Shown here piece after piece: positions 1 to 64,000 of a DNA stretch of 64,000 nucleotides. How positions within the stretch are numbered: position 1 is the first letter of the stretch; the number at the start of each line of letters is the position of its first letter. The position numbers were made by a program, and so were the translations under genes. The stretch is from assembly GCF_024170465.1 (NCBI RefSeq), contig NZ_JALJYF010000002.1, forward strand, positions 620,001 to 684,000, written 5' to 3'. This DNA comes from Natronospira proteinivora. Lineage in GTDB: Bacteria; Pseudomonadota; Gammaproteobacteria; Natronospirales; Natronospiraceae. Under the pieces are notes generated by a model. The model was given only the letters and a program-made list of their open reading frames with translations, was not told the origin of the DNA and did no database searches.

Positions 1-1
1 C

Positions 2-415
2 GATACCCAGCCGGAACGCCTGCGGGAACTCCGTGCCGCAGCCGTGGAAGCCATGCATCTGCTGCGGGATTTCTCGCCGCGATTGGTGGGCGGGGTACTG
101 GATGGCAGCGCGACCCTGCATGCGGATGTCTGCCTGCACGTCTTCGCCGAGATGCCCGAAGCAGTCTATATGCACCTGATAGACAGCGGCATTCCCGCCG
201 ATATCGACGAACGTCGATTACGACAATCCAACGGCAAACACGATCAGTATCCAGTTTACCGTTTCCTGGCCGGTGACATCAGCCTGGATATCACCGTATT
301 CGCCATGCACGAGAAAGGCCACGCCCCCCGCAGCCCCATCGACGGCCGCCCCATGAAGCGGGCCAACCTGACAACGGTCAAGGCACTGCTGGAAGAGACC
401 GAGGACGTGATCTAG
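2..415 (+). CDS. Conserved hypothetical protein, C-terminal part (cut by left edge)
   Basis: The reading frame is open to the left edge of the window, so the gene starts outside it; the GTG at 44 is only an internal codon. About 137 residues are visible. They include a segment reading SPRLVGGVLDGSATLHADV, then a mixed alpha/beta stretch ending in an acidic helix. This vaguely resembles uncharacterised nucleotidyltransferase-like proteins of gammaproteobacteria (resemblance from memory, unproven). No signal peptide or membrane segment is visible in this part. It converges on the dehydrogenase gene that ends 21 bases further on. Function not assigned. Confidence 0.6.
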   Translation, partial: DTQPERLRELRAAAVEAMHLLRDFSPRLVGGVLDGSATLHADVCLHVFAEMPEAVYMHLIDSGIPADIDERRLRQSNGKHDQYPVYRFLAGDISLDITVFAMHEKGHAPRSPIDGRPMKRANLTTVKALLEETEDVI

Positions 416-435
416 GGCACCGCGAAGCCCCCCCC

Positions 436-1398
436 CTAGACCACCCGGTTACGACATTCGCCTTCCTGAAAGGCGCGGATGTTCATGGCCATCTCATCCA
501 GGGCACGCTGACGGGCCTCCACCGCAGCCCAGGCCACATGGGGCGTGAGAATGAGATTGGGGATATCATCCGCCAACAGAGGACTGCCATCCACCGGCGG
601 CTCCTGACTGAGCACATCCACCCCCGCCCCGGCAATCTCCCCGGCGCGCAGGGCATCCGCCAGGGCCTGTTCATCCACCACTGCGCCCCGGGCGGTATTG
701 ATCAGCAATGCATGCCGGGGCATGCGCTCAAAGGCCTGGGCATTCAGAAGATTCCGGGTATGCTCGGTCAGGGGGCAGTGCAGGCTGACAATGTCGGACT
801 GTACAAGCACATCATCCACTGGCAGGCGGCCTTGCCGAAGCGGGCCCTCCCGACCGGGACGTTCGGCCAGCAGCACCTCCATGCCGAAGGCTTCTGCAAT
901 CCGGGCCACGCCACCACCCAACTCCCCGTAACCAATGATACCCAAAGACTTTCCGGACAGTTCACTGATGGGATAGTCCAGCATGGTGAAGTGGGGCGAC
1001 TCCTGCCAGTTGCCAGCGCGCATGCGCTGTCGGTAACCATCCAGCTTCTGATTCAGGGTGAGGATCAAGGCAAAGACATGCTGGGCCACCGCCTGGGTGC
1101 AGTAACCGGCGATATTACAGACGGCAATACCCCGTTCCCGGGCCGCGTCGATATCCACATTATCAAAGCCGGTGGCTGCCAGGCAGACCAGCTTCAATCG
1201 AGGCGCGGCATCCATGACGGCAGCGGTGACTTTGACCTTGTTGGTCAGAAGCACCTCCACATCCTGGATACGATCTGGAATCTGCTCCGGCGTACTCACT
1301 GGATACTGCTGAAAATCACTCAGCACTGCATCCAGCTCGGTGGTTTGAATATCGCCCTCATGGGACACGGTATCGAAATCGAGAAATACACCCTTCAA
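436..1398 (-). CDS. D-2-hydroxyacid dehydrogenase (glycerate/hydroxypyruvate reductase type)
   Basis: A 320-residue NAD(P)-dependent 2-hydroxyacid dehydrogenase, reducing 2-keto acids such as hydroxypyruvate in the cytoplasm. Seen: the Rossmann glycine motif GYGELGGG near residue 157, the catalytic Arg in NTARGAVVD (about 234), the Glu in VLSQEPP (about 263) and the catalytic His in TPHVAWAA (about 285). The length is typical of the family. The start is TTG at 1398, with GGAG about 9 bases upstream; no better in-frame ATG exists. The exact substrate (hydroxypyruvate, glyoxylate or other) cannot be told from sequence. It lies 35 bases downstream of the EAL gene on the same strand, so the two may be co-transcribed. 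Confidence 0.9.
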   Translation of the reverse strand: MKGVFLDFDTVSHEGDIQTTELDAVLSDFQQYPVSTPEQIPDRIQDVEVLLTNKVKVTAAVMDAAPRLKLVCLAATGFDNVDIDAARERGIAVCNIAGYCTQAVAQHVFALILTLNQKLDGYRQRMRAGNWQESPHFTMLDYPISELSGKSLGIIGYGELGGGVARIAEAFGMEVLLAERPGREGPLRQGRLPVDDVLVQSDIVSLHCPLTEHTRNLLNAQAFERMPRHALLINTARGAVVDEQALADALRAGEIAGAGVDVLSQEPPVDGSPLLADDIPNLILTPHVAWAAVEARQRALDEMAMNIRAFQEGECRNRVV

Positions 1399-1433
1399 GG
1401 TCTTGTCTCCTCAGGCTTTTCAGGGGAATAAGA

Positions 1434-2516
1434 TCAGCTGGCGGGATTGTAGGGTTTCTGCGGGGGCGCATCGGGCTTACAGAAGAGAAAGCCCTGGGCG
1501 AAATCCACATTGTGGGCCTGGAGAAATGCCCATTCGGTTTCCGATTCAATGCCCTCCGCCACGGTCAAAACCCCCAAATCCTGAGCCATTTCCGCCAGCT
1601 TGATGAACACCTTCTGTTTGTAGGGATTGATATCAATATCCCGCACCAGCTCCCGGTCGAATTTAACGTAGTCGGGACGCAGGGAAGACAGGAGGTTCAA
1701 TGAAGCATAGCCAGAGCCCAGATCATCCAGGGCAACACCGAAACCCGCCTTGCGATAAAAATCCAGGATGGAGGTCAGGTGATCCACATCCCTCACCTCT
1801 TCACTCTCAATCACTTCAAAGACCAATCGGCTGGGATCGATACCGGCGTCCTGTGTGGCCCTTACCGTGGTTTGAAGGCAAAAGGCAGGATCATAGATAG
1901 CGGTGGGGTTGAAGTTGATAAAGATCTTGCCTGCCAGATCATAACGTACGGCATCACGTATGGCCGTCAGCCGTGCGGCCCGATCCAGATGGAACATCAG
2001 GTCGGCTTCGTTAGCGGCAGCAAAGATCTTGGCGGGGGAAATCAAGCCGCCTTTATCATCCCTGGCACGCAATAGGCACTCATGGGCAAACACCCGGTCC
2101 GGGTCGTTCATTTCCACAATGGGATGAAAATGGGCAAACAGCTGATCGTCCTCCATCAGCTGCACCAGCCACTCCCCCTCCATACGGGCCGTCATCACCG
2201 CCAGGGGGCGGGCCTGAAGCAAGCCGGACAGGGTCAACTCTTCGCCCTCATTCAGAAACAGGGCATTGCATTCCTCCCGTTCCGGCCGGCTCAATGTTCC
2301 ATTCAGGTGCCGTAACAAATCATCCAATTGGCGGGCATCCAAATGAATGCCCAATACACCCGGCATGCTTTCATCCATGCTCAGGCTGGCGGCTTTTGCT
2401 GCCACCATAATCTTCTTCCGCGTATGAGGGACCGGGGGTGAGACATAAAGATTGCCCTTGCCACTGGGCCCCTTGGGCACAACCTCGCAAGCGGGACAAG
2501 CGCCTTTCTGAACCAT
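1434..2516 (-). CDS. EAL-domain protein (c-di-GMP phosphodiesterase) with N-terminal CPxC motif
   Basis: A 360-residue protein. The C-terminal ~240 residues form an EAL domain predicted to hydrolyse c-di-GMP. The signature reads ECLLR instead of EALLR but keeps the Glu, Leu and Arg that matter. Also seen are the metal/catalytic residues in FINFNP, FEVIESE, DDLGSGYASL, YVKFDRE and AEGIE, so activity is plausible. No GGDEF, PAS or membrane segment is present. The N terminus has a CPAC pair in a short basic stretch, possibly half of a metal or redox site, followed by ~100 residues of unknown fold that may be sensory. The start is ATG 2516, preceded by GGAG. Probably the first gene of a unit with the downstream dehydrogenase. 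Confidence 0.9.
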   Translation of the reverse strand: MVQKGACPACEVVPKGPSGKGNLYVSPPVPHTRKKIMVAAKAASLSMDESMPGVLGIHLDARQLDDLLRHLNGTLSRPEREECNALFLNEGEELTLSGLLQARPLAVMTARMEGEWLVQLMEDDQLFAHFHPIVEMNDPDRVFAHECLLRARDDKGGLISPAKIFAAANEADLMFHLDRAARLTAIRDAVRYDLAGKIFINFNPTAIYDPAFCLQTTVRATQDAGIDPSRLVFEVIESEEVRDVDHLTSILDFYRKAGFGVALDDLGSGYASLNLLSSLRPDYVKFDRELVRDIDINPYKQKVFIKLAEMAQDLGVLTVAEGIESETEWAFLQAHNVDFAQGFLFCKPDAPPQKPYNPAS

Positions 2517-2553
2517 GGGTTTACTCCATCCGGCTCGTTGCTATTTAGTGTAT

Positions 2554-3039
2554 TCAGCAATCCAGGGCTTGCTGCTGTGTTTGAAAGCGGACCTCGCCGT
2601 CCAGCTGCGGCAGAAGAACCAGCTGAAACGGTCGTGTAATGGCCTGTGTGGTCATACACCCTTCACCGGGCTCTTCCATGATCACCTGGACCATGATGTC
2701 ATCACCGTCCTGTCTGACTTCATCCACCTGGACGCTATAGCCCCCGGTCCTTCGCTCCCCCATGAATATTGCCACCACCATGGACTGGTCAAAGTCCACC
2801 GCCGGCCGCTCACCACGTTGATCACTAAGGTCCCAGATTCGCTCAAAAGTATCCGCATCACGCACCACCATCATGCGCTCGGCCGATTCCCGGCTCTGGC
2901 TACCGCGGGCCAGTTCTTCGATTTCATAGCTACCATTCTGCATGGCGTTTTCCTCTGCCTGTCCATTGCCTTCTCCAGCCGCGCAGGCGGAGAGAAAAAT
3001 GCAACACATACTCAGTAAAACCAGTCCTGCTCGATTCAT
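2554..3039 (-). CDS. PrcB_C-like lipoprotein
   Basis: A 161-residue lipoprotein. A short hydrophobic signal ends in the lipobox LSAC (Cys near residue 19), so it should be lipidated and held in the periplasm. The middle (VVAIFMGERRTGGYSVQV) matches the core of the PrcB C-terminal domain, known from treponemal protease-complex subunits and many small lipoproteins. A late Cys pair (GCMTTQ and the terminal DC) may form a disulfide. The start is ATG 3039 with GGAGG 6 bases upstream; the frame stays open further upstream but there it overlaps ppc. Its partner protease, if any, is not identified. It lies 65 bases downstream of ppc on the same strand. Confidence 0.8.
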   Translation of the reverse strand: MNRAGLVLLSMCCIFLSACAAGEGNGQAEENAMQNGSYEIEELARGSQSRESAERMMVVRDADTFERIWDLSDQRGERPAVDFDQSMVVAIFMGERRTGGYSVQVDEVRQDGDDIMVQVIMEEPGEGCMTTQAITRPFQLVLLPQLDGEVRFQTQQQALDC

Positions 3040-3104
3040 GATGCCTCCAATATCGTCCGTGGGCCGGGTACTATTCCGGCATTTCCCCAAAGCCATGGGG
3101 CCTA

Positions 3105-5816
3105 TCATCCCGTATTCTGCAAACCCTGGGCAATGCCGTTCACCGATGCGATCAGGGCATGCAGCAATCCTTCGTCTTCCCGGCCACCGGCGCGCCAGCG
3201 CTTGAGCAGATCCACTTGCAACAGGCTCATGGGATCCACATAAGGATTGCGCAAGCGAATGGTCCTGGCCAGAACCGGGTCGTCCTCCAGCAATTCCTCG
3301 CGACCCTTGGCCCGGAGCAGAGCGGCCACGGTCTGGGCATGAGCGTCCTGAATACGCTGAAAGAAATGCCGACGTGCCGGATCCACCAGGGCTGAATAGT
3401 GCTCGGCAATGGCCATGTCGGACTTGGCCAAGACCATTTCCACATCCGATAGCAACACTCGAAGAAAGGGCCATTCCGCCACCATATGGTTCAGTGTGTC
3501 CTGTCCATGTTCGGCCTCGGCAGCAGCCAGTCCGGCACCCAGACCATACCAGCCGGGCAACAAGGCCCGGCACTGGGTCCAGGCAAACACCCAGGGAATG
3601 GCCCGCAGATCCTCAATCCCCTGACCCTTGCGTCGGCTGGCCGGCCGGGAACCCATGGACATGCGCTGAATGACATCAATGGGGGTCATTTCAGCAAAGA
3701 AGGTCTCGAATGCCGGGGTCTCATAGACCAGTTCCCGAAAAGCACTGCGACTGGCCGAGGCGATGGTGTCCATGACGGCAGATTGTTTTTTGCTGGCCGC
3801 CTGGGTCTGACCGGGAATGGAGGCCCGTAGAGTAGCGCCCACATTCTGCTCCAGGGTGCGCATGGCAATGGAGCGCAACCCGTACTTGGCACTAATCACC
3901 TCGCCCTGTTCGGTCACGCGCAGCCGACCACGCACACTGCCCGCTGGTGTAGCCAGCACCGCTTGAGGTGTTTTGCCCCCGCCCCGGCTGGTGCTGCCCC
4001 CGCGGCCATGGAAGATGCGCGGTTCCACTTGAGCAGCATCGGCGGCCGCCACCAGCTGGGCCTGAGCCTTCTGGACCGCCCAACGGGAAGCAGCGATCCC
4101 CGATTCCTTGTTGCTGTCGGAATAGCCCACCATGATTTCCTGAGCCTGCCCCCGTGCCGCAAGGTGCTCCCCGTAAACCGGGTCGCCCAGCACCGAGGCA
4201 AGGATGTCCGGTCCCCGCTCCAGGTCCGGCACCGTTTCCAGCAAGGGCACGATGTCCAGAGGCACGTTACCGGAGGCCTCGCCCAGACCGGCGGCACGGG
4301 CCAGAAACAGTGCCGCCAGCAGATCCTCCGGTCCACGCGCCATGCTGATGATGTAGGTGCCGATGGCTTCGGGGCCAAAACGGCGGCGGCTTTCGGCAAT
4401 GGCTTCGAAAACCGCCAGGGTTCGGGTGAGGACCTCCCCCTCGCCAGCCGTCGCTGGCAGGCCTTCGCTCATCAACCGGCGCATGTGATTGGCCCGCTTT
4501 TCCGGGGTCCATTGGGACCAGTCGGCAATGCCCAGGTATTCCCCCACCGCCTGCCGGTGCACCTCGGAATCCTGGCGGATATCCAACGCCGCCATGTGAA
4601 AGCCGAAGGTACTGGCCCGGCGATACAGACGGCGAACGGAAAACAGGCCGGCATGGGCGCCCCGATTGGCCGCCAGGCTGTCCACCATGAGCAGGATGTC
4701 ATCCACAAAGGCAGCGGGGTCTCCATAGGCCCCGCTCTCGTCCCGGGCGCTGGCCGCCAGGCGAGCCTGCATGAAGCGGATCATGGCGCGATAGGGCATG
4801 CTGCGGTGACGGGCGGGCATGGCCTCCACCACCTGGGGAAAACGGGCTTGGTAGTCCGCCACGCGCTTGCTCAAGGGCTCGGCCACACCAACCCGGGAAA
4901 CACTCTGGCTGAGGCGGCGATAGAGGCTGTCCAGCTCGCCCTGATAGCACTGGATCACCAACTGCCGATGTTCCGCCAGGGTGCTTCGCACCGTATCCGC
5001 GTTGACGTTTGGATTGCCATCCATGTCCCCGCCCACCCAGGAGCCGAAACGGACCAGGGGCGGCAGACGCTCGGGCAGGGAGGCATCGGGCCAGACCGCC
5101 TTGAGCGCTTCCTCCATGGCCTCATAAAAGGGCGGAATGACGCGGTAAAGGACATCGGTGAAATAGAACAGCACATGCTCCATTTCATCGGCCACGGAGG
5201 GGCGTTCACTGGGATGCTCCTCGGTCTGCCAGGCCGAGGTAATCTCCATCCGCATTCTCTCCCTGGTGGCACGGTCTTCCCGGGGTGTCATCTCCGGATC
5301 CATCCGCCCTACCAGCAGCCGGGCCAGCCGCTGCTGTTTCTCCAGCAGGGAACGGCGCATGGATTCGGTGGGATGGGCCGTAAATACCGGCACGAACTGA
5401 ACCCGGTCCAGGGCGTGGATAATCTCCTCCCGCCCCACCCCGGCGGCCTGCAACTTTTCCAGACTGTCCCTAAGCCCCTCGGGCTGGGGCAGGTCTTCGC
5501 GCTCATAATCCCGGCGGCGACGGATGCGGTGAACCCGTTCGGCCAGGTTCACCGTCTGGAAATAGGTGGAAAAGGCCCGGATCAGTTCCGCCGCCTGGTC
5601 CGGTGCAATGGTGCTGACCGAATCCGCCAGCTGTTCGGCGGCCGCCCGATGTCCTTCCCGGCGACGGATGGCACGCCGGCGCGCCTCTTCCACTTGCTCA
5701 TAGAGGTCCACCCCGCCCTGCTCTCTGAGCATGGCTCCCACCAGTGCGCCCAGCTCGCTGACATCGTCCCGCAGGGGTTGGTCCTTGGCTGCAAATTGAA
5801 TATCCCGTCGAGACAA
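3105..5816 (-). CDS. ppc: Phosphoenolpyruvate carboxylase
   Basis: A 903-residue enzyme converting phosphoenolpyruvate and bicarbonate to oxaloacetate, the anaplerotic feed of the TCA cycle. Diagnostic motifs are present: VFTAHPTE with the catalytic His near residue 141, YSDSNKESG near 562, FHGRGGSTSRGGG near 600 with the catalytic Arg, and the C-terminal QNTG whose carboxylate completes the active site. The length is normal (E. coli 883). The start is ATG 5816, directly downstream of the tspO-like gene (9-base gap), so it may share that operon's transcript. The glycine-rich loop reads SRGGGK rather than the common GRGGAP, a variation seen in other lineages. Confidence 0.97.
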   Translation of the reverse strand: MSRRDIQFAAKDQPLRDDVSELGALVGAMLREQGGVDLYEQVEEARRRAIRRREGHRAAAEQLADSVSTIAPDQAAELIRAFSTYFQTVNLAERVHRIRRRRDYEREDLPQPEGLRDSLEKLQAAGVGREEIIHALDRVQFVPVFTAHPTESMRRSLLEKQQRLARLLVGRMDPEMTPREDRATRERMRMEITSAWQTEEHPSERPSVADEMEHVLFYFTDVLYRVIPPFYEAMEEALKAVWPDASLPERLPPLVRFGSWVGGDMDGNPNVNADTVRSTLAEHRQLVIQCYQGELDSLYRRLSQSVSRVGVAEPLSKRVADYQARFPQVVEAMPARHRSMPYRAMIRFMQARLAASARDESGAYGDPAAFVDDILLMVDSLAANRGAHAGLFSVRRLYRRASTFGFHMAALDIRQDSEVHRQAVGEYLGIADWSQWTPEKRANHMRRLMSEGLPATAGEGEVLTRTLAVFEAIAESRRRFGPEAIGTYIISMARGPEDLLAALFLARAAGLGEASGNVPLDIVPLLETVPDLERGPDILASVLGDPVYGEHLAARGQAQEIMVGYSDSNKESGIAASRWAVQKAQAQLVAAADAAQVEPRIFHGRGGSTSRGGGKTPQAVLATPAGSVRGRLRVTEQGEVISAKYGLRSIAMRTLEQNVGATLRASIPGQTQAASKKQSAVMDTIASASRSAFRELVYETPAFETFFAEMTPIDVIQRMSMGSRPASRRKGQGIEDLRAIPWVFAWTQCRALLPGWYGLGAGLAAAEAEHGQDTLNHMVAEWPFLRVLLSDVEMVLAKSDMAIAEHYSALVDPARRHFFQRIQDAHAQTVAALLRAKGREELLEDDPVLARTIRLRNPYVDPMSLLQVDLLKRWRAGGREDEGLLHALIASVNGIAQGLQNTG

Positions 5817-5825
5817 GGCTGGCTC

Positions 5826-6293
5826 CTAGTTCATGATCCAGAGCGTGAAATTGAGTACGGAGGCAAAGGCCACCCACGCCCAGTAAGGCAATAGCAGCCA
5901 GATGGACAGGCGATCCTCACGATAAAACAACCGGATGGTCAGGGTAATGGCGGCCAGCAGCAGCAGGATATGGAAAAAGGCCCAGCCCATCATTTGCAAA
6001 CCGAAGAAAATGGCCGACCACAGGGCATTCAGCACCAACTGAAATAGAAACACCGCCAGGGGCAGGCGGGCCGCTTTCAGACCGCGTCGCCACCAGACCC
6101 GCCAGGCGGCCACCGCCATCATGGTATAGAGCAGGGTCCAGACCGGACCGAATAACCAGGCCGGCGGGTTCCATACCGGTTTGTCCAGGCCCGCGTACCA
6201 TTCCCCCGGGGGGAACAGGCTGCCAAAGGCGGCGGCGGAAAAACACAGGATCAAAAAGGCCAGCAGACCGGCCCCGGCTTTCAATGGTGTCAT
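5826..6293 (-). CDS. TspO/MBR family membrane protein
   Basis: A 155-residue integral membrane protein with five predicted hydrophobic helices and the tryptophan-rich TspO pattern: FPPGEWYAGLDKPVWNPP, then WLFGPVWTLLYTMM, LNALWSAIFF and LLPYWAWVAFASVLNF. Bacterial TspO proteins bind tetrapyrroles and affect porphyrin handling and stress responses; the role here is not known. The start is ATG 6293, overlapping the stop of the preceding gene in a TGATG junction, which implies translational coupling. The longer upstream frame is proline/arginine-rich and not credible as protein. Confidence 0.9.
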   Translation of the reverse strand: MTPLKAGAGLLAFLILCFSAAAFGSLFPPGEWYAGLDKPVWNPPAWLFGPVWTLLYTMMAVAAWRVWWRRGLKAARLPLAVFLFQLVLNALWSAIFFGLQMMGWAFFHILLLLAAITLTIRLFYREDRLSIWLLLPYWAWVAFASVLNFTLWIMN

Positions 6294-6937
6294 CAGGCTT
6301 TCTCCATCTGCCAGCTTGCGGCCGCTCCGCCCATCTCGGGCTGCCGGATTGCCAGTTCTATCACATCCCCGGGGTGCAGGGGGCCAACGCCGGCCGGGGT
6401 GCCGGTGAACAGCACATCCCCCGCCCGGAGACACCAGAATCGGCTCAGCGCCGAGATCAACTCGGCCGGGGTAAACAGCATGTCATGGCCGTAACCCTGT
6501 TGGCGACTTTCACCATTGACACGGGTTTCGAAACAAAGATTGCTCAGGTCGGCTGACAAGTCGGCGGGCCAGGGCATAAAGGGGCCCAACAGGGCACTGC
6601 CGTCGAAGGCCTTGGCCACTGTCCAGGGCAGACGGTCCTGCTTGAGGCGGGATTGAGCCTCGCGCAGGGTCAGATCCACGCCCAATCCCACCCCCGCGAA
6701 GGGCTGCGCTTCCCGCCCGCTCAGCAGCAATGTCAGCTCGCCTTCAAAATCCACCCGGCCCAGGCCGCATGGCAAACGCACGGGGCCCGGCGGTACCCGG
6801 GCAGAGCCGGGCTTGAGGAAAATCACCGGATGCCGGGGCCGCTCGGCCCCCATCTCCCGGGCGTGGTCGGCAAAATTCCGTCCCACGCAGAACAGGCGGC
6901 TGGCATCATCCACCGGCGGCAAATCCATTGGGACCAT
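6293..6937 (-). CDS. Fumarylacetoacetate hydrolase family protein
   Basis: A 214-residue FAH-fold enzyme of the short (FAHD1/YcgM-like) type. These cleave C-C bonds in 2,4-diketo acids or act as acylpyruvase/oxaloacetate decarboxylase. Seen: CVGRNFADHAREMG near the N terminus, VIFLKP, the metal-binding DFEGEL, GVDLTLRE, AKAFDGSALLGPF and the C-terminal LFTGTPAGVGPL, all in family order. It sits exactly between the threonine aldolase gene (stop directly abutting this ATG) and the tspO-like gene (1-base overlap), so these three form an operon. Substrate not deduced; an oxaloacetate or acylpyruvate role near ppc would be coincidental without further evidence. Confidence 0.9.
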   Translation of the reverse strand: MVPMDLPPVDDASRLFCVGRNFADHAREMGAERPRHPVIFLKPGSARVPPGPVRLPCGLGRVDFEGELTLLLSGREAQPFAGVGLGVDLTLREAQSRLKQDRLPWTVAKAFDGSALLGPFMPWPADLSADLSNLCFETRVNGESRQQGYGHDMLFTPAELISALSRFWCLRAGDVLFTGTPAGVGPLHPGDVIELAIRQPEMGGAAASWQMEKA

Positions 6938-7975
6938 TCAGGCCTCCGATGCCGCGGCGCCCGCCCGGCCCAGGATCTTGTCGAAGGCCGCCAGGACGTA
7001 GCGAACCGCATCGTCATCAATATCCAGATGCGTCACCAAGCGCAATTCCGGCCCCGGATTGACTCGAATCCCCTCGGCGGCCAGGGCCTCGGCCAGCGCC
7101 GGACCACTGATGGTCAAGGGGCGGACCATGAGCATGTTGGTCCCGGTAGCCCGCACCTGGAGCTGATCCTGATAGGCGGACAGGGCCTTCGCCAGCCGAT
7201 CGGCACGGGCATGGTCATCTGCCAGCCGTTCCACGTGGTGATTGAGGGCGTGAATGCCGGCCGCGGCAATGATACCGGCCTGGCGCATACCACCCCCCAA
7301 TACCTTTCGCCACCGCCGGGCATCCCGGATCAAATCACGGTGCCCGCAGAGCACCGAACCCACCGGCGCCCCCAGGCCCTTGGAGAGACAGATGGAGACA
7401 CTGTCGAAGCGGGCGGTGACATCGGCCAGCGAGACTCTGTGGTACACGGCGGCGTTGAAAACCCGGGCCCCGTCCAGGTGCAGGGCCAAGTCATGTTGAC
7501 GTGCCCTGTCGGCCGCCTGCTCCAGGTAGTCCATGGGCAAAGCCCTGCCCCACCAGGTGTTTTCCAGGCACAGCAGGCGGCTGCGGGCAAAATGGGCATC
7601 GTCCGGCTTGATAGTGGCTGACACCGCCTCCAGGTCCAGGCAGCCCCGCTCATCCAGAGGTAGGGGCTGGGGCTGGATACCGCCCAACACCGCCGCACCA
7701 CCGCCCTCGAACTGATAGGTATGGGCATTGTGACCGACGATATATTCATCGCCCCGCCCACAATGGGCCAGCAGGGCGGCCAGATTGCTCTGGGTGCCGG
7801 AGGGCAGGTAGAGCGCGGCCTCCATCCCGGCCCGCTCCGCAGACAGGGCTTCCAGGCGGCTGACCGTGGGGTCCTCGCCGTAGACATCATCCCCCACCTC
7901 GGCCTCGGCCATGGCGCGGCGCATGGCAGGCGTCGGGCGGGTAACGGTATCGCTTCTCAGGTCAATCACGGGCAT
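6938..7975 (-). CDS. ltaE: Low-specificity L-threonine aldolase
   Basis: A 345-residue PLP enzyme cleaving L-threonine or allo-threonine to glycine and acetaldehyde. The N terminus has the family opening IDLRSDTVTRPTPAMR and GDDVYGEDPTV. The middle carries HLDGARVFNAAV with the cofactor Asp, and the PLP Lys lies in ICLSKGLGAPVGS near residue 197. The length is typical. The start is ATG 7975. First gene of a tight minus-strand operon with the FAH-type hydrolase and TspO-like genes and possibly ppc. Divergent from the alanine symporter; about 100 bases separate the two starts and must hold both promoters. Confidence 0.93.
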   Translation of the reverse strand: MPVIDLRSDTVTRPTPAMRRAMAEAEVGDDVYGEDPTVSRLEALSAERAGMEAALYLPSGTQSNLAALLAHCGRGDEYIVGHNAHTYQFEGGGAAVLGGIQPQPLPLDERGCLDLEAVSATIKPDDAHFARSRLLCLENTWWGRALPMDYLEQAADRARQHDLALHLDGARVFNAAVYHRVSLADVTARFDSVSICLSKGLGAPVGSVLCGHRDLIRDARRWRKVLGGGMRQAGIIAAAGIHALNHHVERLADDHARADRLAKALSAYQDQLQVRATGTNMLMVRPLTISGPALAEALAAEGIRVNPGPELRLVTHLDIDDDAVRYVLAAFDKILGRAGAAASEA

Positions 7976-8074
7976 CGTTGCATATCCTTTTCACTGACCC
8001 TCCCAAGATACCACGAGCCTCCGAGGCTGGATGCTATGCTGTAAGGCTTTGCCGACTGATAGAGAGACGTTGCT

Positions 8075-9454
8075 ATGGACGCCCTTGGTGAGGCACTGCA
8101 ATCCTTGGCGGGCTTTCTGTGGGGGCCGCCGCTGATCGTCCTGGTGGTGGGTGGCGGCCTGTTCTTTCTGATCTATAGCCGCATGGGGCCTTATCGCTAT
8201 TTTGGTCATGCCATTGCCATCTTGCGGGGCAAATACGACGACGTCGATGATCCCGGCGACATCAGTCATCTCCAGGCCCTGTCGGCGGCACTGTCCGGCA
8301 CCCTCGGCCTGGGCAATATCGCCGGGGTGGCAGTGGCCATCGGCACCGGCGGGCCCGGTGCCGTGTTCTGGATGTGGGTCACCGCGGTGGTGGGGGTGGC
8401 CACCAAATTCTTTACCTGCTCCCTGTCCATCATGTACCGGGGCCGAGACAGTCGTGGTCAGCTCCAGGGCGGCCCCATGTACATCATCCGGGAAGGCCTG
8501 GGATCCCGCTGGCATTGGCTGGCAGTATTCTTCTGCGTGGTGGGTCTGTTCGGCACCCTACCCATTGTGCAGGTCAATCAGCTCACCGAGACCCTGCGGG
8601 AGGTTGTCTTTATCCCTGCGGAACTGGTGGACCCGGATGACCATTTCCTCTTTGATTTGATCTTCGGCATCACCGTGGCGGCCATTGTGGCCTCGGTGAT
8701 CTTCGGCGGCATCAAGCGGGTGGGCTATGTGGCTGCCCGGCTAGTGCCGGCCATGGTGGCCGTTTACCTGTTGCTGACCGCCGTTGTCCTGGCGGCCCAT
8801 CTGCCGGAACTGCCCGGCCATCTGGCCTTCATCGTCACGGACGCCTTCACCGCCCAATCCATCGGCGGGGGCGTGCTGGGCATGATCACCATCGGGGTGA
8901 TGCGAGGGGCCTTTTCCAACGAGGCCGGCATCGGCACCGAGGTGATGGCCCACGGGGCGGCCAAGACCCGTGAACCGGTTCGGGAAGGCCTGGTGGCCAT
9001 GATGGGTCCGGTGATCGATACCCTGATCGTCTGCACCTGTACCGCCCTGGTGATCCTGGTCACCGGCGTCTGGCAAGAGGAAGGCCTGGGCGGGGCGAGC
9101 ATGACCGCTCAGGCCTTCGGCGAGGTTCTGCCCTATGGCCTGGGCGCCTATATCATTGCCTTTGTGGTGCTGATTTTCGCTTCCAGCACCATGTTCACCT
9201 TCTGGTATTACGGCGCCAAGTGCCTGGGCTTTCTTATCGGAGCTGAACGCCAGCATTACTACAAGTACTTTTACACCCTGCTGGTGGTGCTGGGGGCAGT
9301 GGTCTCGCTGGAGGCGGTATTCGGCCTGATCGACAGCATGTATGCCCTGATGGCCATTCCCACCATGACCGCAACGCTCCTGCTGGCACCCCGTGTCATG
9401 GAAGCCGCCCGGGATTACTTTGCCCGCTTGCGGGAGGAGGAGAAGGAAGGCTAA
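8075..9454 (+). CDS. Sodium:alanine/glycine symporter (AGCS family)
   Basis: A 459-residue inner-membrane carrier with about ten hydrophobic helices. The AGCS signature regions are clear: GTLGLGNIAGVAVAIGTGGP followed by GAVFWMWVTAVVG, GGPMYIIREGLG, and later GAFSNEAGIGTEVMAHGAAK. Members import alanine or glycine with Na+ (AlsT/DagA), which fits a saline habitat. The start is ATG 8075. No glycine-riboswitch-like leader is recognisable in the ~100 bases upstream. It ends in a convergent, repeat-rich intergenic region. Confidence 0.95.
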   Translation: MDALGEALQSLAGFLWGPPLIVLVVGGGLFFLIYSRMGPYRYFGHAIAILRGKYDDVDDPGDISHLQALSAALSGTLGLGNIAGVAVAIGTGGPGAVFWMWVTAVVGVATKFFTCSLSIMYRGRDSRGQLQGGPMYIIREGLGSRWHWLAVFFCVVGLFGTLPIVQVNQLTETLREVVFIPAELVDPDDHFLFDLIFGITVAAIVASVIFGGIKRVGYVAARLVPAMVAVYLLLTAVVLAAHLPELPGHLAFIVTDAFTAQSIGGGVLGMITIGVMRGAFSNEAGIGTEVMAHGAAKTREPVREGLVAMMGPVIDTLIVCTCTALVILVTGVWQEEGLGGASMTAQAFGEVLPYGLGAYIIAFVVLIFASSTMFTFWYYGAKCLGFLIGAERQHYYKYFYTLLVVLGAVVSLEAVFGLIDSMYALMAIPTMTATLLLAPRVMEAARDYFARLREEEKEG

Positions 9455-9902
9455 GGGCAGTCCTTAAACCTTGAGCAGTTCGAACGAAGCCGAAGCCAGC
9501 TCATCCCCTCCACTGCTTTAATTCAGGAGGATCGAGTGCAGGGTGGGACTGGCCAGGGCTAGGCCACTCGCCAAGGATGTCGCGCCCAGAGCCCCAGGGA
9601 TGGGTCCATGCGTCCCTGGACAGTTCCACCCTGTGCTCGAGCCGTGAAGTCTTGAAAGAAGCCCACCCCCCTCTGGCTGGCAAAGCCTGAATCGCCGCGT
9701 AGGGTTTTGATCGGATTGCATTGTGGCGTTCAGCCATTGAAACACTAATCAATGTTGGAATTGGGCAGATTCAGGGCATGGCTTCTTAGCGAATACCCGG
9801 GCCACTCCAACTACAGCCAGCTGAGGATGTAGATTTCTGTTTTAACTTCACGACTGAATCTTACGAGAGACTTAAAACCAGAGGCTTCGCGGGACGGAGA
9901 AC
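9455..9902. other. Convergent intergenic region with a dispersed hairpin-rich repeat
   Basis: No credible gene in 448 bases. From 9481 to about 9823 it holds the longer copy of a repeat also found at 30123-30260 (see the repeat entries). Short frames in it lack Shine-Dalgarno sequences and family resemblance. Confidence 0.6.
9481..9823. repeat. Dispersed intergenic repeat, long copy
   Basis: The left end (9481-9499) matches the left arm of the copy at 30123. A 21-base core at 9526-9546 is identical to 30154-30174. The right part near 9786-9820 resembles 30201-30234. Compared with the short copy there is an extra central ~200 bases. Within this copy 9529-9558 and 9614-9643 form an imperfect inverted repeat (about 24 of 30 positions) able to fold into a long hairpin. 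No coding capacity, so a MITE-like or REP-like element is inferred. Confidence 0.6.
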
Positions 9903-12419
9903 TCAACGGCTTCCGTCTGCCTTGCTGTCCTGGCCCCGAGTGGATTTGGCAGCCAGCTGTTTGCGGCATTGACGCAGGGCCTTGGCCATCTCGGCGCCGG
10001 TCTGGAAACGCTCTTCCGGCCTCTTGGCCAGGGCCTTGTCCATGATGGTACCGACACAGGGGGGCAAATCCAGGCGCAGGTGGCGGACATCCGGATGCTT
10101 TTCATTGGCGATCTTGTACATCAGCGTCGCCAGGGGCTGGCCATCAAAAGGCAACTCGCCGCGCAGCATCTGATAGAAGGTGACGCCAAGGGAGAAGATA
10201 TCGGAACGGCCATCCACCTTCTTGCCCAGCACCTGCTCCGGTGACATATACGAGGGTGTCCCCAGAATGGTGCCGGTCTTGGTCTTGCTGGCATCGGTAA
10301 GGCAGGCGACGCCGAAATCGGTCACCTTGATTCGGCGGGTACGCCGGTCATAGATCATGTTACCCGGCTTCACATCCCGGTGAACCACATGATGGCCATG
10401 GGCGTAATGCAGGGCGTCGGCCACCTGGGCGATGATGTCGAACACCGTGGGCACGGGCAGCAGCTTGCCCGGACGGGTGTAACGTTGCAGACTGCTGCCG
10501 TCCAGGTAATCCATGGCGATGTAGGCCAGATCGGCTTCCTCGCCCACATCGTAAATGGTGACAATGCTGGGATGGTTCAGACGGCCCGCGGTCTCCGCTT
10601 CCCGGAAGAAACGGTCGGTAACCTTCTCCAACTGCTCGCCTTCAAACTCTTCCGACAGGGCCACGGTCTTCACCGCCACGGTACGGCCAATCCGGGGATC
10701 GCGGCCCAGATAAACCACCCCCATGGCACCCCGGCCCAGCTCCTTCTCTATTTCGTAACGACCCAGCATGGGCTTTTGCATGCCGTCCTCGGTGAGCACC
10801 AGTGAGCGCACCCCGCCCCGGCTGCTGCCCAGGGCCATCTTGCTTTCCAGCACCCCGAGCTTTCGGATCCGAGCTTCCACATCGGCAAAGCCCGGGGAAA
10901 GGCGGTTGATATGACGAAGCACCACCTGGGCCTTGGCAAACAGGCGACGCCGTTCAAAATCCAGGCCCAGGTCATAGAGCTGATCCAGCAGGCGGGGCTC
11001 GGGCTGGCATAGCTTGAGCCGCTCGTACGCCGCATCCAGACGCCCCATGGATTGCCAGGCCTGGCCCAGCAAGCGGTTAGCCTCGGACAACTCACCGGAG
11101 AACAACTGCCGCCGCTCGGCCAGATACTGCTTGAGCCCCAGAGCCAGATGACCGGTGAGCAAGGCGATTACCGGCATGGCCAAGTCCAGGCGCATCATGC
11201 GCGCCATGGGCATAACCAGCTGCACATTGAAAAGCACCACCGCCAACAGCAGGGTCAGGGCAATGCCCGTGGCCAAGCCGACCCGGGGCAATAGATAAGC
11301 TAGATAAAGACCAACCACCACCAGAACAGCCCAGGGGAGGACAGCCAGCCAGTCGGGGGCTCCATAGACATCCCCCCGTATCAGGGCATTGCTGTGATGC
11401 CCCACCACTTCCAGGGGATTCATGTCCACGCCCAATGGGCTGGGCAGACGATCGGCCCATTGGGCGGAGGTAGTGCCTAGGATCACGGCCTTTCCCGCCA
11501 GGCTTTCGGCATCCACCCGGCCTTCGAGCACATCATTCAAAGAGACTCGCTGGAGGGCGTTGTCACCGCCGCCAGCATAAAAATGGGGCTGAAAGTGATA
11601 GCCGGTATCCGTGCTGATACGCTGGGACCCCAGGGTCAGGCCCGACTGGTCTTCCACCCGGATCGCGGAGGCGCTGTCATCCAGCATGCGGGCAGCAATA
11701 TGAACCGAAAGGGCGGGGAAATACATACCATCACTGTGCAGCAAGGCGGCCGGCTGACGGGTCGCCAAACGCTGTTCGGCATGGGGCAGAAAGCCCACCC
11801 CGTCCACTTCACTGCTCAGGCCAGGATGAACCGGCAACAGGCGCCCCTCCGGCATGGACCGAGCCGCGGTGAGATAGCCTTGCACTTGGTCCTGAAAGCT
11901 GGCCTGCAGGTTCAGGTTCAGGGCGCTGGCACGGAGATAATCCGGCAGCCAGTCCGCTTCCAGGGATCGATGTTCGTCTGTCGAGGACCAACTGCGGTAT
12001 GGCAGACCAAGCAACACGGTACCGGGCCCATCCAGGCGAGCGGCCAGCAAGGCATCCGCCACGGGCCCGGCCAGCCCCCAGTCCGGGGGCAACACCAGGG
12101 CGGTCACTCGGGCACCACTTTCCCGGCTGAATATCGCCGCTTCCCCCACTGCCTCAGCCAATTCCGGCCAATCGGAAAAACGCCGCAGGGATTGATCATC
12201 CACTTCCACCAGCAACACATGATCACCGGCCCCACGTTCAGGGGCCAGCCGCATTCCCCATTCGGAAACCTGACCGTCCACGACGCTCCACGCCCCCGCC
12301 AAGCCGGCGAGGCCCACAAGAAGTGCAACGATCAGACCGACAAAACGATCATGTCTCAGCCAATTCAATGCAAACGGCCCCCGGCCAGATGAGCTGACAT
12401 TATGGAATAATCTCCCCAA
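9903..12419 (-). CDS. CHASE2-domain membrane serine/threonine protein kinase
   Basis: About 838 residues. One N-terminal membrane helix (residues ~25-45) leads into a CHASE2 extracytoplasmic sensor (VLLVEVDDQSLRRF to about residue 330). Three more membrane helices follow (about 350-440), then a helical, TPR-like linker. From about residue 550 there is a complete Hanks-type kinase: glycine loop LGRGAMGVVYLG, VAVKT, catalytic HRDVKPGN, DFG and GTPSYMSPEQ. It should phosphorylate Ser/Thr targets in response to an unknown periplasmic signal. The start is uncertain: TTG 12419 gives this length, while a nearby ATG is out of frame and a second in-frame TTG lies 17 codons later. Divergent from the gene at 12501. 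Confidence 0.92.
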   Translation of the reverse strand: MGRLFHNVSSSGRGPFALNWLRHDRFVGLIVALLVGLAGLAGAWSVVDGQVSEWGMRLAPERGAGDHVLLVEVDDQSLRRFSDWPELAEAVGEAAIFSRESGARVTALVLPPDWGLAGPVADALLAARLDGPGTVLLGLPYRSWSSTDEHRSLEADWLPDYLRASALNLNLQASFQDQVQGYLTAARSMPEGRLLPVHPGLSSEVDGVGFLPHAEQRLATRQPAALLHSDGMYFPALSVHIAARMLDDSASAIRVEDQSGLTLGSQRISTDTGYHFQPHFYAGGGDNALQRVSLNDVLEGRVDAESLAGKAVILGTTSAQWADRLPSPLGVDMNPLEVVGHHSNALIRGDVYGAPDWLAVLPWAVLVVVGLYLAYLLPRVGLATGIALTLLLAVVLFNVQLVMPMARMMRLDLAMPVIALLTGHLALGLKQYLAERRQLFSGELSEANRLLGQAWQSMGRLDAAYERLKLCQPEPRLLDQLYDLGLDFERRRLFAKAQVVLRHINRLSPGFADVEARIRKLGVLESKMALGSSRGGVRSLVLTEDGMQKPMLGRYEIEKELGRGAMGVVYLGRDPRIGRTVAVKTVALSEEFEGEQLEKVTDRFFREAETAGRLNHPSIVTIYDVGEEADLAYIAMDYLDGSSLQRYTRPGKLLPVPTVFDIIAQVADALHYAHGHHVVHRDVKPGNMIYDRRTRRIKVTDFGVACLTDASKTKTGTILGTPSYMSPEQVLGKKVDGRSDIFSLGVTFYQMLRGELPFDGQPLATLMYKIANEKHPDVRHLRLDLPPCVGTIMDKALAKRPEERFQTGAEMAKALRQCRKQLAAKSTRGQDSKADGSR

Positions 12420-12500
12420 GCAGATGTCAGAGGCTACACCAGACTATACCTGCGGCGCGAGCCCGGCCCATGGGCTGCCCAAAACCATCAGGAAAGCATC

Positions 12501-13184
12501 ATGCAAGTGATACTCAAACTGCTAGGCGTGCTTCTTTGTCTTGCTCTGGTTGAGACCGCCATGGCCCGGGACTGGGATGGAGACTGGTCCCTGCGTTATG
12601 AGGCCCGCCTGAGCAGTGAAACCCTGCACCCGACAGTGGCCGGCGAAGACCGACAACTGGAGCAGCAGATCGCCGGCCTGCATTTCCAGGAAGTCGTTGC
12701 CGGGGGCATTTACGGTGGCCTGAGTGCAGGCTTTCCCTCCATTCGCTGGCAGCAGCCGGGCCGAGATGATTCCCCCCGCATGGGTGGTTGGCAACTGGGC
12801 CTGAGCCTGGGGGGGCGCCACCCCCACAACAGCGAACTGGCGATGGTCTGGGAGGCCAGTTATGGCTGGATCCAGGTGAGCGGTGATCTGGCGGAAGACG
12901 AGAGCCTGAGTCTGGACCTGCGCGAAACCAGCAGCCGTGTGGGGCTGGATTGGCAGCGGGATGCCTGGGCCATCACCGTGGGTGTGACCCGCCGGCATTG
13001 GGACGGCGAGGAAAGAATCGACGGGGATAGTCGCGGGCCCAGCCGGAACCTGAGCTGGCGACCGGATGATCACGCTTTTATTGAAACCCGGCTGCGAATC
13101 AATGACAGCGGCTGGTTGTCTCTTGGCCTGACTAATACCGGGGAGGATCGTCGCATCACCCTGGGCTTCGGACGGGGCTACTAG
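12501..13184 (+). CDS. Exported, probable outer-membrane beta-barrel protein
   Basis: 227 residues with a signal peptide ending near ETAMA-RDW. The rest alternates polar and hydrophobic residues in short strands (GGIYGGLSAGF, WQLGLSLGG, ELAMVWEASYGW, SSRVGLDW, AWAITVGVTRRHW, WLSLGLTNTG). It ends in ITLGFGRGY with a C-terminal aromatic, the usual signal of outer-membrane barrels. About eight strands would fit. No named family recognised. It starts at ATG 12501, ~80 bases from the divergent CHASE2-kinase start. The two may be functionally linked, but this is only positional. Confidence 0.7.
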   Translation: MQVILKLLGVLLCLALVETAMARDWDGDWSLRYEARLSSETLHPTVAGEDRQLEQQIAGLHFQEVVAGGIYGGLSAGFPSIRWQQPGRDDSPRMGGWQLGLSLGGRHPHNSELAMVWEASYGWIQVSGDLAEDESLSLDLRETSSRVGLDWQRDAWAITVGVTRRHWDGEERIDGDSRGPSRNLSWRPDDHAFIETRLRINDSGWLSLGLTNTGEDRRITLGFGRGY

Positions 13185-13207
13185 GTGAAATGCCGGGTCG
13201 GACAGCG

Positions 13208-13612
13208 CTAGAAGGGCGGTAAGTGATCGCTGAGCCAGGCCTCCACTTCGGTCGCGGATTTGCGTCCGGCACTGCGGGCCACCGTGTTACCGTGCCGGTC
13301 GAACAACACCAGGGTCACCGCGTCCACGTCGTATTGCTCGGCAAAGCGCTCCCCCCGAGGCGTATTCAGGTCGGCAACCAGATAATGCATGGCATCAGGA
13401 TGACGGTCGCGAACCTGTCCCAACTGATCCATCAGATCCACGCTCTCGACATAATTATGGTCATGGACCAGCACCACCGCCGGCTCGCCGGTACCGATCA
13501 CGCTGAGATCGGTGCTGAAGCCCATGGGCAGCATGCTCAGTAGCAGCCAGCCCAACAGAATCAGGGCGGCCAGGATCAACAGAACGGACAAGGGCTTCGC
13601 AAAGGATTTCAT
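13208..13612 (-). CDS. Membrane-anchored thioredoxin-fold-like protein without CxxC
   Basis: 134 residues. One N-terminal hydrophobic helix (VLLILAALILLGWLLLSML) anchors a small domain with thioredoxin-like strand order: PAVVLVHDHNY, MHYLVADLN, VDAVTLVLFDRHG, then a terminal helix. At the usual active-site position it reads HDHNYVES, with no cysteine at all, so no redox activity is expected. Function unknown. Its start (ATG 13612) is divergent from rlmM by about 80 bases; it is convergent with the barrel-like gene. Confidence 0.7.
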   Translation of the reverse strand: MKSFAKPLSVLLILAALILLGWLLLSMLPMGFSTDLSVIGTGEPAVVLVHDHNYVESVDLMDQLGQVRDRHPDAMHYLVADLNTPRGERFAEQYDVDAVTLVLFDRHGNTVARSAGRKSATEVEAWLSDHLPPF

Positions 13613-13691
13613 GCCATGCTCCCGGACATTTCACGGTAGAGTTCGATCTCGGCCGCCAATTCTAACCGAAGCGACAGGAAATCACCGCACC

Positions 13692-14789
13692 ATGGCCACG
13701 GTTGAAGCAAGCCTGCACGCCCCCAACTGGCTGCTCCATTGTCGTCCCGGCATGGAATCGGCCACTGCCGCCGAGATGGAGGAACGGGCCCGCGCGCAAG
13801 GCATCCTCGGCACCTACGCCATCGCCCAGGCAAACAGCGCCTATCTGCGCTTGTGCCAGCCGGACCCGGACCAGGCCCGGGCCATGGTGGAGCAGGCGCC
13901 CACGGGCCACATCTTTGCCCGTCAATTGATCCATGAACATTGCTGGATGGAAGGACTACCCCAGCGTGACCGGCTCAGCCCCATTCTGGCCGCATTACCC
14001 CGTCATCAAGGCTTTGAGGGGATCCAGCTCAGTGCGCCGGACAGCAATGAGGGCAAGGCACTGTCCCGATTCCTCAAGGGCTTTGGCCGGGCCCTCAGGC
14101 AGGGTGCCGAACAACAGGGGATCGATCTGGCGTTGCCCGGCGCCCCTCGCCTGCATTTATTTTTCCCCGATTCCAACCGGGTCAGCATTGGTTTCAACCA
14201 GGATCCGGCCAGTCCGCCAGGCGGCATCCGACGCCTGCGCATGCCCGGCCAAGCCCCCAGTCGCTCGACCCTGAAACTGGAAGAAGCGCTGCTGACCCTG
14301 CTCAGTGAGGCGGAAAGAAACCGCTGGCTTCAGCCGGGGCTTCGGGCGGTGGATCTGGGCGCCGCACCCGGGGGCTGGAGCTGGCAGATGGTGCGTCGTC
14401 ATATCCAGGTCACGGCAGTGGACAACGGCCCCATGGCGCCCTCCCTGATGGACAGCGGGCTGGTGGAGCATGTGCGGGCGGATGGTTTCACCTGGCGGCC
14501 GCCGCGGGCGGTGGACTGGCTATTGTGCGACATGGTGGACAAGCCGGGGCGGGTGGCGGCCCGCATGCAGGAATGGCTGGGCCAGAGCTGGACCCGGCAC
14601 GCGGTATTCAATCTCAAACTCCCCATGAAGCGGCCCTGGCCCATCGTTCGCAATCTGCTTTGGGGCCTAGAATCGGCATTGGCGGAAAGCCGCCCCAGTC
14701 TCGAACTCCGGGCCCGCCAGCTCTACCACGACCGGGAGGAGATCACGGTACTGGCCGTGGACCCTGACGGGCCCGGCGCTCGAAAATAG
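13692..14789 (+). CDS. rlmM: 23S rRNA 2'-O-ribose C2498 methyltransferase RlmM
   Basis: 365 residues, matching the E. coli enzyme (366). It methylates the 2'-OH of C2498 in 23S rRNA using S-adenosylmethionine. Seen: an N-terminal THUMP-like region (LLHCRPGMESATAAEM), the SAM motif VDLGAAPGGWSWQMV near residue 220, the catalytic region WLLCDMVDKP and the Lys in FNLKLPMKRPWP. The start is ATG 13692, preceded by AGGA; the frame stays open further upstream but there overlaps the divergent gene and has no ribosome-binding site. Confidence 0.95.
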   Translation: MATVEASLHAPNWLLHCRPGMESATAAEMEERARAQGILGTYAIAQANSAYLRLCQPDPDQARAMVEQAPTGHIFARQLIHEHCWMEGLPQRDRLSPILAALPRHQGFEGIQLSAPDSNEGKALSRFLKGFGRALRQGAEQQGIDLALPGAPRLHLFFPDSNRVSIGFNQDPASPPGGIRRLRMPGQAPSRSTLKLEEALLTLLSEAERNRWLQPGLRAVDLGAAPGGWSWQMVRRHIQVTAVDNGPMAPSLMDSGLVEHVRADGFTWRPPRAVDWLLCDMVDKPGRVAARMQEWLGQSWTRHAVFNLKLPMKRPWPIVRNLLWGLESALAESRPSLELRARQLYHDREEITVLAVDPDGPGARK

Positions 14790-14894
14790 TCAGTGGGCAG
14801 CTCGTCCCATTGCCGCCATTCGCCGGAAGGCCTGCTACGCTTTAGGGTGGGGTCAGCCCCCTAGAGCACTTCATCCGGCAGAGGGGAAGGCGTC

Positions 14895-15725
14895 ATGAGA
14901 CAAGCGAGCATTCATACATTGTTCTGGGGAGCCTGTGTCCTGCTGCTCCTGTCAGCCTGTGAACAGGCGGAGCCCCCTGCGGAGGAAACCGCCACCGACG
15001 AGGCGGCGCCCGAAGCGGTGAGCGACTGTCAGCTGACCATGGGCTGGGATCCCTGGGAGCCCTACCACTACATGACCCCCAAGGGTGAGGTGGACGGGCT
15101 GGACGTGGAACTGGTCCGCGCCGCCGCCGAGCGAATGGATTGCGAGCTCGACTTTGTCCAGGACGATTTCCTGACCCTGTTGGACGGGCTGCGCGCCGGC
15201 GAGATCGATCTGATTCCCGGAGCCACCCACACCGAGGCCCGAGCTCAATTCGCCCACTTCAGCGATCCTTATCGAGTGGAGTACTTCACCATCTGGATCC
15301 GGACCGATGATCAGGAATTGCTGGAAGGCAAAGACCTGACTTCCCTGCTGGAATCCGGTCGGCGGGTGGGCTTCACGGAAGGCTTCATTTACGGCAGCGA
15401 GGTGGAGTCACTCATGGCCGATCCCGAGCACGAAGTCCTTCTACGGGGGGCCCGGATCGGTGACCTGAATCTGCTGCGCCTCATTGATCATGATATCGAC
15501 GCCATGATTGAGGACCCCTATGTGGCCACGTCCATTCAGCGGCGTCTGGGCTTCGGTGAGCAAGTGGTACGCCTGGAGCACGAGCTGGGCCGTGGGGATG
15601 TCCACCTGATGTTCAGTCAATCCTCGGTGGACGAGCCGCTGGTGGAACGCTTCAACGATGTCCTGGCCGAACTGGAGGAAGACGGAACTCAGGATGAAAT
15701 CGCCGCCCGTTACCAGAAGCCCTGA
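14895..15725 (+). CDS. Family 3 solute-binding lipoprotein (amino-acid type)
   Basis: A 276-residue periplasmic lipoprotein: signal helix with lipobox LSAC (Cys ~22), an acidic linker, then a bacterial solute-binding protein family 3 fold. Family features are WDPWEPYHY at the start of lobe 1, GEVDGLDVELVRAAAERM, LLDGLRAGEIDLIPGATHTEARAQ and lobe-2 DAMIEDPYVATSI. These bind polar amino acids or related solutes, usually for an ABC importer, but no permease or ATPase gene is adjacent. It may be an orphan receptor or serve a remote transporter. The start is ATG 14895 after GGGGAAGG. A strong terminator follows 45 bases after the stop. Confidence 0.88.
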   Translation: MRQASIHTLFWGACVLLLLSACEQAEPPAEETATDEAAPEAVSDCQLTMGWDPWEPYHYMTPKGEVDGLDVELVRAAAERMDCELDFVQDDFLTLLDGLRAGEIDLIPGATHTEARAQFAHFSDPYRVEYFTIWIRTDDQELLEGKDLTSLLESGRRVGFTEGFIYGSEVESLMADPEHEVLLRGARIGDLNLLRLIDHDIDAMIEDPYVATSIQRRLGFGEQVVRLEHELGRGDVHLMFSQSSVDEPLVERFNDVLAELEEDGTQDEIAARYQKP

Positions 15726-15769
15726 CGCCGACTGCTTCGAGGACAAGCATCGATTCTCTTCCAGGAAGC

Positions 15770-15807
15770 AAAAAAGGCCGGCCTGAATCATCAGGCCGGC
15801 CTTTTTT
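15770..15807. terminator. Bidirectional rho-independent terminator
   Basis: A perfect stem with arms GGCCGGCCTGA and TCAGGCCGGCC and a 4-base loop, flanked by six A on the left and six T on the right. It therefore works on both strands. It lies between the convergent solute-binding gene and the M13 peptidase gene. Confidence 0.93.
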
Positions 15808-15829
15808 AATCACCCTCTGTCAGATCGAC

Positions 15830-17878
15830 TTACCAGATGTTGGCCCGTTCCTCTTCCGGCAGGTACATCTCATCGTCCGGCGAGACATCGAATGCCTCAT
15901 AGAAACCCGGGATATTCGGCAGGGTCGTATTGACGCGAAACTCGCCGGGTGAATGGGGGCGAGTCTGGAGGTGCTGGCGCAAGGCCTCATCCCGGAACTG
16001 GATTCGCCAGATCTGGCCCCAGCCCAGGAAGAAACGTTGCTCACCCGTGAATCCTTCGATCTCTGGTGCCGCTTCTCCGTCCAGGGACAACTGATAGGCC
16101 CGCCAGGCCACCCGCAGGCCGCCGTGGTCGGCAATGTTCTCGCCTAGAGTGGCCCGACCATCGATGTTCACCCCTTCAAGAGGTTCTTCGGCACTGAATT
16201 GGTCCACCAACACCTGGGAGCGGTCCTGGAATTCTTCTTCCGAACCCTCGGACCACCAATCCCGCAGATTCCCATCTCCGTCCACCTGACGACCGGAATC
16301 ATCGAAACCATGGCTGATCTCATGACCGATCACCGCACCGATGGCACCATAATTGATGGCATCGTCTGCATTCACATCAAAGAATGGTGGCTGCAGGATC
16401 GCGGCCGGAAAGACAATCTCGGTCATGGAAGGCGAATAATAGGCATTCACCGTCTGCGGGGTCATGAACCATTCGTCCCGGTCCACCTCTTCACCCAGGT
16501 GATTAAGCATACGCTCATGCTCATAAGCCCGTGACCGCATCACATTGCCCAGCAGATCTTCGGGGTCCACTTCCAGGCCCTCGTAGCTCCGCCATTCATC
16601 CGGGTAACCAATCTTGGTATTGAAATCTTCCAGCTTTGCCAGGGCCTCGTCCCGGGTATCCGGGCTCATCCAGGGGGACTCCTCCAATGTCTGCTGGAAG
16701 GCAATCATCAGGTTGTCCACCATCTCGGCCATGCGTTCGCTGGCCTCTTCATCATAGTGGCGTTCCACATAGAGCTTGCCGAGCTGGAATCCCACCACGC
16801 TGTTTAGCGTTTGGATCGCTCGTTCCCAGCGAGGCTCCTGTTCTTCCAGTCCCTGCAAGACGCGGCCCGAAAAATCAAAGCGGGCATCAGCAAAATCGCT
16901 GGACAGGTATTGGGCATAACGGCTCAACACCCGCCACTGCAGGTAGGTCTGCCAATCATCCAGAGGATGTTCAGAGAGGAGCCTGTCAGCTTCACTCAGA
17001 TAATCAGGCTGACGGACAACCACGGCGTCCACCGCTTCCACGCCAAGGGAATCCAGGAACTCCGACCAGTTCATACCCGGCGCCAACTCTTTCAAAGACG
17101 CCATTTCCTTGCGGTTGTAGGTGGCCACCGGGTCCCGGTTTTCAACTCGGGTCCAGTGATGCTCTGCCAACTCGCTTTCCAGGGCCATGATGGAATCGGC
17201 CGCTTGTGACGGAGATTCATGCCCCATCAACTCGAACATCTCGGCAATATGCTCAAGATAAGCTTGCCGGACATCCTCATTGGCTTCATCCAGGTAATAG
17301 TCCCGTTCGGGGAGACCCAGCCCGGACTGACTGATATAGCTAATGTATTGCTCGGAGTCGCGCGCATCCTGACGCACAAAGAAACTAAAGGGGCCGTTGA
17401 CGCCATAAGTCGGCAACTCAGCCAGCAGGGACTTGAGCTCATCCCGGTCTTCAATGGAGGTGACTTTTGACAACAGGGGCTGCAAGGGCTCCAGGCCCAG
17501 CGTTTCCAGACGCTCCTCATCCATGAAGCTGATGTAGAAATCCCGAATCATCTGCTCCGGGCTACCTGTTTCCACACCTTCGGCTTGGGATACTTCATCC
17601 ACAAGCTCACGCAGATCTCTTTCCGCCTGCTCACGAAGTTCGTCAAAGCTCCCGTAACGCGCTCGGTCAGATGGGATATCGGTACGCGCCATCCAGCCGC
17701 CATTCACGAAACGAAAAAAATCATCCTGGGGACGAACATCCCGGTCCATATTTTCCAGGTCCACACCCAAGGCACGAGGTGCCTCCTGATCCGTGGACGA
17801 TGCTCCTTCTCCCATTTCTTCCTGGCCGCATGCAAACAAAACACTTGCACACAGCAACACCAACAGGTGTCTGCTCAT
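15830..17878 (-). CDS. M13 family zinc metallopeptidase, lipoprotein (neprilysin/PepO-like)
   Basis: 682 residues. The signal peptide ends in the lipobox-like LFAC, so it is a predicted lipoprotein acting outside the cytoplasm on oligopeptides. The mature N terminus has the M13 opening DFFRFVNGGWM. The zinc site is HEISH in VIGHEISHGFDDSG near residue 519, with the third ligand Glu in LGENIADHGG near 583. The C-terminal NTTLPNIPGFYEAFDV is also typical. The usual terminal CxxW reads ANIW, without the Cys. The protein is markedly acidic. Monocistronic: terminators or divergent space on both sides. Confidence 0.95.
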   Translation of the reverse strand: MSRHLLVLLCASVLFACGQEEMGEGASSTDQEAPRALGVDLENMDRDVRPQDDFFRFVNGGWMARTDIPSDRARYGSFDELREQAERDLRELVDEVSQAEGVETGSPEQMIRDFYISFMDEERLETLGLEPLQPLLSKVTSIEDRDELKSLLAELPTYGVNGPFSFFVRQDARDSEQYISYISQSGLGLPERDYYLDEANEDVRQAYLEHIAEMFELMGHESPSQAADSIMALESELAEHHWTRVENRDPVATYNRKEMASLKELAPGMNWSEFLDSLGVEAVDAVVVRQPDYLSEADRLLSEHPLDDWQTYLQWRVLSRYAQYLSSDFADARFDFSGRVLQGLEEQEPRWERAIQTLNSVVGFQLGKLYVERHYDEEASERMAEMVDNLMIAFQQTLEESPWMSPDTRDEALAKLEDFNTKIGYPDEWRSYEGLEVDPEDLLGNVMRSRAYEHERMLNHLGEEVDRDEWFMTPQTVNAYYSPSMTEIVFPAAILQPPFFDVNADDAINYGAIGAVIGHEISHGFDDSGRQVDGDGNLRDWWSEGSEEEFQDRSQVLVDQFSAEEPLEGVNIDGRATLGENIADHGGLRVAWRAYQLSLDGEAAPEIEGFTGEQRFFLGWGQIWRIQFRDEALRQHLQTRPHSPGEFRVNTTLPNIPGFYEAFDVSPDDEMYLPEEERANIW

Positions 17879-18019
17879 CGTTGCACCTCAAAGTTTTCGG
17901 ACAAAAAAATTCAGACGCACACAGGCGCCCGGGGTTCAATTCAGAGTGGGAACTGGCCGATGACTGAAACCGAGATCAAGCTCGCCGCCCTTATAATCGG
18001 GCAGCTTCCCACAAACAGC

Positions 18020-18439
18020 CTAGTGGAGCCAGTCGTCGATGAACCGTTCCAGATCATCGTAAGTGTAGTTTTCGAACCAGATATAGCGCAGACCGATCCG
18101 GAACCGATCTCCCTCATCGGCCCTGGCCGCCACTACCCGGCAGCGGGCATCTACATCCGAGTAGCGACCGTCCTTGAGCGGTAGCTGCATCTGGATCCGC
18201 AACTCCTCGCCGGCAAGCTTGCCCTGCATGGCTGATTCAGGCAGCAATTGCCGAGCGGTGCTGCTACTGCAGAGCATCTGCAAACCTGTCAGGGAAATAT
18301 CCAGAGCCAGGGCAGAATGAGCCTTGCCCTGACCATCCAGCACCTTCACCGGGTGCTGGGTATCGATTCGCTCGAATACCCGGCGGTCATCACTGGCGCC
18401 CAGTTTGCTTGAATGATCAATTTCGCCCATATCCTTCAC
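18020..18439 (-). CDS. PilZ-domain protein
   Basis: 139 residues. The c-di-GMP binding signature is complete: RRVFERID (RxxxR) near residue 20 and DISLTG (D/NxSxxG) near residue 47. Hydrophobic strands follow, such as CRVVAA and FRIGLRYIWF. No other domain is present, so it is probably a cytoplasmic single-domain c-di-GMP effector. The start is ATG 18439 with GGAG upstream. It could respond to the EAL and HD-GYP proteins in this window, but the genes are not linked. Confidence 0.9.
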   Translation of the reverse strand: MKDMGEIDHSSKLGASDDRRVFERIDTQHPVKVLDGQGKAHSALALDISLTGLQMLCSSSTARQLLPESAMQGKLAGEELRIQMQLPLKDGRYSDVDARCRVVAARADEGDRFRIGLRYIWFENYTYDDLERFIDDWLH

Positions 18440-18549
18440 TCCCTGTATTTTGATTGACCGGGCACATCGGCGAGGGTCAATCGGGTGTCTTTATCAGACG
18501 GCTGCATTCCCGGCATCCGTCACCTCCTTCCTTGAGTCCATCCGCTCTC

Positions 18550-18575
18550 CCCAACTTTATGTTGGGTTTTTTTTT
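18550..18575 (+). terminator. Plus-strand terminator-like hairpin with T tract
   Basis: CCCAAC (18550-18555), loop TTTAT, GTTGGG (18561-18566), then nine T. The motif ATGTTGGGTTTTTT is repeated at 18580-18592. It faces the plus strand although the gene it abuts (msrA) is on the minus strand, so it would block antisense transcription. Confidence 0.5.
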
Positions 18576-18590
18576 AAAATGTTGGGTTTT

Positions 18591-19067
18591 TTAAATTGCA
18601 CAGCTGCTCAACCCCTTCTTCTCCAGATAACGTTGATGATACTCCTCAGCAGGATAGAAGGCCGTGGCCGGACTGATTTCGGTCACAATGGGTCGCTTGA
18701 AACGCCCTGACCGGTCCAGTGCCTCGCGCGCTGTTTCAGCTTTTTCTTTCTGCTCTGGTGAATGGTAGAAAATCGCAGAGCGGTACTGGCTACCCACATC
18801 CGGCCCCTGGCGATTCAGGCTGGTGGGATCATGCATTTCCCAAAAAACCGATAGCAATTCTTCATAGCTCAACCGCTGGGGGTCAAACTGAATCTCCACC
18901 ACCTCGGCATGGCCAGTCTCTCCGGTACAGACGTCTTCGTAGCTGGGATTCTCGTGATCCCCCCCTTGATAACCCACACGGGTTTCCAGCACGCCGTCCA
19001 TTTCCCGGAAGCGGGCCTCCACGCCCCAGAAACAACCGGCGCCGAAACTGGCTTTTTCTGATCGCAT
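18591..19067 (-). CDS. msrA: Peptide-methionine (S)-S-oxide reductase
   Basis: A 158-residue repair enzyme that reduces methionine-S-sulfoxide in proteins. The catalytic GCFWG (Cys 12) opens the protein in SFGAGCFWGVEARF. Family blocks YQGGDHENPSYEDVCTG and GHAEVVEIQFDP follow, then FWEMHDPTSLNRQGPDVGSQ with YRSAIFY. There is no signal peptide, so it is cytoplasmic. The C terminus carries a resolving-type Cys in LSSCAI. The start is ATG 19067, preceded by GGAG. Confidence 0.96.
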   Translation of the reverse strand: MRSEKASFGAGCFWGVEARFREMDGVLETRVGYQGGDHENPSYEDVCTGETGHAEVVEIQFDPQRLSYEELLSVFWEMHDPTSLNRQGPDVGSQYRSAIFYHSPEQKEKAETAREALDRSGRFKRPIVTEISPATAFYPAEEYHQRYLEKKGLSSCAI

Positions 19068-19093
19068 TCTCTCGCTCCTGCCCCAAGGTCTGA

Positions 19094-19349
19094 TCCGTAT
19101 TATGTACTATGGATTAGGACTGGTGGCCTTGCCCGGGGTTCCTCTGCCATTGAAGCTTATCGTTCTTTCCCATTAGTTTAGCAGCCTTCGCCTACAGGTG
19201 AGTAATCGGGAAAAACACCCCGAAAACAGGGGCGTCCCTGCGGTGAAACCCAGTCCGGCCGAGTGCTCGGTTAACCCAATATCCAACAATTGCAATGGCC
19301 TGAGTGGCTGGGTACTGTCAACGCCTTCTTTGGGGCATGGGAGGCAACG
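19094..19349 (+). promoter_or_regulatory. Possible structured leader of the NRAMP gene
   Basis: 256 bases without a gene. The half nearer the start contains several short stems: CCCC/GGGG at 19218-19232, the overlapping CAGGG/CCCTG at 19227-19240, and CCGAG/CTCGG at 19259-19270. The overlapping pairs could be alternative structures. No known riboswitch consensus could be matched. Confidence 0.3.
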
Positions 19350-20618
19350 ATGAAGGCAGATCCCCGTCAACGCAAGGCACTGCTGCAAACCCTGGGTCCG
19401 GGCCTGCTCATGGCCGGGGCCGCCGTTGGCGTCTCCCACCTGGTCCAGGCCACCCGGGCCGGCGCGGAATACGGCTTCCTGCTGCTGGGCTTGGTGGTTC
19501 TGGTCTGCGCCCTGAAATATCCCTTCCTGGAGTTCGGGCCCCGTTACGCCGCTGCCACAGGCCTTTCCCTCCTGGACGGCTACCGCCGCATGGGGCGTTG
19601 GGCACTTGGCGTCTACATCCTGATCACGGTGGGCACCATGTTCGCCATATTGGCCAGCGTCACCGTGGTCACCGCCGGCTTGGCCGGACGTTTTTTTCCC
19701 CTGCCTCTGGGCACCACAGCCTGGTCGGCCATGGTGCTGGGCTGTTGCGGCCTGATTCTGCTACTGGGGCGCTTTCGGGGCCTGGATCTAAGCATGAAGG
19801 TGATCATGGCCTTGCTCGCCCTGCTGACCCTGGTGGCAGTGAGCCTGGCTCTGTTGAGCCCGGAAAGCTGGACGGACCGCCCACCAGAACCTTCAATGGC
19901 CTCCCTCTGGTCTGGTGCCGGCATCGCCTTTCTGCTGGCCCTGATGGGATGGATGCCCATCCCCCTGGATGTGGCGGCCTGGCATTCCCTCTGGGCTCAG
20001 GAACGGCGCCGCCATACCGGCCACCAACCGTCAGTCCGGCATGCCCTGTTCGACTTCAAGCTGGGTTACGTGGGGGCCACTCTCCTGGCTGTCTGCTTTC
20101 TGGTTCTGGGTGCAACGGTAATGTATGGCAGCGAAGAAGCCTTGTCAGAGAGTGGGGTGGTCTTCGCCGGACAGCTGGCAAGTCTCTACGGCCAGACTTT
20201 GGGCAGCTGGAGTACGCCCGTGATCCTCCTGGGCGCCCTAATCGTCATGTTCAGCACCACCCTGGCGGTCAGCGATGCCTATCCTCGCGTCCTTTCGGCG
20301 CTGGCCGGTTTCGCCAGCCCCAAGCTGAACCACGGGGGCCGTCGCCTCTTTATTACGGGATTTTTTGCGGTAGCGGGCGGGGCGCTGATCGTTATCCACT
20401 TCTTTGGGCAGGCCTTTACCACCTTGGTGGATTTTGCCACCACTATCTCCTTTTTGTCGGCACCGCTGCTGGCGTGGCTGAACTATCGCCTGGTTACCGG
20501 GCCTCTCATGCCGGCGGCCCACCGGCCAGGCCCCGGCCTGAGACTTTTCAGTCTGGTGGGGATCGGCTTTCTGCTGGGCTTCTCCCTGCTGTGGATCATC
20601 TGGCGACTGCTGGGCTAA
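19350..20618 (+). CDS. NRAMP-type divalent metal cation transporter
   Basis: A 422-residue inner-membrane protein with about eleven helices. It belongs to the NRAMP superfamily: GPGLLMAGAAVGVSHLVQAT with RAGAEYGF in helix 1-2, and the helix-6 region GWMPIPLDVAAWHS. The canonical helix-1 DPGN metal motif is replaced by AVGVSH, as in a subgroup of bacterial NRAMP-related proteins whose substrate (Mn, Fe or Mg) is unsettled. The start is ATG 19350, preceded by GGGAGG; the longer TTG start at 19290 has no such site. It overlaps the convergent 2TM gene by 4 bases. Confidence 0.88.
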   Translation: MKADPRQRKALLQTLGPGLLMAGAAVGVSHLVQATRAGAEYGFLLLGLVVLVCALKYPFLEFGPRYAAATGLSLLDGYRRMGRWALGVYILITVGTMFAILASVTVVTAGLAGRFFPLPLGTTAWSAMVLGCCGLILLLGRFRGLDLSMKVIMALLALLTLVAVSLALLSPESWTDRPPEPSMASLWSGAGIAFLLALMGWMPIPLDVAAWHSLWAQERRRHTGHQPSVRHALFDFKLGYVGATLLAVCFLVLGATVMYGSEEALSESGVVFAGQLASLYGQTLGSWSTPVILLGALIVMFSTTLAVSDAYPRVLSALAGFASPKLNHGGRRLFITGFFAVAGGALIVIHFFGQAFTTLVDFATTISFLSAPLLAWLNYRLVTGPLMPAAHRPGPGLRLFSLVGIGFLLGFSLLWIIWRLLG

Positions 20619-20896
20619 CGCTTGCGATAGCGCCGACGCAGACGGTCCTCATCCCAAAGACGGGAAAGGTGCTGGAAGGGATGGAGCAGGGCCAGGGCAT
20701 GCAGCAAGAAACCCAGCCCCCAAATGCCCACCAGGATGAGCAACCAAAGCAGCATTGGACTGCTCACCAGGGCAATAAGTAGCAAGACGCCGGCGGAAGG
20801 CAGGAAAATGGCCAAATGGATGAGAAAATCCCGGACCGTCCGGGCATGGATCTCCGCCTGCTTATAGGGGTTCTTGTGCGGGTCACCGACCGTCAC
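20615..20896 (-). CDS. 2TM-domain small membrane protein
   Basis: 93 residues from GTG 20896, or 110 from ATG 20947. A polar N-terminal segment with HARTVRDFLIHLAIFL leads into two hydrophobic helices (LPSAGVLLLIALVSS and LWLLILVGIWGLGFLLHALAL), then a basic tail. This is the layout of the 2TM domain (also seen on LytTR and kinase proteins). The GTG start is preferred because ATG 20947 lies inside a 31-base palindrome that is probably the 3' hairpin of the gene upstream. Function unknown. Confidence 0.7.
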   Translation of the reverse strand: MTVGDPHKNPYKQAEIHARTVRDFLIHLAIFLPSAGVLLLIALVSSPMLLWLLILVGIWGLGFLLHALALLHPFQHLSRLWDEDRLRRRYRKR

Positions 20897-20942
20897 GATG
20901 CATTCCCGGGTTCGTGGCTTACGGGCAACTTGAATGAGAAAT

Positions 20943-20973
20943 GGCATGCCGGGAAGGCCCTTCCCGGCATGCC
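20943..20973 (-). terminator. 31-base near-perfect palindrome downstream of the small periplasmic gene
   Basis: Arms GGCATGCCGGGAAGG (20943-20957) and its exact complement (20959-20973) around one central base. It sits 38 bases after the stop of the gene at 21012-21260 on the same strand. There is no T tract, so termination would be weak; an operator or attenuator for the 2TM gene is the alternative. Confidence 0.5.
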
Positions 20974-21011
20974 GCGATCACCTTGAAGCGGATGGCCCCG
21001 GTTGAACGGGA

Positions 21012-21260
21012 TCACCCTTCCAGCAAACCCAGGGCCTGATCCAGCAGGGCCAGGGCGGTGTCATGATCACCCTGTTCATGGGCTTCTTCGCCCTCCTGCC
21101 GCAACTCTTCCACCTCGGCGATCCGCTCCTCGCTCAGGCCCATCTCATCGGCCATCTCCAGGGCTTCATCGATCATGTCCATGTACGCCGGACAACTATG
21201 GGCAAAAGCCATGGCCGGCAAAACGGACAGGGTCAGAACAATCAAAAATCGCTTAAACAT
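21012..21260 (-). CDS. Small periplasmic helical protein
   Basis: 82 residues. A clear Sec signal peptide (FKRFLIVLTLSVLPAMAFA) is followed by an ~60-residue acidic helical domain beginning HSCPAYMDMIDEAL. It contains the TPR-like segment GDHDTALALLDQALGLLEG. One Cys in the mature part. The start is ATG 21260 with GGAGGTGA just upstream; an ATG four codons earlier would overlap that ribosome site. No named family recognised. The next gene on that side is the divergent usp gene. Confidence 0.75.
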   Translation of the reverse strand: MFKRFLIVLTLSVLPAMAFAHSCPAYMDMIDEALEMADEMGLSEERIAEVEELRQEGEEAHEQGDHDTALALLDQALGLLEG

Positions 21261-21373
21261 AATCACCTCCATTGCAGTGTCTTACCACTAGCTTGGCAGG
21301 ATGACCGGCCAAGCTCAAGTCAGGACTCTGGGCCCGCCGGGGCCCCCTGCTATGCGGGTCATCGTCCCTCAGC

Positions 21374-21387
21374 TTGATTCAGATCAA
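21374..21387. promoter_or_regulatory. FNR/ANR-type binding site upstream of usp
   Basis: TTGATTCAGATCAA is an exact match to the FNR/ANR consensus TTGAT-N4-ATCAA. It is centred near -40 from a start site predicted by the -10-like GATAAT at 21408-21413. This is the class II activator position, so oxygen-limited induction of the stress gene at 21461 is inferred. Confidence 0.7.
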
Positions 21388-21460
21388 TTTGAGGCCACAG
21401 AATTGTGGATAATCTACCCTCACAATAAGTTCACAACCAATCGCGCTGGAGACACACGCC

Positions 21461-22387
21461 ATGGAAACCAAGCATATTCTCGCCATTCTGGATCCCAGCT
21501 TGGAAAAGAATCCAGCCGCCCGTCGGGCGATAACCCAGGCACGTCAGAGCGGTGCCCGCCTGACCATGGCGGTCTTTGAGGACCACCAAACCATTGTCGA
21601 ATCCGGACTCATGGGCGATGCCCTGACCCGCCAGGCCATTGATGGCTGGCAGTCAGAGGTGGAGAACTGGCTGGATGAAGTGGTTTCCGGTCTGGACAGC
21701 GAAGGCGTATCAGTAGACACCAAGGTGGTCATTGGCCACCCCCTGGCTGACCAGATACTGGAAACCATCGAGGCGGGTGACTACGATCTGGTGATCAAGG
21801 ATTCCCATGATGAATCCTTCCTTTCCCGTGCCTTCTTCACTCCGCTGGACTGGCACCTGCTGCGGCGTTGCCCGATCCCCTTGATGTTGGCCAAGGCCGA
21901 CAGCGGGGACAGCCCCAAGCGCATTGCGGCAGCGGTGGATCCCTTCCACGAGCGGGGCAAGCCCGCCGAGCTGGACCGGCGCATTTTGGCCACGGCCAAA
22001 TCATTAGCCGAGCTCTATGGGGCTGAACTGCATGTCATCCATGCCTGCCAGACCCAGCCCCTGGGCGCCAACTCTCCCCTGGAGGGGCCGTCGCTGGAGT
22101 TCGAGAAAGTCCGGGACGAAATCACCCGACACCACACTCGCGCTCTGCATGAACTGAGTGAGGAGTTTCAAATCAGCCAGGATCGGAGTCACTTCCTGGA
22201 TGCCCCAGCGCGGCGGGCGATTGCCGATTTCACCCGCGAACAATCGGTGGACCTGCTGGTCATGGGCACGGTAACCCGCAAGGGATTGACCCGACTGATC
22301 ATGGGCAGCACGGCGGAAGCCATTCTGGGACGCCTGGAGTGCGATGTGCTGGCCATCAAGCCGGAAGGATTCCCCAACAAGGCCTGA
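21461..22387 (+). CDS. Tandem universal stress protein (UspE-like)
   Basis: 308 residues with two UspA domains. The first (about 1-145) opens with HILAILDPSLEKNP. The second (about 150-305) starts KRIAAAVDPFHERG and ends with the ATP-binding signature GTVTRKGLTRLIMGSTAEAIL (GxxG-N9-GS pattern). The first domain has only a degenerate signature (DSHDESFLSRAFFTPLDW). UspE-type proteins act in the cytoplasm in stress, motility and anaerobic survival. The start is ATG 21461. A perfect FNR/ANR-type box sits about 80 bases upstream, as reported for several anaerobically induced usp genes. Confidence 0.92.
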   Translation: METKHILAILDPSLEKNPAARRAITQARQSGARLTMAVFEDHQTIVESGLMGDALTRQAIDGWQSEVENWLDEVVSGLDSEGVSVDTKVVIGHPLADQILETIEAGDYDLVIKDSHDESFLSRAFFTPLDWHLLRRCPIPLMLAKADSGDSPKRIAAAVDPFHERGKPAELDRRILATAKSLAELYGAELHVIHACQTQPLGANSPLEGPSLEFEKVRDEITRHHTRALHELSEEFQISQDRSHFLDAPARRAIADFTREQSVDLLVMGTVTRKGLTRLIMGSTAEAILGRLECDVLAIKPEGFPNKA

Positions 22388-22413
22388 TTTCCGGGCCAGG
22401 CGGCCCTGTTGAC

Positions 22414-23334
22414 TCAGGGCCGCCTTGACGGCACACCCTCCTGAGACCCGCCATCCCCCAGAAGGTGCATCGTCCGCGTAAGCGCCTGGTCACAATCCAG
22501 ACCCAGCTTGAACGTTAACAGGGCGTCGGCACGAGTCCGACCCTGATTGACAGCCACCACCGGCAATCCACGGCTGGCCGCCTCTCGAACAAAACGGTAA
22601 CCGGACCAAACCACCAGGGACGAACCCACGACCACCACGGCATCGCTCTCCGCCAATGCATCACGGATCCGGGTGACCCGAGTGGCAGGCACATTTTCAC
22701 CAAAGAAGACCACATCGGGCTTGAGTATCCCCTGACAGCGGTGGCAATCGCTGGGCCGGAACCCTCCATGATCCGCTTCCCGCAATTCGGCGTCGCCATC
22801 CGGATTGATGCCCTGGACCCGGGCATCCCAATCACCATTCAGACGTATCAGATCGCGCTGTACCTGATCACGGCAGAGACGCTCACCACAGGCCTGGCAA
22901 ACCACTTCGGACAGACGACCATGCAACTCCACCACGCATGAACTGCCCGCCCGCTGATGCAGGGCATCCACATTCTGGGTTACCAGCATCTTGCCGATGC
23001 CCATGGCCTGCATGCTGGCTAGGGCGTGATGGGCCGGATTGGGAAGGGCCGCCTGTATCCGCGGCCAACCCAGGTAACTGCGGGCCCAGTATCGCTGGCG
23101 GGTGGCCGCACTGGCCATGAAGGCCTGGTATTGGATGGGTTGGCGGCGGGTCCAGCGGCCCTGGCGATCCCGGTAGGCCGGAATACCGGAAGCCGTGCTG
23201 CACCCGGCTCCCGTGAGAAAGAGACAGTGCGGGTGGGTCTCCAGAAAGCGCGCCAGATCGGCCGGATCCGCTTCAGGTACGGTCACCGACGGCCAGCGCC
23301 GGAACTCGGGGATGCGAACATTGGGGGCTTTCAT
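22414..23334 (-). CDS. SIR2 family NAD-dependent protein deacylase (sirtuin)
   Basis: 306 residues from ATG 23334. Sirtuin motifs in order: TGAGCSTASGIPAYRD (NAD pocket), TQNVDALHQRAG, catalytic His in VELHGR, zinc Cys pairs CQAC and CHRC, KPDVVFFGE, VVGSSLVVWSG and VNQGRT. GCSTASGIPAYRD and TQNVDALH point to the class II (SIRT4-like) group. It removes acyl groups from protein lysines using NAD in the cytoplasm. The frame continues upstream to GTG 23439, but that extension is low in complexity and unlike the family. Start choice moderately sure. Confidence 0.93.
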   Translation of the reverse strand: MKAPNVRIPEFRRWPSVTVPEADPADLARFLETHPHCLFLTGAGCSTASGIPAYRDRQGRWTRRQPIQYQAFMASAATRQRYWARSYLGWPRIQAALPNPAHHALASMQAMGIGKMLVTQNVDALHQRAGSSCVVELHGRLSEVVCQACGERLCRDQVQRDLIRLNGDWDARVQGINPDGDAELREADHGGFRPSDCHRCQGILKPDVVFFGENVPATRVTRIRDALAESDAVVVVGSSLVVWSGYRFVREAASRGLPVVAVNQGRTRADALLTFKLGLDCDQALTRTMHLLGDGGSQEGVPSRRP

Positions 23335-23442
23335 TCCGATACCGTCCCAGCCTGAGCGATAAGTAAAAACCAAAGGGTCCAACTTCGTCAGAACACTCAA
23401 GGACCCCGGCAGTTCCCCCAAGGACCGGCCCCGTCGCACTCT

Positions 23443-23535
23443 TCAGTGCTCGGTCAGACTCACATACTCGGCCACCCGGGCAATAGTCTCTTCGGTTTCC
23501 ATATCCGCCGGCACTGTGGAGAGGCTCACGTCCAC
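23443..23535 (-). CDS. Possible 30-residue small protein upstream of the sirtuin gene
   Basis: GTG 23535, preceded by AAGGAAG at suitable distance, opens a frame of 30 codons: an acidic helical peptide (PADMETEETIARVAEYVSLTEH) ending just before the sirtuin gene. The composition looks protein-like, but there is no other support; it could be a leader peptide or chance. Confidence 0.25.
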   Translation of the reverse strand: MDVSLSTVPADMETEETIARVAEYVSLTEH

Positions 23536-23591
23536 GCCAGCTTCCTTATCCCTAAGCGGCGCACCTTCCTTTATAGTGGCAGTCTGACGGA

Positions 23592-24551
23592 ATGAAGCAA
23601 GGTGTTTTCATGGGATTGAAGCGATGGCGCAGCAGTGGCGATGCCGGTCAGCGCCTGCTCGCGGGATGGATGGTGCTATTGGCGGCCAGTCTTTGGGGGA
23701 CCGCGGGGGTCGCCTCCCGATGGATCCATGAAGCCGAAACGGCCGATGCCATCGACATCGGTTTCTGGCGGCTGGGCCTTGCCGTGCCCTTGCTCTTCCT
23801 GGTGGCGCGACTACAGTCACCCCTTCCCGGAACCATGCTCAAGCAGAACGGCATGACTCTGCTCATCATGGGTTTGTGCCTGGCGGGGTTCCAGGTGGGC
23901 TATTTTGCTGCCATCGCCACCCTGGGGGTGGCGGTAGCCACTCTGCTGGCGATCTGCACCATTCCCGTAGTGGCCGCCCTGCTTGCCTGGCCCTGGTATG
24001 GCGAAGCCATTACCCCCTGGGCCGCGCTGGCCTTGTTGGGCGCCGTTATCGGTGCCGGGCTCATCGTCACCGGAGCAGAGTCACCGGACCTACCGGGCAC
24101 CGGCGGTTTGCTCCTGGGCCTGCCACTGGCCCTGGGCGCAAGCTTCTGTTTCGCCCTGCTGACCCTGGTGAGCCGACGCATGAGCCACAGCGCCACCCCC
24201 CTGTGGTCCGCCACCTTCACCCTGGCCATCGCAGCCTTGGTACTCGGCAGTTTTGTACTGCTCCGCTCCGGGGGGATTCCAGCCAACACCGGAGGGACAT
24301 GGGCAGCTCTGGCCTGGATCGCCCTGCTACCCACGGCCGTGGCTTATGCGCTTTTCTATGCCGGAGTTCGCCTGATCACCTCGGCCACCGCCGGGATGCT
24401 GATTCTGGCCGAACCACTCACGGCCAATGTCCTGGCCTGGGCAATCCATGGTGAACGATTGGGCAAGCTGGGGTGGAGCGGTGCCGCACTGCTGTTATCG
24501 GCCATGGCCTTGATGGCCTGGGCCGGACGACAGCCGCGGTCTCCTAAATAA
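23592..24551 (+). CDS. EamA/DMT superfamily transporter
   Basis: A 319-residue protein with ten hydrophobic helices in two EamA repeats. Repeat 1 starts LLAASLWGTAGVASRW. Repeat 2 begins near GGLLLGLPLALGASFCFALL and ends with LILAEPLTANVLAW. Members of the drug/metabolite group export amino acids, sugars or metabolites; the substrate is not deducible. The start is ATG 23592 or ATG 23610 (MGLKRW, preceded by AAGG); both are possible. It overlaps the convergent 40-residue gene by 8 bases. Confidence 0.9.
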   Translation: MKQGVFMGLKRWRSSGDAGQRLLAGWMVLLAASLWGTAGVASRWIHEAETADAIDIGFWRLGLAVPLLFLVARLQSPLPGTMLKQNGMTLLIMGLCLAGFQVGYFAAIATLGVAVATLLAICTIPVVAALLAWPWYGEAITPWAALALLGAVIGAGLIVTGAESPDLPGTGGLLLGLPLALGASFCFALLTLVSRRMSHSATPLWSATFTLAIAALVLGSFVLLRSGGIPANTGGTWAALAWIALLPTAVAYALFYAGVRLITSATAGMLILAEPLTANVLAWAIHGERLGKLGWSGAALLLSAMALMAWAGRQPRSPK

Positions 24552-24666
24552 GGATCAGGGCCAACACCGACAATCCGACCCCGAACAACATCAAACCCAA
24601 TCCCAGTGAATACAAACGATTAGCACGACCCATCCGTGTCCTGCTTGAGTCATTGGACGCTGACAT
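24544..24666 (-). CDS. 40-residue single-span membrane protein
   Basis: From ATG 24666, preceded by AGGAAGG, a 40-codon frame encodes a polar N terminus with Arg residues (SSRTRMGRANR). It is followed by a single hydrophobic helix rich in Gly/Leu (LYSLGLGLMLFGVGLSVLAL), a positive-inside layout for an inner-membrane protein. The good ribosome site and membrane pattern make it likely to be real. Function unknown. Confidence 0.55.
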   Translation of the reverse strand: MSASNDSSRTRMGRANRLYSLGLGLMLFGVGLSVLALILI

Positions 24667-24798
24667 GGCCCTTCCTGTGTATGATGGTTTTTCTTGGAAT
24701 GGACAAAATACTGAGGTATCCAAAGCCAAGGTGCAAGGGGGCGAATTTCCCAGCTACCCAAAGCCCAAAACGATGGGCGATACCAAAGGGAGGTTGTC

Positions 24799-25539
24799 TT
24801 GGCATTTTCCCTGTCATTCTGGGAATGGGTTCTGGCAAGTCTGGTGGTCATCATCGGTGCCCTGGTTCAGGGCAGCATTGGCTTCGGCGTAGCCCTGCTG
24901 GGCGCACCGCTACTGTTCCTGATCAATCCCATGCTGGTTCCTGCTCCGGTGATCATCATCGGCATGAGTCTGCCCCTGCTCATCCTCTTGCGGGATCATC
25001 ACGCCGTGGTCTACCGGGATGTGGCCTGGGTGCTGCCGGGGAAATTGCTGGGCAGCCTGATGGCCGCCGCCCTGCTGGGCGTGGTGTCGGAATCCGCGCT
25101 GGGACTGGTGTTCGGGGCACTGGTATTGCTCGGGGTCGGCCTGAGCCTGAGCCGACGCTTTCCCCTGCCCGGAGGACGACATCTGTTTGCCGCCGGCGGC
25201 GTAGCCGGCTTCATGGCCACCACCACCTCCATCGGCGGTCCTCCACTGGCACTGGTGTTCCAGCATGTTCGAGGCGCCCGTCTGCGAGGCACCTTGTCCG
25301 CCTGTTTCATTCCGGGAGGAATCTTTTCCCTGGCCGCCCTCTGGTGGGTGGGTCGCCTGGGGTGGTCGGAGCTGATGGCCGGTCTGAGCCTCTTCCCTGC
25401 CATCATCAGCGGATTTCTGTTATCCGCCTATCTGGCCCACTGGCTTGATCGCGGTTGGTTGCGGCCCGCATTACTGGCAGTTTCGGCTCTGGCCGGCCTG
25501 ACGGCCGTGGTCAATGCCGCCTGGCAGCTACTGTCCTGA
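24799..25539 (+). CDS. TauE/SafE family permease
   Basis: A 246-residue membrane protein with about eight helices. Typical TauE/SafE features: an N-terminal GALVQGSIGFGVALLGAPLL and the internal repeat AAGGVAGFMATTTSIGGPPL with ALVFQ. Family members export sulfite, sulfoacetate or related anions. The start is TTG 24799 with GGGAGG 8 bases upstream; no ATG fits. Monocistronic, convergent with the amidotransferase gene. Confidence 0.9.
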   Translation: MAFSLSFWEWVLASLVVIIGALVQGSIGFGVALLGAPLLFLINPMLVPAPVIIIGMSLPLLILLRDHHAVVYRDVAWVLPGKLLGSLMAAALLGVVSESALGLVFGALVLLGVGLSLSRRFPLPGGRHLFAAGGVAGFMATTTSIGGPPLALVFQHVRGARLRGTLSACFIPGGIFSLAALWWVGRLGWSELMAGLSLFPAIISGFLLSAYLAHWLDRGWLRPALLAVSALAGLTAVVNAAWQLLS

Positions 25540-25540
25540 G

Positions 25541-26293
25541 TTAGTCCTGGGCGGTGGTCAGACGCATCTCGTCCAGCCGGGATAGCCAGTCCCTGAGCAC
25601 CGTCCCCGCCTTTTGATTCATCCAGTGGGCACAGCGCTGCGTCTCGTCGCGCAAGCGTTCGACCGACTGGGTGGGATGGGCATCCAGCTGGGCCACATGG
25701 GCCACCAACCACTGGGACATGCTCCGGGCATCCACTTCCGGGTGGAACTGTAGCCCCAGAATGCTACGGCCCTGGGAAAAGGCCTGGACCTGGCAAGCCT
25801 CGGTACCGGCCAGACGTTCACAACCCGGAGGCAAGTCTATGGCATCACTGTGCCAGTGAAGAACCGGAACCTGATCCAGAAAACGCAGGGAGGACTGCTG
25901 TCCGACCGGGGTCAGCTCCACCGGCCACCAACCCAGCTCCGGGGCTGCCCGCCGTTGGATGGCGCCCCCCAGGACACGGGCCATGAGCTGGGCACCCAGA
26001 CAGATTCCCAGCACCGGGGTATTGGCCAGCAGACACTGTTCAATCAGGCGCATCTCGTCCACCAGGAAGGGAAAGCGCGCATCATCCATGGCGCAGGGTG
26101 GCCCGCCCAGAATAATTACCAGGGCGGCCTCGCTGGCTTTCACAGCGCTGAGATCATCCTGGGTGGCATCCAAGTACTGGATCTCATAGCCCAGGCTGGA
26201 AAGATGCGGACCAAGGGCGCCCAAGCCCTTGAAATCGATTTGCCGTATCACCAGCACCCGTCCGGGTGGTATCCCTGTCAGGCTGTTGGACAT
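25541..26293 (-). CDS. Class I glutamine amidotransferase domain protein
   Basis: 250 residues, a stand-alone GATase-1 like the GuaA-type amidotransferase-related proteins. The catalytic triad is visible: the nucleophile elbow PVLGICLGAQLMA (Cys near residue 97) and LGLQFHPEVD with the His and Glu. VIILGGPPCAMDD forms the oxyanion region. No synthetase domain is attached, so it may be a gamma-glutamyl hydrolase or peptidase rather than GMP synthase. The start is ATG 26293. Downstream of the ABC export genes on the same strand, separated by about 70 bases. Confidence 0.9.
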   Translation of the reverse strand: MSNSLTGIPPGRVLVIRQIDFKGLGALGPHLSSLGYEIQYLDATQDDLSAVKASEAALVIILGGPPCAMDDARFPFLVDEMRLIEQCLLANTPVLGICLGAQLMARVLGGAIQRRAAPELGWWPVELTPVGQQSSLRFLDQVPVLHWHSDAIDLPPGCERLAGTEACQVQAFSQGRSILGLQFHPEVDARSMSQWLVAHVAQLDAHPTQSVERLRDETQRCAHWMNQKAGTVLRDWLSRLDEMRLTTAQD

Positions 26294-26365
26294 GCAAGTT
26301 GCCTCTGTGTACCGATGCAAGACCAAGCCGGTGACCTGTTACATCATGTTTGCCTTGCGGGCATT

Positions 26366-27142
26366 TCAGGCCCTGAGACCGATGCCCCGCTTGAGCAGAA
26401 ACAGGGCAATAAAATACAGACTCACAAGCAGGGTGATAATGATGGCAAAGGCCAGATCCAGGCGTACATCGCTAATGCCGTGAATGCTGTACCGGAACAG
26501 ATTCACCATATACAGGATCGGATTGAACAGGGAAACATCCCGCCAGACCCCCGGCAGTAATTCCACGGTGTAAAACACACCGCCCAGATAGGTCAGGGGC
26601 GTGAGTATGAACGTGGGGATAATGGATATATCGTCAAACTTCTTGGCAAAAACCGCGTTGATCAGCCCTGCCAGGGAAAATGCCGCGGATGTCATCAGGA
26701 CCACGGCGATCATGATGAAGGGATGGGAAACACTCAGCGGTGTAAACAGAGAAGCGATCACGGCCACCAGCAAGCCCACCAGCAGACCCCGGCCCATGCC
26801 ACCCACCACATAGCCCAAGAGGATAAGGGAGTTGGGCATGGGCGAGACCATCATCTCCTCGATATGCCGGGCGAACTTGGCGCCAAAGAAGGAAGACACC
26901 ACATTGCCGTAGCTGTTCTGAATAACGGCCATGATGATCAAACCGGGGGCGATAAAGCTCATGAACTCCAAACCACCCATCTCCCCGACCCGACGACCGA
27001 TGAGCTGGCCAAAGATCACAAAATACAAGCTCATGGTGATAGCCGGGGGTACCAGTGTCTGGACCCAGATACGCAGGACCCGAGTCAGTTCCTTGTGGAC
27101 AATGGTGTAGAGACCCACGAGATTCTGCCGATAACGATTCAT
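26366..27142 (-). CDS. ABC-2 type transport permease (YadH-like)
   Basis: A 258-residue inner-membrane protein with six hydrophobic helices and the ABC-2 permease layout: an N-terminal cytoplasmic stretch LVGLYTIVHKELTRVLRIW, VPPAITMSLYFVIFG, a central FGAKFARHIEEMMVSPMPN amphipathic loop and FILTPLTYLGGVFYTVELL. It pairs with the ATPase gene upstream, whose stop it overlaps by 4 bases (ATGA), showing an obligate two-gene transporter. Related to E. coli YadH; substrate unknown. Confidence 0.92.
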   Translation of the reverse strand: MNRYRQNLVGLYTIVHKELTRVLRIWVQTLVPPAITMSLYFVIFGQLIGRRVGEMGGLEFMSFIAPGLIIMAVIQNSYGNVVSSFFGAKFARHIEEMMVSPMPNSLILLGYVVGGMGRGLLVGLLVAVIASLFTPLSVSHPFIMIAVVLMTSAAFSLAGLINAVFAKKFDDISIIPTFILTPLTYLGGVFYTVELLPGVWRDVSLFNPILYMVNLFRYSIHGISDVRLDLAFAIIITLLVSLYFIALFLLKRGIGLRA

Positions 27143-28092
27143 TCTGCTGTCTCCGTCTCGTCACGACGACGTTGGGCCTGACGCTCCTGACCCACCATTC
27201 GCACAAAAAGCTCCTCCAGGCGGTTGACCTTGTTCCGCATGCTGGTGACTTCAATACCTGCCACCGACAGCTGCCGAAACAGATCATTGACCGGCTGATC
27301 CCGGTGCACCTCCACTTCCAGACAGCCTTCATCCACCTTGCGCAGCTGGTAATCCTCAATCGAGGGCAAATCCACCACCGGCTGAGCCAGATTCAGCAGG
27401 AAGGTTTCGGTGCTCAATTTATCCAGCAGGCGACGGGTACTGGCTTTCTCGATGATGCGACCGTGATCGATGATCGCGATATTGCGGCAGAGGGTCTCGG
27501 CCTCTTCCAGATAATGGGTAGTCAAGATAATGGTGGTTCCCTGTACATTGATCTCGCGCAGGAAATCCCACATGGAACGACGAATCTCGATATCCACGCC
27601 AGCGGTGGGCTCATCCAGAATGAGCAGCCGAGGTTCGTGGACCAGTGCTCGGGCAATCATAAGACGGCGCTTCATGCCTCCGGAAAGATCCCTTGAAGGG
27701 GCATCCCGTTTCTCCCAAAGATCCAGTTGCTTAAGATACCTCTCCGCTCGGGGAATGGCCTGTTTTCGGGGAATGCCGTAATACCCCGCCTGATTGACCA
27801 CAATATCCTGAACCTTCTCGAACTGATTGAAGTTGATCTCCTGGGGTACCACGCCGATGCAGGCCTTGGCCGCCTCCAGCGACTGGTCCATATCATGTTC
27901 GAAAACCTGAATGGTGCCGTCGCTCTTATTGACCAGAGAGGTGAGAATGCCAATAGCGGTGGTCTTGCCGGCCCCATTGGGTCCCAGCAGAGCGAAAAAA
28001 TCTCCCTCCTCCACATCCAGATCAATTCCCTTCAGGGCCTGAACCCCGTTGGGATAGCTCTTGGTGAGGTTTCGAATCGACAGCGCTTTCAT
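27139..28092 (-). CDS. ABC transporter ATP-binding protein (YadG-like)
   Basis: A 317-residue ATPase. Walker A GPNGAGKTT near residue 37, Q-loop PQEINF, signature LSGGMKRRLMIARAL, Walker B LLILDEPTAGVD and the H-loop TTHYLEEAE are all intact. The last ~90 residues form the C-terminal extension typical of YadG-like exporters, ending in an acidic/arginine-rich tail. The start is ATG 28092. It drives the adjacent permease encoded 4 bases overlapping downstream. Confidence 0.94.
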   Translation of the reverse strand: MKALSIRNLTKSYPNGVQALKGIDLDVEEGDFFALLGPNGAGKTTAIGILTSLVNKSDGTIQVFEHDMDQSLEAAKACIGVVPQEINFNQFEKVQDIVVNQAGYYGIPRKQAIPRAERYLKQLDLWEKRDAPSRDLSGGMKRRLMIARALVHEPRLLILDEPTAGVDIEIRRSMWDFLREINVQGTTIILTTHYLEEAETLCRNIAIIDHGRIIEKASTRRLLDKLSTETFLLNLAQPVVDLPSIEDYQLRKVDEGCLEVEVHRDQPVNDLFRQLSVAGIEVTSMRNKVNRLEELFVRMVGQERQAQRRRDETETAE

Positions 28093-28168
28093 GAATAAAT
28101 CCAAGCGTGGCAGAACAAGCGCCCTACTTTAACATGAGCACAAAGCCGGGCCCGCCGCACTCCGAAGC

Positions 28169-28199
28169 AAAAAAAACCGCGACCCCGAAGGGGCCGCGG
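28169..28199 (-). terminator. Rho-independent terminator of the first subtilase gene
   Basis: Read on the minus strand: CCGCGGCCCC, loop TTCG, GGGGTCGCGG, then eight T. It lies 41 bases after the stop of the gene at 28240. A near-copy ends the second subtilase gene at 30283-30312. Confidence 0.93.
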
Positions 28200-28239
28200 C
28201 TGTCTTGCTCAGCTTGCTGTCTAGGATATTGACCCTGGC

Positions 28240-29841
28240 TTAGGGGGTATCCATGCAGAAGGTGTAGTCACCGGAGCCACTCCAGATCTCCAGACGCCAG
28301 GCGTAGAAACCGGAGCTTCCGTTGTAGCTGATCTCGGCCGCTTCGGTGCCGGAGTTCGGTAGGGAAGAGGCCACATCCTGCCAGGCACTACCACTCCAGC
28401 GCTGCAGGTAGAGATCAAAAATGGCGTTGTCGGGAGATACCAGAATGCCGTTCTGATTGCCAGCGGCAGACTGGTAGTAGGTGCCATCCGGCTCATGGGT
28501 GCTGGCACCGCGACCGCCGCTCAGGGTGCCTTCGTACTCTTCATAGCCACTGGGACAGGCACCCGGATCGGGGCCCGGGTCGCCACCCCCGTTGCCGCCA
28601 AACAGGCTGTACAACAAACGGTTGGGGGAACCGGAACCAATGCCGCTGAGACGGCCGGTTGTGGCATTGTCAATTAGAGCCGCTTCCACCTGCTGGCGGC
28701 TGGCGGAGGGGTTCATGCCCAAATAAAGGGCGGCCACCCCGGCCACATGAGGCGCGGCCATGGAGGTGCCACTAATGGTGTTGGTGGCACTGTAGCTGGT
28801 GTGCCAAGCGGCCGTAATATTGGAACCCGGGGCCCAGATATCCACGCAGCTACCGTAATTGGAGAAATTGGAACGGCTATCGTTGCTGGTGGTTGAACCC
28901 ACATTGAAAGCACCGGCAGCTCGGCCCGGGGAGGAATTACAGGCATTCGTGCTTGAGTTGCCCGAAGCCGTCACCATGGTGACACCGGCACTCGCCGCAC
29001 CATTGACGGCATTATCCAGGGCGTTGGATGCACCACCACCCAGGCTCATGTTGGCCACGGCCGGTGCCTGATGATTGTTGGCGACGAAATCCACGCCACC
29101 AATTACCCCGGCATTGCTACCACTACCCTGACAACCCAGCACACGGACAGGCACCAGAGTTGCCGCCTTGGCCACACCATAGACCTCACCACCCACGGTG
29201 CCGGCCACATGGGTACCATGACCATTACAGTCTTCCGTGCCCCGACCATCGTTAATGGCGGTCCAACCACCCTGAACCCGGTTACCGAATTCAGCATGGC
29301 TGGAACGAATACCGGTATCCAGAATGTAGGCATTCACACCACTGGCGGTGGTCTGGTACTGGTAGGTGTTGTCCAGTGGCAAATCGCGCTGGTCGATACG
29401 GTCCAGGCCCCAGGTGGCCGGCGACTGGCTTTGATTGAGATAAACCCGGCGATCGGCTTCGATGAAGTCCACCCGCGGATCCTGGGCAATGACAGCCAGG
29501 GCACGCTGGGTACTCTGTTCAGTGGAAGCCATGAGCGCATCACCTGCGGTAATGGCGAAACCGCTAAGGGCCGTGCTGTAGGTTTGGCTAACCTGAAAAC
29601 CGCTGTCCTTGGCCAGCGTGCGGGCCAGGTCCTTGGACGACTGGGTGCCCATCATGTCCTCGTTGAGGACGACAATGAAACTACCCGGAATCCGGTCAGG
29701 ATGATCCATTCCTTCAATGGCCACCTTGCCAAGGTCAACCCCCAGCAGATTATCGGCCTGTGTCAGATCCGTGGCATGGGACATGCCCGCAGCCAGAAGG
29801 ATGGCGGGAATACTCCCACCCAATAAACTTCGCTTACGCAT
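28240..29841 (-). CDS. Secreted S8 (subtilisin-like) serine peptidase
   Basis: 533 residues. Signal peptide (about 1-23), then an I9-type propeptide (GSFIVVLNEDM to VDFIEADRRVYL). The subtilase domain shows Asp in AYILDTGIRSSH, His in NGHGTHVAGTVGG and Ser in ISGTSMAAPHVAGV. A proline/glycine linker joins it to a C-terminal ~110-residue beta-rich module (CPSGYEEYEG to the end CMDTP) with two Cys. This module is about 90% identical to that of the neighbouring subtilase and probably aids binding or folding. The start is ATG 29841 after GAGGGGG. A secreted endoprotease for extracellular protein degradation is inferred. Confidence 0.95.
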   Translation of the reverse strand: MRKRSLLGGSIPAILLAAGMSHATDLTQADNLLGVDLGKVAIEGMDHPDRIPGSFIVVLNEDMMGTQSSKDLARTLAKDSGFQVSQTYSTALSGFAITAGDALMASTEQSTQRALAVIAQDPRVDFIEADRRVYLNQSQSPATWGLDRIDQRDLPLDNTYQYQTTASGVNAYILDTGIRSSHAEFGNRVQGGWTAINDGRGTEDCNGHGTHVAGTVGGEVYGVAKAATLVPVRVLGCQGSGSNAGVIGGVDFVANNHQAPAVANMSLGGGASNALDNAVNGAASAGVTMVTASGNSSTNACNSSPGRAAGAFNVGSTTSNDSRSNFSNYGSCVDIWAPGSNITAAWHTSYSATNTISGTSMAAPHVAGVAALYLGMNPSASRQQVEAALIDNATTGRLSGIGSGSPNRLLYSLFGGNGGGDPGPDPGACPSGYEEYEGTLSGGRGASTHEPDGTYYQSAAGNQNGILVSPDNAIFDLYLQRWSGSAWQDVASSLPNSGTEAAEISYNGSSGFYAWRLEIWSGSGDYTFCMDTP

Positions 29842-30122
29842 AATACCCCCTCAGGTAAGTTGCTTCTCCGGACCCCAATGGTCTGGAGCCATTAACTAAA
29901 GCGCATGGCGGCGCCATTCGTTGTGAACCCGGTCACAGTTTTGACAGGGAAATACAGACGGAAAGCAAATGAAGCGCATCAATAAGACATAAGCCGGATA
30001 ACTACAGCTTTCCCGCCAATATTTCTGCGCAGGACGGCGGAGGGGATACAAAAAGATCTTCTTAGAATTCAGCGGAGAATAGCAAGGTCCATCACTATCC
30101 GACACTGTCTACATCAGCAATC

Positions 30123-30260
30123 CGAACGAAGTCGAAGCCACTGCTTTCAGGCCGGAGGATCGAGTGCAGGGTGGAACTGGTTCGGTTCTCGCGTTGTCCA
30201 TTAGCTATTCTCAGGGCCGTTCGAGCTACAGCCATCGATGGGTAGCTTCGGCTTCGTTCA
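30123..30260. repeat. Dispersed intergenic repeat, short copy with terminal inverted repeats
   Basis: Ends are inverted copies: 30123-30141 and 30242-30260 match at 16 of 19 positions (CGAACGAAGTCGAAGCCAC against the complement of the other arm). The inside shares a 21-base identical core and a right-hand block with 9481-9823. About 138 bases, no frame: MITE-like or REP-like. Confidence 0.65.
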
Positions 30261-30282
30261 GATTTCCGAGGTAGATGATTAC

Positions 30283-30312
30283 AAAAAAACCGCGGCCCCC
30301 GAAGGGACCGCG
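30283..30312 (-). terminator. Rho-independent terminator of the second subtilase gene
   Basis: On the minus strand: CCGCGGTCCC, TTCG-type loop, GGGGGCCGCGG, then seven T, 42 bases after the stop at 30354. Nearly the same hairpin as at 28169-28199. Confidence 0.92.
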
Positions 30313-30353
30313 GCTATCTTGCTCACCTTGTTGTCAAGGAATTTGCCCCGAAC

Positions 30354-32279
30354 TTAGGGGGTATCCATGCAGAAGGTGTAGTCACCGGAGCCACTCCAGA
30401 TCTCCAGACGCCAGACGTAAAAGCCGGAGCTACCGCTGTAGCTGATCTCGGCTGCTTCCGTGCCGGAGTTCGGCAGGGAGGAATCCACATCCTGCCAGGA
30501 ACTGCCGTTCCAGCGCTGCAGGTAGAGATCAAAGATGGCGTCATCCGGGGAGATCAGGATACCGTTCTGATCGCCAGCGGCGGACTGGTAATAATTGCCA
30601 TCCGGCTCATGGGTACTGGTGCCGCGACCGCCGCTCAGGGCTCCTTCATACTCTTCATAGCCACTGGGGCAGGCACCCGGCTCGGGACCCGGATCCGGAT
30701 CGCTGGTAGAACCGTCATGGTTGCCCACCAGGCTGACACCAGAGAAGGCCTCATAGCCACGCACCATCACGTACCAGCTACCTTCCTCGGGATCATCGAA
30801 GGAGCAGCTCTCATCATTGCCCCAGTCGTAGGGACGGCAATCCCAGTCACTGGTGGTGGGCTCGGCTCCAAAGCGAACATACAGATCGGCGTCACCGCTA
30901 CCACCGCTCATGTCGAAGCTCAGCTCGGAGGCATTGGCCGGCACTTCCATGAAGAAGTGCAACTCTTCACCCTGGCCGCCGGACAGATCAGTCACGGCCT
31001 CACCATTGCTGAGTTGGCCTTCACTGCCGTCACCACCGTCGCCGCCGTCATCATCGTCATCATCGCCACCATTACCATCGGTGACACGGCTATACAGCAG
31101 CAGGTTGGGCGAACCGGAACCAACGCTACTGATAGCACCCTGGGTGGCTTCCGACGTCAAGGCATCTTCCACCTGGGCCGGACTGGCCCCGGGGTTTTCA
31201 CCCTGATAGATGGCGGAAACACCGGCCACATGCGGGGCTGCCATGGAGGTGCCGCTGATGGTGTTGGTACCTGTGTTGGTGTTGATCCAGGCCGCGGTGA
31301 TGTCGGAACCGGGCGCGAAGATATCCACACAGGAGCCGAAGTTGGAAAAATTGGAACGGCTGTCGTTGCTGGTGGTGGAACCCACGGTGAAGGCCTGGTC
31401 CGCCCGCGCGGGGGAGACATTACAGGCATTCTGGTTCTCGTTACCCGCGGCAACCACCATGGTCATGCCGGCATTGGCAGCATTGTTGACCGCGTTGTCC
31501 AGCGCCTGGGAGGCGCCGCCACCCAGACTCAGGTTGGCCACGGCCGGACCGTTCATCTGCTGAACGGACCAGTCAATCCCATCCAGAATGGCCGCGTTGG
31601 TGGTACCACCGGAGCAACCGAAGACACGCACACCATAGAGCGTGGCGTCCTTGGCAACACCGTATTCGGAACCGGCGGTGGTGCTGGCTACGTGGGTACC
31701 GTGGCCATTGCAGTCATCGAAGTTGCTGTTGTTGTCCACGGTGTTGATACCGCCGGCAACCCGGCCACCAAAATCCTGATGGGAGGCATTGATACCGGTA
31801 TCGATGATGAATACATCCACACCGTCACCAGTGGCATCGTAGGCATACTGGTCGTCCAGCGGCAGGTTACGCTGATCAATACGATCCAGGCCCCAGGTAG
31901 CGCCGTCCTGAACCTGCTCGTGCAGCCACATCTTGCGATCGGCTTCGATGTAGGCCACGCGTGGATCGGCCGCCAGACGCTCCAGCGAACCGCTTTCGGC
32001 CATCAGGCCATCACCGGTGGTTACGGTAAAGCCACGCAGTGCTGTGGAAAATTCCCGCTCCACGTTCATGCCGGTGGATTCGGCCAGGTTCCGGGCAGTG
32101 GTGCTGATGTTCTGGACGCCCACTTCGGACTCTTCCAGAATAATAATATAGCTGCCGGGGACCCGGTCGGGATGGTCCATGCCCTGGATCTTGGCATCAT
32201 CGCCGATGCCGGACATGGCAGTCGCTGACCCGGCGGTCATGGCCAGCGCAACGGAAGTACTCAATAACAGTTTATTCAC
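30354..32279 (-). CDS. Secreted S8 serine peptidase with PPC and C-terminal module
   Basis: 641 residues. Signal peptide (NKLLLSTSVALAMTAGSATA), I9-like propeptide (GSYIIILEESEVG to VAYIEADRKMWL), then the subtilase domain with Asp in FIIDTGINASH, His in NGHGTHVASTTAG and Ser in ISGTSMAAPHVAGV. An Asp/Gly-rich linker follows. Next comes a pre-peptidase C-terminal (PPC) domain (ELSFDMSGGSGDADLYVRFG), then the same ~110-residue end module as the neighbouring subtilase. The start is GTG 32279, with GGAGGG 5 bases upstream and the signal peptide in the right place. A paralogue of the gene at 28240; the extra PPC domain is its main difference. Confidence 0.94.
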   Translation of the reverse strand: MNKLLLSTSVALAMTAGSATAMSGIGDDAKIQGMDHPDRVPGSYIIILEESEVGVQNISTTARNLAESTGMNVEREFSTALRGFTVTTGDGLMAESGSLERLAADPRVAYIEADRKMWLHEQVQDGATWGLDRIDQRNLPLDDQYAYDATGDGVDVFIIDTGINASHQDFGGRVAGGINTVDNNSNFDDCNGHGTHVASTTAGSEYGVAKDATLYGVRVFGCSGGTTNAAILDGIDWSVQQMNGPAVANLSLGGGASQALDNAVNNAANAGMTMVVAAGNENQNACNVSPARADQAFTVGSTTSNDSRSNFSNFGSCVDIFAPGSDITAAWINTNTGTNTISGTSMAAPHVAGVSAIYQGENPGASPAQVEDALTSEATQGAISSVGSGSPNLLLYSRVTDGNGGDDDDDDGGDGGDGSEGQLSNGEAVTDLSGGQGEELHFFMEVPANASELSFDMSGGSGDADLYVRFGAEPTTSDWDCRPYDWGNDESCSFDDPEEGSWYVMVRGYEAFSGVSLVGNHDGSTSDPDPGPEPGACPSGYEEYEGALSGGRGTSTHEPDGNYYQSAAGDQNGILISPDDAIFDLYLQRWNGSSWQDVDSSLPNSGTEAAEISYSGSSGFYVWRLEIWSGSGDYTFCMDTP

Positions 32280-32339
32280 AAAACCCTCCGGAAAAATTCC
32301 GATCAACCGTGGCCGCAAGCCGGTTTGGGTGACAAATTC

Positions 32340-32355
32340 GATATCCGCGGATATC
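32340..32355. promoter_or_regulatory. 16-base perfect palindrome upstream of the second subtilase
   Basis: GATATCCGCGGATATC is a perfect dyad about 60 bases upstream of the GTG start at 32279. It could be an operator for a repressor of the protease gene or a short 5'-UTR hairpin. A second perfect dyad, AGTTTCGAAACT, lies at 32534-32545. No matching regulator is identified. Confidence 0.3.
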
Positions 32356-32676
32356 AACGAAAGCGTCCCTTGTACGACTCCGGTGCCCGCGTTCCGAGCA
32401 GGCACCTGCGGCCAAAAAGAGGAGCCGACGCAACGGCGAAATCAATTCGCCGCCACGGTTTGCCGGGGTCGCAACCCCAAGCCACGGATTCAGCCTAGGG
32501 CTGGTAGCGGAGGGATGTTGTGATGGGCTTCACAGTTTCGAAACTAAAATACAACAAGTGACGATACCGTTTTTCAAGGAACGGGGACTTCCAATTTGTT
32601 GTTATAAAAGAAAAAACAAGGAATCAGCAGGAACTTGCGTTGCTCACACACAACAAGCGCAGCCTGCCCCAGGGAT

Positions 32677-33705
32677 TCACCATTGCCCCTTTCGCTGCCT
32701 CTCCCACTGCCCCTCCCCGTCCTCACACATGGCAAAGCGAAAGGGGCTGGGAAAGCCCTCGGTTCGAAAACGCAGATCGGTAAACACCGCACAACGGCGA
32801 TCGTCTTGCATCTCCACGCCGAGCAGATAGGGCAATCCGGCAAATTGGCGAAAACCGGAGAAGGCCGGCTGGTACCAGGCCGCACGGGCAAACACCGCCT
32901 CGTCACCCTCGCCGAAGCGGGGATAGGCGCGCCACTCCAGGTGGCCCGGGGGCCTAAACACGCCCCAATGACGAGTCAAGGCATTCGACCTGGTCGGCAC
33001 CGGGTCCGGGCGGCGGAGAAAGCCCAGATGGGCCTCCAGATGGTGGTCTTCATGTTCCACGACCAGTCGCCAGTGGAGGGGGCTGATGGGCTGGGGCAGG
33101 GCATGGACCGAATGGGGCCCCGGCCCCTGAGCACGGGCCATTTGCTGGCCAATCTCAAGGGCCTGAAGCTTCATGCTGCCCTGAAAAAGCACCAGCGCCA
33201 CCACCAGGCCCAGGCTGATCCGGGCCGTGGTCCGCCCATAGCCACGCCATAGCAGCAGCATGCCCAGCAGCAGGATCAAGGTCATCCAGGGGTCGATAAT
33301 GAAGGTACTGGGAAAGGCCAGCGCCTGGGAGGAAAGAGGGGCGAACAACTGGGTACCATAGCTGGTGATGAAATCACCCAGGATATGCAGACCGGTGCTG
33401 ACGGCCACGATACGCACCCCGTCCCGCCAATCCCGATGACGGGGCCAATAACGGCACAGCAACCATCCCAGCAACAGGGACCAGAACGGCAGCATGACCA
33501 GGGAGTGGGTCACCCCACGATGCAGATTCAGATAGACCAGTTCATCGGCAAACAGGTGAATCACCCAATCCATGTCCGGCCAGAGGGCGAAGGCGCCCCC
33601 CAGAAAGAGGCGTTCTCCATGACTGAACTGCCCGGGTGCGGGACGGGTCGGGCCCAGAGCCCGGTTACCCACCGCGCCGCTCAAGGCATGGGTAAAGGGA
33701 TCCAT
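32677..33705 (-). CDS. YdjM-like membrane-bound metal-dependent hydrolase
   Basis: 342 residues with four to five hydrophobic helices in the first two-thirds. The YdjM/LexA-binding hydrolase signature is present: DPFTHALSGAVGNRA at the start, GGAFALWPDMDW, HRGVTHSLVMLPFW and STGLHILGDFITSYGTQLF, whose His/Asp residues form the likely metal site. The C-terminal ~120 residues are soluble, ending in a basic, Gln-rich tail (EGQWERQRKGQW). The true substrate of this family is unsettled. It ends an operon with the TetR-like and DUF3775 genes (6-base gap). Confidence 0.85.
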   Translation of the reverse strand: MDPFTHALSGAVGNRALGPTRPAPGQFSHGERLFLGGAFALWPDMDWVIHLFADELVYLNLHRGVTHSLVMLPFWSLLLGWLLCRYWPRHRDWRDGVRIVAVSTGLHILGDFITSYGTQLFAPLSSQALAFPSTFIIDPWMTLILLLGMLLLWRGYGRTTARISLGLVVALVLFQGSMKLQALEIGQQMARAQGPGPHSVHALPQPISPLHWRLVVEHEDHHLEAHLGFLRRPDPVPTRSNALTRHWGVFRPPGHLEWRAYPRFGEGDEAVFARAAWYQPAFSGFRQFAGLPYLLGVEMQDDRRCAVFTDLRFRTEGFPSPFRFAMCEDGEGQWERQRKGQW

Positions 33706-33711
33706 GATGGC

Positions 33712-34311
33712 CTAAAGCGAGTGCGGCGTGCGGGGCGGCGTGGTGGGCCAAAGACGCCCCGCCGACACGGCCCAGCGGATATGGCGCTGCAATCGATCCC
33801 GACTGCGCTGACCGCCCAGGCTGTCATCATTGAGACTGTCGGCCAGGGCGGACACAAACAGACTACTCAATACCACCTCCTCAGTGGCCCGTCGAAGAAA
33901 GGTCCCGCGCCGTCCGCAAGCTTCCCGCATCCATTGCACGGTACGACTCACCCGCAACAGGGTGGGCAGCTGAATATGCAGGTGTCCCGGCTCCATGCGC
34001 ACATAAAGCATTTCCCGAAAGGTACGCCGGTGGCTCAAGGGTACACTCAGCCAAGCCAGAACACAGGTCTCGTAGCGGCGTGAAAATTCCAGGGCGTCAA
34101 AGTCCGGACCCCGGCATTGACTAAGCATGACGGCATCGGCCCGATCCCAGAACCAGTCCACCAAATCTTCCTTTTCACCCAGACAGGGATGCAAATCGGA
34201 CAGGCCGACGCCCAGCTCCTCAGCCACATCCCGCAAGCGCAGGGCTTCCCAGTGGCGGTCCGCCGCCAGGGCCAATGCCGCATCCAGGATTCGCGCTCGC
34301 CCCAAAGACAT
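33712..34311 (-). CDS. TetR-like transcriptional regulator
   Basis: 199 residues. The N terminus (ARILDAALALAADRHWEALRLRDVAEELGV, then a recognition-helix-like LSDLHPCLGEKEDLVDWFW) matches the TetR helix-turn-helix, with the usual LY.F replaced by HPCLGEK. The C-terminal helical region is unassigned; some COQ9-like proteins begin the same way. The start is ATG 34311, sharing one base with the DUF3775 stop (TGATG). It probably controls its own operon, but no operator was identified. Confidence 0.7.
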   Translation of the reverse strand: MSLGRARILDAALALAADRHWEALRLRDVAEELGVGLSDLHPCLGEKEDLVDWFWDRADAVMLSQCRGPDFDALEFSRRYETCVLAWLSVPLSHRRTFREMLYVRMEPGHLHIQLPTLLRVSRTVQWMREACGRRGTFLRRATEEVVLSSLFVSALADSLNDDSLGGQRSRDRLQRHIRWAVSAGRLWPTTPPRTPHSL

Positions 34312-34604
34312 CACAAACGCCCCGAATCCTCCAGAATCTCCAGTCCTTCGGTAAGGCTGTTGGCCAGTTGGGGATCCTCGGCAAACAGGCCGGCGGTCTT
34401 GAGATCCACCTTGGAACGGGCCTCAATCACCAGTGCTTCCCAGTGGCGGGGGGATTCGCCATCACGGGCCAGCCAGAGCAAAGCCTTGAGTTCCGCCACC
34501 GCGTCCTGGGACAGCCCCCTCAGGGTGCTGGCCAGGGCATCGTAATCACCGGTTCCCTGAAGGTTGATCAAATCGGTGATGGTTTCTCGAGAAAGATGCT
34601 TCAT
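34311..34604 (-). CDS. DUF3775-like protein
   Basis: 97 residues, helical. The segment AVAELKALLWLARDGESPRHWEAL resembles the DUF3775 core (a hydrophobic LV.L.WLGRG pattern), followed by AGLFAEDPQLANSLTEGLEIL at the C terminus. Cytoplasmic, function unknown. The start is ATG 34604. First gene of the three-gene minus-strand operon with the TetR-like and YdjM-like genes. Confidence 0.6.
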   Translation of the reverse strand: MKHLSRETITDLINLQGTGDYDALASTLRGLSQDAVAELKALLWLARDGESPRHWEALVIEARSKVDLKTAGLFAEDPQLANSLTEGLEILEDSGRL

Positions 34605-34715
34605 GACACATGCCTCAATGGTGCGGAGGAACGCTTCGCGTACTCAACCTTGCCGGCCGGCAACCCATTCCTGGATCACCGGCCCGTCCTGAAAGCATAG
34701 ACCAGTCCCGCCCCC

Positions 34716-36866
34716 TCAGGGATTTAGATACTGATCGAACCAGTCACGAATATGGTTTAAACGCTCCACCCGTTGGGAGGGACGCCCGGTTCGGCTCAGG
34801 CCATGGCTCACCTCGGGGAAAATCACCAGCTTGGCCGGCTTCTGCTGCATTCTCAGCTGGGCGTAGAACTGCTGGGTCTGTTCCAGGGGCGTGCGCCAGT
34901 CCTGCTCGCTGTGTATCAGCATAATGGGGGTCTTCACCTGATCCACATAGGCCAGGGGGGAGCGTTCGATGTAATGCATGGGGTCTTCCCAGGGCGGCGC
35001 GGGGAACCAGCGTTCCACGAAGAAGTAGTTCATGTCGGCGGTGCCCACGAAACTGTGCCAGTTGATCACCGAACGCTGGGCCGCGGCGGCGGCAAAGCGA
35101 TCCGTCTGGGTGACGGTCCAGGCGGTCAGCAGACCACCGCCACTGCCACCGGTAACCCCCAGGCGGTCTTCATCCACATAGCCCTCGTCCAGCAACCAAT
35201 CCACACCGGCCATCAGGTCCTTGTAGTCATCGCCGGGATAGCGGTGCTGGATGATGTTGCCAAAGTCCTGACCGTAACCGGAGGAACCACGGGGATTGGT
35301 AATCAACACCACGTAACCGGCATCCGCCAGGGTCTGGAATTCATGGAAAAAGGTGGTGCCGTACATGGCATGGGGGCCGCCATGGATGTAGAGAATGGCG
35401 GGATATTCCTTGTTCGGGTCAAAATCATCCGGACGGATCACCCAGCCCTGGATGGGCTCGTCATCGAAGGAGTCATACCAGACTTCCTCGTAACCGGGCA
35501 GGGCCCGGTCCCCCAGCTGCTGCTCATTGAGCCGGGTCACGCGATCCCAATCATCCCGGGATGCCACCGCGTCCCGCTCCACCGTGTACAGATCAAAGGG
35601 ATGGCGGGGAGAGGCCCAAAGCAGGCTGAAGCGATCCCCGCTCAGGCTGAATTCGCCCAGATCGCCGGCGGCGTAATCCGTGAGTGCTTCAACCGAGCCG
35701 CCATCACGAGCCACCCGGGCCAGCTGGGTCTGACCATCCACGGCGGAGGTGAAATACAGGGCCTCGCTGTCCGGCCCCCAATGCAGGCGATCCCCGCCGC
35801 CGGTGGGTGGCGACATATCGCCGCTGGTGCCATCCGCCACACCGCGATCGTAATCGCCGGTCAAGCGGGTTTCCTCGCCCCCATCGGCCGGCATCACATA
35901 CAACTCGGTGAGGGTATAACTCTTGGGCGTGTCCTGGTATTCATTGCCGGTAAAGGCGATCCATCGACCATCCGGGGACGGCAGGGGATTGCCCCGGTTG
36001 CGCCGGCCTTCGGTGAGCTGCTCCGGCTCGTCTTCACCGGAGACCGCCACCCGATACAGATGGCTTTCACCGATCCGCCAGTCGGCATCCTCCTCCAACA
36101 GGCCGGAGAACAGCAGATAATCGCCATCGGCGGACCAGGCCGGACTGCTGAAGCCATCGTCACCCTCGGTCACCCGCCGGGGTTTCTGGGGCCAATCGGC
36201 ATCGGCATCAGTGGCCACGATCCAAAGATGGCTGGATTCTTCCGGCAGATAATCCGCCCGCCCATCCACCTGATAACGCAGATCCTCGGTCACAAAGGCC
36301 GAAGGGGCCGACTCCATGTCATCCCCATCGTCCAGGTCCCGCGCTTCCCGCTGGGCCTGGCGCTGCTCATTCTCCTTTTCCCGCTTTTCTTCCCGCTCGG
36401 TCTCTGTCAGGGCCCGGGAGGAAAAGGCGATCTTGTCACCATCTGGAGACCAGACCGGTGTCCCGGCACCGCCCTCCAGTTCAGTCAGCTGCTGTGCCTC
36501 ACCACCGGCAAGCTCGATCATCCAAATCTGGCTGCCCTCCCGGCGCCCGGAAGTGAAGGCGATTCGCTCTCCGTCCGGCGACCAGCGGGGATTACCGTCA
36601 TTGGCCTCGTGGGTGGTCAGGGCACGATGCCGGCCGGTTTCAAAGTTCTTCAGCCAGAGGCTGGTTTGATATCGATCCTGCTCCCGATCCACTTGGGTGC
36701 GAACATAAACCAGGCGCTCACCATCCGGGGATAGGCGGGCATCACCGGCCCAGGCCCAGTGCCAAAGGCTTTCCGCTTCCAGGGGATCAGCATTCGGCGT
36801 GGCGGCACAGGCCACCAGACCGACGGACAGCAATACCAATGCAAGCAGGGATTTTCTCATCAACAT
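34716..36866 (-). CDS. S9 family prolyl-oligopeptidase-type peptidase (lipoprotein)
   Basis: 716 residues. A signal helix ends in LVACAA (lipobox-like Cys), so it is probably anchored in the envelope. Residues ~35-440 form a beta-propeller of TolB/WD40-like blades (repeated SPDG and WSPDG motifs), interrupted near 155-195 by a charged coiled insertion. The C-terminal ~260 residues are an alpha/beta hydrolase: IHGGPHAMYG, the nucleophile in GVTGGSGGGLLTAW, Asp in SEQDWRTP and His in VSHGLSR. It acts as an acylaminoacyl- or dipeptidyl-peptidase on short peptides, complementing the M13 and S8 enzymes of this window. The start is ATG 36866. Confidence 0.95.
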   Translation of the reverse strand: MLMRKSLLALVLLSVGLVACAATPNADPLEAESLWHWAWAGDARLSPDGERLVYVRTQVDREQDRYQTSLWLKNFETGRHRALTTHEANDGNPRWSPDGERIAFTSGRREGSQIWMIELAGGEAQQLTELEGGAGTPVWSPDGDKIAFSSRALTETEREEKREKENEQRQAQREARDLDDGDDMESAPSAFVTEDLRYQVDGRADYLPEESSHLWIVATDADADWPQKPRRVTEGDDGFSSPAWSADGDYLLFSGLLEEDADWRIGESHLYRVAVSGEDEPEQLTEGRRNRGNPLPSPDGRWIAFTGNEYQDTPKSYTLTELYVMPADGGEETRLTGDYDRGVADGTSGDMSPPTGGGDRLHWGPDSEALYFTSAVDGQTQLARVARDGGSVEALTDYAAGDLGEFSLSGDRFSLLWASPRHPFDLYTVERDAVASRDDWDRVTRLNEQQLGDRALPGYEEVWYDSFDDEPIQGWVIRPDDFDPNKEYPAILYIHGGPHAMYGTTFFHEFQTLADAGYVVLITNPRGSSGYGQDFGNIIQHRYPGDDYKDLMAGVDWLLDEGYVDEDRLGVTGGSGGGLLTAWTVTQTDRFAAAAAQRSVINWHSFVGTADMNYFFVERWFPAPPWEDPMHYIERSPLAYVDQVKTPIMLIHSEQDWRTPLEQTQQFYAQLRMQQKPAKLVIFPEVSHGLSRTGRPSQRVERLNHIRDWFDQYLNP

Positions 36867-36877
36867 GAGGCTTTCCT

Positions 36878-37387
36878 TTACAAGTCAGTTAAATCAACGG
36901 AACGGCGCCGGGCCTGACGATAGCCCCTGGGACGAATCGCTACCGCATTGATGATGCGCGAACAGCAGACTCCATCTTCCCGGTACAAGCCATACTCGAA
37001 ACGGGGTGTCGCCCGCCCCCGTTCAGCCAGGCACGCGCGAATGGCATCCTCCTGTTCGGGGCTCATTTCGAAGCGAAGTTCCAAATGGGAAGAGCCGGCG
37101 GCCTGAAAATCGATCTGCATGGAACGGGTCCACACGGAATAGCCGGGGAAAACCCGGGCACAGGCCAAAGCCGCAATGGGGTCGGCCAATGCCGCCTGCC
37201 AGCCCCCGAACATAATCCCCCCCGGGTTGCGGGAAAGGGTATTGAGGGGCAAGCGAATGCGGCAATAGCGCCAGTTGTCACGCATCTCCACTACCTTGAT
37301 GCGCATCATGAAGAAGGGGGGGTAGAGCTCCAGCTTCCGGGTCTCGCTGAGAAAACGGAGACCGGCGATAAAGCGCAGCAATCGCAT
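36878..37387 (-). CDS. DUF4442-like hot-dog fold protein
   Basis: 169 residues. The central part (NPGGIMFGGWQAALADPIAA, then VWTRSMQIDFQAAG) fits the DUF4442/PaaI-type hot-dog fold, in which the helix after NxxG/HFGG carries the active site of thioesterases. The catalytic Asp/Glu of true thioesterases is not clearly placed, so activity is uncertain. The start is ATG 37387. Eleven bases upstream of the S9 peptidase gene on the same strand, so probably co-transcribed. Confidence 0.7.
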   Translation of the reverse strand: MRLLRFIAGLRFLSETRKLELYPPFFMMRIKVVEMRDNWRYCRIRLPLNTLSRNPGGIMFGGWQAALADPIAALACARVFPGYSVWTRSMQIDFQAAGSSHLELRFEMSPEQEDAIRACLAERGRATPRFEYGLYREDGVCCSRIINAVAIRPRGYRQARRRSVDLTDL

Positions 37388-37483
37388 TCCAACCCTTCCT
37401 TCATGCCACCGACGGGAAGGAAAAGGCTACACTCATCGACCGCATCGGCATAGTCATATCCGGCCCGGGAGGCCCCAGCAGCC

Positions 37484-37978
37484 ATGATTGGAACAGCCGA
37501 CAAGGGAAAGCGGAACCGCCCAAAGGCATGGATCGAGCACTATGATCGCTGCCGGCGGCATCCAGAGAACCGGCGCATGCACGCCATCGGCCTGCCGCTG
37601 GTCACCGTGGGCCTGCTGATGCTTATCTGGCCCTTGGAGTTTCTGGTGGGAGGCGGCGCTGATCGCAGTATCGTACCGGTGGCACTGCTGGCGGTCATGG
37701 CCATGGCCGCCTACGGTTGCCTGATTTCCTTCCCCCTGACCATCACCCTGATGTTGCTGCTACTGCCGCTGCTGCTGCTTCTGGATGCCCTGGCCGGGGC
37801 CGGCGTACTCATGGTGCCCAGCGGTACGGCACTGCTCGCCGCCGGCTGGTTGCTGCTGTATCGGGGACAACGACAAGAAGGCACTCCCCCCTTTCTGCTG
37901 GGGCGGCTTCAATACTTGCCGGTGGGGCTGCTGTGGCTGCTATCCCTGGTGTTCAGGCAACTGAAACTGCCCTGGTGA
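37484..37978 (+). CDS. Mpo1/DUF962-like membrane protein
   Basis: 164 residues with about four hydrophobic helices. The opening WIEHYDRCRRHPENRRMHAIG is the Mpo1/YGL010w signature (HPxN...H.xG), where the histidines bind iron in yeast Mpo1, a 2-hydroxy fatty acid dioxygenase. The later helices are Leu-rich. The bacterial role is not known. The start is ATG 37484. Divergent from the hot-dog gene and convergent with the malic enzyme gene. Confidence 0.75.
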   Translation: MIGTADKGKRNRPKAWIEHYDRCRRHPENRRMHAIGLPLVTVGLLMLIWPLEFLVGGGADRSIVPVALLAVMAMAAYGCLISFPLTITLMLLLLPLLLLLDALAGAGVLMVPSGTALLAAGWLLLYRGQRQEGTPPFLLGRLQYLPVGLLWLLSLVFRQLKLPW

Positions 37979-37999
37979 CCACAAACCGCCCTGCCGGGC

Positions 38000-39298
38000 T
38001 CAATCGCCCGCTTCAGCGGCTTCGGCCACCGCCCGGGCCACGGCTTCGTGGACCTTGGGATCCAGCGACTCGGGCACCAGTTCATCTTCTGGGGCCAGCT
38101 CGGACAAGGTACGGGCCGCTGCAAACAGCATGGCGTCATTGAAGGCGGAGGCATGGGCATCCAGCGCCCCCCGAAACAGCCCCGGGAAACCCAGGGCATT
38201 ATTGATCCCCTTGCCGTCAGCAGCATAGGCCGCTCCCTGGGCCAGGGCCACATTGGGCTCGATTTCGGCATCGGGGTTGGACAGGGCAAATACGATCTGG
38301 CCCTCGCGAACCCAGTCCGGCTTGATCAGCCCCTTCACCCCGGTACAGGCAATCACCACGTCACACTCAGCCATTAGATCCGGCAACTCGGCCCGCCGCC
38401 CACCCATGGATTCCAGGCGCGCCAGCGCCGCCTCGTTCAAATCCGCGCCCACCACCTGCTCCACGCCATAGGCCTGCAGCAAACGGGCAATCCCGATACC
38501 GGCCGAGCCCAGGCCAATCTGACCCACCACGCTCTTGGTCAGGTCCGTACCCACCCGCTTGGCAGCACTCATCAGAGCCGCCAGGGTCACCACGGCGGTG
38601 CCGTGCTGGTCATCGTGCAATACCGGCTTGGTGAGACGTGCCTTGAGCTTTTCTTCCACCTCGAAGCAGGCCGGAGCCGCGATGTCTTCCAACTGGATGG
38701 CCCCAAAGGAGGGGGCCATGGCCACGATATGCTCCACCAGGCGATCCGGGTCTCGCTCTTCCAGCAGGATGGGGATGCCGGACAAACCCACGAACTTGTC
38801 GAAAAGCGCGGCCTTGCCCTCCATTACCGGCATGCCGGCCACCGGCCCGATATCCCCCAGTCCAAGAATGGCGGTGCCGTTGGTGACAATCGCCACCGAT
38901 TCGTTCAGATAGGTGTATTCCCGAGCCAGCCAGGGATTATCGCGTATCGCCAGACACACCCGGGCCACCCCCGGCGTATAGATATCCCGCAATTCCTGCA
39001 GGGTGGCGATGGGCAAGCGAGAATGCATGCGGATCTTGCCGCCGCGATGCCGATTGAAGACCCGGTCGGATTTACCCAGCAAACGGGCATTGGGCAGGGC
39101 TTCCAGCTTCTCATAGAGCCCATAATGGACGTCTTCATCCATTTCCAGGGTGATTTCCCAGACGGTCTTGTCCTGATCCCGCCGGATGGCATTGAGATGC
39201 TCCACCACCAGACCGCAATCCCCGATCACCTGAAGAATCTTGGCCAGGCTGCCGGGTTTGTGATGGGATTCGACAAGCAGTATCTCGGGTATTTTCAT
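38000..39298 (-). CDS. ACT-domain malic enzyme (malate dehydrogenase, oxaloacetate-decarboxylating)
   Basis: 432 residues. An N-terminal ACT-type regulatory domain (about 1-75, HHKPGSLAKILQVIGDCGLV) is fused to a short malic enzyme. Catalytic Tyr in RDIYTPGVARV, Lys in VMEGKAALF, metal Glu/Asp in QLEDIAAPACFEVEEKL, HDDQHGTAVV, and the Rossmann GQIGLGSAGIGIARLL. It decarboxylates malate to pyruvate, the reverse-direction partner of PEP carboxylase. The fused ACT domain suggests control by an amino acid or other small ligand. Normal length for this ACT subgroup. Monocistronic. Confidence 0.95.
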   Translation of the reverse strand: MKIPEILLVESHHKPGSLAKILQVIGDCGLVVEHLNAIRRDQDKTVWEITLEMDEDVHYGLYEKLEALPNARLLGKSDRVFNRHRGGKIRMHSRLPIATLQELRDIYTPGVARVCLAIRDNPWLAREYTYLNESVAIVTNGTAILGLGDIGPVAGMPVMEGKAALFDKFVGLSGIPILLEERDPDRLVEHIVAMAPSFGAIQLEDIAAPACFEVEEKLKARLTKPVLHDDQHGTAVVTLAALMSAAKRVGTDLTKSVVGQIGLGSAGIGIARLLQAYGVEQVVGADLNEAALARLESMGGRRAELPDLMAECDVVIACTGVKGLIKPDWVREGQIVFALSNPDAEIEPNVALAQGAAYAADGKGINNALGFPGLFRGALDAHASAFNDAMLFAAARTLSELAPEDELVPESLDPKVHEAVARAVAEAAEAGD

Positions 39299-39457
39299 AG
39301 GGCTGTCATTGTTATGCGGATGGCAGCGAACACTCCCGGCGGGAGTAGCTGGGCAGGCAAAAAATTATAACCCAGGCGGCCAGTCCATCCGAGGGTCTGA
39401 GCATGGATGGTGGGAACTTTCTTCCAGAAGGCGTGGCAGTGACGGCAAAACCGCCGT

Positions 39458-40621
39458 TCAGACCGTCAGTCGGGGGGGATTTTCCATCCAGAGGTATTCC
39501 AGATCCTGAAAGCTGGCCACCATGGACGGTGCCGGCCCGGTGACTCGTGAATTGCGCTCACTGCATTCCACCGCCTGGAGAAAACGCTCGGTCTTCTGGC
39601 GACCCATGTCATGGGCCTTCTTCACGACGGCCACCAGGGGCTGGCTGGCCTCGGCGCCGCGGCGGACCACCATGCCCTGCTCGCCGGTATCCAGGTACAC
39701 ACAACACCCCGGGGGATTCACCCCCACCGCCGCCACGAAGGCCTGGGTCATCTCGGGATCACCCACCCGGCCACTGAGCAGAAAGATCTGGCGCAGCGCC
39801 ACCACCGGATGCAGGCCTTGGCGATAGGCCCGGGGCGAGGTCATGGCCACGAAATGGTCCGCCAGGGTCAGAATCCGCCCACCCTGGCTGATGGCGGTAC
39901 CGGAAAGCTCCCTCGGATAGCCTTTGCCATCGTAGCGTTCATGATGTTCGCGAATGGCCCCCAGGATAAAGGGATCATCAATCCCGCAAGACAGCACCTT
40001 CTCGGCCGAGGTATTGGGATGGGCCCGGAGCTTGACCCGGCTTTCCTCGTCCAGCACCCCCACTGAGGTGGCAAAGCGATCGTGGTCCTCGAAAAAGCCC
40101 ACATTCTGGGTCAGGGCGGCAACCACCACACCCTGGCGTTGACGCCAACTTAAATTCATCTCATCGGCCATGATGGCCGACAGCAGGGCGGTAAAAGCCG
40201 CGTGACGGGCGCTGTATTCGAAATCCCGAATCAGATTGATGGCCGCCAGCATGGCTTCCCGGTCATCCCGGACCAGCTGAATCAGGCGCTCGGCGACCGA
40301 CTCCAGCTCCTTGTCAGAGCCTTTGGCCAATTCATAGATGGATTGATGCATGCGGCGAATGCGGGGAATCAGAATGCTCAGGCGGGTGAAAGGCTCCCGC
40401 TCCCGACGGGCGCCGCCCCGAAGCTTGCCCTTGCCGGCGGATTCCTCTTCCTCCTCGGGGGGCTCATGCCAGGCCCCTCGTTCAATCAGGCGCCGTAGCT
40501 GCAAAGAAGAGCGCACCACATGGCCCTGACGCAGCAACATCACCCCGCGATCGTCATAGACCGCCCAGGGCAAGGGTTCGCCAATAATCACATCACTCGC
40601 CCGGACCGGAATCCTGGTCAT
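39458..40621 (-). CDS. HD-GYP domain protein lacking the HD metal pair
   Basis: 387 residues. An N-terminal domain (about 1-60) precedes a charged linker, then an HD-GYP-type domain. REHHERYDGKGYPREL keeps the HH and GYP signatures, and the Asp of LADHFVAMTSPRAYR is present. The central His-Asp pair (normally HDiG) is replaced by LTQNVG. A classical two-metal c-di-GMP phosphodiesterase is therefore unlikely; it may only bind c-di-GMP, as other degenerate HD-GYP proteins do. The start is ATG 40621. No neighbouring diguanylate cyclase. Confidence 0.85.
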   Translation of the reverse strand: MTRIPVRASDVIIGEPLPWAVYDDRGVMLLRQGHVVRSSLQLRRLIERGAWHEPPEEEEESAGKGKLRGGARREREPFTRLSILIPRIRRMHQSIYELAKGSDKELESVAERLIQLVRDDREAMLAAINLIRDFEYSARHAAFTALLSAIMADEMNLSWRQRQGVVVAALTQNVGFFEDHDRFATSVGVLDEESRVKLRAHPNTSAEKVLSCGIDDPFILGAIREHHERYDGKGYPRELSGTAISQGGRILTLADHFVAMTSPRAYRQGLHPVVALRQIFLLSGRVGDPEMTQAFVAAVGVNPPGCCVYLDTGEQGMVVRRGAEASQPLVAVVKKAHDMGRQKTERFLQAVECSERNSRVTGPAPSMVASFQDLEYLWMENPPRLTV

Positions 40622-40898
40622 TCAATTCTCCATCAGCGACAGGCGTACTCAGCTGCCCTCACAAGGCTGACCCACCGAAATACTCAAAGACAAGAGCCCC
40701 ATCCCACTTCACCTCCGGGAAAGAAAGGCCAGCCCAGATTCGATATAATAGCGACATATGGCGTGAAATTGGGGGATCGGGCAACGATACCTGCCACTGT
40801 CGAATCAGCAGCAATTACCTTTCAAGCGACAGGCTGACCGGTATGGGCCAGCCTGACAAGCGTCTTTTTTCAGTTCAAGCATATTCGAGGTCTTTACC
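40622..40898. other. Divergent region between HD-GYP and acyl-CoA dehydrogenase genes
   Basis: 277 bases without a gene. A -10-like TATAAT lies at 40744-40749 on the plus strand without a good -35. A hairpin with arms CAGGCTG (40830-40836) and CAGCCTG (40849-40855) is followed, after a short gap, by TCTTTTTT at 40863-40870, terminator- or attenuator-like just before the dehydrogenase start. Confidence 0.4.
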
Positions 40899-42062
40899 GT
40901 GAATGCACTTAATCCGCTCGATCTCTACGACATTCGCTCCGAACTCAGCGACGAAGAACAGATGGTTCAGGACACCGTCGGCCGTTTTGTCGACGAGAAA
41001 GTCCTTCCGAACATCGGCGAATGGTTCGAGAACGACTACTTCCCGAAGGAACTGATCCCGGAAATCGCCGAGCTGGGTCTGTTGGGCAGCTCCCTGGAGG
41101 GCTATGGCTGTGCCGGTCTGAACTCCGTGTCCTACGGCCTGATCTGTCAGGAGCTGGAACGAGGGGATTCCGGCCTGCGCAGTTTCGTCTCGGTGCAATC
41201 CAGCCTCTGCATGTTCCCCATCCATGCCTACGGCTCGGAGGAGCAGAAAGAAAAATGGCTGCCGGCCATGGCCCGGGGCGAGAAGATCGGCTGTTTCGGT
41301 CTCACCGAGCCCCATGGCGGCTCCGATCCTTCCAATATGAAAACCACCGCCAAGAAGAAGGGCGATGACTGGGTCCTCAATGGCGCCAAGATGTGGATCA
41401 CCAACGGCTCCATCGCCGATGTGGCCATCGTCTGGGCCAAGACCGAGAACGGGGTGGAAGGCTTTCTGGTGGAAAAGGGCATGAAGGGCTTTGACGCCCC
41501 CGAGATCAAGCACAAGATGTCACTCAAGGCCTCCATCACCTCCTCGCTGTATTTCGACAACGTGGTGGTGCCGGAAGCCAATCGCCTGCCGAAGGCCAAG
41601 GGTTTGAAGGCCCCCCTGTCCTGCCTCACCCAGGCCCGCTACGGCATCACCTGGGGCGGCATCGGCGCGGCCCAGGCCTGCCTTAAGGAAGTGCTGGACT
41701 ACAGTGCCGATCGCAAGCTCTTCGGCCGTCCCCTGAACCAGACCCAGGCCACCCAGCTGCGCCTGGCCGAGATGGGCCGCCAGATCACCCTGGCCCAGCT
41801 CATGTCCCTGCGCCTGGGCCGTATCAAGGACGCCGGCCGGCTCAACCCCAGCCAGGTCTCGCTGGCCAAGTGGAACAACATCCGCATGGCCATGGATATC
41901 GCCCGGGATGCCCGGGATCTGCTGGGCGGCGCCGGAATCACCACCGAACACAGCCCCATCCGGCACATGCTCAACCTGGAATCGGTAATCACCTACGAGG
42001 GCACCGAGACCATCCATCAGCTGATCATCGGCCGGGAGCTGACGGGGGAAATGGCGTTTTAG
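40899..42062 (+). CDS. Acyl-CoA dehydrogenase, glutaryl-CoA dehydrogenase type
   Basis: 387 residues, full-length flavoprotein. FAD/substrate regions GCFGLTEPHGGSDPSNM and WITNGSIADVAIVWAK, then LFGRPLNQTQATQLRLAEM. The catalytic Glu is in ITYEGTETIHQL near residue 369. The LSVQSSL-type motif (SFVSVQSSLCMFPIH) and the Arg in the substrate pocket region favour glutaryl-CoA (lysine/tryptophan catabolism), a decarboxylating reaction. The start is GTG 40899 with GAGG upstream. The next gene on the strand encodes a 2-oxoacid dehydrogenase E1, so a catabolic pairing is plausible but unproven. Confidence 0.93.
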   Translation: MNALNPLDLYDIRSELSDEEQMVQDTVGRFVDEKVLPNIGEWFENDYFPKELIPEIAELGLLGSSLEGYGCAGLNSVSYGLICQELERGDSGLRSFVSVQSSLCMFPIHAYGSEEQKEKWLPAMARGEKIGCFGLTEPHGGSDPSNMKTTAKKKGDDWVLNGAKMWITNGSIADVAIVWAKTENGVEGFLVEKGMKGFDAPEIKHKMSLKASITSSLYFDNVVVPEANRLPKAKGLKAPLSCLTQARYGITWGGIGAAQACLKEVLDYSADRKLFGRPLNQTQATQLRLAEMGRQITLAQLMSLRLGRIKDAGRLNPSQVSLAKWNNIRMAMDIARDARDLLGGAGITTEHSPIRHMLNLESVITYEGTETIHQLIIGRELTGEMAF

Positions 42063-42077
42063 CGCAGCGAAGCTGCG

Positions 42078-42206
42078 CAAGCTGCAAGCAGATCGTGGCA
42101 AGCCGAGTACCGAAGGCAATAGAGCCTCGACAAGTTGCTATCGCCCCAATGCCGGCCGTTTGTTCAAGATAGCTTGGAGCTTGAGGCTTGCAGCTTGAAG
42201 CTTTTT
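42078..42206 (+). repeat. Inverted repeat with T tract between the dehydrogenase genes
   Basis: AAGCTGCAAGC (42078-42088) is exactly complementary to GCTTGCAGCTT near 42187-42197, followed by GAAGCTTTTTTC. The loop is about 100 bases. The iterated AGCTTG..GCTTGCAGCTT wording recalls REP-like intergenic elements of gammaproteobacteria. Could end the dehydrogenase transcript or attenuate the next gene. Confidence 0.4.
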
Positions 42207-42254
42207 TCTAATGCCGACATAACAGAAGCCAAGCACGAAGGTAATCGAAGCATC

Positions 42255-44516
42255 ATGTCTACCGGACTGGCCAAAAAAGGCACCCGTGCCATCAATCGGG
42301 CGGAAATCGTTGATCGGAACTTCCTCCAGTTTCTGGCGGAATGGGATGAAGCCGTTGAGAAACGCCAGGAGCTGTCCTCGCCCATTCATCATGGCACTGA
42401 GCTGGACGGTGAGACCTTTATCCAGCTGTTCGAATCCCAAATGCTGTCCCGGCATCTGGATCTGGAAGCCCGGGCCATGCGCAGTCGCAACGAGGGCTTC
42501 TACACCATCGGCAGCGCCGGCCACGAGGGCAACACCGTGGTCGGCCGGGTGACCCGGCATACCGACCCAGCTTTTCTGCATTACCGCTCCGGCGGCTTCA
42601 TGATGGAGCGCTCGCGCAAACTGGAGGGCATTGACCCGGCCTACGACACGGCCCTGTCCCTGGCCGCTTCCAGCGACGACCCCATCTCCGGCGGGCGCCA
42701 CAAGGTCTGGGGTTCGGTGCCATTGTGGGTACCGCCCCAGACCTCCACCATTGCCAGTCACCTGCCCAAGGCCGTGGGCGCGGCCATCGCCATTGCCCAG
42801 GCCAAGCGCCTCACCGGCGAGCTGCCGGTGCCCGAGGACAGCATCACCGTCTGTTCCTTTGGGGATGCCTCGGCCAATCACGCCACCGCCCAGGCCGGTT
42901 TCAATGCCGCTGGCTGGACCAGCCACCAGAACCTGCCCTGCCCGATCCTGTTCGTCTGCGAGGACAACGGCATCGGCATTTCGGTGCAGACCCCGGCCGG
43001 CTGGATCGAGGCCAGTTTCCGGCACCGCCCCGGCATCAAATACTTCTCCGCCGATGGGCTGGACCTGATCGACACCTGGCGGGCCACCCGGGAGGCCGAG
43101 GCCTATGTCCGCCGCAACCGCAAGCCGGCGTTTCTGCATCTCAAGCTCAAGCGGCTGCTGGGTCATGCCGGCACGGATGTGGAAAGCGATTACCGGCCGG
43201 TGGAGGAAGTGGAAGCCATCGAGGCCCAGGATCCTCTACTGATGTCGGCGGAAACGGCACTGGAATCGGGGCTGATGAGCGCCGAGGAGATTGAGTCGCT
43301 GTATGAATCGGTCCGGGCCCGGGTTCAAAAGGCCTCCGCCGAGGCGGCCAAGCGGCACAAGCTGGAATCCGCCGAAGACGTGATCCGGCCCCAGGCCCCC
43401 TATTCCCCCGAGGCAGTCAATGCCGAGGCCACCCGTAATGATTACGATCAGGCCCGGGAGGCGGTCTTCGGCAAGCGGCTGCCCGAGGAGCAGCCGGCCC
43501 GGCATCTGTCCATTCAGATCAACCGGGCCCTGCATGATCTGATGGCCAAGTACCGGGAGATGACGGTCTTCGGGGAGGATGTGGCCCAGAAGGGGGGTGT
43601 CTACACCGTCACCTCCGGCCTGCACCGAACCTTCAAGGGCCACCGGGTCTTCAACACCCTGCTGGATGAAACCACCATTCTGGGCATGGCCCAGGGCCAG
43701 GCCATGATGGGGCTGCTGCCGGTGCCGGAGATCCAGTACCTGGCCTATTTCCACAACGCCTGTGACCAGATCCGGGGCGAGGCGGCGTCATTGCAGTTCT
43801 TCTCCAATGATCAGTACCGCAACCCCATGATCCTGCGGATCGCCGGGCTGGCTTATCAAAAAGGCTTCGGCGGGCACTTCCATAACGACAACAGCTTCAC
43901 TGCCCTGCGCGACATCCCCGGCCTGGTGATCGCCTGCCCCTCCCGGGGTGACGACGCGGCCATGATGCTGCGGACCCTGGCGGCCCTGGGCAAGGTGGAT
44001 GGCCGCATCTCGGCCTTTTTGGAGCCCATTGCCCTGTACATGAGCAAGGATCTGTATGAACCCCGGGACGGTGAGTGGCTCTTCCCCTACCCCGCGCCGG
44101 ACCGGGCCATTCCCCTGGGGGAAGGCCGGGTCTATCATCCCAATGCCCGGGACCTGTTGATTATCACCTTCGGCAATGGCGTGCCCATGTCCTTGCGCAC
44201 GGCCCGCGCCCTGGAGGAAGAGCGCGGAGTTCAGATCCGAATCCTGGATCTGCGCTGGCTCAAGCCGCTAAACCGACAGTTCATTGCCGAGCATGCACGG
44301 GACGTGGGCCGGGTGCTGGTGGTGGATGAAGGCCGCCAAACCGGGGGGCTGGCCGAAGAAGTCTTCACCGTAATTGAAGAGGAAGCCGGTCACGGTATTC
44401 GCAAGACGCGTGTGTGCGGACAGGACAGCTACATCCCCCTGGGGGATGCGGCCAACCGGGTGCTGATGCAGGATGAGGACATCCTGACTGCCGCGCGCCG
44501 TTCGCTGGACGAATAA
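42255..44516 (+). CDS. Fused E1 alpha-beta subunits of a 2-oxoacid dehydrogenase (branched-chain type)
   Basis: 753 residues: both E1 subunits in one chain. Residues ~40-400 are the alpha type: FYTIGSAGHEGNTVV, the thiamine diphosphate motif from GDASANHATAQ to CEDNGIGIS, and LLGHAGTDVESDYRP. Residues ~420-753 are the beta type: MTVFGEDVAQKGGVY, then RVFNTLLDETTILGMAQGQA, FHNDNSFTALRDIPGL and VVDEGRQTGGL. It decarboxylates 2-oxoacids and passes the acyl group to an E2 lipoyl protein. No E2 or E3 gene is adjacent, which is unusual for this complex. The start is ATG 42255; the frame is open further upstream but runs through the repeat region. Confidence 0.92.
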   Translation: MSTGLAKKGTRAINRAEIVDRNFLQFLAEWDEAVEKRQELSSPIHHGTELDGETFIQLFESQMLSRHLDLEARAMRSRNEGFYTIGSAGHEGNTVVGRVTRHTDPAFLHYRSGGFMMERSRKLEGIDPAYDTALSLAASSDDPISGGRHKVWGSVPLWVPPQTSTIASHLPKAVGAAIAIAQAKRLTGELPVPEDSITVCSFGDASANHATAQAGFNAAGWTSHQNLPCPILFVCEDNGIGISVQTPAGWIEASFRHRPGIKYFSADGLDLIDTWRATREAEAYVRRNRKPAFLHLKLKRLLGHAGTDVESDYRPVEEVEAIEAQDPLLMSAETALESGLMSAEEIESLYESVRARVQKASAEAAKRHKLESAEDVIRPQAPYSPEAVNAEATRNDYDQAREAVFGKRLPEEQPARHLSIQINRALHDLMAKYREMTVFGEDVAQKGGVYTVTSGLHRTFKGHRVFNTLLDETTILGMAQGQAMMGLLPVPEIQYLAYFHNACDQIRGEAASLQFFSNDQYRNPMILRIAGLAYQKGFGGHFHNDNSFTALRDIPGLVIACPSRGDDAAMMLRTLAALGKVDGRISAFLEPIALYMSKDLYEPRDGEWLFPYPAPDRAIPLGEGRVYHPNARDLLIITFGNGVPMSLRTARALEEERGVQIRILDLRWLKPLNRQFIAEHARDVGRVLVVDEGRQTGGLAEEVFTVIEEEAGHGIRKTRVCGQDSYIPLGDAANRVLMQDEDILTAARRSLDE

Positions 44517-44658
44517 TGTGCCTGCATGAAACCAGACGTCTGTTCGAAGAATTGTGATCAAGCGCGGCATTTTCCAGTAGCATGGGCGGCGGCCGGCCGG
44601 GGAGAACCCGGAAACCGCTCATGCCATAGACGAGACTCGATTCGAGGGGGCTTAAACC

Positions 44659-45171
44659 ATGCTGAGCATTCGTGAAGAAGAACCCGGGGATATCAACGCC
44701 CTGACACGGGTTCACCAAGCGGCCTTTGGCCGCAGTGATGAAGGTGAGCTTGTGGCCCGGCTGCGGGAGAATGATCAACTCAGCATCAGCCTGGTGGCCA
44801 CCGTGGGCGAGCACCCGGTGGGCCATATCGCCTTTTCTCCCGTGCAACCCGCCATTGCAGGTATTCAGGCCCCGCCCCTGGCGCTGGGGCCGGTGGGCAT
44901 CGACCCCGAACACGAGCGGCGGGGCATCGCCTCCCGCCTGGTCCAGGCCGGCCTGGAGAAGGCCGAAGCCTTGGGGACACCCTATGTGGTGGTACTGGGT
45001 GATCCCACCTTCTATGGCCGTCTCGGCTTCGAGCCCATCAACAAGCACGAGTTGCAAGGCGACTATCCGGCCGATGAGGCCTTCCGCATTCTGGTGCTGA
45101 GCAAGGGCAAGCTGCCCCCCGCCGGCAGCCATATTCAGTATGTTCCGGCCTTCGAGGGGCTACCCACCTAG
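44659..45171 (+). CDS. GNAT family N-acetyltransferase (YhbS-like)
   Basis: 170 residues with the GNAT fold: N-terminal IREEEPGDINALTRVHQAAF, strand-helix with GHIAFSPV, the acetyl-CoA loop GIDPEHERRGIASRLVQAGL (R/QxxGxG/A variant) and YVVVLGDPTFYGRLGF. The GDPxFYGRLGF motif is characteristic of the YhbS-like group. Substrate unknown. The start is ATG 44659. It precedes the DUF418 gene by 50 bases on the same strand. Confidence 0.92.
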   Translation: MLSIREEEPGDINALTRVHQAAFGRSDEGELVARLRENDQLSISLVATVGEHPVGHIAFSPVQPAIAGIQAPPLALGPVGIDPEHERRGIASRLVQAGLEKAEALGTPYVVVLGDPTFYGRLGFEPINKHELQGDYPADEAFRILVLSKGKLPPAGSHIQYVPAFEGLPT

Positions 45172-45221
45172 TCCCGGTCCAGTACCCATGTCCTGATTGC
45201 GGTTCTCAGGAGGAGAATCCA

Positions 45222-46424
45222 ATGCCGCAACGCTATGACAGTCTGGATGTCCTGCGCGGGATCGCCATCCTGGGCATTCTGGTGATGAACATGCAGGCCT
45301 TTGCCATGCCCTGGCCAGCCTACGCCAACCCCCATGCCTACGGCAGTCTGGAAGGGATCCATGGCTGGGTCTACAGCCTTAGCCACCTCTTCTTCGACAC
45401 CAAGTTCTACAGCCTCTTCGCCCTGATGTTCGGTGCCGGCATCGCCTTGATGGCGGAACGGTCATTGGCGGGGGGGCGTCCGGCGGCCGGGAGCCACTAC
45501 CGCCGCATGCTGGTTCTGGGGTTGATCGGCCTGCTGCACGGTTTTCTGCTCTGGTTTGGCGATATTCTTTTCATCTACGCCGTTTGCGGTTCACTCGCCT
45601 ATCTCTTTCTGCGGCGCCGGATTCGCACTCTGCTGATTGCCGGGGTTATTTTCGCCCTCATTCCCTCGGTCCTGGGGGTGCTTAATCATGCGGGCCTGGA
45701 CCATGCCCCGCCGGAAGTGCAGCAAGAACTGGCAACCCTTTGGGCAAGCGATTCTCCCGAAATTCAAAAAGATTTGAACGCCTATCAGGGGAGCTGGGCG
45801 GAACAGCAATCCCGGCGGGCCTCGACCTTCCTGCAGATCATCGGCTTCGAGTTCTTCGGCAATTTGCTCTGGCAGGCCCTCGGACTCATGCTCATCGGCA
45901 TCGCCCTCTACCGCAGTGGTTTTCTCACTCTGCAATGGCAAACTCGCCATTACGCGACCATGGCCGGGGCCGGACTGCTGCTCGGCCTGGGCCTGACCCT
46001 CTGGGGGATGGTGGCCATAGAAGCCCGTGACTGGGCCTTTCCCTGGACCCGCCTGATCGGCCTTCAGTTCAACCAGCTGGGGGCGCCCCTGGCGGCCCTG
46101 GGCTATGCCAGCCTGGTGATGCTGGCCTGCCGCCATCCGGGCTTTCTGGCCCGGGTGCCGGCCCTGAAAGCCGTGGGCCAAACTGCTCTGAGCAATTACC
46201 TGCTCCAGACCCTGATCTGCACCACGCTTTTCTATGGCCACGGGCTGGGGCTGTTCGGTGAGGTGGAACGGGCTCAGCAACTGCTGCTGGTGCTACTCAT
46301 CTGGACCGTCCAACTGCCGCTCTCCCTGTGGTGGGTGCGGCGTTTTCACCATGGCCCCGTGGAATGGCTGTGGCGGGCCGCGAGTCGCCTGGAACGCCCC
46401 CCTTTCAAACGCAGCGTCCCCTGA
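45222..46424 (+). CDS. DUF418-family membrane protein (YeiB-like)
   Basis: 400 residues with about nine to ten hydrophobic helices. It opens with YDSLDVLRGIAILGILVMNM, the acyltransferase-3-like N terminus of YeiB proteins. The C-terminal DUF418 region has FPWTRLIGLQFNQLGAPLAALGY, TALSNYLLQTLICTTLFYGHG and WWVRRFHHGPVEWLWR. Integral inner-membrane protein, function not settled. The start is ATG 45222 after AGGAGGAG. Confidence 0.9.
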   Translation: MPQRYDSLDVLRGIAILGILVMNMQAFAMPWPAYANPHAYGSLEGIHGWVYSLSHLFFDTKFYSLFALMFGAGIALMAERSLAGGRPAAGSHYRRMLVLGLIGLLHGFLLWFGDILFIYAVCGSLAYLFLRRRIRTLLIAGVIFALIPSVLGVLNHAGLDHAPPEVQQELATLWASDSPEIQKDLNAYQGSWAEQQSRRASTFLQIIGFEFFGNLLWQALGLMLIGIALYRSGFLTLQWQTRHYATMAGAGLLLGLGLTLWGMVAIEARDWAFPWTRLIGLQFNQLGAPLAALGYASLVMLACRHPGFLARVPALKAVGQTALSNYLLQTLICTTLFYGHGLGLFGEVERAQQLLLVLLIWTVQLPLSLWWVRRFHHGPVEWLWRAASRLERPPFKRSVP

Positions 46425-46769
46425 AGCCACTCGCGGTCGACCTTGCGGCGACTTTAGGGGACACTGTGGTGCTGAAAAAGCAAGCACCTGGACCACCCTT
46501 TTTCTCGCTTTTTATCGCACCGGGGCCTTGACTTATGCACATCACCGGAAGGGATAGCGCATTCGCCACATATGCTCACCCGCCTTATCATGATATTTTT
46601 GTAACCTGCTGATTTAAAATGAAATATACATTCGGTGATTTTTTGACCAATCTAACAGCGGGCTTGCAGGCAACCCCTTCTGGTGGCTTCACACCCAAGT
46701 CGTCCACAAAGTTATCCACAGCTTTTGTGGACAACCACCACGCTCGCCAGCAACCATGAGGGCATCGCC
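46425..46769. other. Intergenic region before priA with AT-rich tract and DnaA-box-like sites
   Basis: 345 bases with no gene. An AT-rich tract spans about 46588-46650. It is flanked by DnaA-box-like sites at 46533-46541 and in 46701-46734 (see separate entry). Near the DUF418 stop is GC-rich sequence with a possible short dyad; nothing else stands out. Confidence 0.6.
46533..46734. promoter_or_regulatory. DnaA-box cluster upstream of priA
   Basis: TTATGCACA (46533-46541) and TTATCCACA (46712-46720) both fit the strict DnaA box TTATNCACA. Near-matches are CGTCCACAA (46701-46709) and, on the minus strand, TTGTCCACAA (46725-46734). The two near-matches also form an inverted repeat around the perfect box. 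An AT-rich tract lies between the outer sites. Confidence 0.45.
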
Positions 46770-48974
<2,205 letters not shown>

Positions 48975-49015
48975 CCTTGGCTACAAGCCAAGCACACCCG
49001 GAATCATATAGTGAC

Positions 49016-49923
49016 CTAACGGCCTCGCCAGCTGGGTGACACCCAGACAACAACATTTAGGAACCTAGCCATCAGCATGATGCTTTTGCTGAGGCGGCCA
49101 TTGCCGTCGTACTCGTAGCTGACGTCGCCCTCGGCTGTTTGGCGGCTTTGGAGTAGGTCGGCCAGGTTGTACTGGGCGGTTTCATTGTTGACGCCGCGGG
49201 TGGTGCTGGTGGTTTGTACGCGGTTGCCGTTGGCGTCGTATTGGTACTGCTCGACGGTTTGGCCGTTTTTGATCACCTCGGTGAGGCGTTGGCGGTCGTC
49301 GTAGCGGTACTCGTAGTGGACTTGGCTGCCGTCGGGCAGGGTTTCGGTCCGGGCGGTGATGCGGCCCAGGCTGTTTCTTTCCAGCTCGTAGTCGAAGCCC
49401 GTGCCGGCAATTTCTTGGCTGACCTCGACGCTTTCGGCGTAGGCGTTGTAGTCCCAACTGCTGCTGAGCACGCCATCACTTAGACCGGTGACCATGCCGT
49501 GTTTGGCGTGGCGGTCGATGTCGAAGCCGTGGATGCCGGTTAAGAGACCATCCTTGTCGTAGCTCAGGCTGGTTTGGCTGCCAGCGTAGCTCATGCTGTC
49601 CAGCTCAAAGTCCGAGTTGTAGCCATAACTCAGGGAGGCGTTCAGCGCGCCCTGGTAGTGGACACCGGTAACCAGGTTGCCGTCCCAGTCGTAGCTGAGG
49701 CTTTCGCTGCCTTGGTGATCTGGCTGACGCGGCCGCCGCAGAGGTAGTCATACTCGATGACGCCTTCCGGGGTAGTGGTACTGACATGCCGGCCGTCGTC
49801 GTAGCTGTGCTCCATGCGTTGGCCGGACGGCAGGGTGACGGCGGTCAGACGCCGGTCCCGGTCGTACTCGTAGGCGGTGGTCCGGTCATCCGGGGCCGCG
49901 TCAACACCGATTAACCTTGGCAC
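49016..49923 (-). pseudogene. Decayed orphan Rhs core fragment (copy A)
   Basis: About 900 bases of Rhs/YD-repeat coding sequence, closely related to the copies at 50.7-64 kb but broken. A one-base deletion near 49713 shifts the frame (the other copies have one base more in this stretch). A second one-base loss in the T run near 49086 derails the 3' end, giving a short junk C terminus. It has no toxin tip and no start. The 5' end (about 49905) is a chimera: PDDRTTAYEYD of one YD repeat is joined to RDRRLTAV of another. The most distal, most degraded member of the array. Confidence 0.88.
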
Positions 49924-50088
49924 TTTTCCACTGCCCTCGGCTCAGTTCATAACCAATACAGCTTCCCAATTGTGAGGAATATCTTCTAGAAAGATAATTC
50001 AAGCTAGATTATGGGTGCAATCGCCCTTTATTCGTCAGTCCGTGAGGCGAACAAGCTGAACGGGATAACCGCCTTTAGTTATCTACGA
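49924..50088. other. AT-richer non-Rhs spacer
   Basis: 165 bases between the decayed Rhs copy A and the Sel1-like gene. No Rhs similarity and no credible frame; lower GC than the flanks. Confidence 0.4.
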
Positions 50089-50697
50089 TTAGAGGGGGAG
50101 TTCTATCCGCCAGTACTGCTCGGGATCGCCCTCCAGTTTCCACAATAATCTAACTGCCCGAATTCGCTTAACGATAGACTGGAAAAATCGACCTTTTAGG
50201 AAGTCAATTTTTGCCATGTAAGTTAATCCATAGACATAACCGCTATCCCATGCCTGCTTAAACATCTTACTTGCATAATCGATATCCTTATCCATGCATC
50301 TTCCTTCCATCGCCATCCTTCCCAGGTGGAAAATAGCTCTAGGATCCTTGGACTCCTCTGCAAGCAGCCGGCAATAAGCGACCGCTTTCTCGCAGCTAGC
50401 CATCCCGCCAAAACCATAAAAATAAATTTTAATTAACTCATAGTATGAGCAAAGAACATCGCCTTCAGACGCAGACCGTTCGTAACACTCGACTGCCAAA
50501 CCCACATCCTGCGGAACATCATTAGATCCGATCAGATAAACTTTACCCAAAACGGAGAGGACAAAAGGATCATTTGTATCGCAGTTGGCCATAATATAAT
50601 TATATGCCCAAGAAACCTCGCCGCGCTCCAACGCCTGAATTGCTGGGCCCACATCATTAGTTGAACTACGTCTACTCACCGCTTCGCCCTTTGGCAT
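50089..50697 (-). CDS. Sel1-like repeat protein, probable immunity protein to Rhs tip B
   Basis: 202 residues built of Sel1/TPR-like helical pairs: LSVLGKVYLIGSNDVPQDVG, YYELIKIYFYGFGGMASCEK, AIFHLGRMAMEGRCMDKDIDY and AYGLTYMAK-like units. No signal peptide, so it should act in the cytoplasm. It starts (ATG 50697; a TTG lies one codon earlier) 11 bases after the stop of the Rhs tip B, the usual place of an immunity gene. Sel1-repeat proteins are known partners of several polymorphic toxins. Codon use is AT-richer than the Rhs core beside it. Confidence 0.7.
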   Translation of the reverse strand: MPKGEAVSRRSSTNDVGPAIQALERGEVSWAYNYIMANCDTNDPFVLSVLGKVYLIGSNDVPQDVGLAVECYERSASEGDVLCSYYELIKIYFYGFGGMASCEKAVAYCRLLAEESKDPRAIFHLGRMAMEGRCMDKDIDYASKMFKQAWDSGYVYGLTYMAKIDFLKGRFFQSIVKRIRAVRLLWKLEGDPEQYWRIELPL

Positions 50698-50708
50698 CAA
50701 TCGCGACT

Positions 50709-52451
50709 TCAGTTTCTAACCTGATGGGTCGTTTGAGAAGGTTGGGCTCGAATCGACCTTTCAAGTCGATGGCGCATTTGTTGATGGGCCGCAATATCAC
50801 TCATATTACTTAGCTCTCCCTGCGCACATCCCGCTGCGAAACCAAGAGCACAGGCTGTTCTCCTTGCCTTATTTCGATCGATCTTTTTTGCTTGAGCCGC
50901 ACAGGATCGCGCCCCTAGCGTGATTGCAGGTCCACCCGCTGCAGCGCCATATAGCACATCTGACGGGATAACTGCAGTATACCGAAATGCATTTACTGAT
51001 TGTGCATACTGCGTTTGCGCCTCTGGAGTACCCCCTATTGGGTCTTTAGAAAATTGAGCAGTGTGCGCTGGGAATACCGATTGAACTACGCCAACTCGCC
51101 GCGGAGAGCGGCTACCTGGATATTCACCAGTCAAGCCGAAGCTATCAATCCATTTCACCGGGTCCCCCAAAACATACCCATAAAGATTCGGATCTCCACC
51201 AGCAAACCCAACCGGATCCCTGGCTATCCATCGTCCGATCCGGGGATCATAGTCCCGATACCCGAAACGAATCAGCCCAGTATGCTCATCGGTTAGCCCA
51301 CCCGCGAATCCAAACGGAATACTGAACTCTGGATTACTGTCCTCTATGACATTCCCATAGGCATCGTACTGGATTTCTCTCAGCACTTCGCCGCTTTCAT
51401 CCACAATCGCCCGCGGACTCCCCAAGTGGCTAGCCAGGATGTAGTAGGTCTCCCCATCCTGGGTAAACCGACTGGGCGTATGCCCAACGATGTATTCAAA
51501 GCGCTGTTTCAGATTCCCGTCACTATCATAGGTCGCCAACAGCGTGGTCTTGTCCTGCCAGAGATAGTACTCCACCACCTCGCCGTCGACGGACTTGGAG
51601 ACACGGTTGCCCAGGGCATTGTGCCGATACTTAATGTGGTGCTCTGGGGTGGTAACCGATTTCAGCCTACCCTGGCTGTCATAGCTGTATTCAGTCACCT
51701 GGCCGTCAGCATGATGCTTTTTGCTGAGTCGGCCGTTGCCGTCGTACTCGTAGCTGACTTCGCCATCAGTCGTTTGGCGGCTTTGGAGTTGGTCGGCCAG
51801 GTTGTACTGGGCGGTCTCGTTCGTGACGTCGCGGGCGGTGCTGGTGGTTTGGACGCGGTTGCCGTTGGCGTCGTATTGGTACTGCTCGACGGTTTGGCCG
51901 TTTTGGATCACCTCAGTGAGGCGTTGGCGGTCGTCGTAGCGGTACTCGTAGTGGACTTCGCTGCCGTCGGGCAGGGTTTCGGTTCGGGCGGTAATGCGGC
52001 CCAGGCTGTTGCGTTCCAGCTCGTAGTCGAACTGGGTTCCGGCTACGCTTTGGGTGACGTCAACGCTCTCGGCGTAATCATTGTATTGCCAACTGCTGTT
52101 GAGGACGCCATCACTTAAGCCGGTGACCATGCCGTGTTTGGCGTGGCGATCGATGCCGAAGCCGTGAATGCCGGTTAAAAGACCATCCTTGTCGTAGCTC
52201 AGACTGGTTTGGCTGCCAGCGTAGCTCATGCTGTCCAGCTCAAAGTCCGAGTTGTAGCCATAACTCAGGGAGGCGTTGAGGGCGCCCTGGTAGTGGACGC
52301 CGGTGACCAGGTTGCCGTCCCAGTCGTAGCTGAGGCTTTCACTGCCTTCAGTGATCTGGCTGACGCGGCCGCCGCAGAGGTAGTCGTATTCGATGACGCC
52401 TTCCGGAGTGCTGGTGCTGACATGCCGACCGTCGGCGTAGCTGTGCTCCAT
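50709..52451 (-). CDS. Orphan Rhs tip B: partial Rhs core with C-terminal toxin module
   Basis: 580 residues with no N-terminal export region. It begins abruptly inside the Rhs core (MEHSYADGRHVSTSTPEGV), with homology to the large gene starting near 52467, and runs through YD repeats to RFGYRDYDPRIGRWIARDP and LYGYVLGDPVKWIDSFGL. After that boundary comes a unique ~140-residue tip containing FPAHTAQFSKDPIGGTPEAQ. The tip has hydrophobic and Cys-containing stretches and a basic end. The same PAHTAQFS.DPIGG.PEAQ motif occurs in the tip of the large Rhs gene; the toxin activity is not recognised. It is likely a displaced tip, silent unless recombined into the main gene. Confidence 0.88.
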   Translation of the reverse strand: MEHSYADGRHVSTSTPEGVIEYDYLCGGRVSQITEGSESLSYDWDGNLVTGVHYQGALNASLSYGYNSDFELDSMSYAGSQTSLSYDKDGLLTGIHGFGIDRHAKHGMVTGLSDGVLNSSWQYNDYAESVDVTQSVAGTQFDYELERNSLGRITARTETLPDGSEVHYEYRYDDRQRLTEVIQNGQTVEQYQYDANGNRVQTTSTARDVTNETAQYNLADQLQSRQTTDGEVSYEYDGNGRLSKKHHADGQVTEYSYDSQGRLKSVTTPEHHIKYRHNALGNRVSKSVDGEVVEYYLWQDKTTLLATYDSDGNLKQRFEYIVGHTPSRFTQDGETYYILASHLGSPRAIVDESGEVLREIQYDAYGNVIEDSNPEFSIPFGFAGGLTDEHTGLIRFGYRDYDPRIGRWIARDPVGFAGGDPNLYGYVLGDPVKWIDSFGLTGEYPGSRSPRRVGVVQSVFPAHTAQFSKDPIGGTPEAQTQYAQSVNAFRYTAVIPSDVLYGAAAGGPAITLGARSCAAQAKKIDRNKARRTACALGFAAGCAQGELSNMSDIAAHQQMRHRLERSIRAQPSQTTHQVRN

Positions 52452-52486
52452 GCGTTGGCCGGCGTCCCAGTATAATGATATGATTA

Positions 52487-52972
52487 TTATTTCATTTTAA
52501 ATTCATGGCCGTTAACGAAAATAGCGCCCTCCTCAACACGATTGATGTAGACTGACTCACCGAGTTCACGGCCACTAATAAGTTTACATGCCTCCCGATC
52601 CACCAGATCAATCTTATAGAATGACTCGTCACTGTAGACTTGAGATGTCGTAACATAAAGGAAATCCCCAGACTTCGACCATACCATCTGTTTAACATCA
52701 GTCATCCAAGCCCCTTCCTGCCAAAAACGATTACCCAATGACCAATCTGTATCTGTCTCGACTGGCCCTGCAGCAGGTCTAGTTAGTATGATACCAATCT
52801 GGGTTCCTAGCGCATCATCGCAAAACACGAACACAGAGAAATCCGACCCTTCTGGATGCTCATGCAGCCCGCTTTGGCAATCAGTTGAAGCTAGCTGAAC
52901 AACCTCACCTTTAGCATATGAACTCGTTGAAAAGATCAACAGGAAAATAGTTACCGCCAGTATCGATTTCAT
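52487..52972 (-). CDS. Exported protein, probable immunity protein to Rhs tip C
   Basis: 161 residues with a clear signal peptide (KSILAVTIFLLIFSTSSYA). The mature part is a beta-rich domain with two Cys (STDCQSGLHEH and FVFCDDA) that may pair, plus a third in REACKL. It starts one base after the stop of Rhs tip C. An exported immunity protein fits a toxin that works on peptidoglycan in the periplasm, as the C tip is predicted to. No named family recognised. Confidence 0.7.
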   Translation of the reverse strand: MKSILAVTIFLLIFSTSSYAKGEVVQLASTDCQSGLHEHPEGSDFSVFVFCDDALGTQIGIILTRPAAGPVETDTDWSLGNRFWQEGAWMTDVKQMVWSKSGDFLYVTTSQVYSDESFYKIDLVDREACKLISGRELGESVYINRVEEGAIFVNGHEFKMK

Positions 52973-52973
52973 A

Positions 52974-54058
52974 TTATCGAATCACCGTTATATTCTGAAT
53001 AGGATCTCCACCATAATGCAGCTCATGTATTTTCTGCATCGCATCATCGGATGTCCTTATGCATCCATTGGTCGAATAATCTATTCCGCACTGGTTAGCC
53101 AGGTCACACTGCCCTTCTCTTCCAGAATGCACCCCCATCCCCTGTCGATCCGGAACTTCAAAAATAAAATTCCCATATGAGCCGAATGGGTCACTTGGGC
53201 CACTACCAGAGTGTGGGCTATGCCATGAAAACTCGAACACGCCCTCCGGGAAAGGCCCAGCACTAGAGCTCTGTGCGTTATTGGCTGCGGGATAACTCTC
53301 ACTTTCACCGGAGCTTGAAATTATTGTCAATACTCCAACATGATCATCATATATTAAGGATGACAATCCAAAAGGATCGATTCGATTTATCGGATCATTT
53401 AGCACATACCCATAAAGATTCAGATCGCCCCCAGCAAACCCAACCGGATCTCGAGCAGTCCAACGCCCATTCCGGGGATCATAATCCCGGTAGCCGAAGC
53501 GAATGAGCCCCGTATGCTCGTCGTTCAGCCCGCCCGCGAATCCAAACGGTATGCTGAATTCTGGATTGCTGTCCTCAATGACATTCCCATAGGCATCGTA
53601 CTGGATTTCGCGGATGACTTCTCCGCTTGAGTCCACAATCGCCCTAGGACTCCCCAGGTGGCTAGCCAGGATGTAGTACGTTTCCCCATCCTGCGTAAAC
53701 CGGCTGGGCGTATGCCCGACGGTGTACTCAAACCGCTGTTTCAGATTCCCATCACCGTCGTAAGTCGCCAACAGCGTGGTCTTGTCCTGCCAGAGATAGT
53801 ATTCCACCACCTCGCCGTCGACGGACTTGGAGACACGGTTACCCAAAGCATTGTGCTGATACTCAATATGATGCTCTGGGGTGATGACTTGTTTCAGCCG
53901 GCCCTGGCTGTCATAGCTGTACTCCGTGACCTGGCCATCAGCGTGATGTTTTTTGCTGAGGCGGCCGTTGCCGTCGTACTCGTAGCTGACGTCGCCATCG
54001 GCCGTTTGGCGGCTTTGGAGTTGATCGGCCAGGTTGTACTGGGCGGTTTCGTTGTTGA
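52974..54058 (-). CDS. Orphan Rhs tip C with L,D-transpeptidase-like toxin domain
   Basis: Rhs homology begins near 54058 without a start codon (first usable start TTG 53846, giving 290 residues) and stays in frame to RDYDPRNGRWTARDP and VLNDPINRIDPFGL. The tip of about 130 residues resembles a YkuD/Tlde1 L,D-transpeptidase. It has a substrate-strand region with GPFPEGVFEFSWHSPH, then GMGVHSGR with a conserved His. YSTNGCIRTSDDAMQKI follows, with the catalytic Cys in the [S/T].GC.R motif, and DPIQNITVIR at the end. It is predicted to attack or alter peptidoglycan cross-links in the target periplasm. A TGA lies just upstream in frame, so it is silent on its own. Confidence 0.85.
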
Positions 54059-54267
54059 TCCTGCAGAGGTCTGGTGGCCAGAATCATGGCCTCCCCAATC
54101 CTTTCCAACAATTCACACGATCACCGATAACAACGAAATTTTAGACGCCCACAGATATCAAAAAACTCAAAACATTAAGCTATAGAAAAGTCATTCAATC
54201 GATCTTCGGACAATTCTGCATGATGAGCGGACTAAAAACTCTACCACTAATGAATTATATCTAGCTC
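54059..54267. other. AT-rich spacer between Rhs tip C and the D partner genes
   Basis: About 209 bases without Rhs similarity. Both strands have short frames only, broken by stops. Probably the remains of an older partner gene or recombination debris. Confidence 0.4.
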
Positions 54268-54630
54268 TCAATCACTAAACCGAATATAACCGATCGAAGG
54301 GGTCAAAAAGTATGGCTCATACTTCACCCAGAACATATGATCCAGACCCGAATCGCGGTACAGCGTTAACTCTCTCTCTATTCCATTTATTGTTAAAACG
54401 ACTTCGAAAGCCTCTTGAGGGTGGGTTCCCGCATACTTAAATTGCGACATTCCTTTAAGCGCAGACAGCACCTGATCCTCACCATAAGGAAATCTCGGGT
54501 CTAGCTTAATTTGCTCAGTCGACTCTATATTTTTTGATATATACCTTGCCGTAGTGATTTGCATTGCCAATGCAGATCCTATGCATAAAAACGTGAAGCC
54601 TATAGCGAAAAACCACTTTGGCCCACCCAT
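54268..54630 (-). CDS. Small membrane-anchored or exported protein, possible immunity protein to Rhs tip D
   Basis: 120 residues: an N-terminal hydrophobic helix (WFFAIGFTFLCIGSALAM, signal peptide or anchor), then a mixed domain (DPRFPYGEDQVLSALKGM, EAFEVVLTINGIERELTLY, MFWVKYEPYFLTPSIGYIRF). AT-rich codon use. The start is ATG 54630, three bases after the 38-residue gene. Co-transcribed with tip D and that small gene, so it is a candidate immunity factor in the periplasm or membrane. Confidence 0.6.
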   Translation of the reverse strand: MGGPKWFFAIGFTFLCIGSALAMQITTARYISKNIESTEQIKLDPRFPYGEDQVLSALKGMSQFKYAGTHPQEAFEVVLTINGIERELTLYRDSGLDHMFWVKYEPYFLTPSIGYIRFSD

Positions 54631-54633
54631 GAA

Positions 54634-54750
54634 TCACTTTTTCAAACCACTTGCAATAATTACGAATCCACTCCAAACCAAGAGTGGGAACATAATTATA
54701 ATAATGACGACTGCTAGCCAAATGTATAACGTCTCGAAAATATCAATCAC
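54634..54750 (-). CDS. 38-residue membrane peptide in the tip D cassette
   Basis: GTG 54750 overlaps the stop of Rhs tip D by 8 bases and opens 38 codons, ending 3 bases before the next ATG. The peptide is one long hydrophobic helix (LYIWLAVVIIIIMFPLLVW, then SGFVIIASGLKK) with an acidic start and two C-terminal Lys. The tight overlap and membrane pattern argue that it is translated. It could be an immunity component or part of a two-gene partner. Confidence 0.55.
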   Translation of the reverse strand: MIDIFETLYIWLAVVIIIIMFPLLVWSGFVIIASGLKK

Positions 54751-55747
54751 AAGTAGAGCCTCGTCGCATCAACCTTTTAACTCTCTCCCAAGTCTCTCTT
54801 GGGTTAAACACGAAGACATTATATGTCCTCGTAGCGTATGTGGAGACGCCCGGCGTGCCAAACCCAAGTGATGCCTCACTGTAAACCCCTTCGTAACGAC
54901 CTTCTTCGCCACCACCCACGACCAATCCAGATGCAACGCCCGGACCCGCTGGCAAACGTGCATTCGCTCCACTTTGGGCACCGATACCCCCTAACTCGGT
55001 AACTTCGACTGCATTTGTATACTCTGTGCTGAGCGACATTGAAGCTTGGGGTGGTGTCCCGCCAGCACCACCTCCTATCTGAAAGGCTATATTTCCATCT
55101 GAATCTCTCACGAAGCCAGAGCGAACTGTAATTCCCTTACCCAATCCCAAGTTCCCGTTCAAGTGAACTCCAACAGTACTCAACCCTTTCGGATTAAAAT
55201 AATTGATCGGGTCCCGCAACACATATCCATAAAGATTAAGATCCCCACCAGCAAACCCAATCGGATCCCTGGCCGTCCAACGCCCAGTCCGCGGATCATA
55301 ATCCCGATAGCCAAATCGAATCAGCCCCGTATACTCGTCGGTCAGGCCACCCGCGAATCCAAACGGAATACTAAACTCTGGATTACTGTCTTCAATCACA
55401 TTCCCATAGCTATCGTACTGGATTTCTCTCAGCACTTCGCCGCTTGAGTCCACAATCGCCCGCGGACTGCCCAGATGGCTAGCCAAGATGTAATAGGTCT
55501 CCCCATCCTGGCTAAACCGACTGGGCGTATGCCCAACGGTGTACTCAAAGCGCTGTTTGAGGTTTCCGTCGCCATCATAGGTCGCCAACAGCGTAGTCTT
55601 GTCCTGCCAGAGATAGTATTCCACCACCTCGCCATCGACGGACTTGGAGACACGGTTACCCAAACCATTGTGCTGGTACTCAATATGGTGCTCTGGGGTC
55701 GTTACCGATTGCAGCCTGCCCTGGCTGTCATAGCTGTATTCAGTCAC
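54743..55747 (-). CDS. Orphan Rhs tip D with Gly-rich C-terminal module
   Basis: 334 residues from GTG 55747. Rhs homology continues in frame to about 56003 but is cut by a nonsense codon at 55832-55834 (TAA where the other copies have CAA). The 5' end is a chimera of two YD repeats (IIFPDGQSLENRYDA joined to NGNRVQTTSTARGV). After RDYDPRTGRWTARDP and VLRDPINYFNPKGL, a ~140-residue tip is rich in Gly and Ser (VGVHLNGNLGLGKGITVRSG, IGGGAGGTPPQASMSLST). It ends in a basic helix (ETWERVKRLMRRGSTCD). Its activity is not recognised; the beta-rich glycine pattern could suit a membrane- or surface-acting module. Confidence 0.82.
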   Translation of the reverse strand: MTEYSYDSQGRLQSVTTPEHHIEYQHNGLGNRVSKSVDGEVVEYYLWQDKTTLLATYDGDGNLKQRFEYTVGHTPSRFSQDGETYYILASHLGSPRAIVDSSGEVLREIQYDSYGNVIEDSNPEFSIPFGFAGGLTDEYTGLIRFGYRDYDPRTGRWTARDPIGFAGGDLNLYGYVLRDPINYFNPKGLSTVGVHLNGNLGLGKGITVRSGFVRDSDGNIAFQIGGGAGGTPPQASMSLSTEYTNAVEVTELGGIGAQSGANARLPAGPGVASGLVVGGGEEGRYEGVYSEASLGFGTPGVSTYATRTYNVFVFNPRETWERVKRLMRRGSTCD

Positions 55748-56015
55748 CTGGCCGTCAGCGTGGTGCTTTTTGCTGAGGCGGCCATTGCCGTCGTACTCGT
55801 AGCTGACTTCGCCCTCGGCCGTTTGGCGGCTTTAGAGTTGGTCGGCTAGGTTGTACTGGGCGGTTTCGTTGTTGACGCCGCGGGCGGTGCTGGTGGTTTG
55901 TACGCGGTTGCCGTTGGCGTCGTAACGGTTTTCCAGGGACTGGCCGTCCGGGAAGATGATCCGGGTGATGCGGTCCCGCTCGTCGTACTCGTAGGCGGTG
56001 ATCCACTAGCAGTAG

Positions 56016-56831
56016 CTAGCCACCAAATATCTCATTCAAAACGCTATCACCATATTTCGATTCATGCTCCATTTGCTTAAGGCAGGCGTCTTGCGCACTA
56101 AGGCTCCACGGCACACCTCCTTCAGCTACCCTGCGATCTAACCTAGCTACGTGACGCGGAGCAAATCGACCTAAGATATTGTACCGCCAATAATATGCAC
56201 TTTTACTCAAATTTCGCCCACGCCACAAAATACTAGCTGCACCCCATAACAAACCAGGGACTCTAGATATTACTGGATACCGTTTTGATTTATCCCGATT
56301 TTCCACCGAATGAGATTCCATATATAGATTGGCCCCAGTGCATAATGCGAACGCAGAATAACTTCCAGAGTGGGCACACTCAGAAAGCATCTTTGCTCCA
56401 AGGCTATACCAATACGAATCATCCCGGCTAACCATTCGATTAATGCAGTAAACAGCAAGGCTAAAATCACGGACAAATTCGGACATGTTAGAGATCGCGC
56501 AAAAATACTGCTCAGCTCCACGGTCACCGATCCATTTTTCACTTGGGGCTGGCTCGACAAACAGCTCACCTACCAAAGCGGCGGCCTCCATCGACTTCGA
56601 TTCTAATGATATATCCAATAATTCCTCATAGGCAGCGTAAAGCGGCCTTGACTTTTCAATAGCGCACAATGCGCGAACAACCTCAACGAGATCACAATCT
56701 TTTTTCAAAATTTGCTCAACTATTGACTTCCTGTCATAGCTCGATCCGAGGCGACCTGAAGACGCTGATAATAGGTAGGGCCTCATAATTGAGCTGTCAA
56801 ATAATGCTATAACTGAATCTTGGTTCATCAT
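56016..56831 (-). CDS. Probable immunity protein to the main Rhs toxin tip
   Basis: 271 residues, cytoplasmic, mainly helical. Segments such as LYAAYEELLDISLESKSMEAAALVG and CAHSGSYSAFALCTGANLY look like degenerate Sel1/TPR pairs. The C-terminal part (VPGLLWGAASILWRGRN, then YWRYNILGRFAPRHVARLD) is Trp/Arg-rich. The ATG at 56831 overlaps the stop of the large Rhs gene (ATGA), the coupling usual for toxin-immunity pairs. AT-rich codon use compared with the Rhs core. Its partial likeness to the Sel1-like partner of tip B agrees with the shared motif of the two tips. Confidence 0.7.
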   Translation of the reverse strand: MMNQDSVIALFDSSIMRPYLLSASSGRLGSSYDRKSIVEQILKKDCDLVEVVRALCAIEKSRPLYAAYEELLDISLESKSMEAAALVGELFVEPAPSEKWIGDRGAEQYFCAISNMSEFVRDFSLAVYCINRMVSRDDSYWYSLGAKMLSECAHSGSYSAFALCTGANLYMESHSVENRDKSKRYPVISRVPGLLWGAASILWRGRNLSKSAYYWRYNILGRFAPRHVARLDRRVAEGGVPWSLSAQDACLKQMEHESKYGDSVLNEIFGG

Positions 56832-59800
56832 GGCCTCCGCGGGCCTCTACGAGGTGCGCGACTTTCCACCTCCTGCTGATGATATATACCCATCGCATCC
56901 GTACGCCCTCGGGTGGACATGTCTGCCGGGACTTCACCTGTGAGCAGAGTTGAAAGCTCAAGGAGCAGATCAACTATATCCATCAATTGGTCTCGATGTC
57001 TCGCTGCCGTCGCACAGGCATAACGGGTCGTCCCAACCCCAATTTTTCCTACTAGCGGACCGGAGACAGCTGCATATCCGGCCGTCGCAGAAGCACCTCG
57101 AATCTGGTTTGTGTTAGCTGAATAGGCCAGCTGAGCTTCTGGCGCCCCACCGATTGGATCTCTGGAGAATTGCGCCGTATGAGCTGGCATAAATGCTTGA
57201 GCGAAAATACCCCGCCTTCCACGGCGGCTATCATAGAACTCACCACGCAATCCGAGCGAATCTAATAGATTAACAGGATCCCCCAACACATATCCGTACA
57301 GGTTGGGATCCCCACCAGCAAACCCAACCGGATCCCTGGCCGTCCAGCGTCCGATCCTGGGATCGTAGTCCCGGTAACCGAAACGAATCAGCCCCGTATG
57401 TTCATCGGTCAGTCCGCCAGCAAATCCAAACGGAATGCTGAACTCCGGATTGCTGTCCTCAATCACACTCCCATAGGCATCGTACTGGATTTCTCTCAGC
57501 ACTTCGCCGCTTTCATCCACAATCGCCCGCGGACTCCCCAAGTGGCTAGCCAGGATGTAGTAGGTCTCCCCATCCTGGGTAAACCGACTGGGCGTATGGC
57601 CGACGGTGTATTCAAATCGCTGTTTGAGGTTTCCGTCGCCGTCATAAGTCGCCAGCAGCGTGGTCTTGTCCTGCCAGAGATAGTATTCCACCACCTCGCC
57701 GTCGACGGACTTGGAGACACGGTTACCCAAAGCATTGTGCTGATACTCAACGTGGTGCTCTGGGGTGGTCACCGATTTTAGACGGCCCTGGCTGTCATAG
57801 TTGTATTCGGTGACCTGACCATAAGCGTGGTGTTTTTTGCTGAGTCGGCCGTTGCCGTCGTACTCGTAGCTGACTTCGCCATCAGTCGTTTGGCGGCTTT
57901 GGAGTTGGTCGGCCAGGTTGTACTGGGCGGTCTCGTTCGTGACGTCGCGGGCGGTGCTGGTGGTTTGGACGCGGTTGCCGTTGGCGTCGTATTGGTACTG
58001 CTCGACGGTTTGGCCGTTTTTGATCACCTCGGTGAGGCGTTGGCGGTCGTCGTAGCGGTACTCGTAGTGGACTTCGCTGCCGTCGGGCAGGGTTTCGGTT
58101 CGGGCGGTAATGCGGCCCAGGCTGTTGCGTTCCAGCTCGTAGTCGAACTGAGTTCCGGCTACGCTTTGGGTGACGTCAACGCTCTCGGCGTAATCATTGT
58201 ATTGCCAACTGCTGTTGAGGACGCCATCACTTAAGCCGGTGACCATGCCGTGTTTGGCGTCGCGGTCGATGTCGAAGCCGTGAATGCCGGTTAAAAGACC
58301 ATCCTTGTCATAGCTCAGGCTGGTCTGGCCGCCGGCATAACTCATCTGATCCAGCTCAAAGTCCGTGTTATAGCCGTAGCTCAGGGAGGCGTTCAGCGCA
58401 CCCTGGTAGTGGACGCCGGTGACCAGATTGCCGTCCCAGTCGTAGCTGAGGCTTTCACTGCCTTCAGTGATCTGGCTGACGCGGCCGCCGCAGAGGTAGT
58501 CGTATTCGATGACGCCTTCCGGGGTGCTGGTGCTGACATGCCGGCCGTCGGCGTAGCTGTGCTCCATGCGTTGGCCGGACGGCAGGGTGACGGCGGTCAG
58601 ACGCCGGTCCCGGTCGTACTCGTAGTGGGTGGCCTCGTCTAGGGGTGTGCGGTAGGCACTGACCCGGTTGACGCCGGTGTAGTCGAACTCATGCTCGGCG
58701 GGTGTGGGCACCACCAGGGTGGTGCGGTTGCCCTTGGCGTCGTAACGGTTTTCCAGGGACTGGCCGTCCGGGAAGATGATCCGGGTGATGCGGTCCCGCT
58801 CGTCGTACTCGTAGGCGGTGTTCCGATCATCTGGGGTGGTGACGGTGGCCACCCGGCCCCGCTCGTCGTAGCTGTAGGCCACCCGGCGGTCGCCGGTGAC
58901 TTCTTCCAGCAGGCGGCCCCGGCTGTCGTACGCATAGCGGGTTTCGGGCAGACCTTCCACCTGGAGGCTTTCCGGCAAAAGGGTGTCGGTATCCAGTTGC
59001 TGGGTGAAGCCCCGGCCCTCGGGGGATTGGTGGCTGATCTGGCCGCTTCTCGCGTCCACGCTCATGCTGGACAGGCGGCCATCACGGCCGCTGACCACGG
59101 TGTAGCGGCTGGTGTCGGCGCCGTTTTCGGCGTAGCTCAGGTCCATTTCCATCACCCGGCGCAGACCACTGGGCTGGGTGAGGGTAATACGCTCGGGCCG
59201 GGGCTGACGGGTTTTGGGGTCACGACGGCTTTCCACCACACGACTGATGTCGCAGGTTTCCGAGGTGGATTCCAAGCCGTCCGCGCTGAGCAGGCTGGTG
59301 GTGACGGTGCCGTTCTTATGGGTGGTCACCGTTTCCACAGCCCCATCGTCCAGGACCCGGCGTTCGGTCTCGTAGGCATTGCCTTCGGCCGTGGTATAGC
59401 CGTAATGATCATGGCCAATGTCGAGACGGTCATCGAAGAAGGACCAACTGCCCCCTTCGGGGTCGCCGGTCTCGATGATGCGGCCATGCTCATCATAGGC
59501 GCGGCTGAAGTTGCCGCCCCGGGGATCGATCTTGTCCGTGGCCAAGCCACAGGCGGTGTAATTGAAGCGGTATTGGGCGCCGTCTTCATAGGTGACGGCG
59601 GCCAGGTGGTGGTCATCGTCCACGGTGAGACGGGTTTCCTGCCCGTCCGGGGCGACGATGCGCTCCACGATACCGTTGGCATCCCGCTCAATACGGACCC
59701 GGTTTCCGAAGCGATCTACCGCAGCAATTAGACGGTCCTCGGCGTCATACTCGAACTCGGTGAGGGTCTTGCCACTGTCCATGTCGATGGTGGCCCTATG

Positions 59801-62800
59801 CCGGCCATCGCCGTCGAAGCGGTAGGGCATGCGCTGGGCGCTGTGGTCGTCGCGCACACAGCGAACATAGAACTCATCTTCCTTTTTGAAGCGTTCGCTG
59901 TTGTAACTGGCGCTCTCAATGGCCCAGGCTCGGTCATCGTCCGAATGGTTTGTCGTAGCACTCCAATAGGGGCGACGGAAATCCACGTCATAGTCCCACA
60001 AGCGACCACGCGCGCTCTCGTCCCATTCGGTCTGATGCCGGAACACCTCATTGGGCAAAGCATAGAGCAGTTCATTGATGTTGGGCAGGCGCCAGTTATC
60101 GTAGCCGGCGTGCTCGGAGGCCTCACAGTGGGCCACGCTGCTTTCCCAGTCCATCTTCTGGGCGGCGTTGGCGTGCCTGTCTTCCCACATCAGGCCATTG
60201 TCCTGATCCACCACCACTTGCTCGACCACATTGCTCGCCAGAGACTCAGGCTGCCGCTCATCCAGGGCTTCGCCACGTACACAGAGTACGGGAAGCATAT
60301 TTAATTCAGGGTTGGCCGTGCTCTGGTGCCAAAGCTGCCTTGCCTGGCGGACATTGTAGATGGCCGGGCCCGGATTGGCGCCGCCCTTGTCCATGCCGTA
60401 AGCGATTTCCTTGGCGGTGGGCAGACGCCAGCCGTCCCCGGGCAGGTCAGCATAGACCTCACACCAGGCCTCAGCGCCCGGCAGGGTAATGACCTGGTGG
60501 GGATTCTCCGCGTACTCCCACTCCAGACCGGTAATACGGTCTTCCAGAATGCCCTCGCTGTTGATGCGGTAATTGATGGTGTTGCCGCCCCGCTGGTAGT
60601 AGCCGTCGTCGCCTTCTACCAGACTGCGGGTCTGGCCGGTCTTGAGAATCACCGACTCATCCGCCACATCCTGAACCCGGCCGTCGCCACGGTAGACCGT
60701 ACCGGCGGGATCGTATTCATGGACATTGGACAGAGACCAGCCATCGGCGAGTTGGCGATCGAAGCTGTTCTTCACCGAGACGCCCCGGCTTTGCCAGCTC
60801 ATGAAGGCTTCCCGGCCGGGGACTTCGGTAGCCCGTTCGCCCAGGGTAGCCCAGGCCATGGGAAACTCATCTGGAGCCTGTTCAGATTCAGCGGCATTGC
60901 CCGCACTCATATAGACGGTGGGGTATTCATAGCCGATCTTGACCTGGCCATGCACCATGCCTTCGGTTCGTTCGCCGTCAATATTCTCGCCGTCCCAGAG
61001 GAAACGCACTTCCCGGTTGGGGGCCGGCGACAGTTCCTTCTTGAACACATGGCCGCCGATTTCCAGTTGCGCCACCATGCGCTCCATGGAATCCGGCACT
61101 TCATCGCCGCTGACGGTGACACGAAACTCGTGCTGATAGCCCTGGGTCCGGCGGCTGCTGTAATGCAGGGTCAAATTGGTGCCGGCCACTTCCAGGTCTT
61201 CGTGGAAGGATTGCTGGAAGGGACGGGCAAAAGAACCGGTTGATGCCGCTTCTGAATTACAGGCGTCCTCCGGATTTTTGTCCACCCCCAGCTCGGAGGG
61301 AGCTTCGGCGTCGTCGGGGGCCCAGTTGTAGTCCCAGGGGGTCATATGGTCGAAATGGCCCCACCAGAGGGTGTCGCCGGGCTCGTAGTGCTCGGCCAGG
61401 CCGATCACATCATCGTGGGTGTAACCACTGCCATTGAGGTCATTGGCTTGGCCATCGCCGGTGTAGTCGGCACCGTCCACCAGACCATCGCCGCTTTCGT
61501 CCACCAGCTGGACCACCACGCCATTGTCGGAGCCCACCCATTGGTTGTCGAGACGATCGAAATAGCCGATGGGAACGATCTCACCTACCTCGAAATCGAG
61601 GAAGTTGTCGATGTACATCACCACATCGTTATCAAAGACCACAGTCTCGGTGTGGTGAGTACCAGCCACATGCAGGTCATTGGCGAAGGTGAAAGCCACT
61701 TCCTTTGGCAATTCCCCGGGCATGGAGGCTGGCGTTTCGTATTCAGTGGCGCTGAAATCGAAGGCGGTAATCTCACGTTCACTGCCATCAAGGCTCATCG
61801 CCGTCGCGGATTGGATGCCATTGAAGATCACCGTGGCCCGCCGCTCGCCAAACTCATCACTGATGAGGGAGGATTGATGAACCTGGGCCTCTCCCGTGCC
61901 GAGCTCGATGCGACTAACGGCGGTATCCCGGGGCAGCATCATGACTTCATCCAAAACCGCCCAGCTACCGGAGGCACCAATGGTGGTCCGTTGAATCACC
62001 AGATGACCGGGGTATTCATACACCACGGTTCTTTCACCCGCCGAGCCGGTAATCATGAAGCGGCCGTCGGCATCGGTTTCCATGGAACCGTGTTCCGGCT
62101 CATTCAGGAAGGACACCTGGACCCCGGGTAGGGGGTCTCCATCGCGGTCCGTGACTAAACCGGTGTAGACCGCCATGGCCATGGGCTCATAGCGCTCTAC
62201 GGTGGCATTGCCCGCCACATGGCGACGCAGCGATTCGGCGGGCGTACCGACCAATTGATCGGTATCCGCGGCCTCACGGACCCGCACATGCAGGCGGTTG
62301 GAGCGCATGCCCTCCAGCCGTGCCAACACCCGGGCGTGGCCTACGCGCTCGGCGCTGATGCGGCCATTATCCACGGAGACGATGGAACGACTATCAGGCG
62401 TGAACTGGGCATAAGGGCTGAGATCAACCTCACCCCCATTATCCATCAGGCCGGTGACCTGAATAGCATGGCTGTCGCCCAGGGCCATGAACAGGGTATT
62501 GGGCTCGATTCGCAGCCCCGTTAGGCTATCGACGTCCACGTGCTGCGGATCAACATGGATCACATGATCGGTATTGCAGCCCTGGGCCTGGCGGGTATCC
62601 ACGCTCTGAATCCGCTCCGCGTCCCAGCTCTCGCCTTGATTAACGGTCTTCAAGACGGTGACATAGCCATAGTCGTTCACGCCATCCAGGGGGTAGTCGC
62701 CCCGGGAAAGACCAAAGCCGAGCACGCCTTGCTGGTGTGGATCATGACTGCTATCGGCCAATCCCACCTGAAAGACATGATCCCGATGGCCCCAAGCAGG

Positions 62801-64000
62801 CCCATCTGCGCCCTCGAACTCCTCAAACCAATCGGCGTCTTCATAGATCCACTGGTAGATGGCCCGAGCAACGGCATAATCCTCGGACGGTATTTCGCTG
62901 TCTAAACCGTAGGCCAGGGACTCGGGATCGATCGGCTGGTTATGGCGATGCTCATCGATGTAGGGCACCGCATCCATGCGTTCCTGAGGGGAGCGCCCAT
63001 CCGCGAAATGATCAATCATCAAGACATTGTCGCGGGTATAGTCGGCGAATTCCTGGGCTGCCGTCACCACCGCGGGGTCAAAGCCGCTGAAAGGCTTGAG
63101 GCCACGGGCCATGCGTTCTGCATTGACCAGATACAGGCCCTTCTCGGAGACGCTCATGGCATCCCAATCGGCTTGATCGGGCATGACGAGATATTGGAAG
63201 ACACTGTCGTCCTGGGCACGGGCGTAGTTGAAGGCCTGGGTGATGGCCTCCACGGTCTCGGCCTGGCCACCCTGCCAGTCGATATTACCGTCCGGGTGGG
63301 TGGGCAGACGGTCCCGATCATCTTCCACCGGATTGTAGGGGCAAGCGCTCAGCCCTCGGCCAGCCTGAACCACCAAGGTGGCCTCAGCGGTGTCTTGCAT
63401 ATCGGCCGCGGAAGTCACGGTCAACTCGATGGCGTACTCGCCGGGCGCCAAGTCGGCCAGATGCAGCTCCGATTCGCTGCCCACAGGTTCGCCATCCAAA
63501 AGCCACTGATAGCTCAACTCGCCTTCCGGGATGTGGCTTTCGGAGGCATCCAAGACCGCTTCGCGGCCTTCATAGACAAACAGATCACCGCGAATTTCGG
63601 CGGTGGGCTGGTGGACCACATCCACGGTCACCGTCTGGCTTGCCGACACCCCTGCCACGGAGGTCACTACAAGCTCGTAGACCCACTCACCAAGGGGCAG
63701 ATCATCCAGCGCCAACACAGGGTCTTGCCCCACGACCTCGCCGTCGTGGAACCACTGGAAGCTTTCAATCTCCCCATCGGGCACATGACTTTCATTGGCA
63801 TCCAGGGTCACAGGCGCGCCTTGGGCAACGGTGACGGCCTCTTCAAGGACGATCACGGGGCGTGGCGGTTGAACATCCACGTCCACCAGTTGTTCGTATT
63901 CCAGGCCATTGGCGTCGGTCATGCGCAGCAGCAGTTGATGCTGCCCCTGGGCCAGACCGGCCAGACTCAGGGTGCCGGATTCACCCAAGACCTCGCCCGT
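56828..64000 (-). CDS. Very large Rhs polymorphic toxin with Ig-like, CAP, Big2, CPD-like and DUF1566 modules (5' end outside window)
   Basis: At least 2390 residues; the frame is open to the right edge, so the export signal is not seen. Visible modules in order (residue numbers from 63988): PKD/Ig-like repeats (1-210; DANESHVPDGEIESF, DASESHIPEGELSYQW). CAP/SCP-like domain (about 270-460; LVNAERMARGLKPFSGF, WGHRDHVFQVGLADSSHD). Big2-like domain (about 490-590). Carboxypeptidase-regulatory-like domain (about 600-690; GLVTDRDGDPLPGVQVSF). Rhs-type N region, then two DUF1566 units (about 1145-1235 and 1255-1380; GDGWRLPTAKEI, DNWRLPNINELL). YD repeats (1390-2200), then RDYDPRIGRWTARDP and VLGDPVNLLDSLGL. 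The ~142-residue tip has the MPAHTAQFSRDPIGGAPEAQ motif. It presumably delivers the tip into competitor cells; the delivery route is not visible. Confidence 0.9.
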   Translation of the reverse strand, partial: TGEVLGESGTLSLAGLAQGQHQLLLRMTDANGLEYEQLVDVDVQPPRPVIVLEEAVTVAQGAPVTLDANESHVPDGEIESFQWFHDGEVVGQDPVLALDDLPLGEWVYELVVTSVAGVSASQTVTVDVVHQPTAEIRGDLFVYEGREAVLDASESHIPEGELSYQWLLDGEPVGSESELHLADLAPGEYAIELTVTSAADMQDTAEATLVVQAGRGLSACPYNPVEDDRDRLPTHPDGNIDWQGGQAETVEAITQAFNYARAQDDSVFQYLVMPDQADWDAMSVSEKGLYLVNAERMARGLKPFSGFDPAVVTAAQEFADYTRDNVLMIDHFADGRSPQERMDAVPYIDEHRHNQPIDPESLAYGLDSEIPSEDYAVARAIYQWIYEDADWFEEFEGADGPAWGHRDHVFQVGLADSSHDPHQQGVLGFGLSRGDYPLDGVNDYGYVTVLKTVNQGESWDAERIQSVDTRQAQGCNTDHVIHVDPQHVDVDSLTGLRIEPNTLFMALGDSHAIQVTGLMDNGGEVDLSPYAQFTPDSRSIVSVDNGRISAERVGHARVLARLEGMRSNRLHVRVREAADTDQLVGTPAESLRRHVAGNATVERYEPMAMAVYTGLVTDRDGDPLPGVQVSFLNEPEHGSMETDADGRFMITGSAGERTVVYEYPGHLVIQRTTIGASGSWAVLDEVMMLPRDTAVSRIELGTGEAQVHQSSLISDEFGERRATVIFNGIQSATAMSLDGSEREITAFDFSATEYETPASMPGELPKEVAFTFANDLHVAGTHHTETVVFDNDVVMYIDNFLDFEVGEIVPIGYFDRLDNQWVGSDNGVVVQLVDESGDGLVDGADYTGDGQANDLNGSGYTHDDVIGLAEHYEPGDTLWWGHFDHMTPWDYNWAPDDAEAPSELGVDKNPEDACNSEAASTGSFARPFQQSFHEDLEVAGTNLTLHYSSRRTQGYQHEFRVTVSGDEVPDSMERMVAQLEIGGHVFKKELSPAPNREVRFLWDGENIDGERTEGMVHGQVKIGYEYPTVYMSAGNAAESEQAPDEFPMAWATLGERATEVPGREAFMSWQSRGVSVKNSFDRQLADGWSLSNVHEYDPAGTVYRGDGRVQDVADESVILKTGQTRSLVEGDDGYYQRGGNTINYRINSEGILEDRITGLEWEYAENPHQVITLPGAEAWCEVYADLPGDGWRLPTAKEIAYGMDKGGANPGPAIYNVRQARQLWHQSTANPELNMLPVLCVRGEALDERQPESLASNVVEQVVVDQDNGLMWEDRHANAAQKMDWESSVAHCEASEHAGYDNWRLPNINELLYALPNEVFRHQTEWDESARGRLWDYDVDFRRPYWSATTNHSDDDRAWAIESASYNSERFKKEDEFYVRCVRDDHSAQRMPYRFDGDGRHRATIDMDSGKTLTEFEYDAEDRLIAAVDRFGNRVRIERDANGIVERIVAPDGQETRLTVDDDHHLAAVTYEDGAQYRFNYTACGLATDKIDPRGGNFSRAYDEHGRIIETGDPEGGSWSFFDDRLDIGHDHYGYTTAEGNAYETERRVLDDGAVETVTTHKNGTVTTSLLSADGLESTSETCDISRVVESRRDPKTRQPRPERITLTQPSGLRRVMEMDLSYAENGADTSRYTVVSGRDGRLSSMSVDARSGQISHQSPEGRGFTQQLDTDTLLPESLQVEGLPETRYAYDSRGRLLEEVTGDRRVAYSYDERGRVATVTTPDDRNTAYEYDERDRITRIIFPDGQSLENRYDAKGNRTTLVVPTPAEHEFDYTGVNRVSAYRTPLDEATHYEYDRDRRLTAVTLPSGQRMEHSYADGRHVSTSTPEGVIEYDYLCGGRVSQITEGSESLSYDWDGNLVTGVHYQGALNASLSYGYNTDFELDQMSYAGGQTSLSYDKDGLLTGIHGFDIDRDAKHGMVTGLSDGVLNSSWQYNDYAESVDVTQSVAGTQFDYELERNSLGRITARTETLPDGSEVHYEYRYDDRQRLTEVIKNGQTVEQYQYDANGNRVQTTSTARDVTNETAQYNLADQLQSRQTTDGEVSYEYDGNGRLSKKHHAYGQVTEYNYDSQGRLKSVTTPEHHVEYQHNALGNRVSKSVDGEVVEYYLWQDKTTLLATYDGDGNLKQRFEYTVGHTPSRFTQDGETYYILASHLGSPRAIVDESGEVLREIQYDAYGSVIEDSNPEFSIPFGFAGGLTDEHTGLIRFGYRDYDPRIGRWTARDPVGFAGGDPNLYGYVLGDPVNLLDSLGLRGEFYDSRRGRRGIFAQAFMPAHTAQFSRDPIGGAPEAQLAYSANTNQIRGASATAGYAAVSGPLVGKIGVGTTRYACATAARHRDQLMDIVDLLLELSTLLTGEVPADMSTRGRTDAMGIYHQQEVESRAPRRGPRRP

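What the first reader, a model, noticed from the sequence alone, without database searches (positions are those of the whole stretch)
49016..64000. Rhs toxin gene followed by an array of four orphan core/tip copies
Downstream of the large Rhs gene lie four partial copies of its 3' core. Three (52.4-50.7, 54.06-52.97 and about 56.0-54.74 kb) end in different toxin tips, each directly followed by its own partner gene. One (49.9-49.0 kb) is decayed. Each copy starts at a different YD repeat, lacks an export region and keeps 0.7-1.3 kb of homology to the main gene. This is the known Rhs main-gene plus orphan-tip arrangement, which allows tip switching by recombination. Here it is unusually rich, and the tips look mostly undescribed.
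Basis: partly seen in the sequence, partly recalled or inferred. Interest (0 to 1): 0.85.

Follow-up and report, generated by a model that had tools for sequence, protein, structure and literature searches.

The report
Teneurin-like toxin gene with spare tips
A giant bacterial toxin gene, related to the bacterial ancestors of animal teneurins, is followed by three spare toxin tips with their likely protection genes and by one ruined copy, and the shared sequence shows traces of past exchange between the main gene and the spares.

Summary
The array is real. Downstream of the large gene lie four partial core copies: three with their own tips and partners, one decayed. The main/orphan-tip arrangement is known from Rhs loci (Jackson 2009; Koskiniemi 2014).

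(1) The main gene is not a T6SS-type Rhs. Its nearest solved relative is a bacterial teneurin-like protein, TLP, with the NHL propeller replaced by Lcl_C domains. The genome has no VipB or PAAR match. (2) The gene continues beyond the window; one in-frame amber codon separates it from its signal peptide. (3) The locus fills about 20.4 kb between priA and argS, which lie 70 to 3267 bp apart in three relatives. (4) Cores show traces of tip exchange: main-orphan identity tracts, and a tip-proximal loss of identity in 12 of 13 main-orphan pairs from six loci.

Orphan copies follow 7 of 19 related main genes; the TLP paper's main text never uses "orphan" or "array". 55 of 58 tips of the family carry a cysteine, against 22 of 32 other Rhs tips. 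Verdict: new variant of a known kind; toxicity and switching are inferred.

The parts
56828..64000 (-). Main gene, 3' part (TLP/Rhs). Continues past the window: 3010 codons stop to stop; an in-frame TAG at C2:685861-685863 separates it from an upstream 1130-aa ORF with a signal-peptide-like start (C2:685864-689253)
61937..62182 (-). TTR-like / carboxypeptidase-regulatory-like domain (PF25020 over cut-off; PF13620 below), residues 1226-1307 of the 3009-aa ORF
61229..61261 (-). FN-plug cleavage-site-like stretch CNSEAASTGSF with the Cys that aligns near BiTLP C719
   Evidence: function inferred from PMC13018210
59819..60604 (-). 262-aa stretch in the place of the NHL propeller of bacterial teneurins; holds the best Lcl_C match (residues 1880-2002) and, by eye, a second one
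57248..59818 (-). YD-shell / Rhs core, ending in DPVG...DSLG
56831..57247 (-). Main tip, 139 aa, no family match; single Cys
56016..56831 (-). Partner (putative immunity) of the main tip, 271 aa; ATG overlaps the main stop, GGAGG just upstream; no family match
55181..56004 (-). o3 core fragment: 56004-55904 (98%) joined to 55924-55209 (88.5%), core end at 55181; one in-frame TAA at 55834
54743..55180 (-). o3 tip: glycine-rich, Cys at the second-last residue; the preceding core motif has N (NPKG) in place of the usual second D
54268..54630 (-). Putative partner of o3, 120 aa, hydrophobic N-terminus; a 38-residue hydrophobic ORF lies between it and the tip
53364..54058 (-). o2 core fragment (86.1% to main)
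52974..53363 (-). o2 tip: YkuD-type L,D-transpeptidase domain
   Evidence: PF03734 E 3.5e-5; homologue on another core
52487..52972 (-). Putative partner of o2, 161 aa with signal-peptide-like N-terminus (by eye)
51132..52462 (-). o1 core fragment; DNA homology to the main gene runs on to 51016, about 115 nt into the tip
50709..51131 (-). o1 tip, related to the main tip in its first part
50089..50700 (-). Putative partner of o1, 203 aa, Sel1 repeat protein
   Evidence: PF08238 E 2.8e-10
49016..49895 (-). o4, decayed core fragment without tip or partner
46683..48974 (+). priA homologue, left flank of the accessory locus (argS is the right flank, near C2:689,400)
   Evidence: the name priA is recalled, argS from Pfam

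Best explanation
This is an accessory polymorphic-toxin locus that fills the interval between priA and argS. Its main gene encodes a teneurin-like shell protein, of a family with Sec-type export signals, that encloses a small C-terminal toxin. Downstream lie three displaced tip-plus-partner modules, each with a piece of core, and one ruin. SHOWN by sequence: the anatomy, the relationship to TLPs, Lcl_C in the place of the NHL propeller, the lack of a Shine-Dalgarno-like start at the orphan 5' ends, identity tracts shared between the main gene and three orphans, and lower identity next to the tip. INFERRED: tips are antibacterial toxins, freed by autocleavage and possibly tethered to the FN-plug by a disulfide; partners protect; a new tip enters by recombination within the shared core, so that the core next to the tip travels with it; the old tip and its partner are pushed downstream, where they stay as silent spares and as a store of immunity. 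The amber codon in the 5' part of the main gene means that in this genome as assembled the shell is probably not exported, unless the codon is read through or is a sequencing error.
For: PDB best hit 'Teneurin-like protein' (9pt5/9ifo) E 2e-174, against 2e-40 or weaker for Rhs-family structures; two aligned stretches cover BiTLP 400-941 (TTR to FN-plug) and 1279-2144 (YD-shell). TEN_YD-shell and TTR_TEN1-4 over Pfam cut-off. Signal-peptide-like or lipobox starts, by eye, in 16 of 17 related mains (G054 is the exception). No VipB and no PAAR match in the genome. Main-orphan identity runs: o1 187 nt (0 of 5000 shuffles), o4 106 and o2 95 nt (0 of 2000 each); the orphan-orphan pairs o3-o2, o3-o1 and o2-o1 show none. 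In G054 both main-orphan pairs have long runs (0 of 1000 shuffles each), the orphan-orphan pair only 52 of 1000. Last 150 nt of core less identical than the most upstream bin in 12 of 13 main-orphan pairs. dN/dS 0.07-0.16 between copies. 7 of 19 related mains have orphan copies downstream. The YkuD tip occurs on a different Rhs core in G216. priA-argS distance between hits 355, 3267 and 70 bp in G002, G001 and G003, against about 20.4 kb here.
Against: No activity, expression or strain-level tip exchange was observed. NHL, a defining TLP domain, was not found in this main gene, and the FN-plug match is below Pfam's cut-off. main-o3 shows no long run (646 of 2000 shuffles); o1-o4 shares a 74-nt run (78 of 2000; 43 of 1000). 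In the second own locus no main-orphan pair stands out (164, 328 and 55 of 1000 shuffles) while orphan pair oB-oC does (0 of 1000), and in G037 orphan-orphan tracts are as long as main-orphan ones, so the main gene is not a general hub. The loss of identity towards the tip is not monotone, and one pair of 13 (second own locus, main-oC) runs the other way. The amber codon argues that the main gene may be inactive. Signal peptides were judged by eye and hydropathy only.
Confidence: 0.8

Rival explanations
1. Conventional T6SS Rhs effector locus with orphan tips, as in Enterobacteriaceae.
For: Same main/orphan layout (PMC2935791 passages); RHS_repeat and DPxG motif.
Against: Closest structure is a TLP; no PAAR or VipB match in the genome; signal-peptide-like starts in relatives; TTR-like domain.
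Confidence: 0.06
2. A dead locus: the amber codon has inactivated the main gene, and the array is decaying without function.
For: In-frame TAG between signal peptide and shell; o4 decayed, o3 with a stop; no shell-core match in two congeners, both drafts.
Against: The 3010-codon frame after the TAG and the 1148-codon frame before it are open; copies differ mainly at synonymous sites, though that selection may predate the split.
Confidence: 0.3
3. Orphans are mainly a store of immunity genes against related strains; the tip pieces are passengers.
For: Partner ORFs are open while one core piece has a stop and one is ruined; immunity gene arrays are known in T6SS loci (PMC5361080, listing and abstract start only).
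Against: The three tips o1-o3 remain open and each keeps at least one Cys; identity tracts tie three of the cores to the main gene.
Confidence: 0.35
4. Assembly artefact in repeats.
For: Repeats of 0.7-1.4 kb in a draft of four contigs.
Against: Copies 86-93% identical with distinct tips and partners; contig of 1.19 Mb; the same layout at a second locus and in other genomes.
Confidence: 0.03

Closest known systems
Bacterial teneurin-like proteins (TLPs), BiTLP of Bacillus inaquosorum (PMC13018210; PDB 9pt5, 9ifo)
   Same: TTR, FN-plug and YD-shell in order, DPxG cleavage motif, Cys near the FN-plug cleavage site, variable tip with a downstream partner
   Different: NHL propeller not found, its place taken by Lcl_C; orphan tip array downstream ('orphan' and 'array' 0 occurrences in the paper's main text); amber-split N-terminus
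Enterobacterial rhs loci with displaced tips (Jackson 2009, PMC2935791)
   Same: Core fragments of variable length, each with a tip, in a string downstream of one full gene; displacement model
   Different: There attached and displaced cores were reported as always identical (passage); here they are 86-93% identical, least so next to the tip
Salmonella Typhimurium LT2 rhs main/orphan pair (Koskiniemi 2014, PMC3967940)
   Same: Orphan lacks initiation and export signals; recombination through shared core attaches the orphan tip (passages)
   Different: One orphan with 95% identity over 522 bp there; three tipped orphans plus one ruin here; different main-gene type
Tlde1 / YkuD L,D-transpeptidase-type effectors
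   Same: o2 tip matches PF03734; an orphan tip in G010 matches Tlde1_dom PF10908; the o2 partner has a signal-peptide-like start
   Different: Carried as a tip of a teneurin-like core; activity untested

Membership tests
Bacterial TLP (definition in PMC13018210, section read) | FN-plug domain | tested here: inconclusive
   PF24329 E 4.4e-4, 20.9 bits, below cut-off 27.8; BiTLP 400-941, which includes the FN-plug, aligns with 229.7 bits
Bacterial TLP (definition in PMC13018210, section read) | NHL propeller between FN-plug and YD-shell | tested here: not met
   No TEN_NHL or NHL hit at E 0.01; the stretch holds Lcl_C. Of four related mains scanned, three (G054, G226, G319) carry TEN_NHL and one (G258) does not
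Bacterial TLP (definition in PMC13018210, section read) | YD-shell in frame and in order | tested here: met
   PF25023 E 4.7e-39; PDB TLP E 2e-174
Bacterial TLP (definition in PMC13018210, section read) | Variable tip with a gene immediately downstream (property reported for TLPs) | tested here: met
   271-aa ORF overlapping the main stop; protection not tested
Bacterial TLP (definition in PMC13018210, section read) | TIP domain (96% of TLPs by the paper) | not tested
   No model of it was at hand; BiTLP 400-941 aligns as a whole
T6SS Rhs effector | PAAR domain and T6SS in the genome | tested here: not met
   No PF05488 and no PF05943 match in the genome; they rang in 3 and 1 of 14 control genomes
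Rhs main/orphan array (Jackson 2009; Koskiniemi 2014) | Downstream core fragments without start or export signals, each with a distinct tip and partner | tested here: met
   o4 has neither tip nor partner
Rhs main/orphan array (Jackson 2009; Koskiniemi 2014) | Tip switch by recombination with the main gene | tested here: inconclusive
   Identity tracts and tip-proximal divergence; no rearranged strain seen
YkuD / L,D-transpeptidase-type tip (o2) | YkuD domain with His and Cys motif | tested here: met
   PF03734 24.8 bits, cut-off 23.4; H-S-G and T-N-G-C-I-R stretches, of which the G216 homologue shows H-A-G and T-L-G-C-I-R; the motif is recalled; no NCBIfam or PDB sequence match

The most novel reading that the evidence does not exclude
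Bacterial teneurins are a tip-switching toxin platform. TLP-type genes of this bacterial class often carry downstream banks of silent tip-partner modules that are exchanged through the core, and the modules keep a cysteine so that whichever tip is loaded can be tethered by disulfide to the FN-plug of the shell. A subfamily has exchanged the NHL propeller for lectin-like Lcl_C domains, so the shell's outer parts are modular too.
Probability: 0.45. Interest if true: 0.75.

Novelty: new variant of a known kind. Interest (0 to 1): 0.6.

Why it matters
Bacterial teneurins are held to be the source of animal teneurins and were described in 2026 as shells around a toxin; how their tips diversify was not treated in that paper's main text as far as its terms were searched. 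If TLP loci carry banks of exchangeable tips, the decoupling of shell and tip that the paper discusses gets a concrete mechanism. The cysteine pattern, if it holds, gives a simple test of whether disulfide tethering is general.

Tried and rejected
Site-specific cassette borders: in the second own locus two orphans begin at almost the same core position (-524, -523), but the flanks differ and other arrays scatter, so no common border motif is claimed. Plasmid-borne relatives: all core hits were under 60% identity, and the o2 and o3 tips gave no plasmid match. Structure of the o3 tip: AlphaFold2 on a single sequence gave mean pLDDT 40, not used. Homologues of the main and o3 tips: no genome of 274 besides the own one. 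Homologues of the amber-separated N-terminal ORF: none in the other 38 of 39 genomes searched. A pattern for the FN-plug Cys motif missed 3 of 19 mains, which were then inspected by eye: G054 and G324 have it, G173 is doubtful. The alignment window held a Cys in 16 of 19; two of the three misses had that region cut off by my 1750-residue limit and the third seems misaligned. CAP domain: found in G037 only.
Full report
OBSERVATION. The window lies at C2:620001-684000 of a 2.93-Mb assembly in four contigs. On the - strand the main ORF ends at 56828; downstream, DNA comparison finds four partial copies of its 3' core, with E 0.0 for the four main alignments. They start at different places of the core: about 1576, 689, 1330 and 1588/1384 nt before the core end for o3, o2, o1 and o4. 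The 5' junctions are abrupt. o3 joins an earlier 101-nt piece (98%) to the later 716 nt, so it has an internal deletion, and carries a TAA; o4 is frameshifted and has no tip. o1-o3 keep open tips, and partner ORFs follow. Of the starts listed for the orphans only one, a TTG about 0.5 kb inside o3, has a Shine-Dalgarno-like sequence, whereas the main partner has GGAGG just before its ATG.

THE MAIN GENE. It continues beyond the window. The frame is open for 3010 codons, is preceded in the same frame by a single TAG, and before that by 1148 open codons; an ATG 18 codons in begins a signal-peptide-like stretch. The upstream ORF carries an HCBP-related domain. By eye, the TAG falls inside an Ig-like repeat that resembles the repeat just before it. 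Whether the codon is real, read through or an error cannot be told here. Pfam finds Lcl_C (four stretches), PKD, a teneurin TTR-like domain and the teneurin YD-shell; FN-plug is below cut-off and NHL is absent at E 0.01. Against solved structures the best match is the bacterial teneurin-like protein (E 2e-174); animal teneurins follow (6e-63 and weaker) and Rhs-family structures come at 2e-40 or weaker. The alignment covers BiTLP 400-941 and 1279-2144; what lies between in BiTLP is mostly the NHL propeller (929-1255), and here 262 residues that hold the best Lcl_C match and, by eye, a second. G037, whose core is 63% identical, also has Lcl_C (two stretches), the best of them between its FN-plug and YD-shell matches. 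I found no VipB and no PAAR match in the genome.

RELATIVES. Twenty-two of 369 genomes in a class sample, the own genome included, have a core match at E 1e-40 or better; the class is not named by the tools. From these hits I fetched 20 stretches. Of the 19 main genes then examined (17 from other genomes, two own), 7 have orphan core copies downstream; of the 15 with at least 3.6 kb of downstream sequence, 7 do. This is a choice of the best hits, not a random sample. Four of the other mains were scanned with Pfam: two with orphans (G054, G226) carry TEN_NHL, TTR and YD-shell over cut-off (FN-plug below cut-off in G054, not listed in G226); of two without, G319 carries TEN_NHL and G258 does not. 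So arrays also follow genes closer to the formal TLP definition. The second locus of this genome (C1 about 1,423,500-1,437,000) has one main gene and three orphans; G037 has one main gene and at least four pieces. The two congeners and the one family member, all drafts, have no core match at E 0.001. In them priA and argS hits lie 3267 bp (G001), 355 bp (G002) and 70 bp (G003) apart, and 1379 bp in G037, against about 20.4 kb here; the gap of G001 holds a 998-aa ORF without visible Rhs repeats. The locus is thus accessory.

TRACES OF EXCHANGE. dN/dS is 0.07-0.16 over all pairs of copies measured, so most divergence arose while the core was under selection; this suggests, but does not prove, that the pieces came from once-functional genes. 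Longest identity runs exceed all shuffles for main-o1 (187 nt), main-o4 (106) and main-o2 (95), but not for main-o3 or for o3-o2, o3-o1 and o2-o1; o1-o4 is intermediate (74 nt; 78 of 2000 and 43 of 1000 shuffles). The shuffles ignore rate variation along the core; the orphan-orphan pairs serve as an internal control. G054 shows the same contrast. G037 does not: main-oA and main-oB share a 542-nt exact tract, but oA-oB share 607 nt. In the second own locus no main-orphan pair stands out, while oB-oC does. Binned by distance, the last 150 nt are less identical than the most upstream bin in 12 of 13 main-orphan pairs, and in third codon positions also in 12 of 13, one of them by a single point; the fall is not monotone; the exception is main-oC of the second own locus. 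o4 was left out because it lacks those bins, and oD of G037 and the fragments of G325 were not included. This is what tip exchange by crossing over in the core would leave.

TIPS AND PARTNERS. o2 matches YkuD over cut-off, and its partner starts like a periplasmic protein. A 48% identical tip, the only other one in 274 genomes, sits on a different, conventional-looking Rhs core in G216, next to another gene with a signal-peptide-like start: the tip is modular. An orphan tip of G010 matches Tlde1. The main, o1 and o3 tips have no significant family match. The o1 partner is a Sel1-repeat protein, and so is an ORF after an orphan in G037. The o3 tip is glycine-rich; the paper reports outer-membrane-protein-like tips among TLPs, but the single-sequence model of o3 is useless.

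A CYSTEINE PATTERN. In BiTLP a tip cysteine is bonded to a cysteine of the FN-plug. In the mains gathered here the FN-plug stretch has 2.89% Cys against 0.16% elsewhere in the aligned part, and 18 of 19 have a Cys close to a G-S or G-C site (16 by pattern, 2 by eye), with one doubtful. Tips: 18 of 19 mains (the exception is a 35-aa tip) and 27 of 27 orphans have at least one Cys. Of named genomes, 10 of 11 TLP-like records do, 10 of 12 with L036, which I had first misplaced; of the other Rhs proteins 22 of 32 do. Together 55 of 58 against 22 of 32 (Fisher P 0.0013; 0.0005 without the 35-aa tip). Twelve of the 27 orphans come from loci where no full main gene was verified; 23 records were left unclassified and the unclosed ones were dropped; relatedness of tips is not corrected, and the controls differ in taxonomy. 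I read this as a lead.

LITERATURE SEEN. PMC13018210: abstract and outline, sections 6, 7, 10 and 12, and term searches. PMC2935791 and PMC3967940: passages only. Others: listings only. That orphan arrays at TLP loci are unreported rests on these searches alone; supplements were not seen.

VERDICT. A real and largely known arrangement on an unusual chassis: a teneurin-like shell with a swapped domain, carrying a bank of tips. Interest is moderate to high; toxicity, export and switching remain to be shown.

Noticed in passing
C1 about 1,423,500-1,437,000 (L030 3518-16975): A second teneurin-like main gene (2545 codons, signal-peptide-like start) with three orphan core/tip pieces; one tip weakly resembles Peptidase_C97 (E 0.0014, below cut-off).
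   Followed up: partly
window 28240-29841 and 30354-32405: Two neighbouring subtilisin-like (by eye) protease ORFs whose 3' ends are 87% identical over 413 nt.
   Followed up: no
L028 9861-9863 (C2:685861-685863): A lone in-frame TAG between two long open frames of one apparent gene, with a GTG as the second codon after it.
   Followed up: partly
FN-plug site of the mains of G050 (C26), G258, G172, G217 (both), G371 and G324: Cys in place of the Ser that the TLP paper calls highly conserved at the FN-plug cleavage site.
   Followed up: no
window 55193-55195 (o3): The second Asp of the core cleavage motif is Asn in o3, which may prevent autocleavage if that tip were loaded with its own core end.
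   Followed up: no
L153 2457-5453 (G001): The priA-argS interval of a congener holds a 998-aa ORF with a lipoprotein-like start and no visible Rhs repeats, so the interval may be an insertion hotspot.
   Followed up: no

What the first reader, a model, noticed from the sequence alone, without database searches (positions are those of the whole stretch)
54268..55190. Tip D is followed by an overlapping 38-residue membrane peptide and a small exported protein
GTG 54750 overlaps the Rhs stop and encodes a single hydrophobic helix of 38 residues that automatic annotation would miss. An N-terminally hydrophobic 120-residue protein starts 3 bases after it. A two-component, membrane-located partner suggests that the Gly-rich tip D attacks the membrane or envelope.
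Basis: partly seen in the sequence, partly recalled or inferred. Interest (0 to 1): 0.6.

Follow-up and report, generated by a model that had tools for sequence, protein, structure and literature searches.

The report
Rhs toxin cassette with split immunity
This is a silent spare toxin module of a bacterial Rhs system; the two 'small membrane genes' behind the toxin most likely are one membrane-anchored immunity gene cut in two by a stop codon, and the toxin itself is predicted to fold into a small glycine-rich barrel that probably damages bacterial membranes.

Summary
The coordinates are right. On the minus strand a 38-codon GTG frame (54750-54634) overlaps the Rhs stop by 8 nt, and a 120-codon ATG frame (54630-54268) follows 3 nt later. 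Read through, they give a 160-residue protein: helix out-to-in, short basic loop, helix in-to-out, periplasmic domain. Homologues with this architecture (two gammaproteobacterial genomes, ten Vibrio plasmids) are single uninterrupted ORFs. Rhs immunity genes usually start within about 25 nt of the Rhs stop; the 38-codon frame fits this, the 120-codon frame does not. Best reading: one membrane-anchored immunity gene split by a nonsense codon in an orphan Rhs cassette that also has a stop in its Rhs remnant. A two-gene, translationally coupled reading is not excluded. Tip D belongs to a small Rhs-tip family (Mariprofundus, Sulfurovum, Pseudoalteromonas and another zetaproteobacterial genome), every member followed by a membrane protein. 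A relative's model (pLDDT 84) best matches the Rhodococcus equi Vap barrels (Z up to 9.6), which are membrane-active proteins; there is no sequence match to Vaps. Membrane attack is supported as inference; 'two-component partner' is not favoured.

The parts
55205..56004 (-). Rhs-core remnant of the orphan cassette: two pieces homologous to the main rhs gene (56004-55904 to main 58824-58724; 55924-55209 to main 57991-57276), with an in-frame TAA at 55834-55832
   Evidence: self-blastn 98% over 101 bp and 88.5% over 716 bp; TEN_YD-shell, Rhs_assc_core
54743..55180 (-). Tip D toxin domain (145 aa after ...NPKGL) and stop; Gly-rich, predicted 8 beta strands with a helix between strands 4 and 5 and a C-terminal helix
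   Evidence: family alignment with L007/L043, L044, L045, L085; models; fold matches
54634..54750 (-). 38-codon frame: N-terminal transmembrane helix (N-out, basic C-end) of the immunity protein, or a separate small peptide gene
54634..54636 (-). TGA that separates the two in-register frames
   Evidence: search hits report '1 TGA' inside the match
54268..54630 (-). 120-codon frame: second hydrophobic helix and periplasmic domain of the immunity protein
   Evidence: homologous to L093, L096 and Vibrio plasmid proteins, profile E 4.7e-8 alone and 2.6e-9 for the read-through

Best explanation
The segment is an orphan (silent) Rhs toxin-immunity cassette. Tip D is a Gly-rich beta-barrel toxin domain that becomes deliverable only if recombination joins it to a full-length rhs gene; it then acts on the target cell's membrane (most likely by making the inner membrane leaky). 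The two small frames behind it are one immunity gene: a 160-residue inner-membrane protein with a helical hairpin and a periplasmic domain that would intercept the toxin at the outer face of the inner membrane, now split by an in-frame TGA. Shown: positions, register, uninterrupted homologues, membrane partners in the relatives. Inferred from models: barrel fold. Inferred only: toxicity, membrane leak, neutralisation.
For: Register and single TGA. Homologues of the read-through product are uninterrupted two-helix plus domain ORFs: L093 (150 aa), L096 (209 aa) and ten Vibrio plasmid records; a profile built without the window finds the read-through at 2.6e-9, with hydrophobic segments at matching places. 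Position rule: in roughly two thirds of 73 Rhs loci the downstream ORF starts at -26 to +20 nt of the Rhs stop; the 38-codon frame starts at -8, the 120-codon frame at +112. Orphan status: core remnant homologous to the main gene, with its own stop, as described for Salmonella (PMC3967940). Membrane action: partners of all four relatives of tip D have two transmembrane segments. Fold: relative L044 modelled at pLDDT 84; best matches VapD 4csb Z 9.6 (105 aligned, 2.9 A), VapB 7b1z Z 9.6 and 4cv7 Z 8.9, VapG 5aeo Z 8.0, next OmpX Z 6.1. Vaps have a helix between strands 4 and 5 (PMC4089522), as in both tip models. Vap proteins bind and permeabilise liposomes, VapA most strongly, and VapA collapses proton gradients (PMC10100859).
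Against: Helix 1 alone does not score above shuffles against the homologue profile, so its homology rests on architecture. The 120-codon frame could by itself encode a signal-peptide protein (SALA before M23). The model of tip D itself is weak (pLDDT 60), and its best matches are next-neighbour outer-membrane barrels, not Vaps. No sequence match to Pfam R_equi_Vir or to any PDB chain at a significant E-value. The window's partner is of a different family from those of the tip relatives. Nothing experimental.
Confidence: 0.52

Rival explanations
1. Two genuine, translationally coupled genes: a 38-residue membrane peptide and an exported 120-residue protein that together form a two-part immunity.
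For: GTG with a good Shine-Dalgarno sequence; stop and restart 3 nt apart suits coupling; the second ATG has a poor one; the 120-residue product begins like a Sec signal peptide (sequence). Precedent: ExiC and ExiD, two membrane proteins needed together against the membrane-depolarising toxin EsxX (PMC12744356).
Against: Uninterrupted homologues with the same architecture; the frames are in register; no relative of tip D was seen with an intact separate small peptide gene.
Confidence: 0.2
2. The 38-codon frame is not translated and the 120-residue protein alone is the periplasmic immunity protein.
For: 9% of shuffles keep this frame open; the 120-residue protein has its own ATG and a signal-peptide-like start.
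Against: Hydrophobicity of the frame (4 of 20,000 shuffles), start position and ribosome-binding site, helix 1 in all homologues; the ATG lies 112 nt from the Rhs stop.
Confidence: 0.12
3. Tip D does not breach membranes; it is a soluble barrel that binds or modifies an envelope target (avidin- or lysozyme-inhibitor-like), and the partner sits in the membrane only to intercept it in the periplasm.
For: VapB has a packed core without a pore and resembles avidins (PMC4089522); avidin-like rows appear; the tip has no 19-residue hydrophobic stretch.
Against: Vap proteins disturb lipid membranes although they are compact soluble barrels (PMC10100859); partners with two transmembrane segments recur in the relatives.
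Confidence: 0.28
4. The whole module is dead: both toxin remnant and immunity gene are decaying and nothing is made.
For: In-frame stops in the core remnant (55834-55832) and between the two small frames; an in-frame TAG also lies between two long Rhs-locus frames just outside the window.
Against: The tip domain itself is open and conserved with relatives; orphan modules are normally unexpressed until recombination (PMC3967940).
Confidence: 0.3

Closest known systems
Orphan rhs-CT/rhsI modules of Salmonella and Dickeya (PMC3967940, PMC3150448)
   Same: Displaced Rhs-core fragment with a new tip and a small partner gene downstream of a full-length rhs gene
   Different: No export or toxicity shown here; stops in the remnant and between the partner frames; the genome has no detectable T6SS sheath gene
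Rhodococcus equi Vap proteins (Pfam R_equi_Vir)
   Same: Predicted Gly-rich eight-stranded barrel with a helix between strands 4 and 5; fold match Z up to 9.6 for relative L044
   Different: No sequence-level match; here the domain is the tip of an Rhs protein with a membrane partner, not a free secreted protein
Tse5-CT/Tsi5 of Pseudomonas aeruginosa (PMC9637101)
   Same: Rhs tip that acts on the cytoplasmic membrane, with a two-helix membrane immunity protein
   Different: Tse5-CT is predicted helical and membrane-spanning; tip D is predicted mostly beta without a hydrophobic helix
EsxX/ExiCD of Staphylococcus aureus (PMC12744356)
   Same: Membrane-active toxin countered by membrane proteins, there a pair
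   Different: Glycine-zipper toxin, type VII secretion, Gram-positive; here one split gene is more likely

Membership tests
Orphan Rhs toxin-immunity module | Fragment homologous to the core of a full-length rhs gene upstream | tested here: met
   88.5% over 716 bp and 98% over 101 bp
Orphan Rhs toxin-immunity module | Fragment lacks its own export signal and 5' part | tested here: met
   Remnant begins at about 56004, next to the preceding immunity gene, and has a stop at 55834-55832
Orphan Rhs toxin-immunity module | Partner gene directly after the tip | tested here: met
   GTG 54750 overlaps the Rhs stop
Orphan Rhs toxin-immunity module | Tip toxic, partner protective | not testable with these tools
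   Needs expression assays
Two-helix plus periplasmic-domain membrane family (L093, L096, Vibrio plasmids) | Sequence similarity along the periplasmic domain | tested here: met
   2.6e-9 read-through, 8.3e-8 domain alone, profile made without the window
Two-helix plus periplasmic-domain membrane family (L093, L096, Vibrio plasmids) | Two hydrophobic helices before the domain | tested here: met
Two-helix plus periplasmic-domain membrane family (L093, L096, Vibrio plasmids) | One uninterrupted ORF | tested here: not met
   TGA at 54636-54634
Vap family (R_equi_Vir) | Sequence match to the family profile | tested here: not met
   (in one search no control genome rang; HMMER filters drop weak hits)
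Vap family (R_equi_Vir) | Eight-stranded barrel with a helix between strands 4 and 5 | tested here: inconclusive
   Present in AlphaFold2 models (at pLDDT 60; at pLDDT 84); match Z up to 9.6; strand order 41238567 not examined
Vap family (R_equi_Vir) | Gly-rich last strand followed by Trp | tested here: inconclusive
   Gly-rich GxGTP stretch in the family; a Trp follows in tip D, L007 and L085 but not in L044 or L045
Tse5-like pore-forming tips | Membrane-spanning helices in the tip | tested here: not met
   Best 19-residue mean 0.71; mostly beta models

The most novel reading that the evidence does not exclude
The Vap barrel fold, known from free Rhodococcus equi virulence proteins that disturb lipid membranes, also serves as an interchangeable antibacterial tip of Rhs proteins, paired with membrane-anchored immunity proteins.
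Probability: 0.4. Interest if true: 0.7.

Novelty: new variant of a known kind. Interest (0 to 1): 0.42.

Why it matters
It replaces a claimed hidden 38-residue gene by a testable split-gene reading, and it gives a rare uncharacterised Rhs tip family a candidate fold and target. If the Vap-like fold is right, the origin and mode of action of Vap proteins, whose exact way of disturbing membranes is unresolved, could be studied through a toxin-immunity pair.

Tried and rejected
Close homologues of the cassette: none in the own genome beyond itself, plasmids, phages or 369 genomes of the class; weak hits L002-L004 are unrelated proteins. Exact-peptide scan of genome contigs with the tip alone: nothing; anchoring the query on the Rhs-core end worked. 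Other Gly-rich Rhs tips (L009, L019, L078, L060) looked similar by eye, but profile comparison gave no support (probability about 1%), so they are treated as analogues only. Homology between the window's partner and the partners of the tip relatives: none. A special RNA structure at the stop-restart site: none (z 0.37). A promoter inside the cassette: none on the minus strand. Sequence match of the tip to Pfam, NCBIfam, PHROGs or PDB: none of note. An indel sequencing error as the cause of the split is unlikely, because the register is kept on both sides; a substitution error cannot be excluded.

Full report
What is there. The finding lies in a minus-strand rhs locus. The main rhs gene (56828 upward) is followed by its 271-aa partner (56831-56016) and then by several cassettes, each a core remnant, a tip and a partner. 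The tip-D cassette has a core remnant made of two pieces of the main gene (98% over 101 bp, 88.5% over 716 bp) with an in-frame TAA at 55834-55832, a 145-residue tip (55180-54746), and then the two small frames. This is the anatomy of orphan rhs-CT/rhsI modules, which usually lack initiation and export signals and are expressed after recombination with the main gene (PMC3967940; PMC3150448).

The small frames. The coordinates given are exact. The 38-codon frame starts at GTG 54750, eight bases inside the Rhs frame, with GAGG eight bases upstream; the 120-codon frame starts at ATG 54630 without a good ribosome site. The two frames are in the same register, with only TGA and TTC between them. 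A hydrophobic open frame of this kind over the gap is rare in shuffles (4 of 20,000), so the 38 codons are very probably coding sequence. Charges put helix 1 N-out/C-in (MIDIFET...GLKK) and helix 2 N-in/C-out (MGGPK...), which makes a hairpin followed by a periplasmic domain; this is inference from the sequence.

One gene or two. The read-through product was searched as one protein. It matches uninterrupted proteins in two gammaproteobacterial genomes (L093, L096), and L093 leads to ten Vibrio plasmid records at 58-59% identity to it. In two of these looked at, the gene sits among unrelated small genes, not next to an rhs gene; the genome neighbours of L093 and L096 are also not rhs. A profile built from the homologues only finds the read-through at 2.6e-9 against 8.3e-8 for the domain alone; helix 1 alone does not beat shuffles, so for helix 1 the evidence is architecture and position. 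Of 73 Rhs loci, roughly two thirds have their downstream ORF starting between -26 and +20 of the Rhs stop; the 38-codon frame at -8 fits, the 120-codon frame at +112 does not. The simplest reading is one immunity gene with a nonsense codon. Two coupled genes remain possible: EsxX is countered by a pair of membrane proteins (PMC12744356).

The toxin side. Tip D has no match in the family libraries or by sequence in the PDB. Queries anchored on the Rhs-core end found L007 (the same locus as L043, Mariprofundus UBA1536; 40-41%), L044 (Sulfurovum, 40%), L045 (Pseudoalteromonas denitrificans) and, by profile, L085 in another genome of the Mariprofundus class on a different carrier. Shared features are many glycines and an NAxxVxDLxG-like motif. 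Their partners begin between 1 nt before and about 16 nt after the tip stop and carry two transmembrane segments each; L045's partner is itself out of frame in that draft genome. These partners are not homologous to the window's partner.

Fold. Tip D was modelled poorly (pLDDT 60) as eight strands with a helix between strands 4 and 5, best matching small outer-membrane barrels. The Sulfurovum relative was modelled well (pLDDT 84); its four best matches are Vap proteins of Rhodococcus equi (Z 9.6, 9.6, 8.9, 8.0), clearly above the next row (OmpX, 6.1). Foldseek itself gave no match at E up to 0.001. Vaps have an unusual barrel with a helix between strands 4 and 5 (PMC4089522) and a Gly-rich surface (PMC4118825); the family's conserved motif falls at that helix in the models. 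Vap proteins bind and permeabilise liposomes, and VapA collapses proton gradients (PMC10100859). A membrane-leak mechanism for tip D is therefore a reasoned inference, not shown. The domain is not filed as a Vap, because the sequence-profile test was not met.

Verdict. Observation confirmed. Interpretation partly supported: membrane partner and membrane target yes, two-component partner probably no. The main gains are the split-gene reading, the tip family with its membrane partners, and the possible Vap-like fold.

Noticed in passing
L104 2864-2862 (own genome C2:685861-685863, outside the window): An in-frame TAG separates a long upstream frame with a signal peptide (1148 codons stop to stop, HCBP_related domain) from the 3010-codon frame of the main rhs gene; either two genes or an interrupted one.
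   Followed up: partly
52487-53846: Neighbouring cassette: tip with an L,D-transpeptidase (YkuD) domain (E 3.5e-5) followed by a 161-aa protein that starts like a signal-peptide protein, as expected for a periplasmic toxin.
   Followed up: no
50089-50700: 203-aa partner of another tip looks like a Sel1/TPR-type repeat protein (by eye only).
   Followed up: no
L009, L019, L078: Another Gly-rich Rhs tip family is followed by a protein with one N-terminal helix; in L009 it weakly matches Coa1 (Pfam E 8e-4, below the curated cut-off).
   Followed up: partly
L045 3538-3827: The partner of the Pseudoalteromonas relative of tip D is also broken into two frames (out of register) in that draft genome.
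   Followed up: no
own genome C1:1423548-1429751 (L038): A second rhs array with several Rhs-core/tip ends lies elsewhere in the same genome.
   Followed up: partly
L101, L102 (Vibrio plasmids): Stand-alone members of the window's immunity family sit among unrelated small genes in cassette-like regions, as orphan immunity genes might.
   Followed up: partly
own genome: No T6SS VipA/TssB gene was found, so the route of Rhs delivery in this organism is open.
   Followed up: partly
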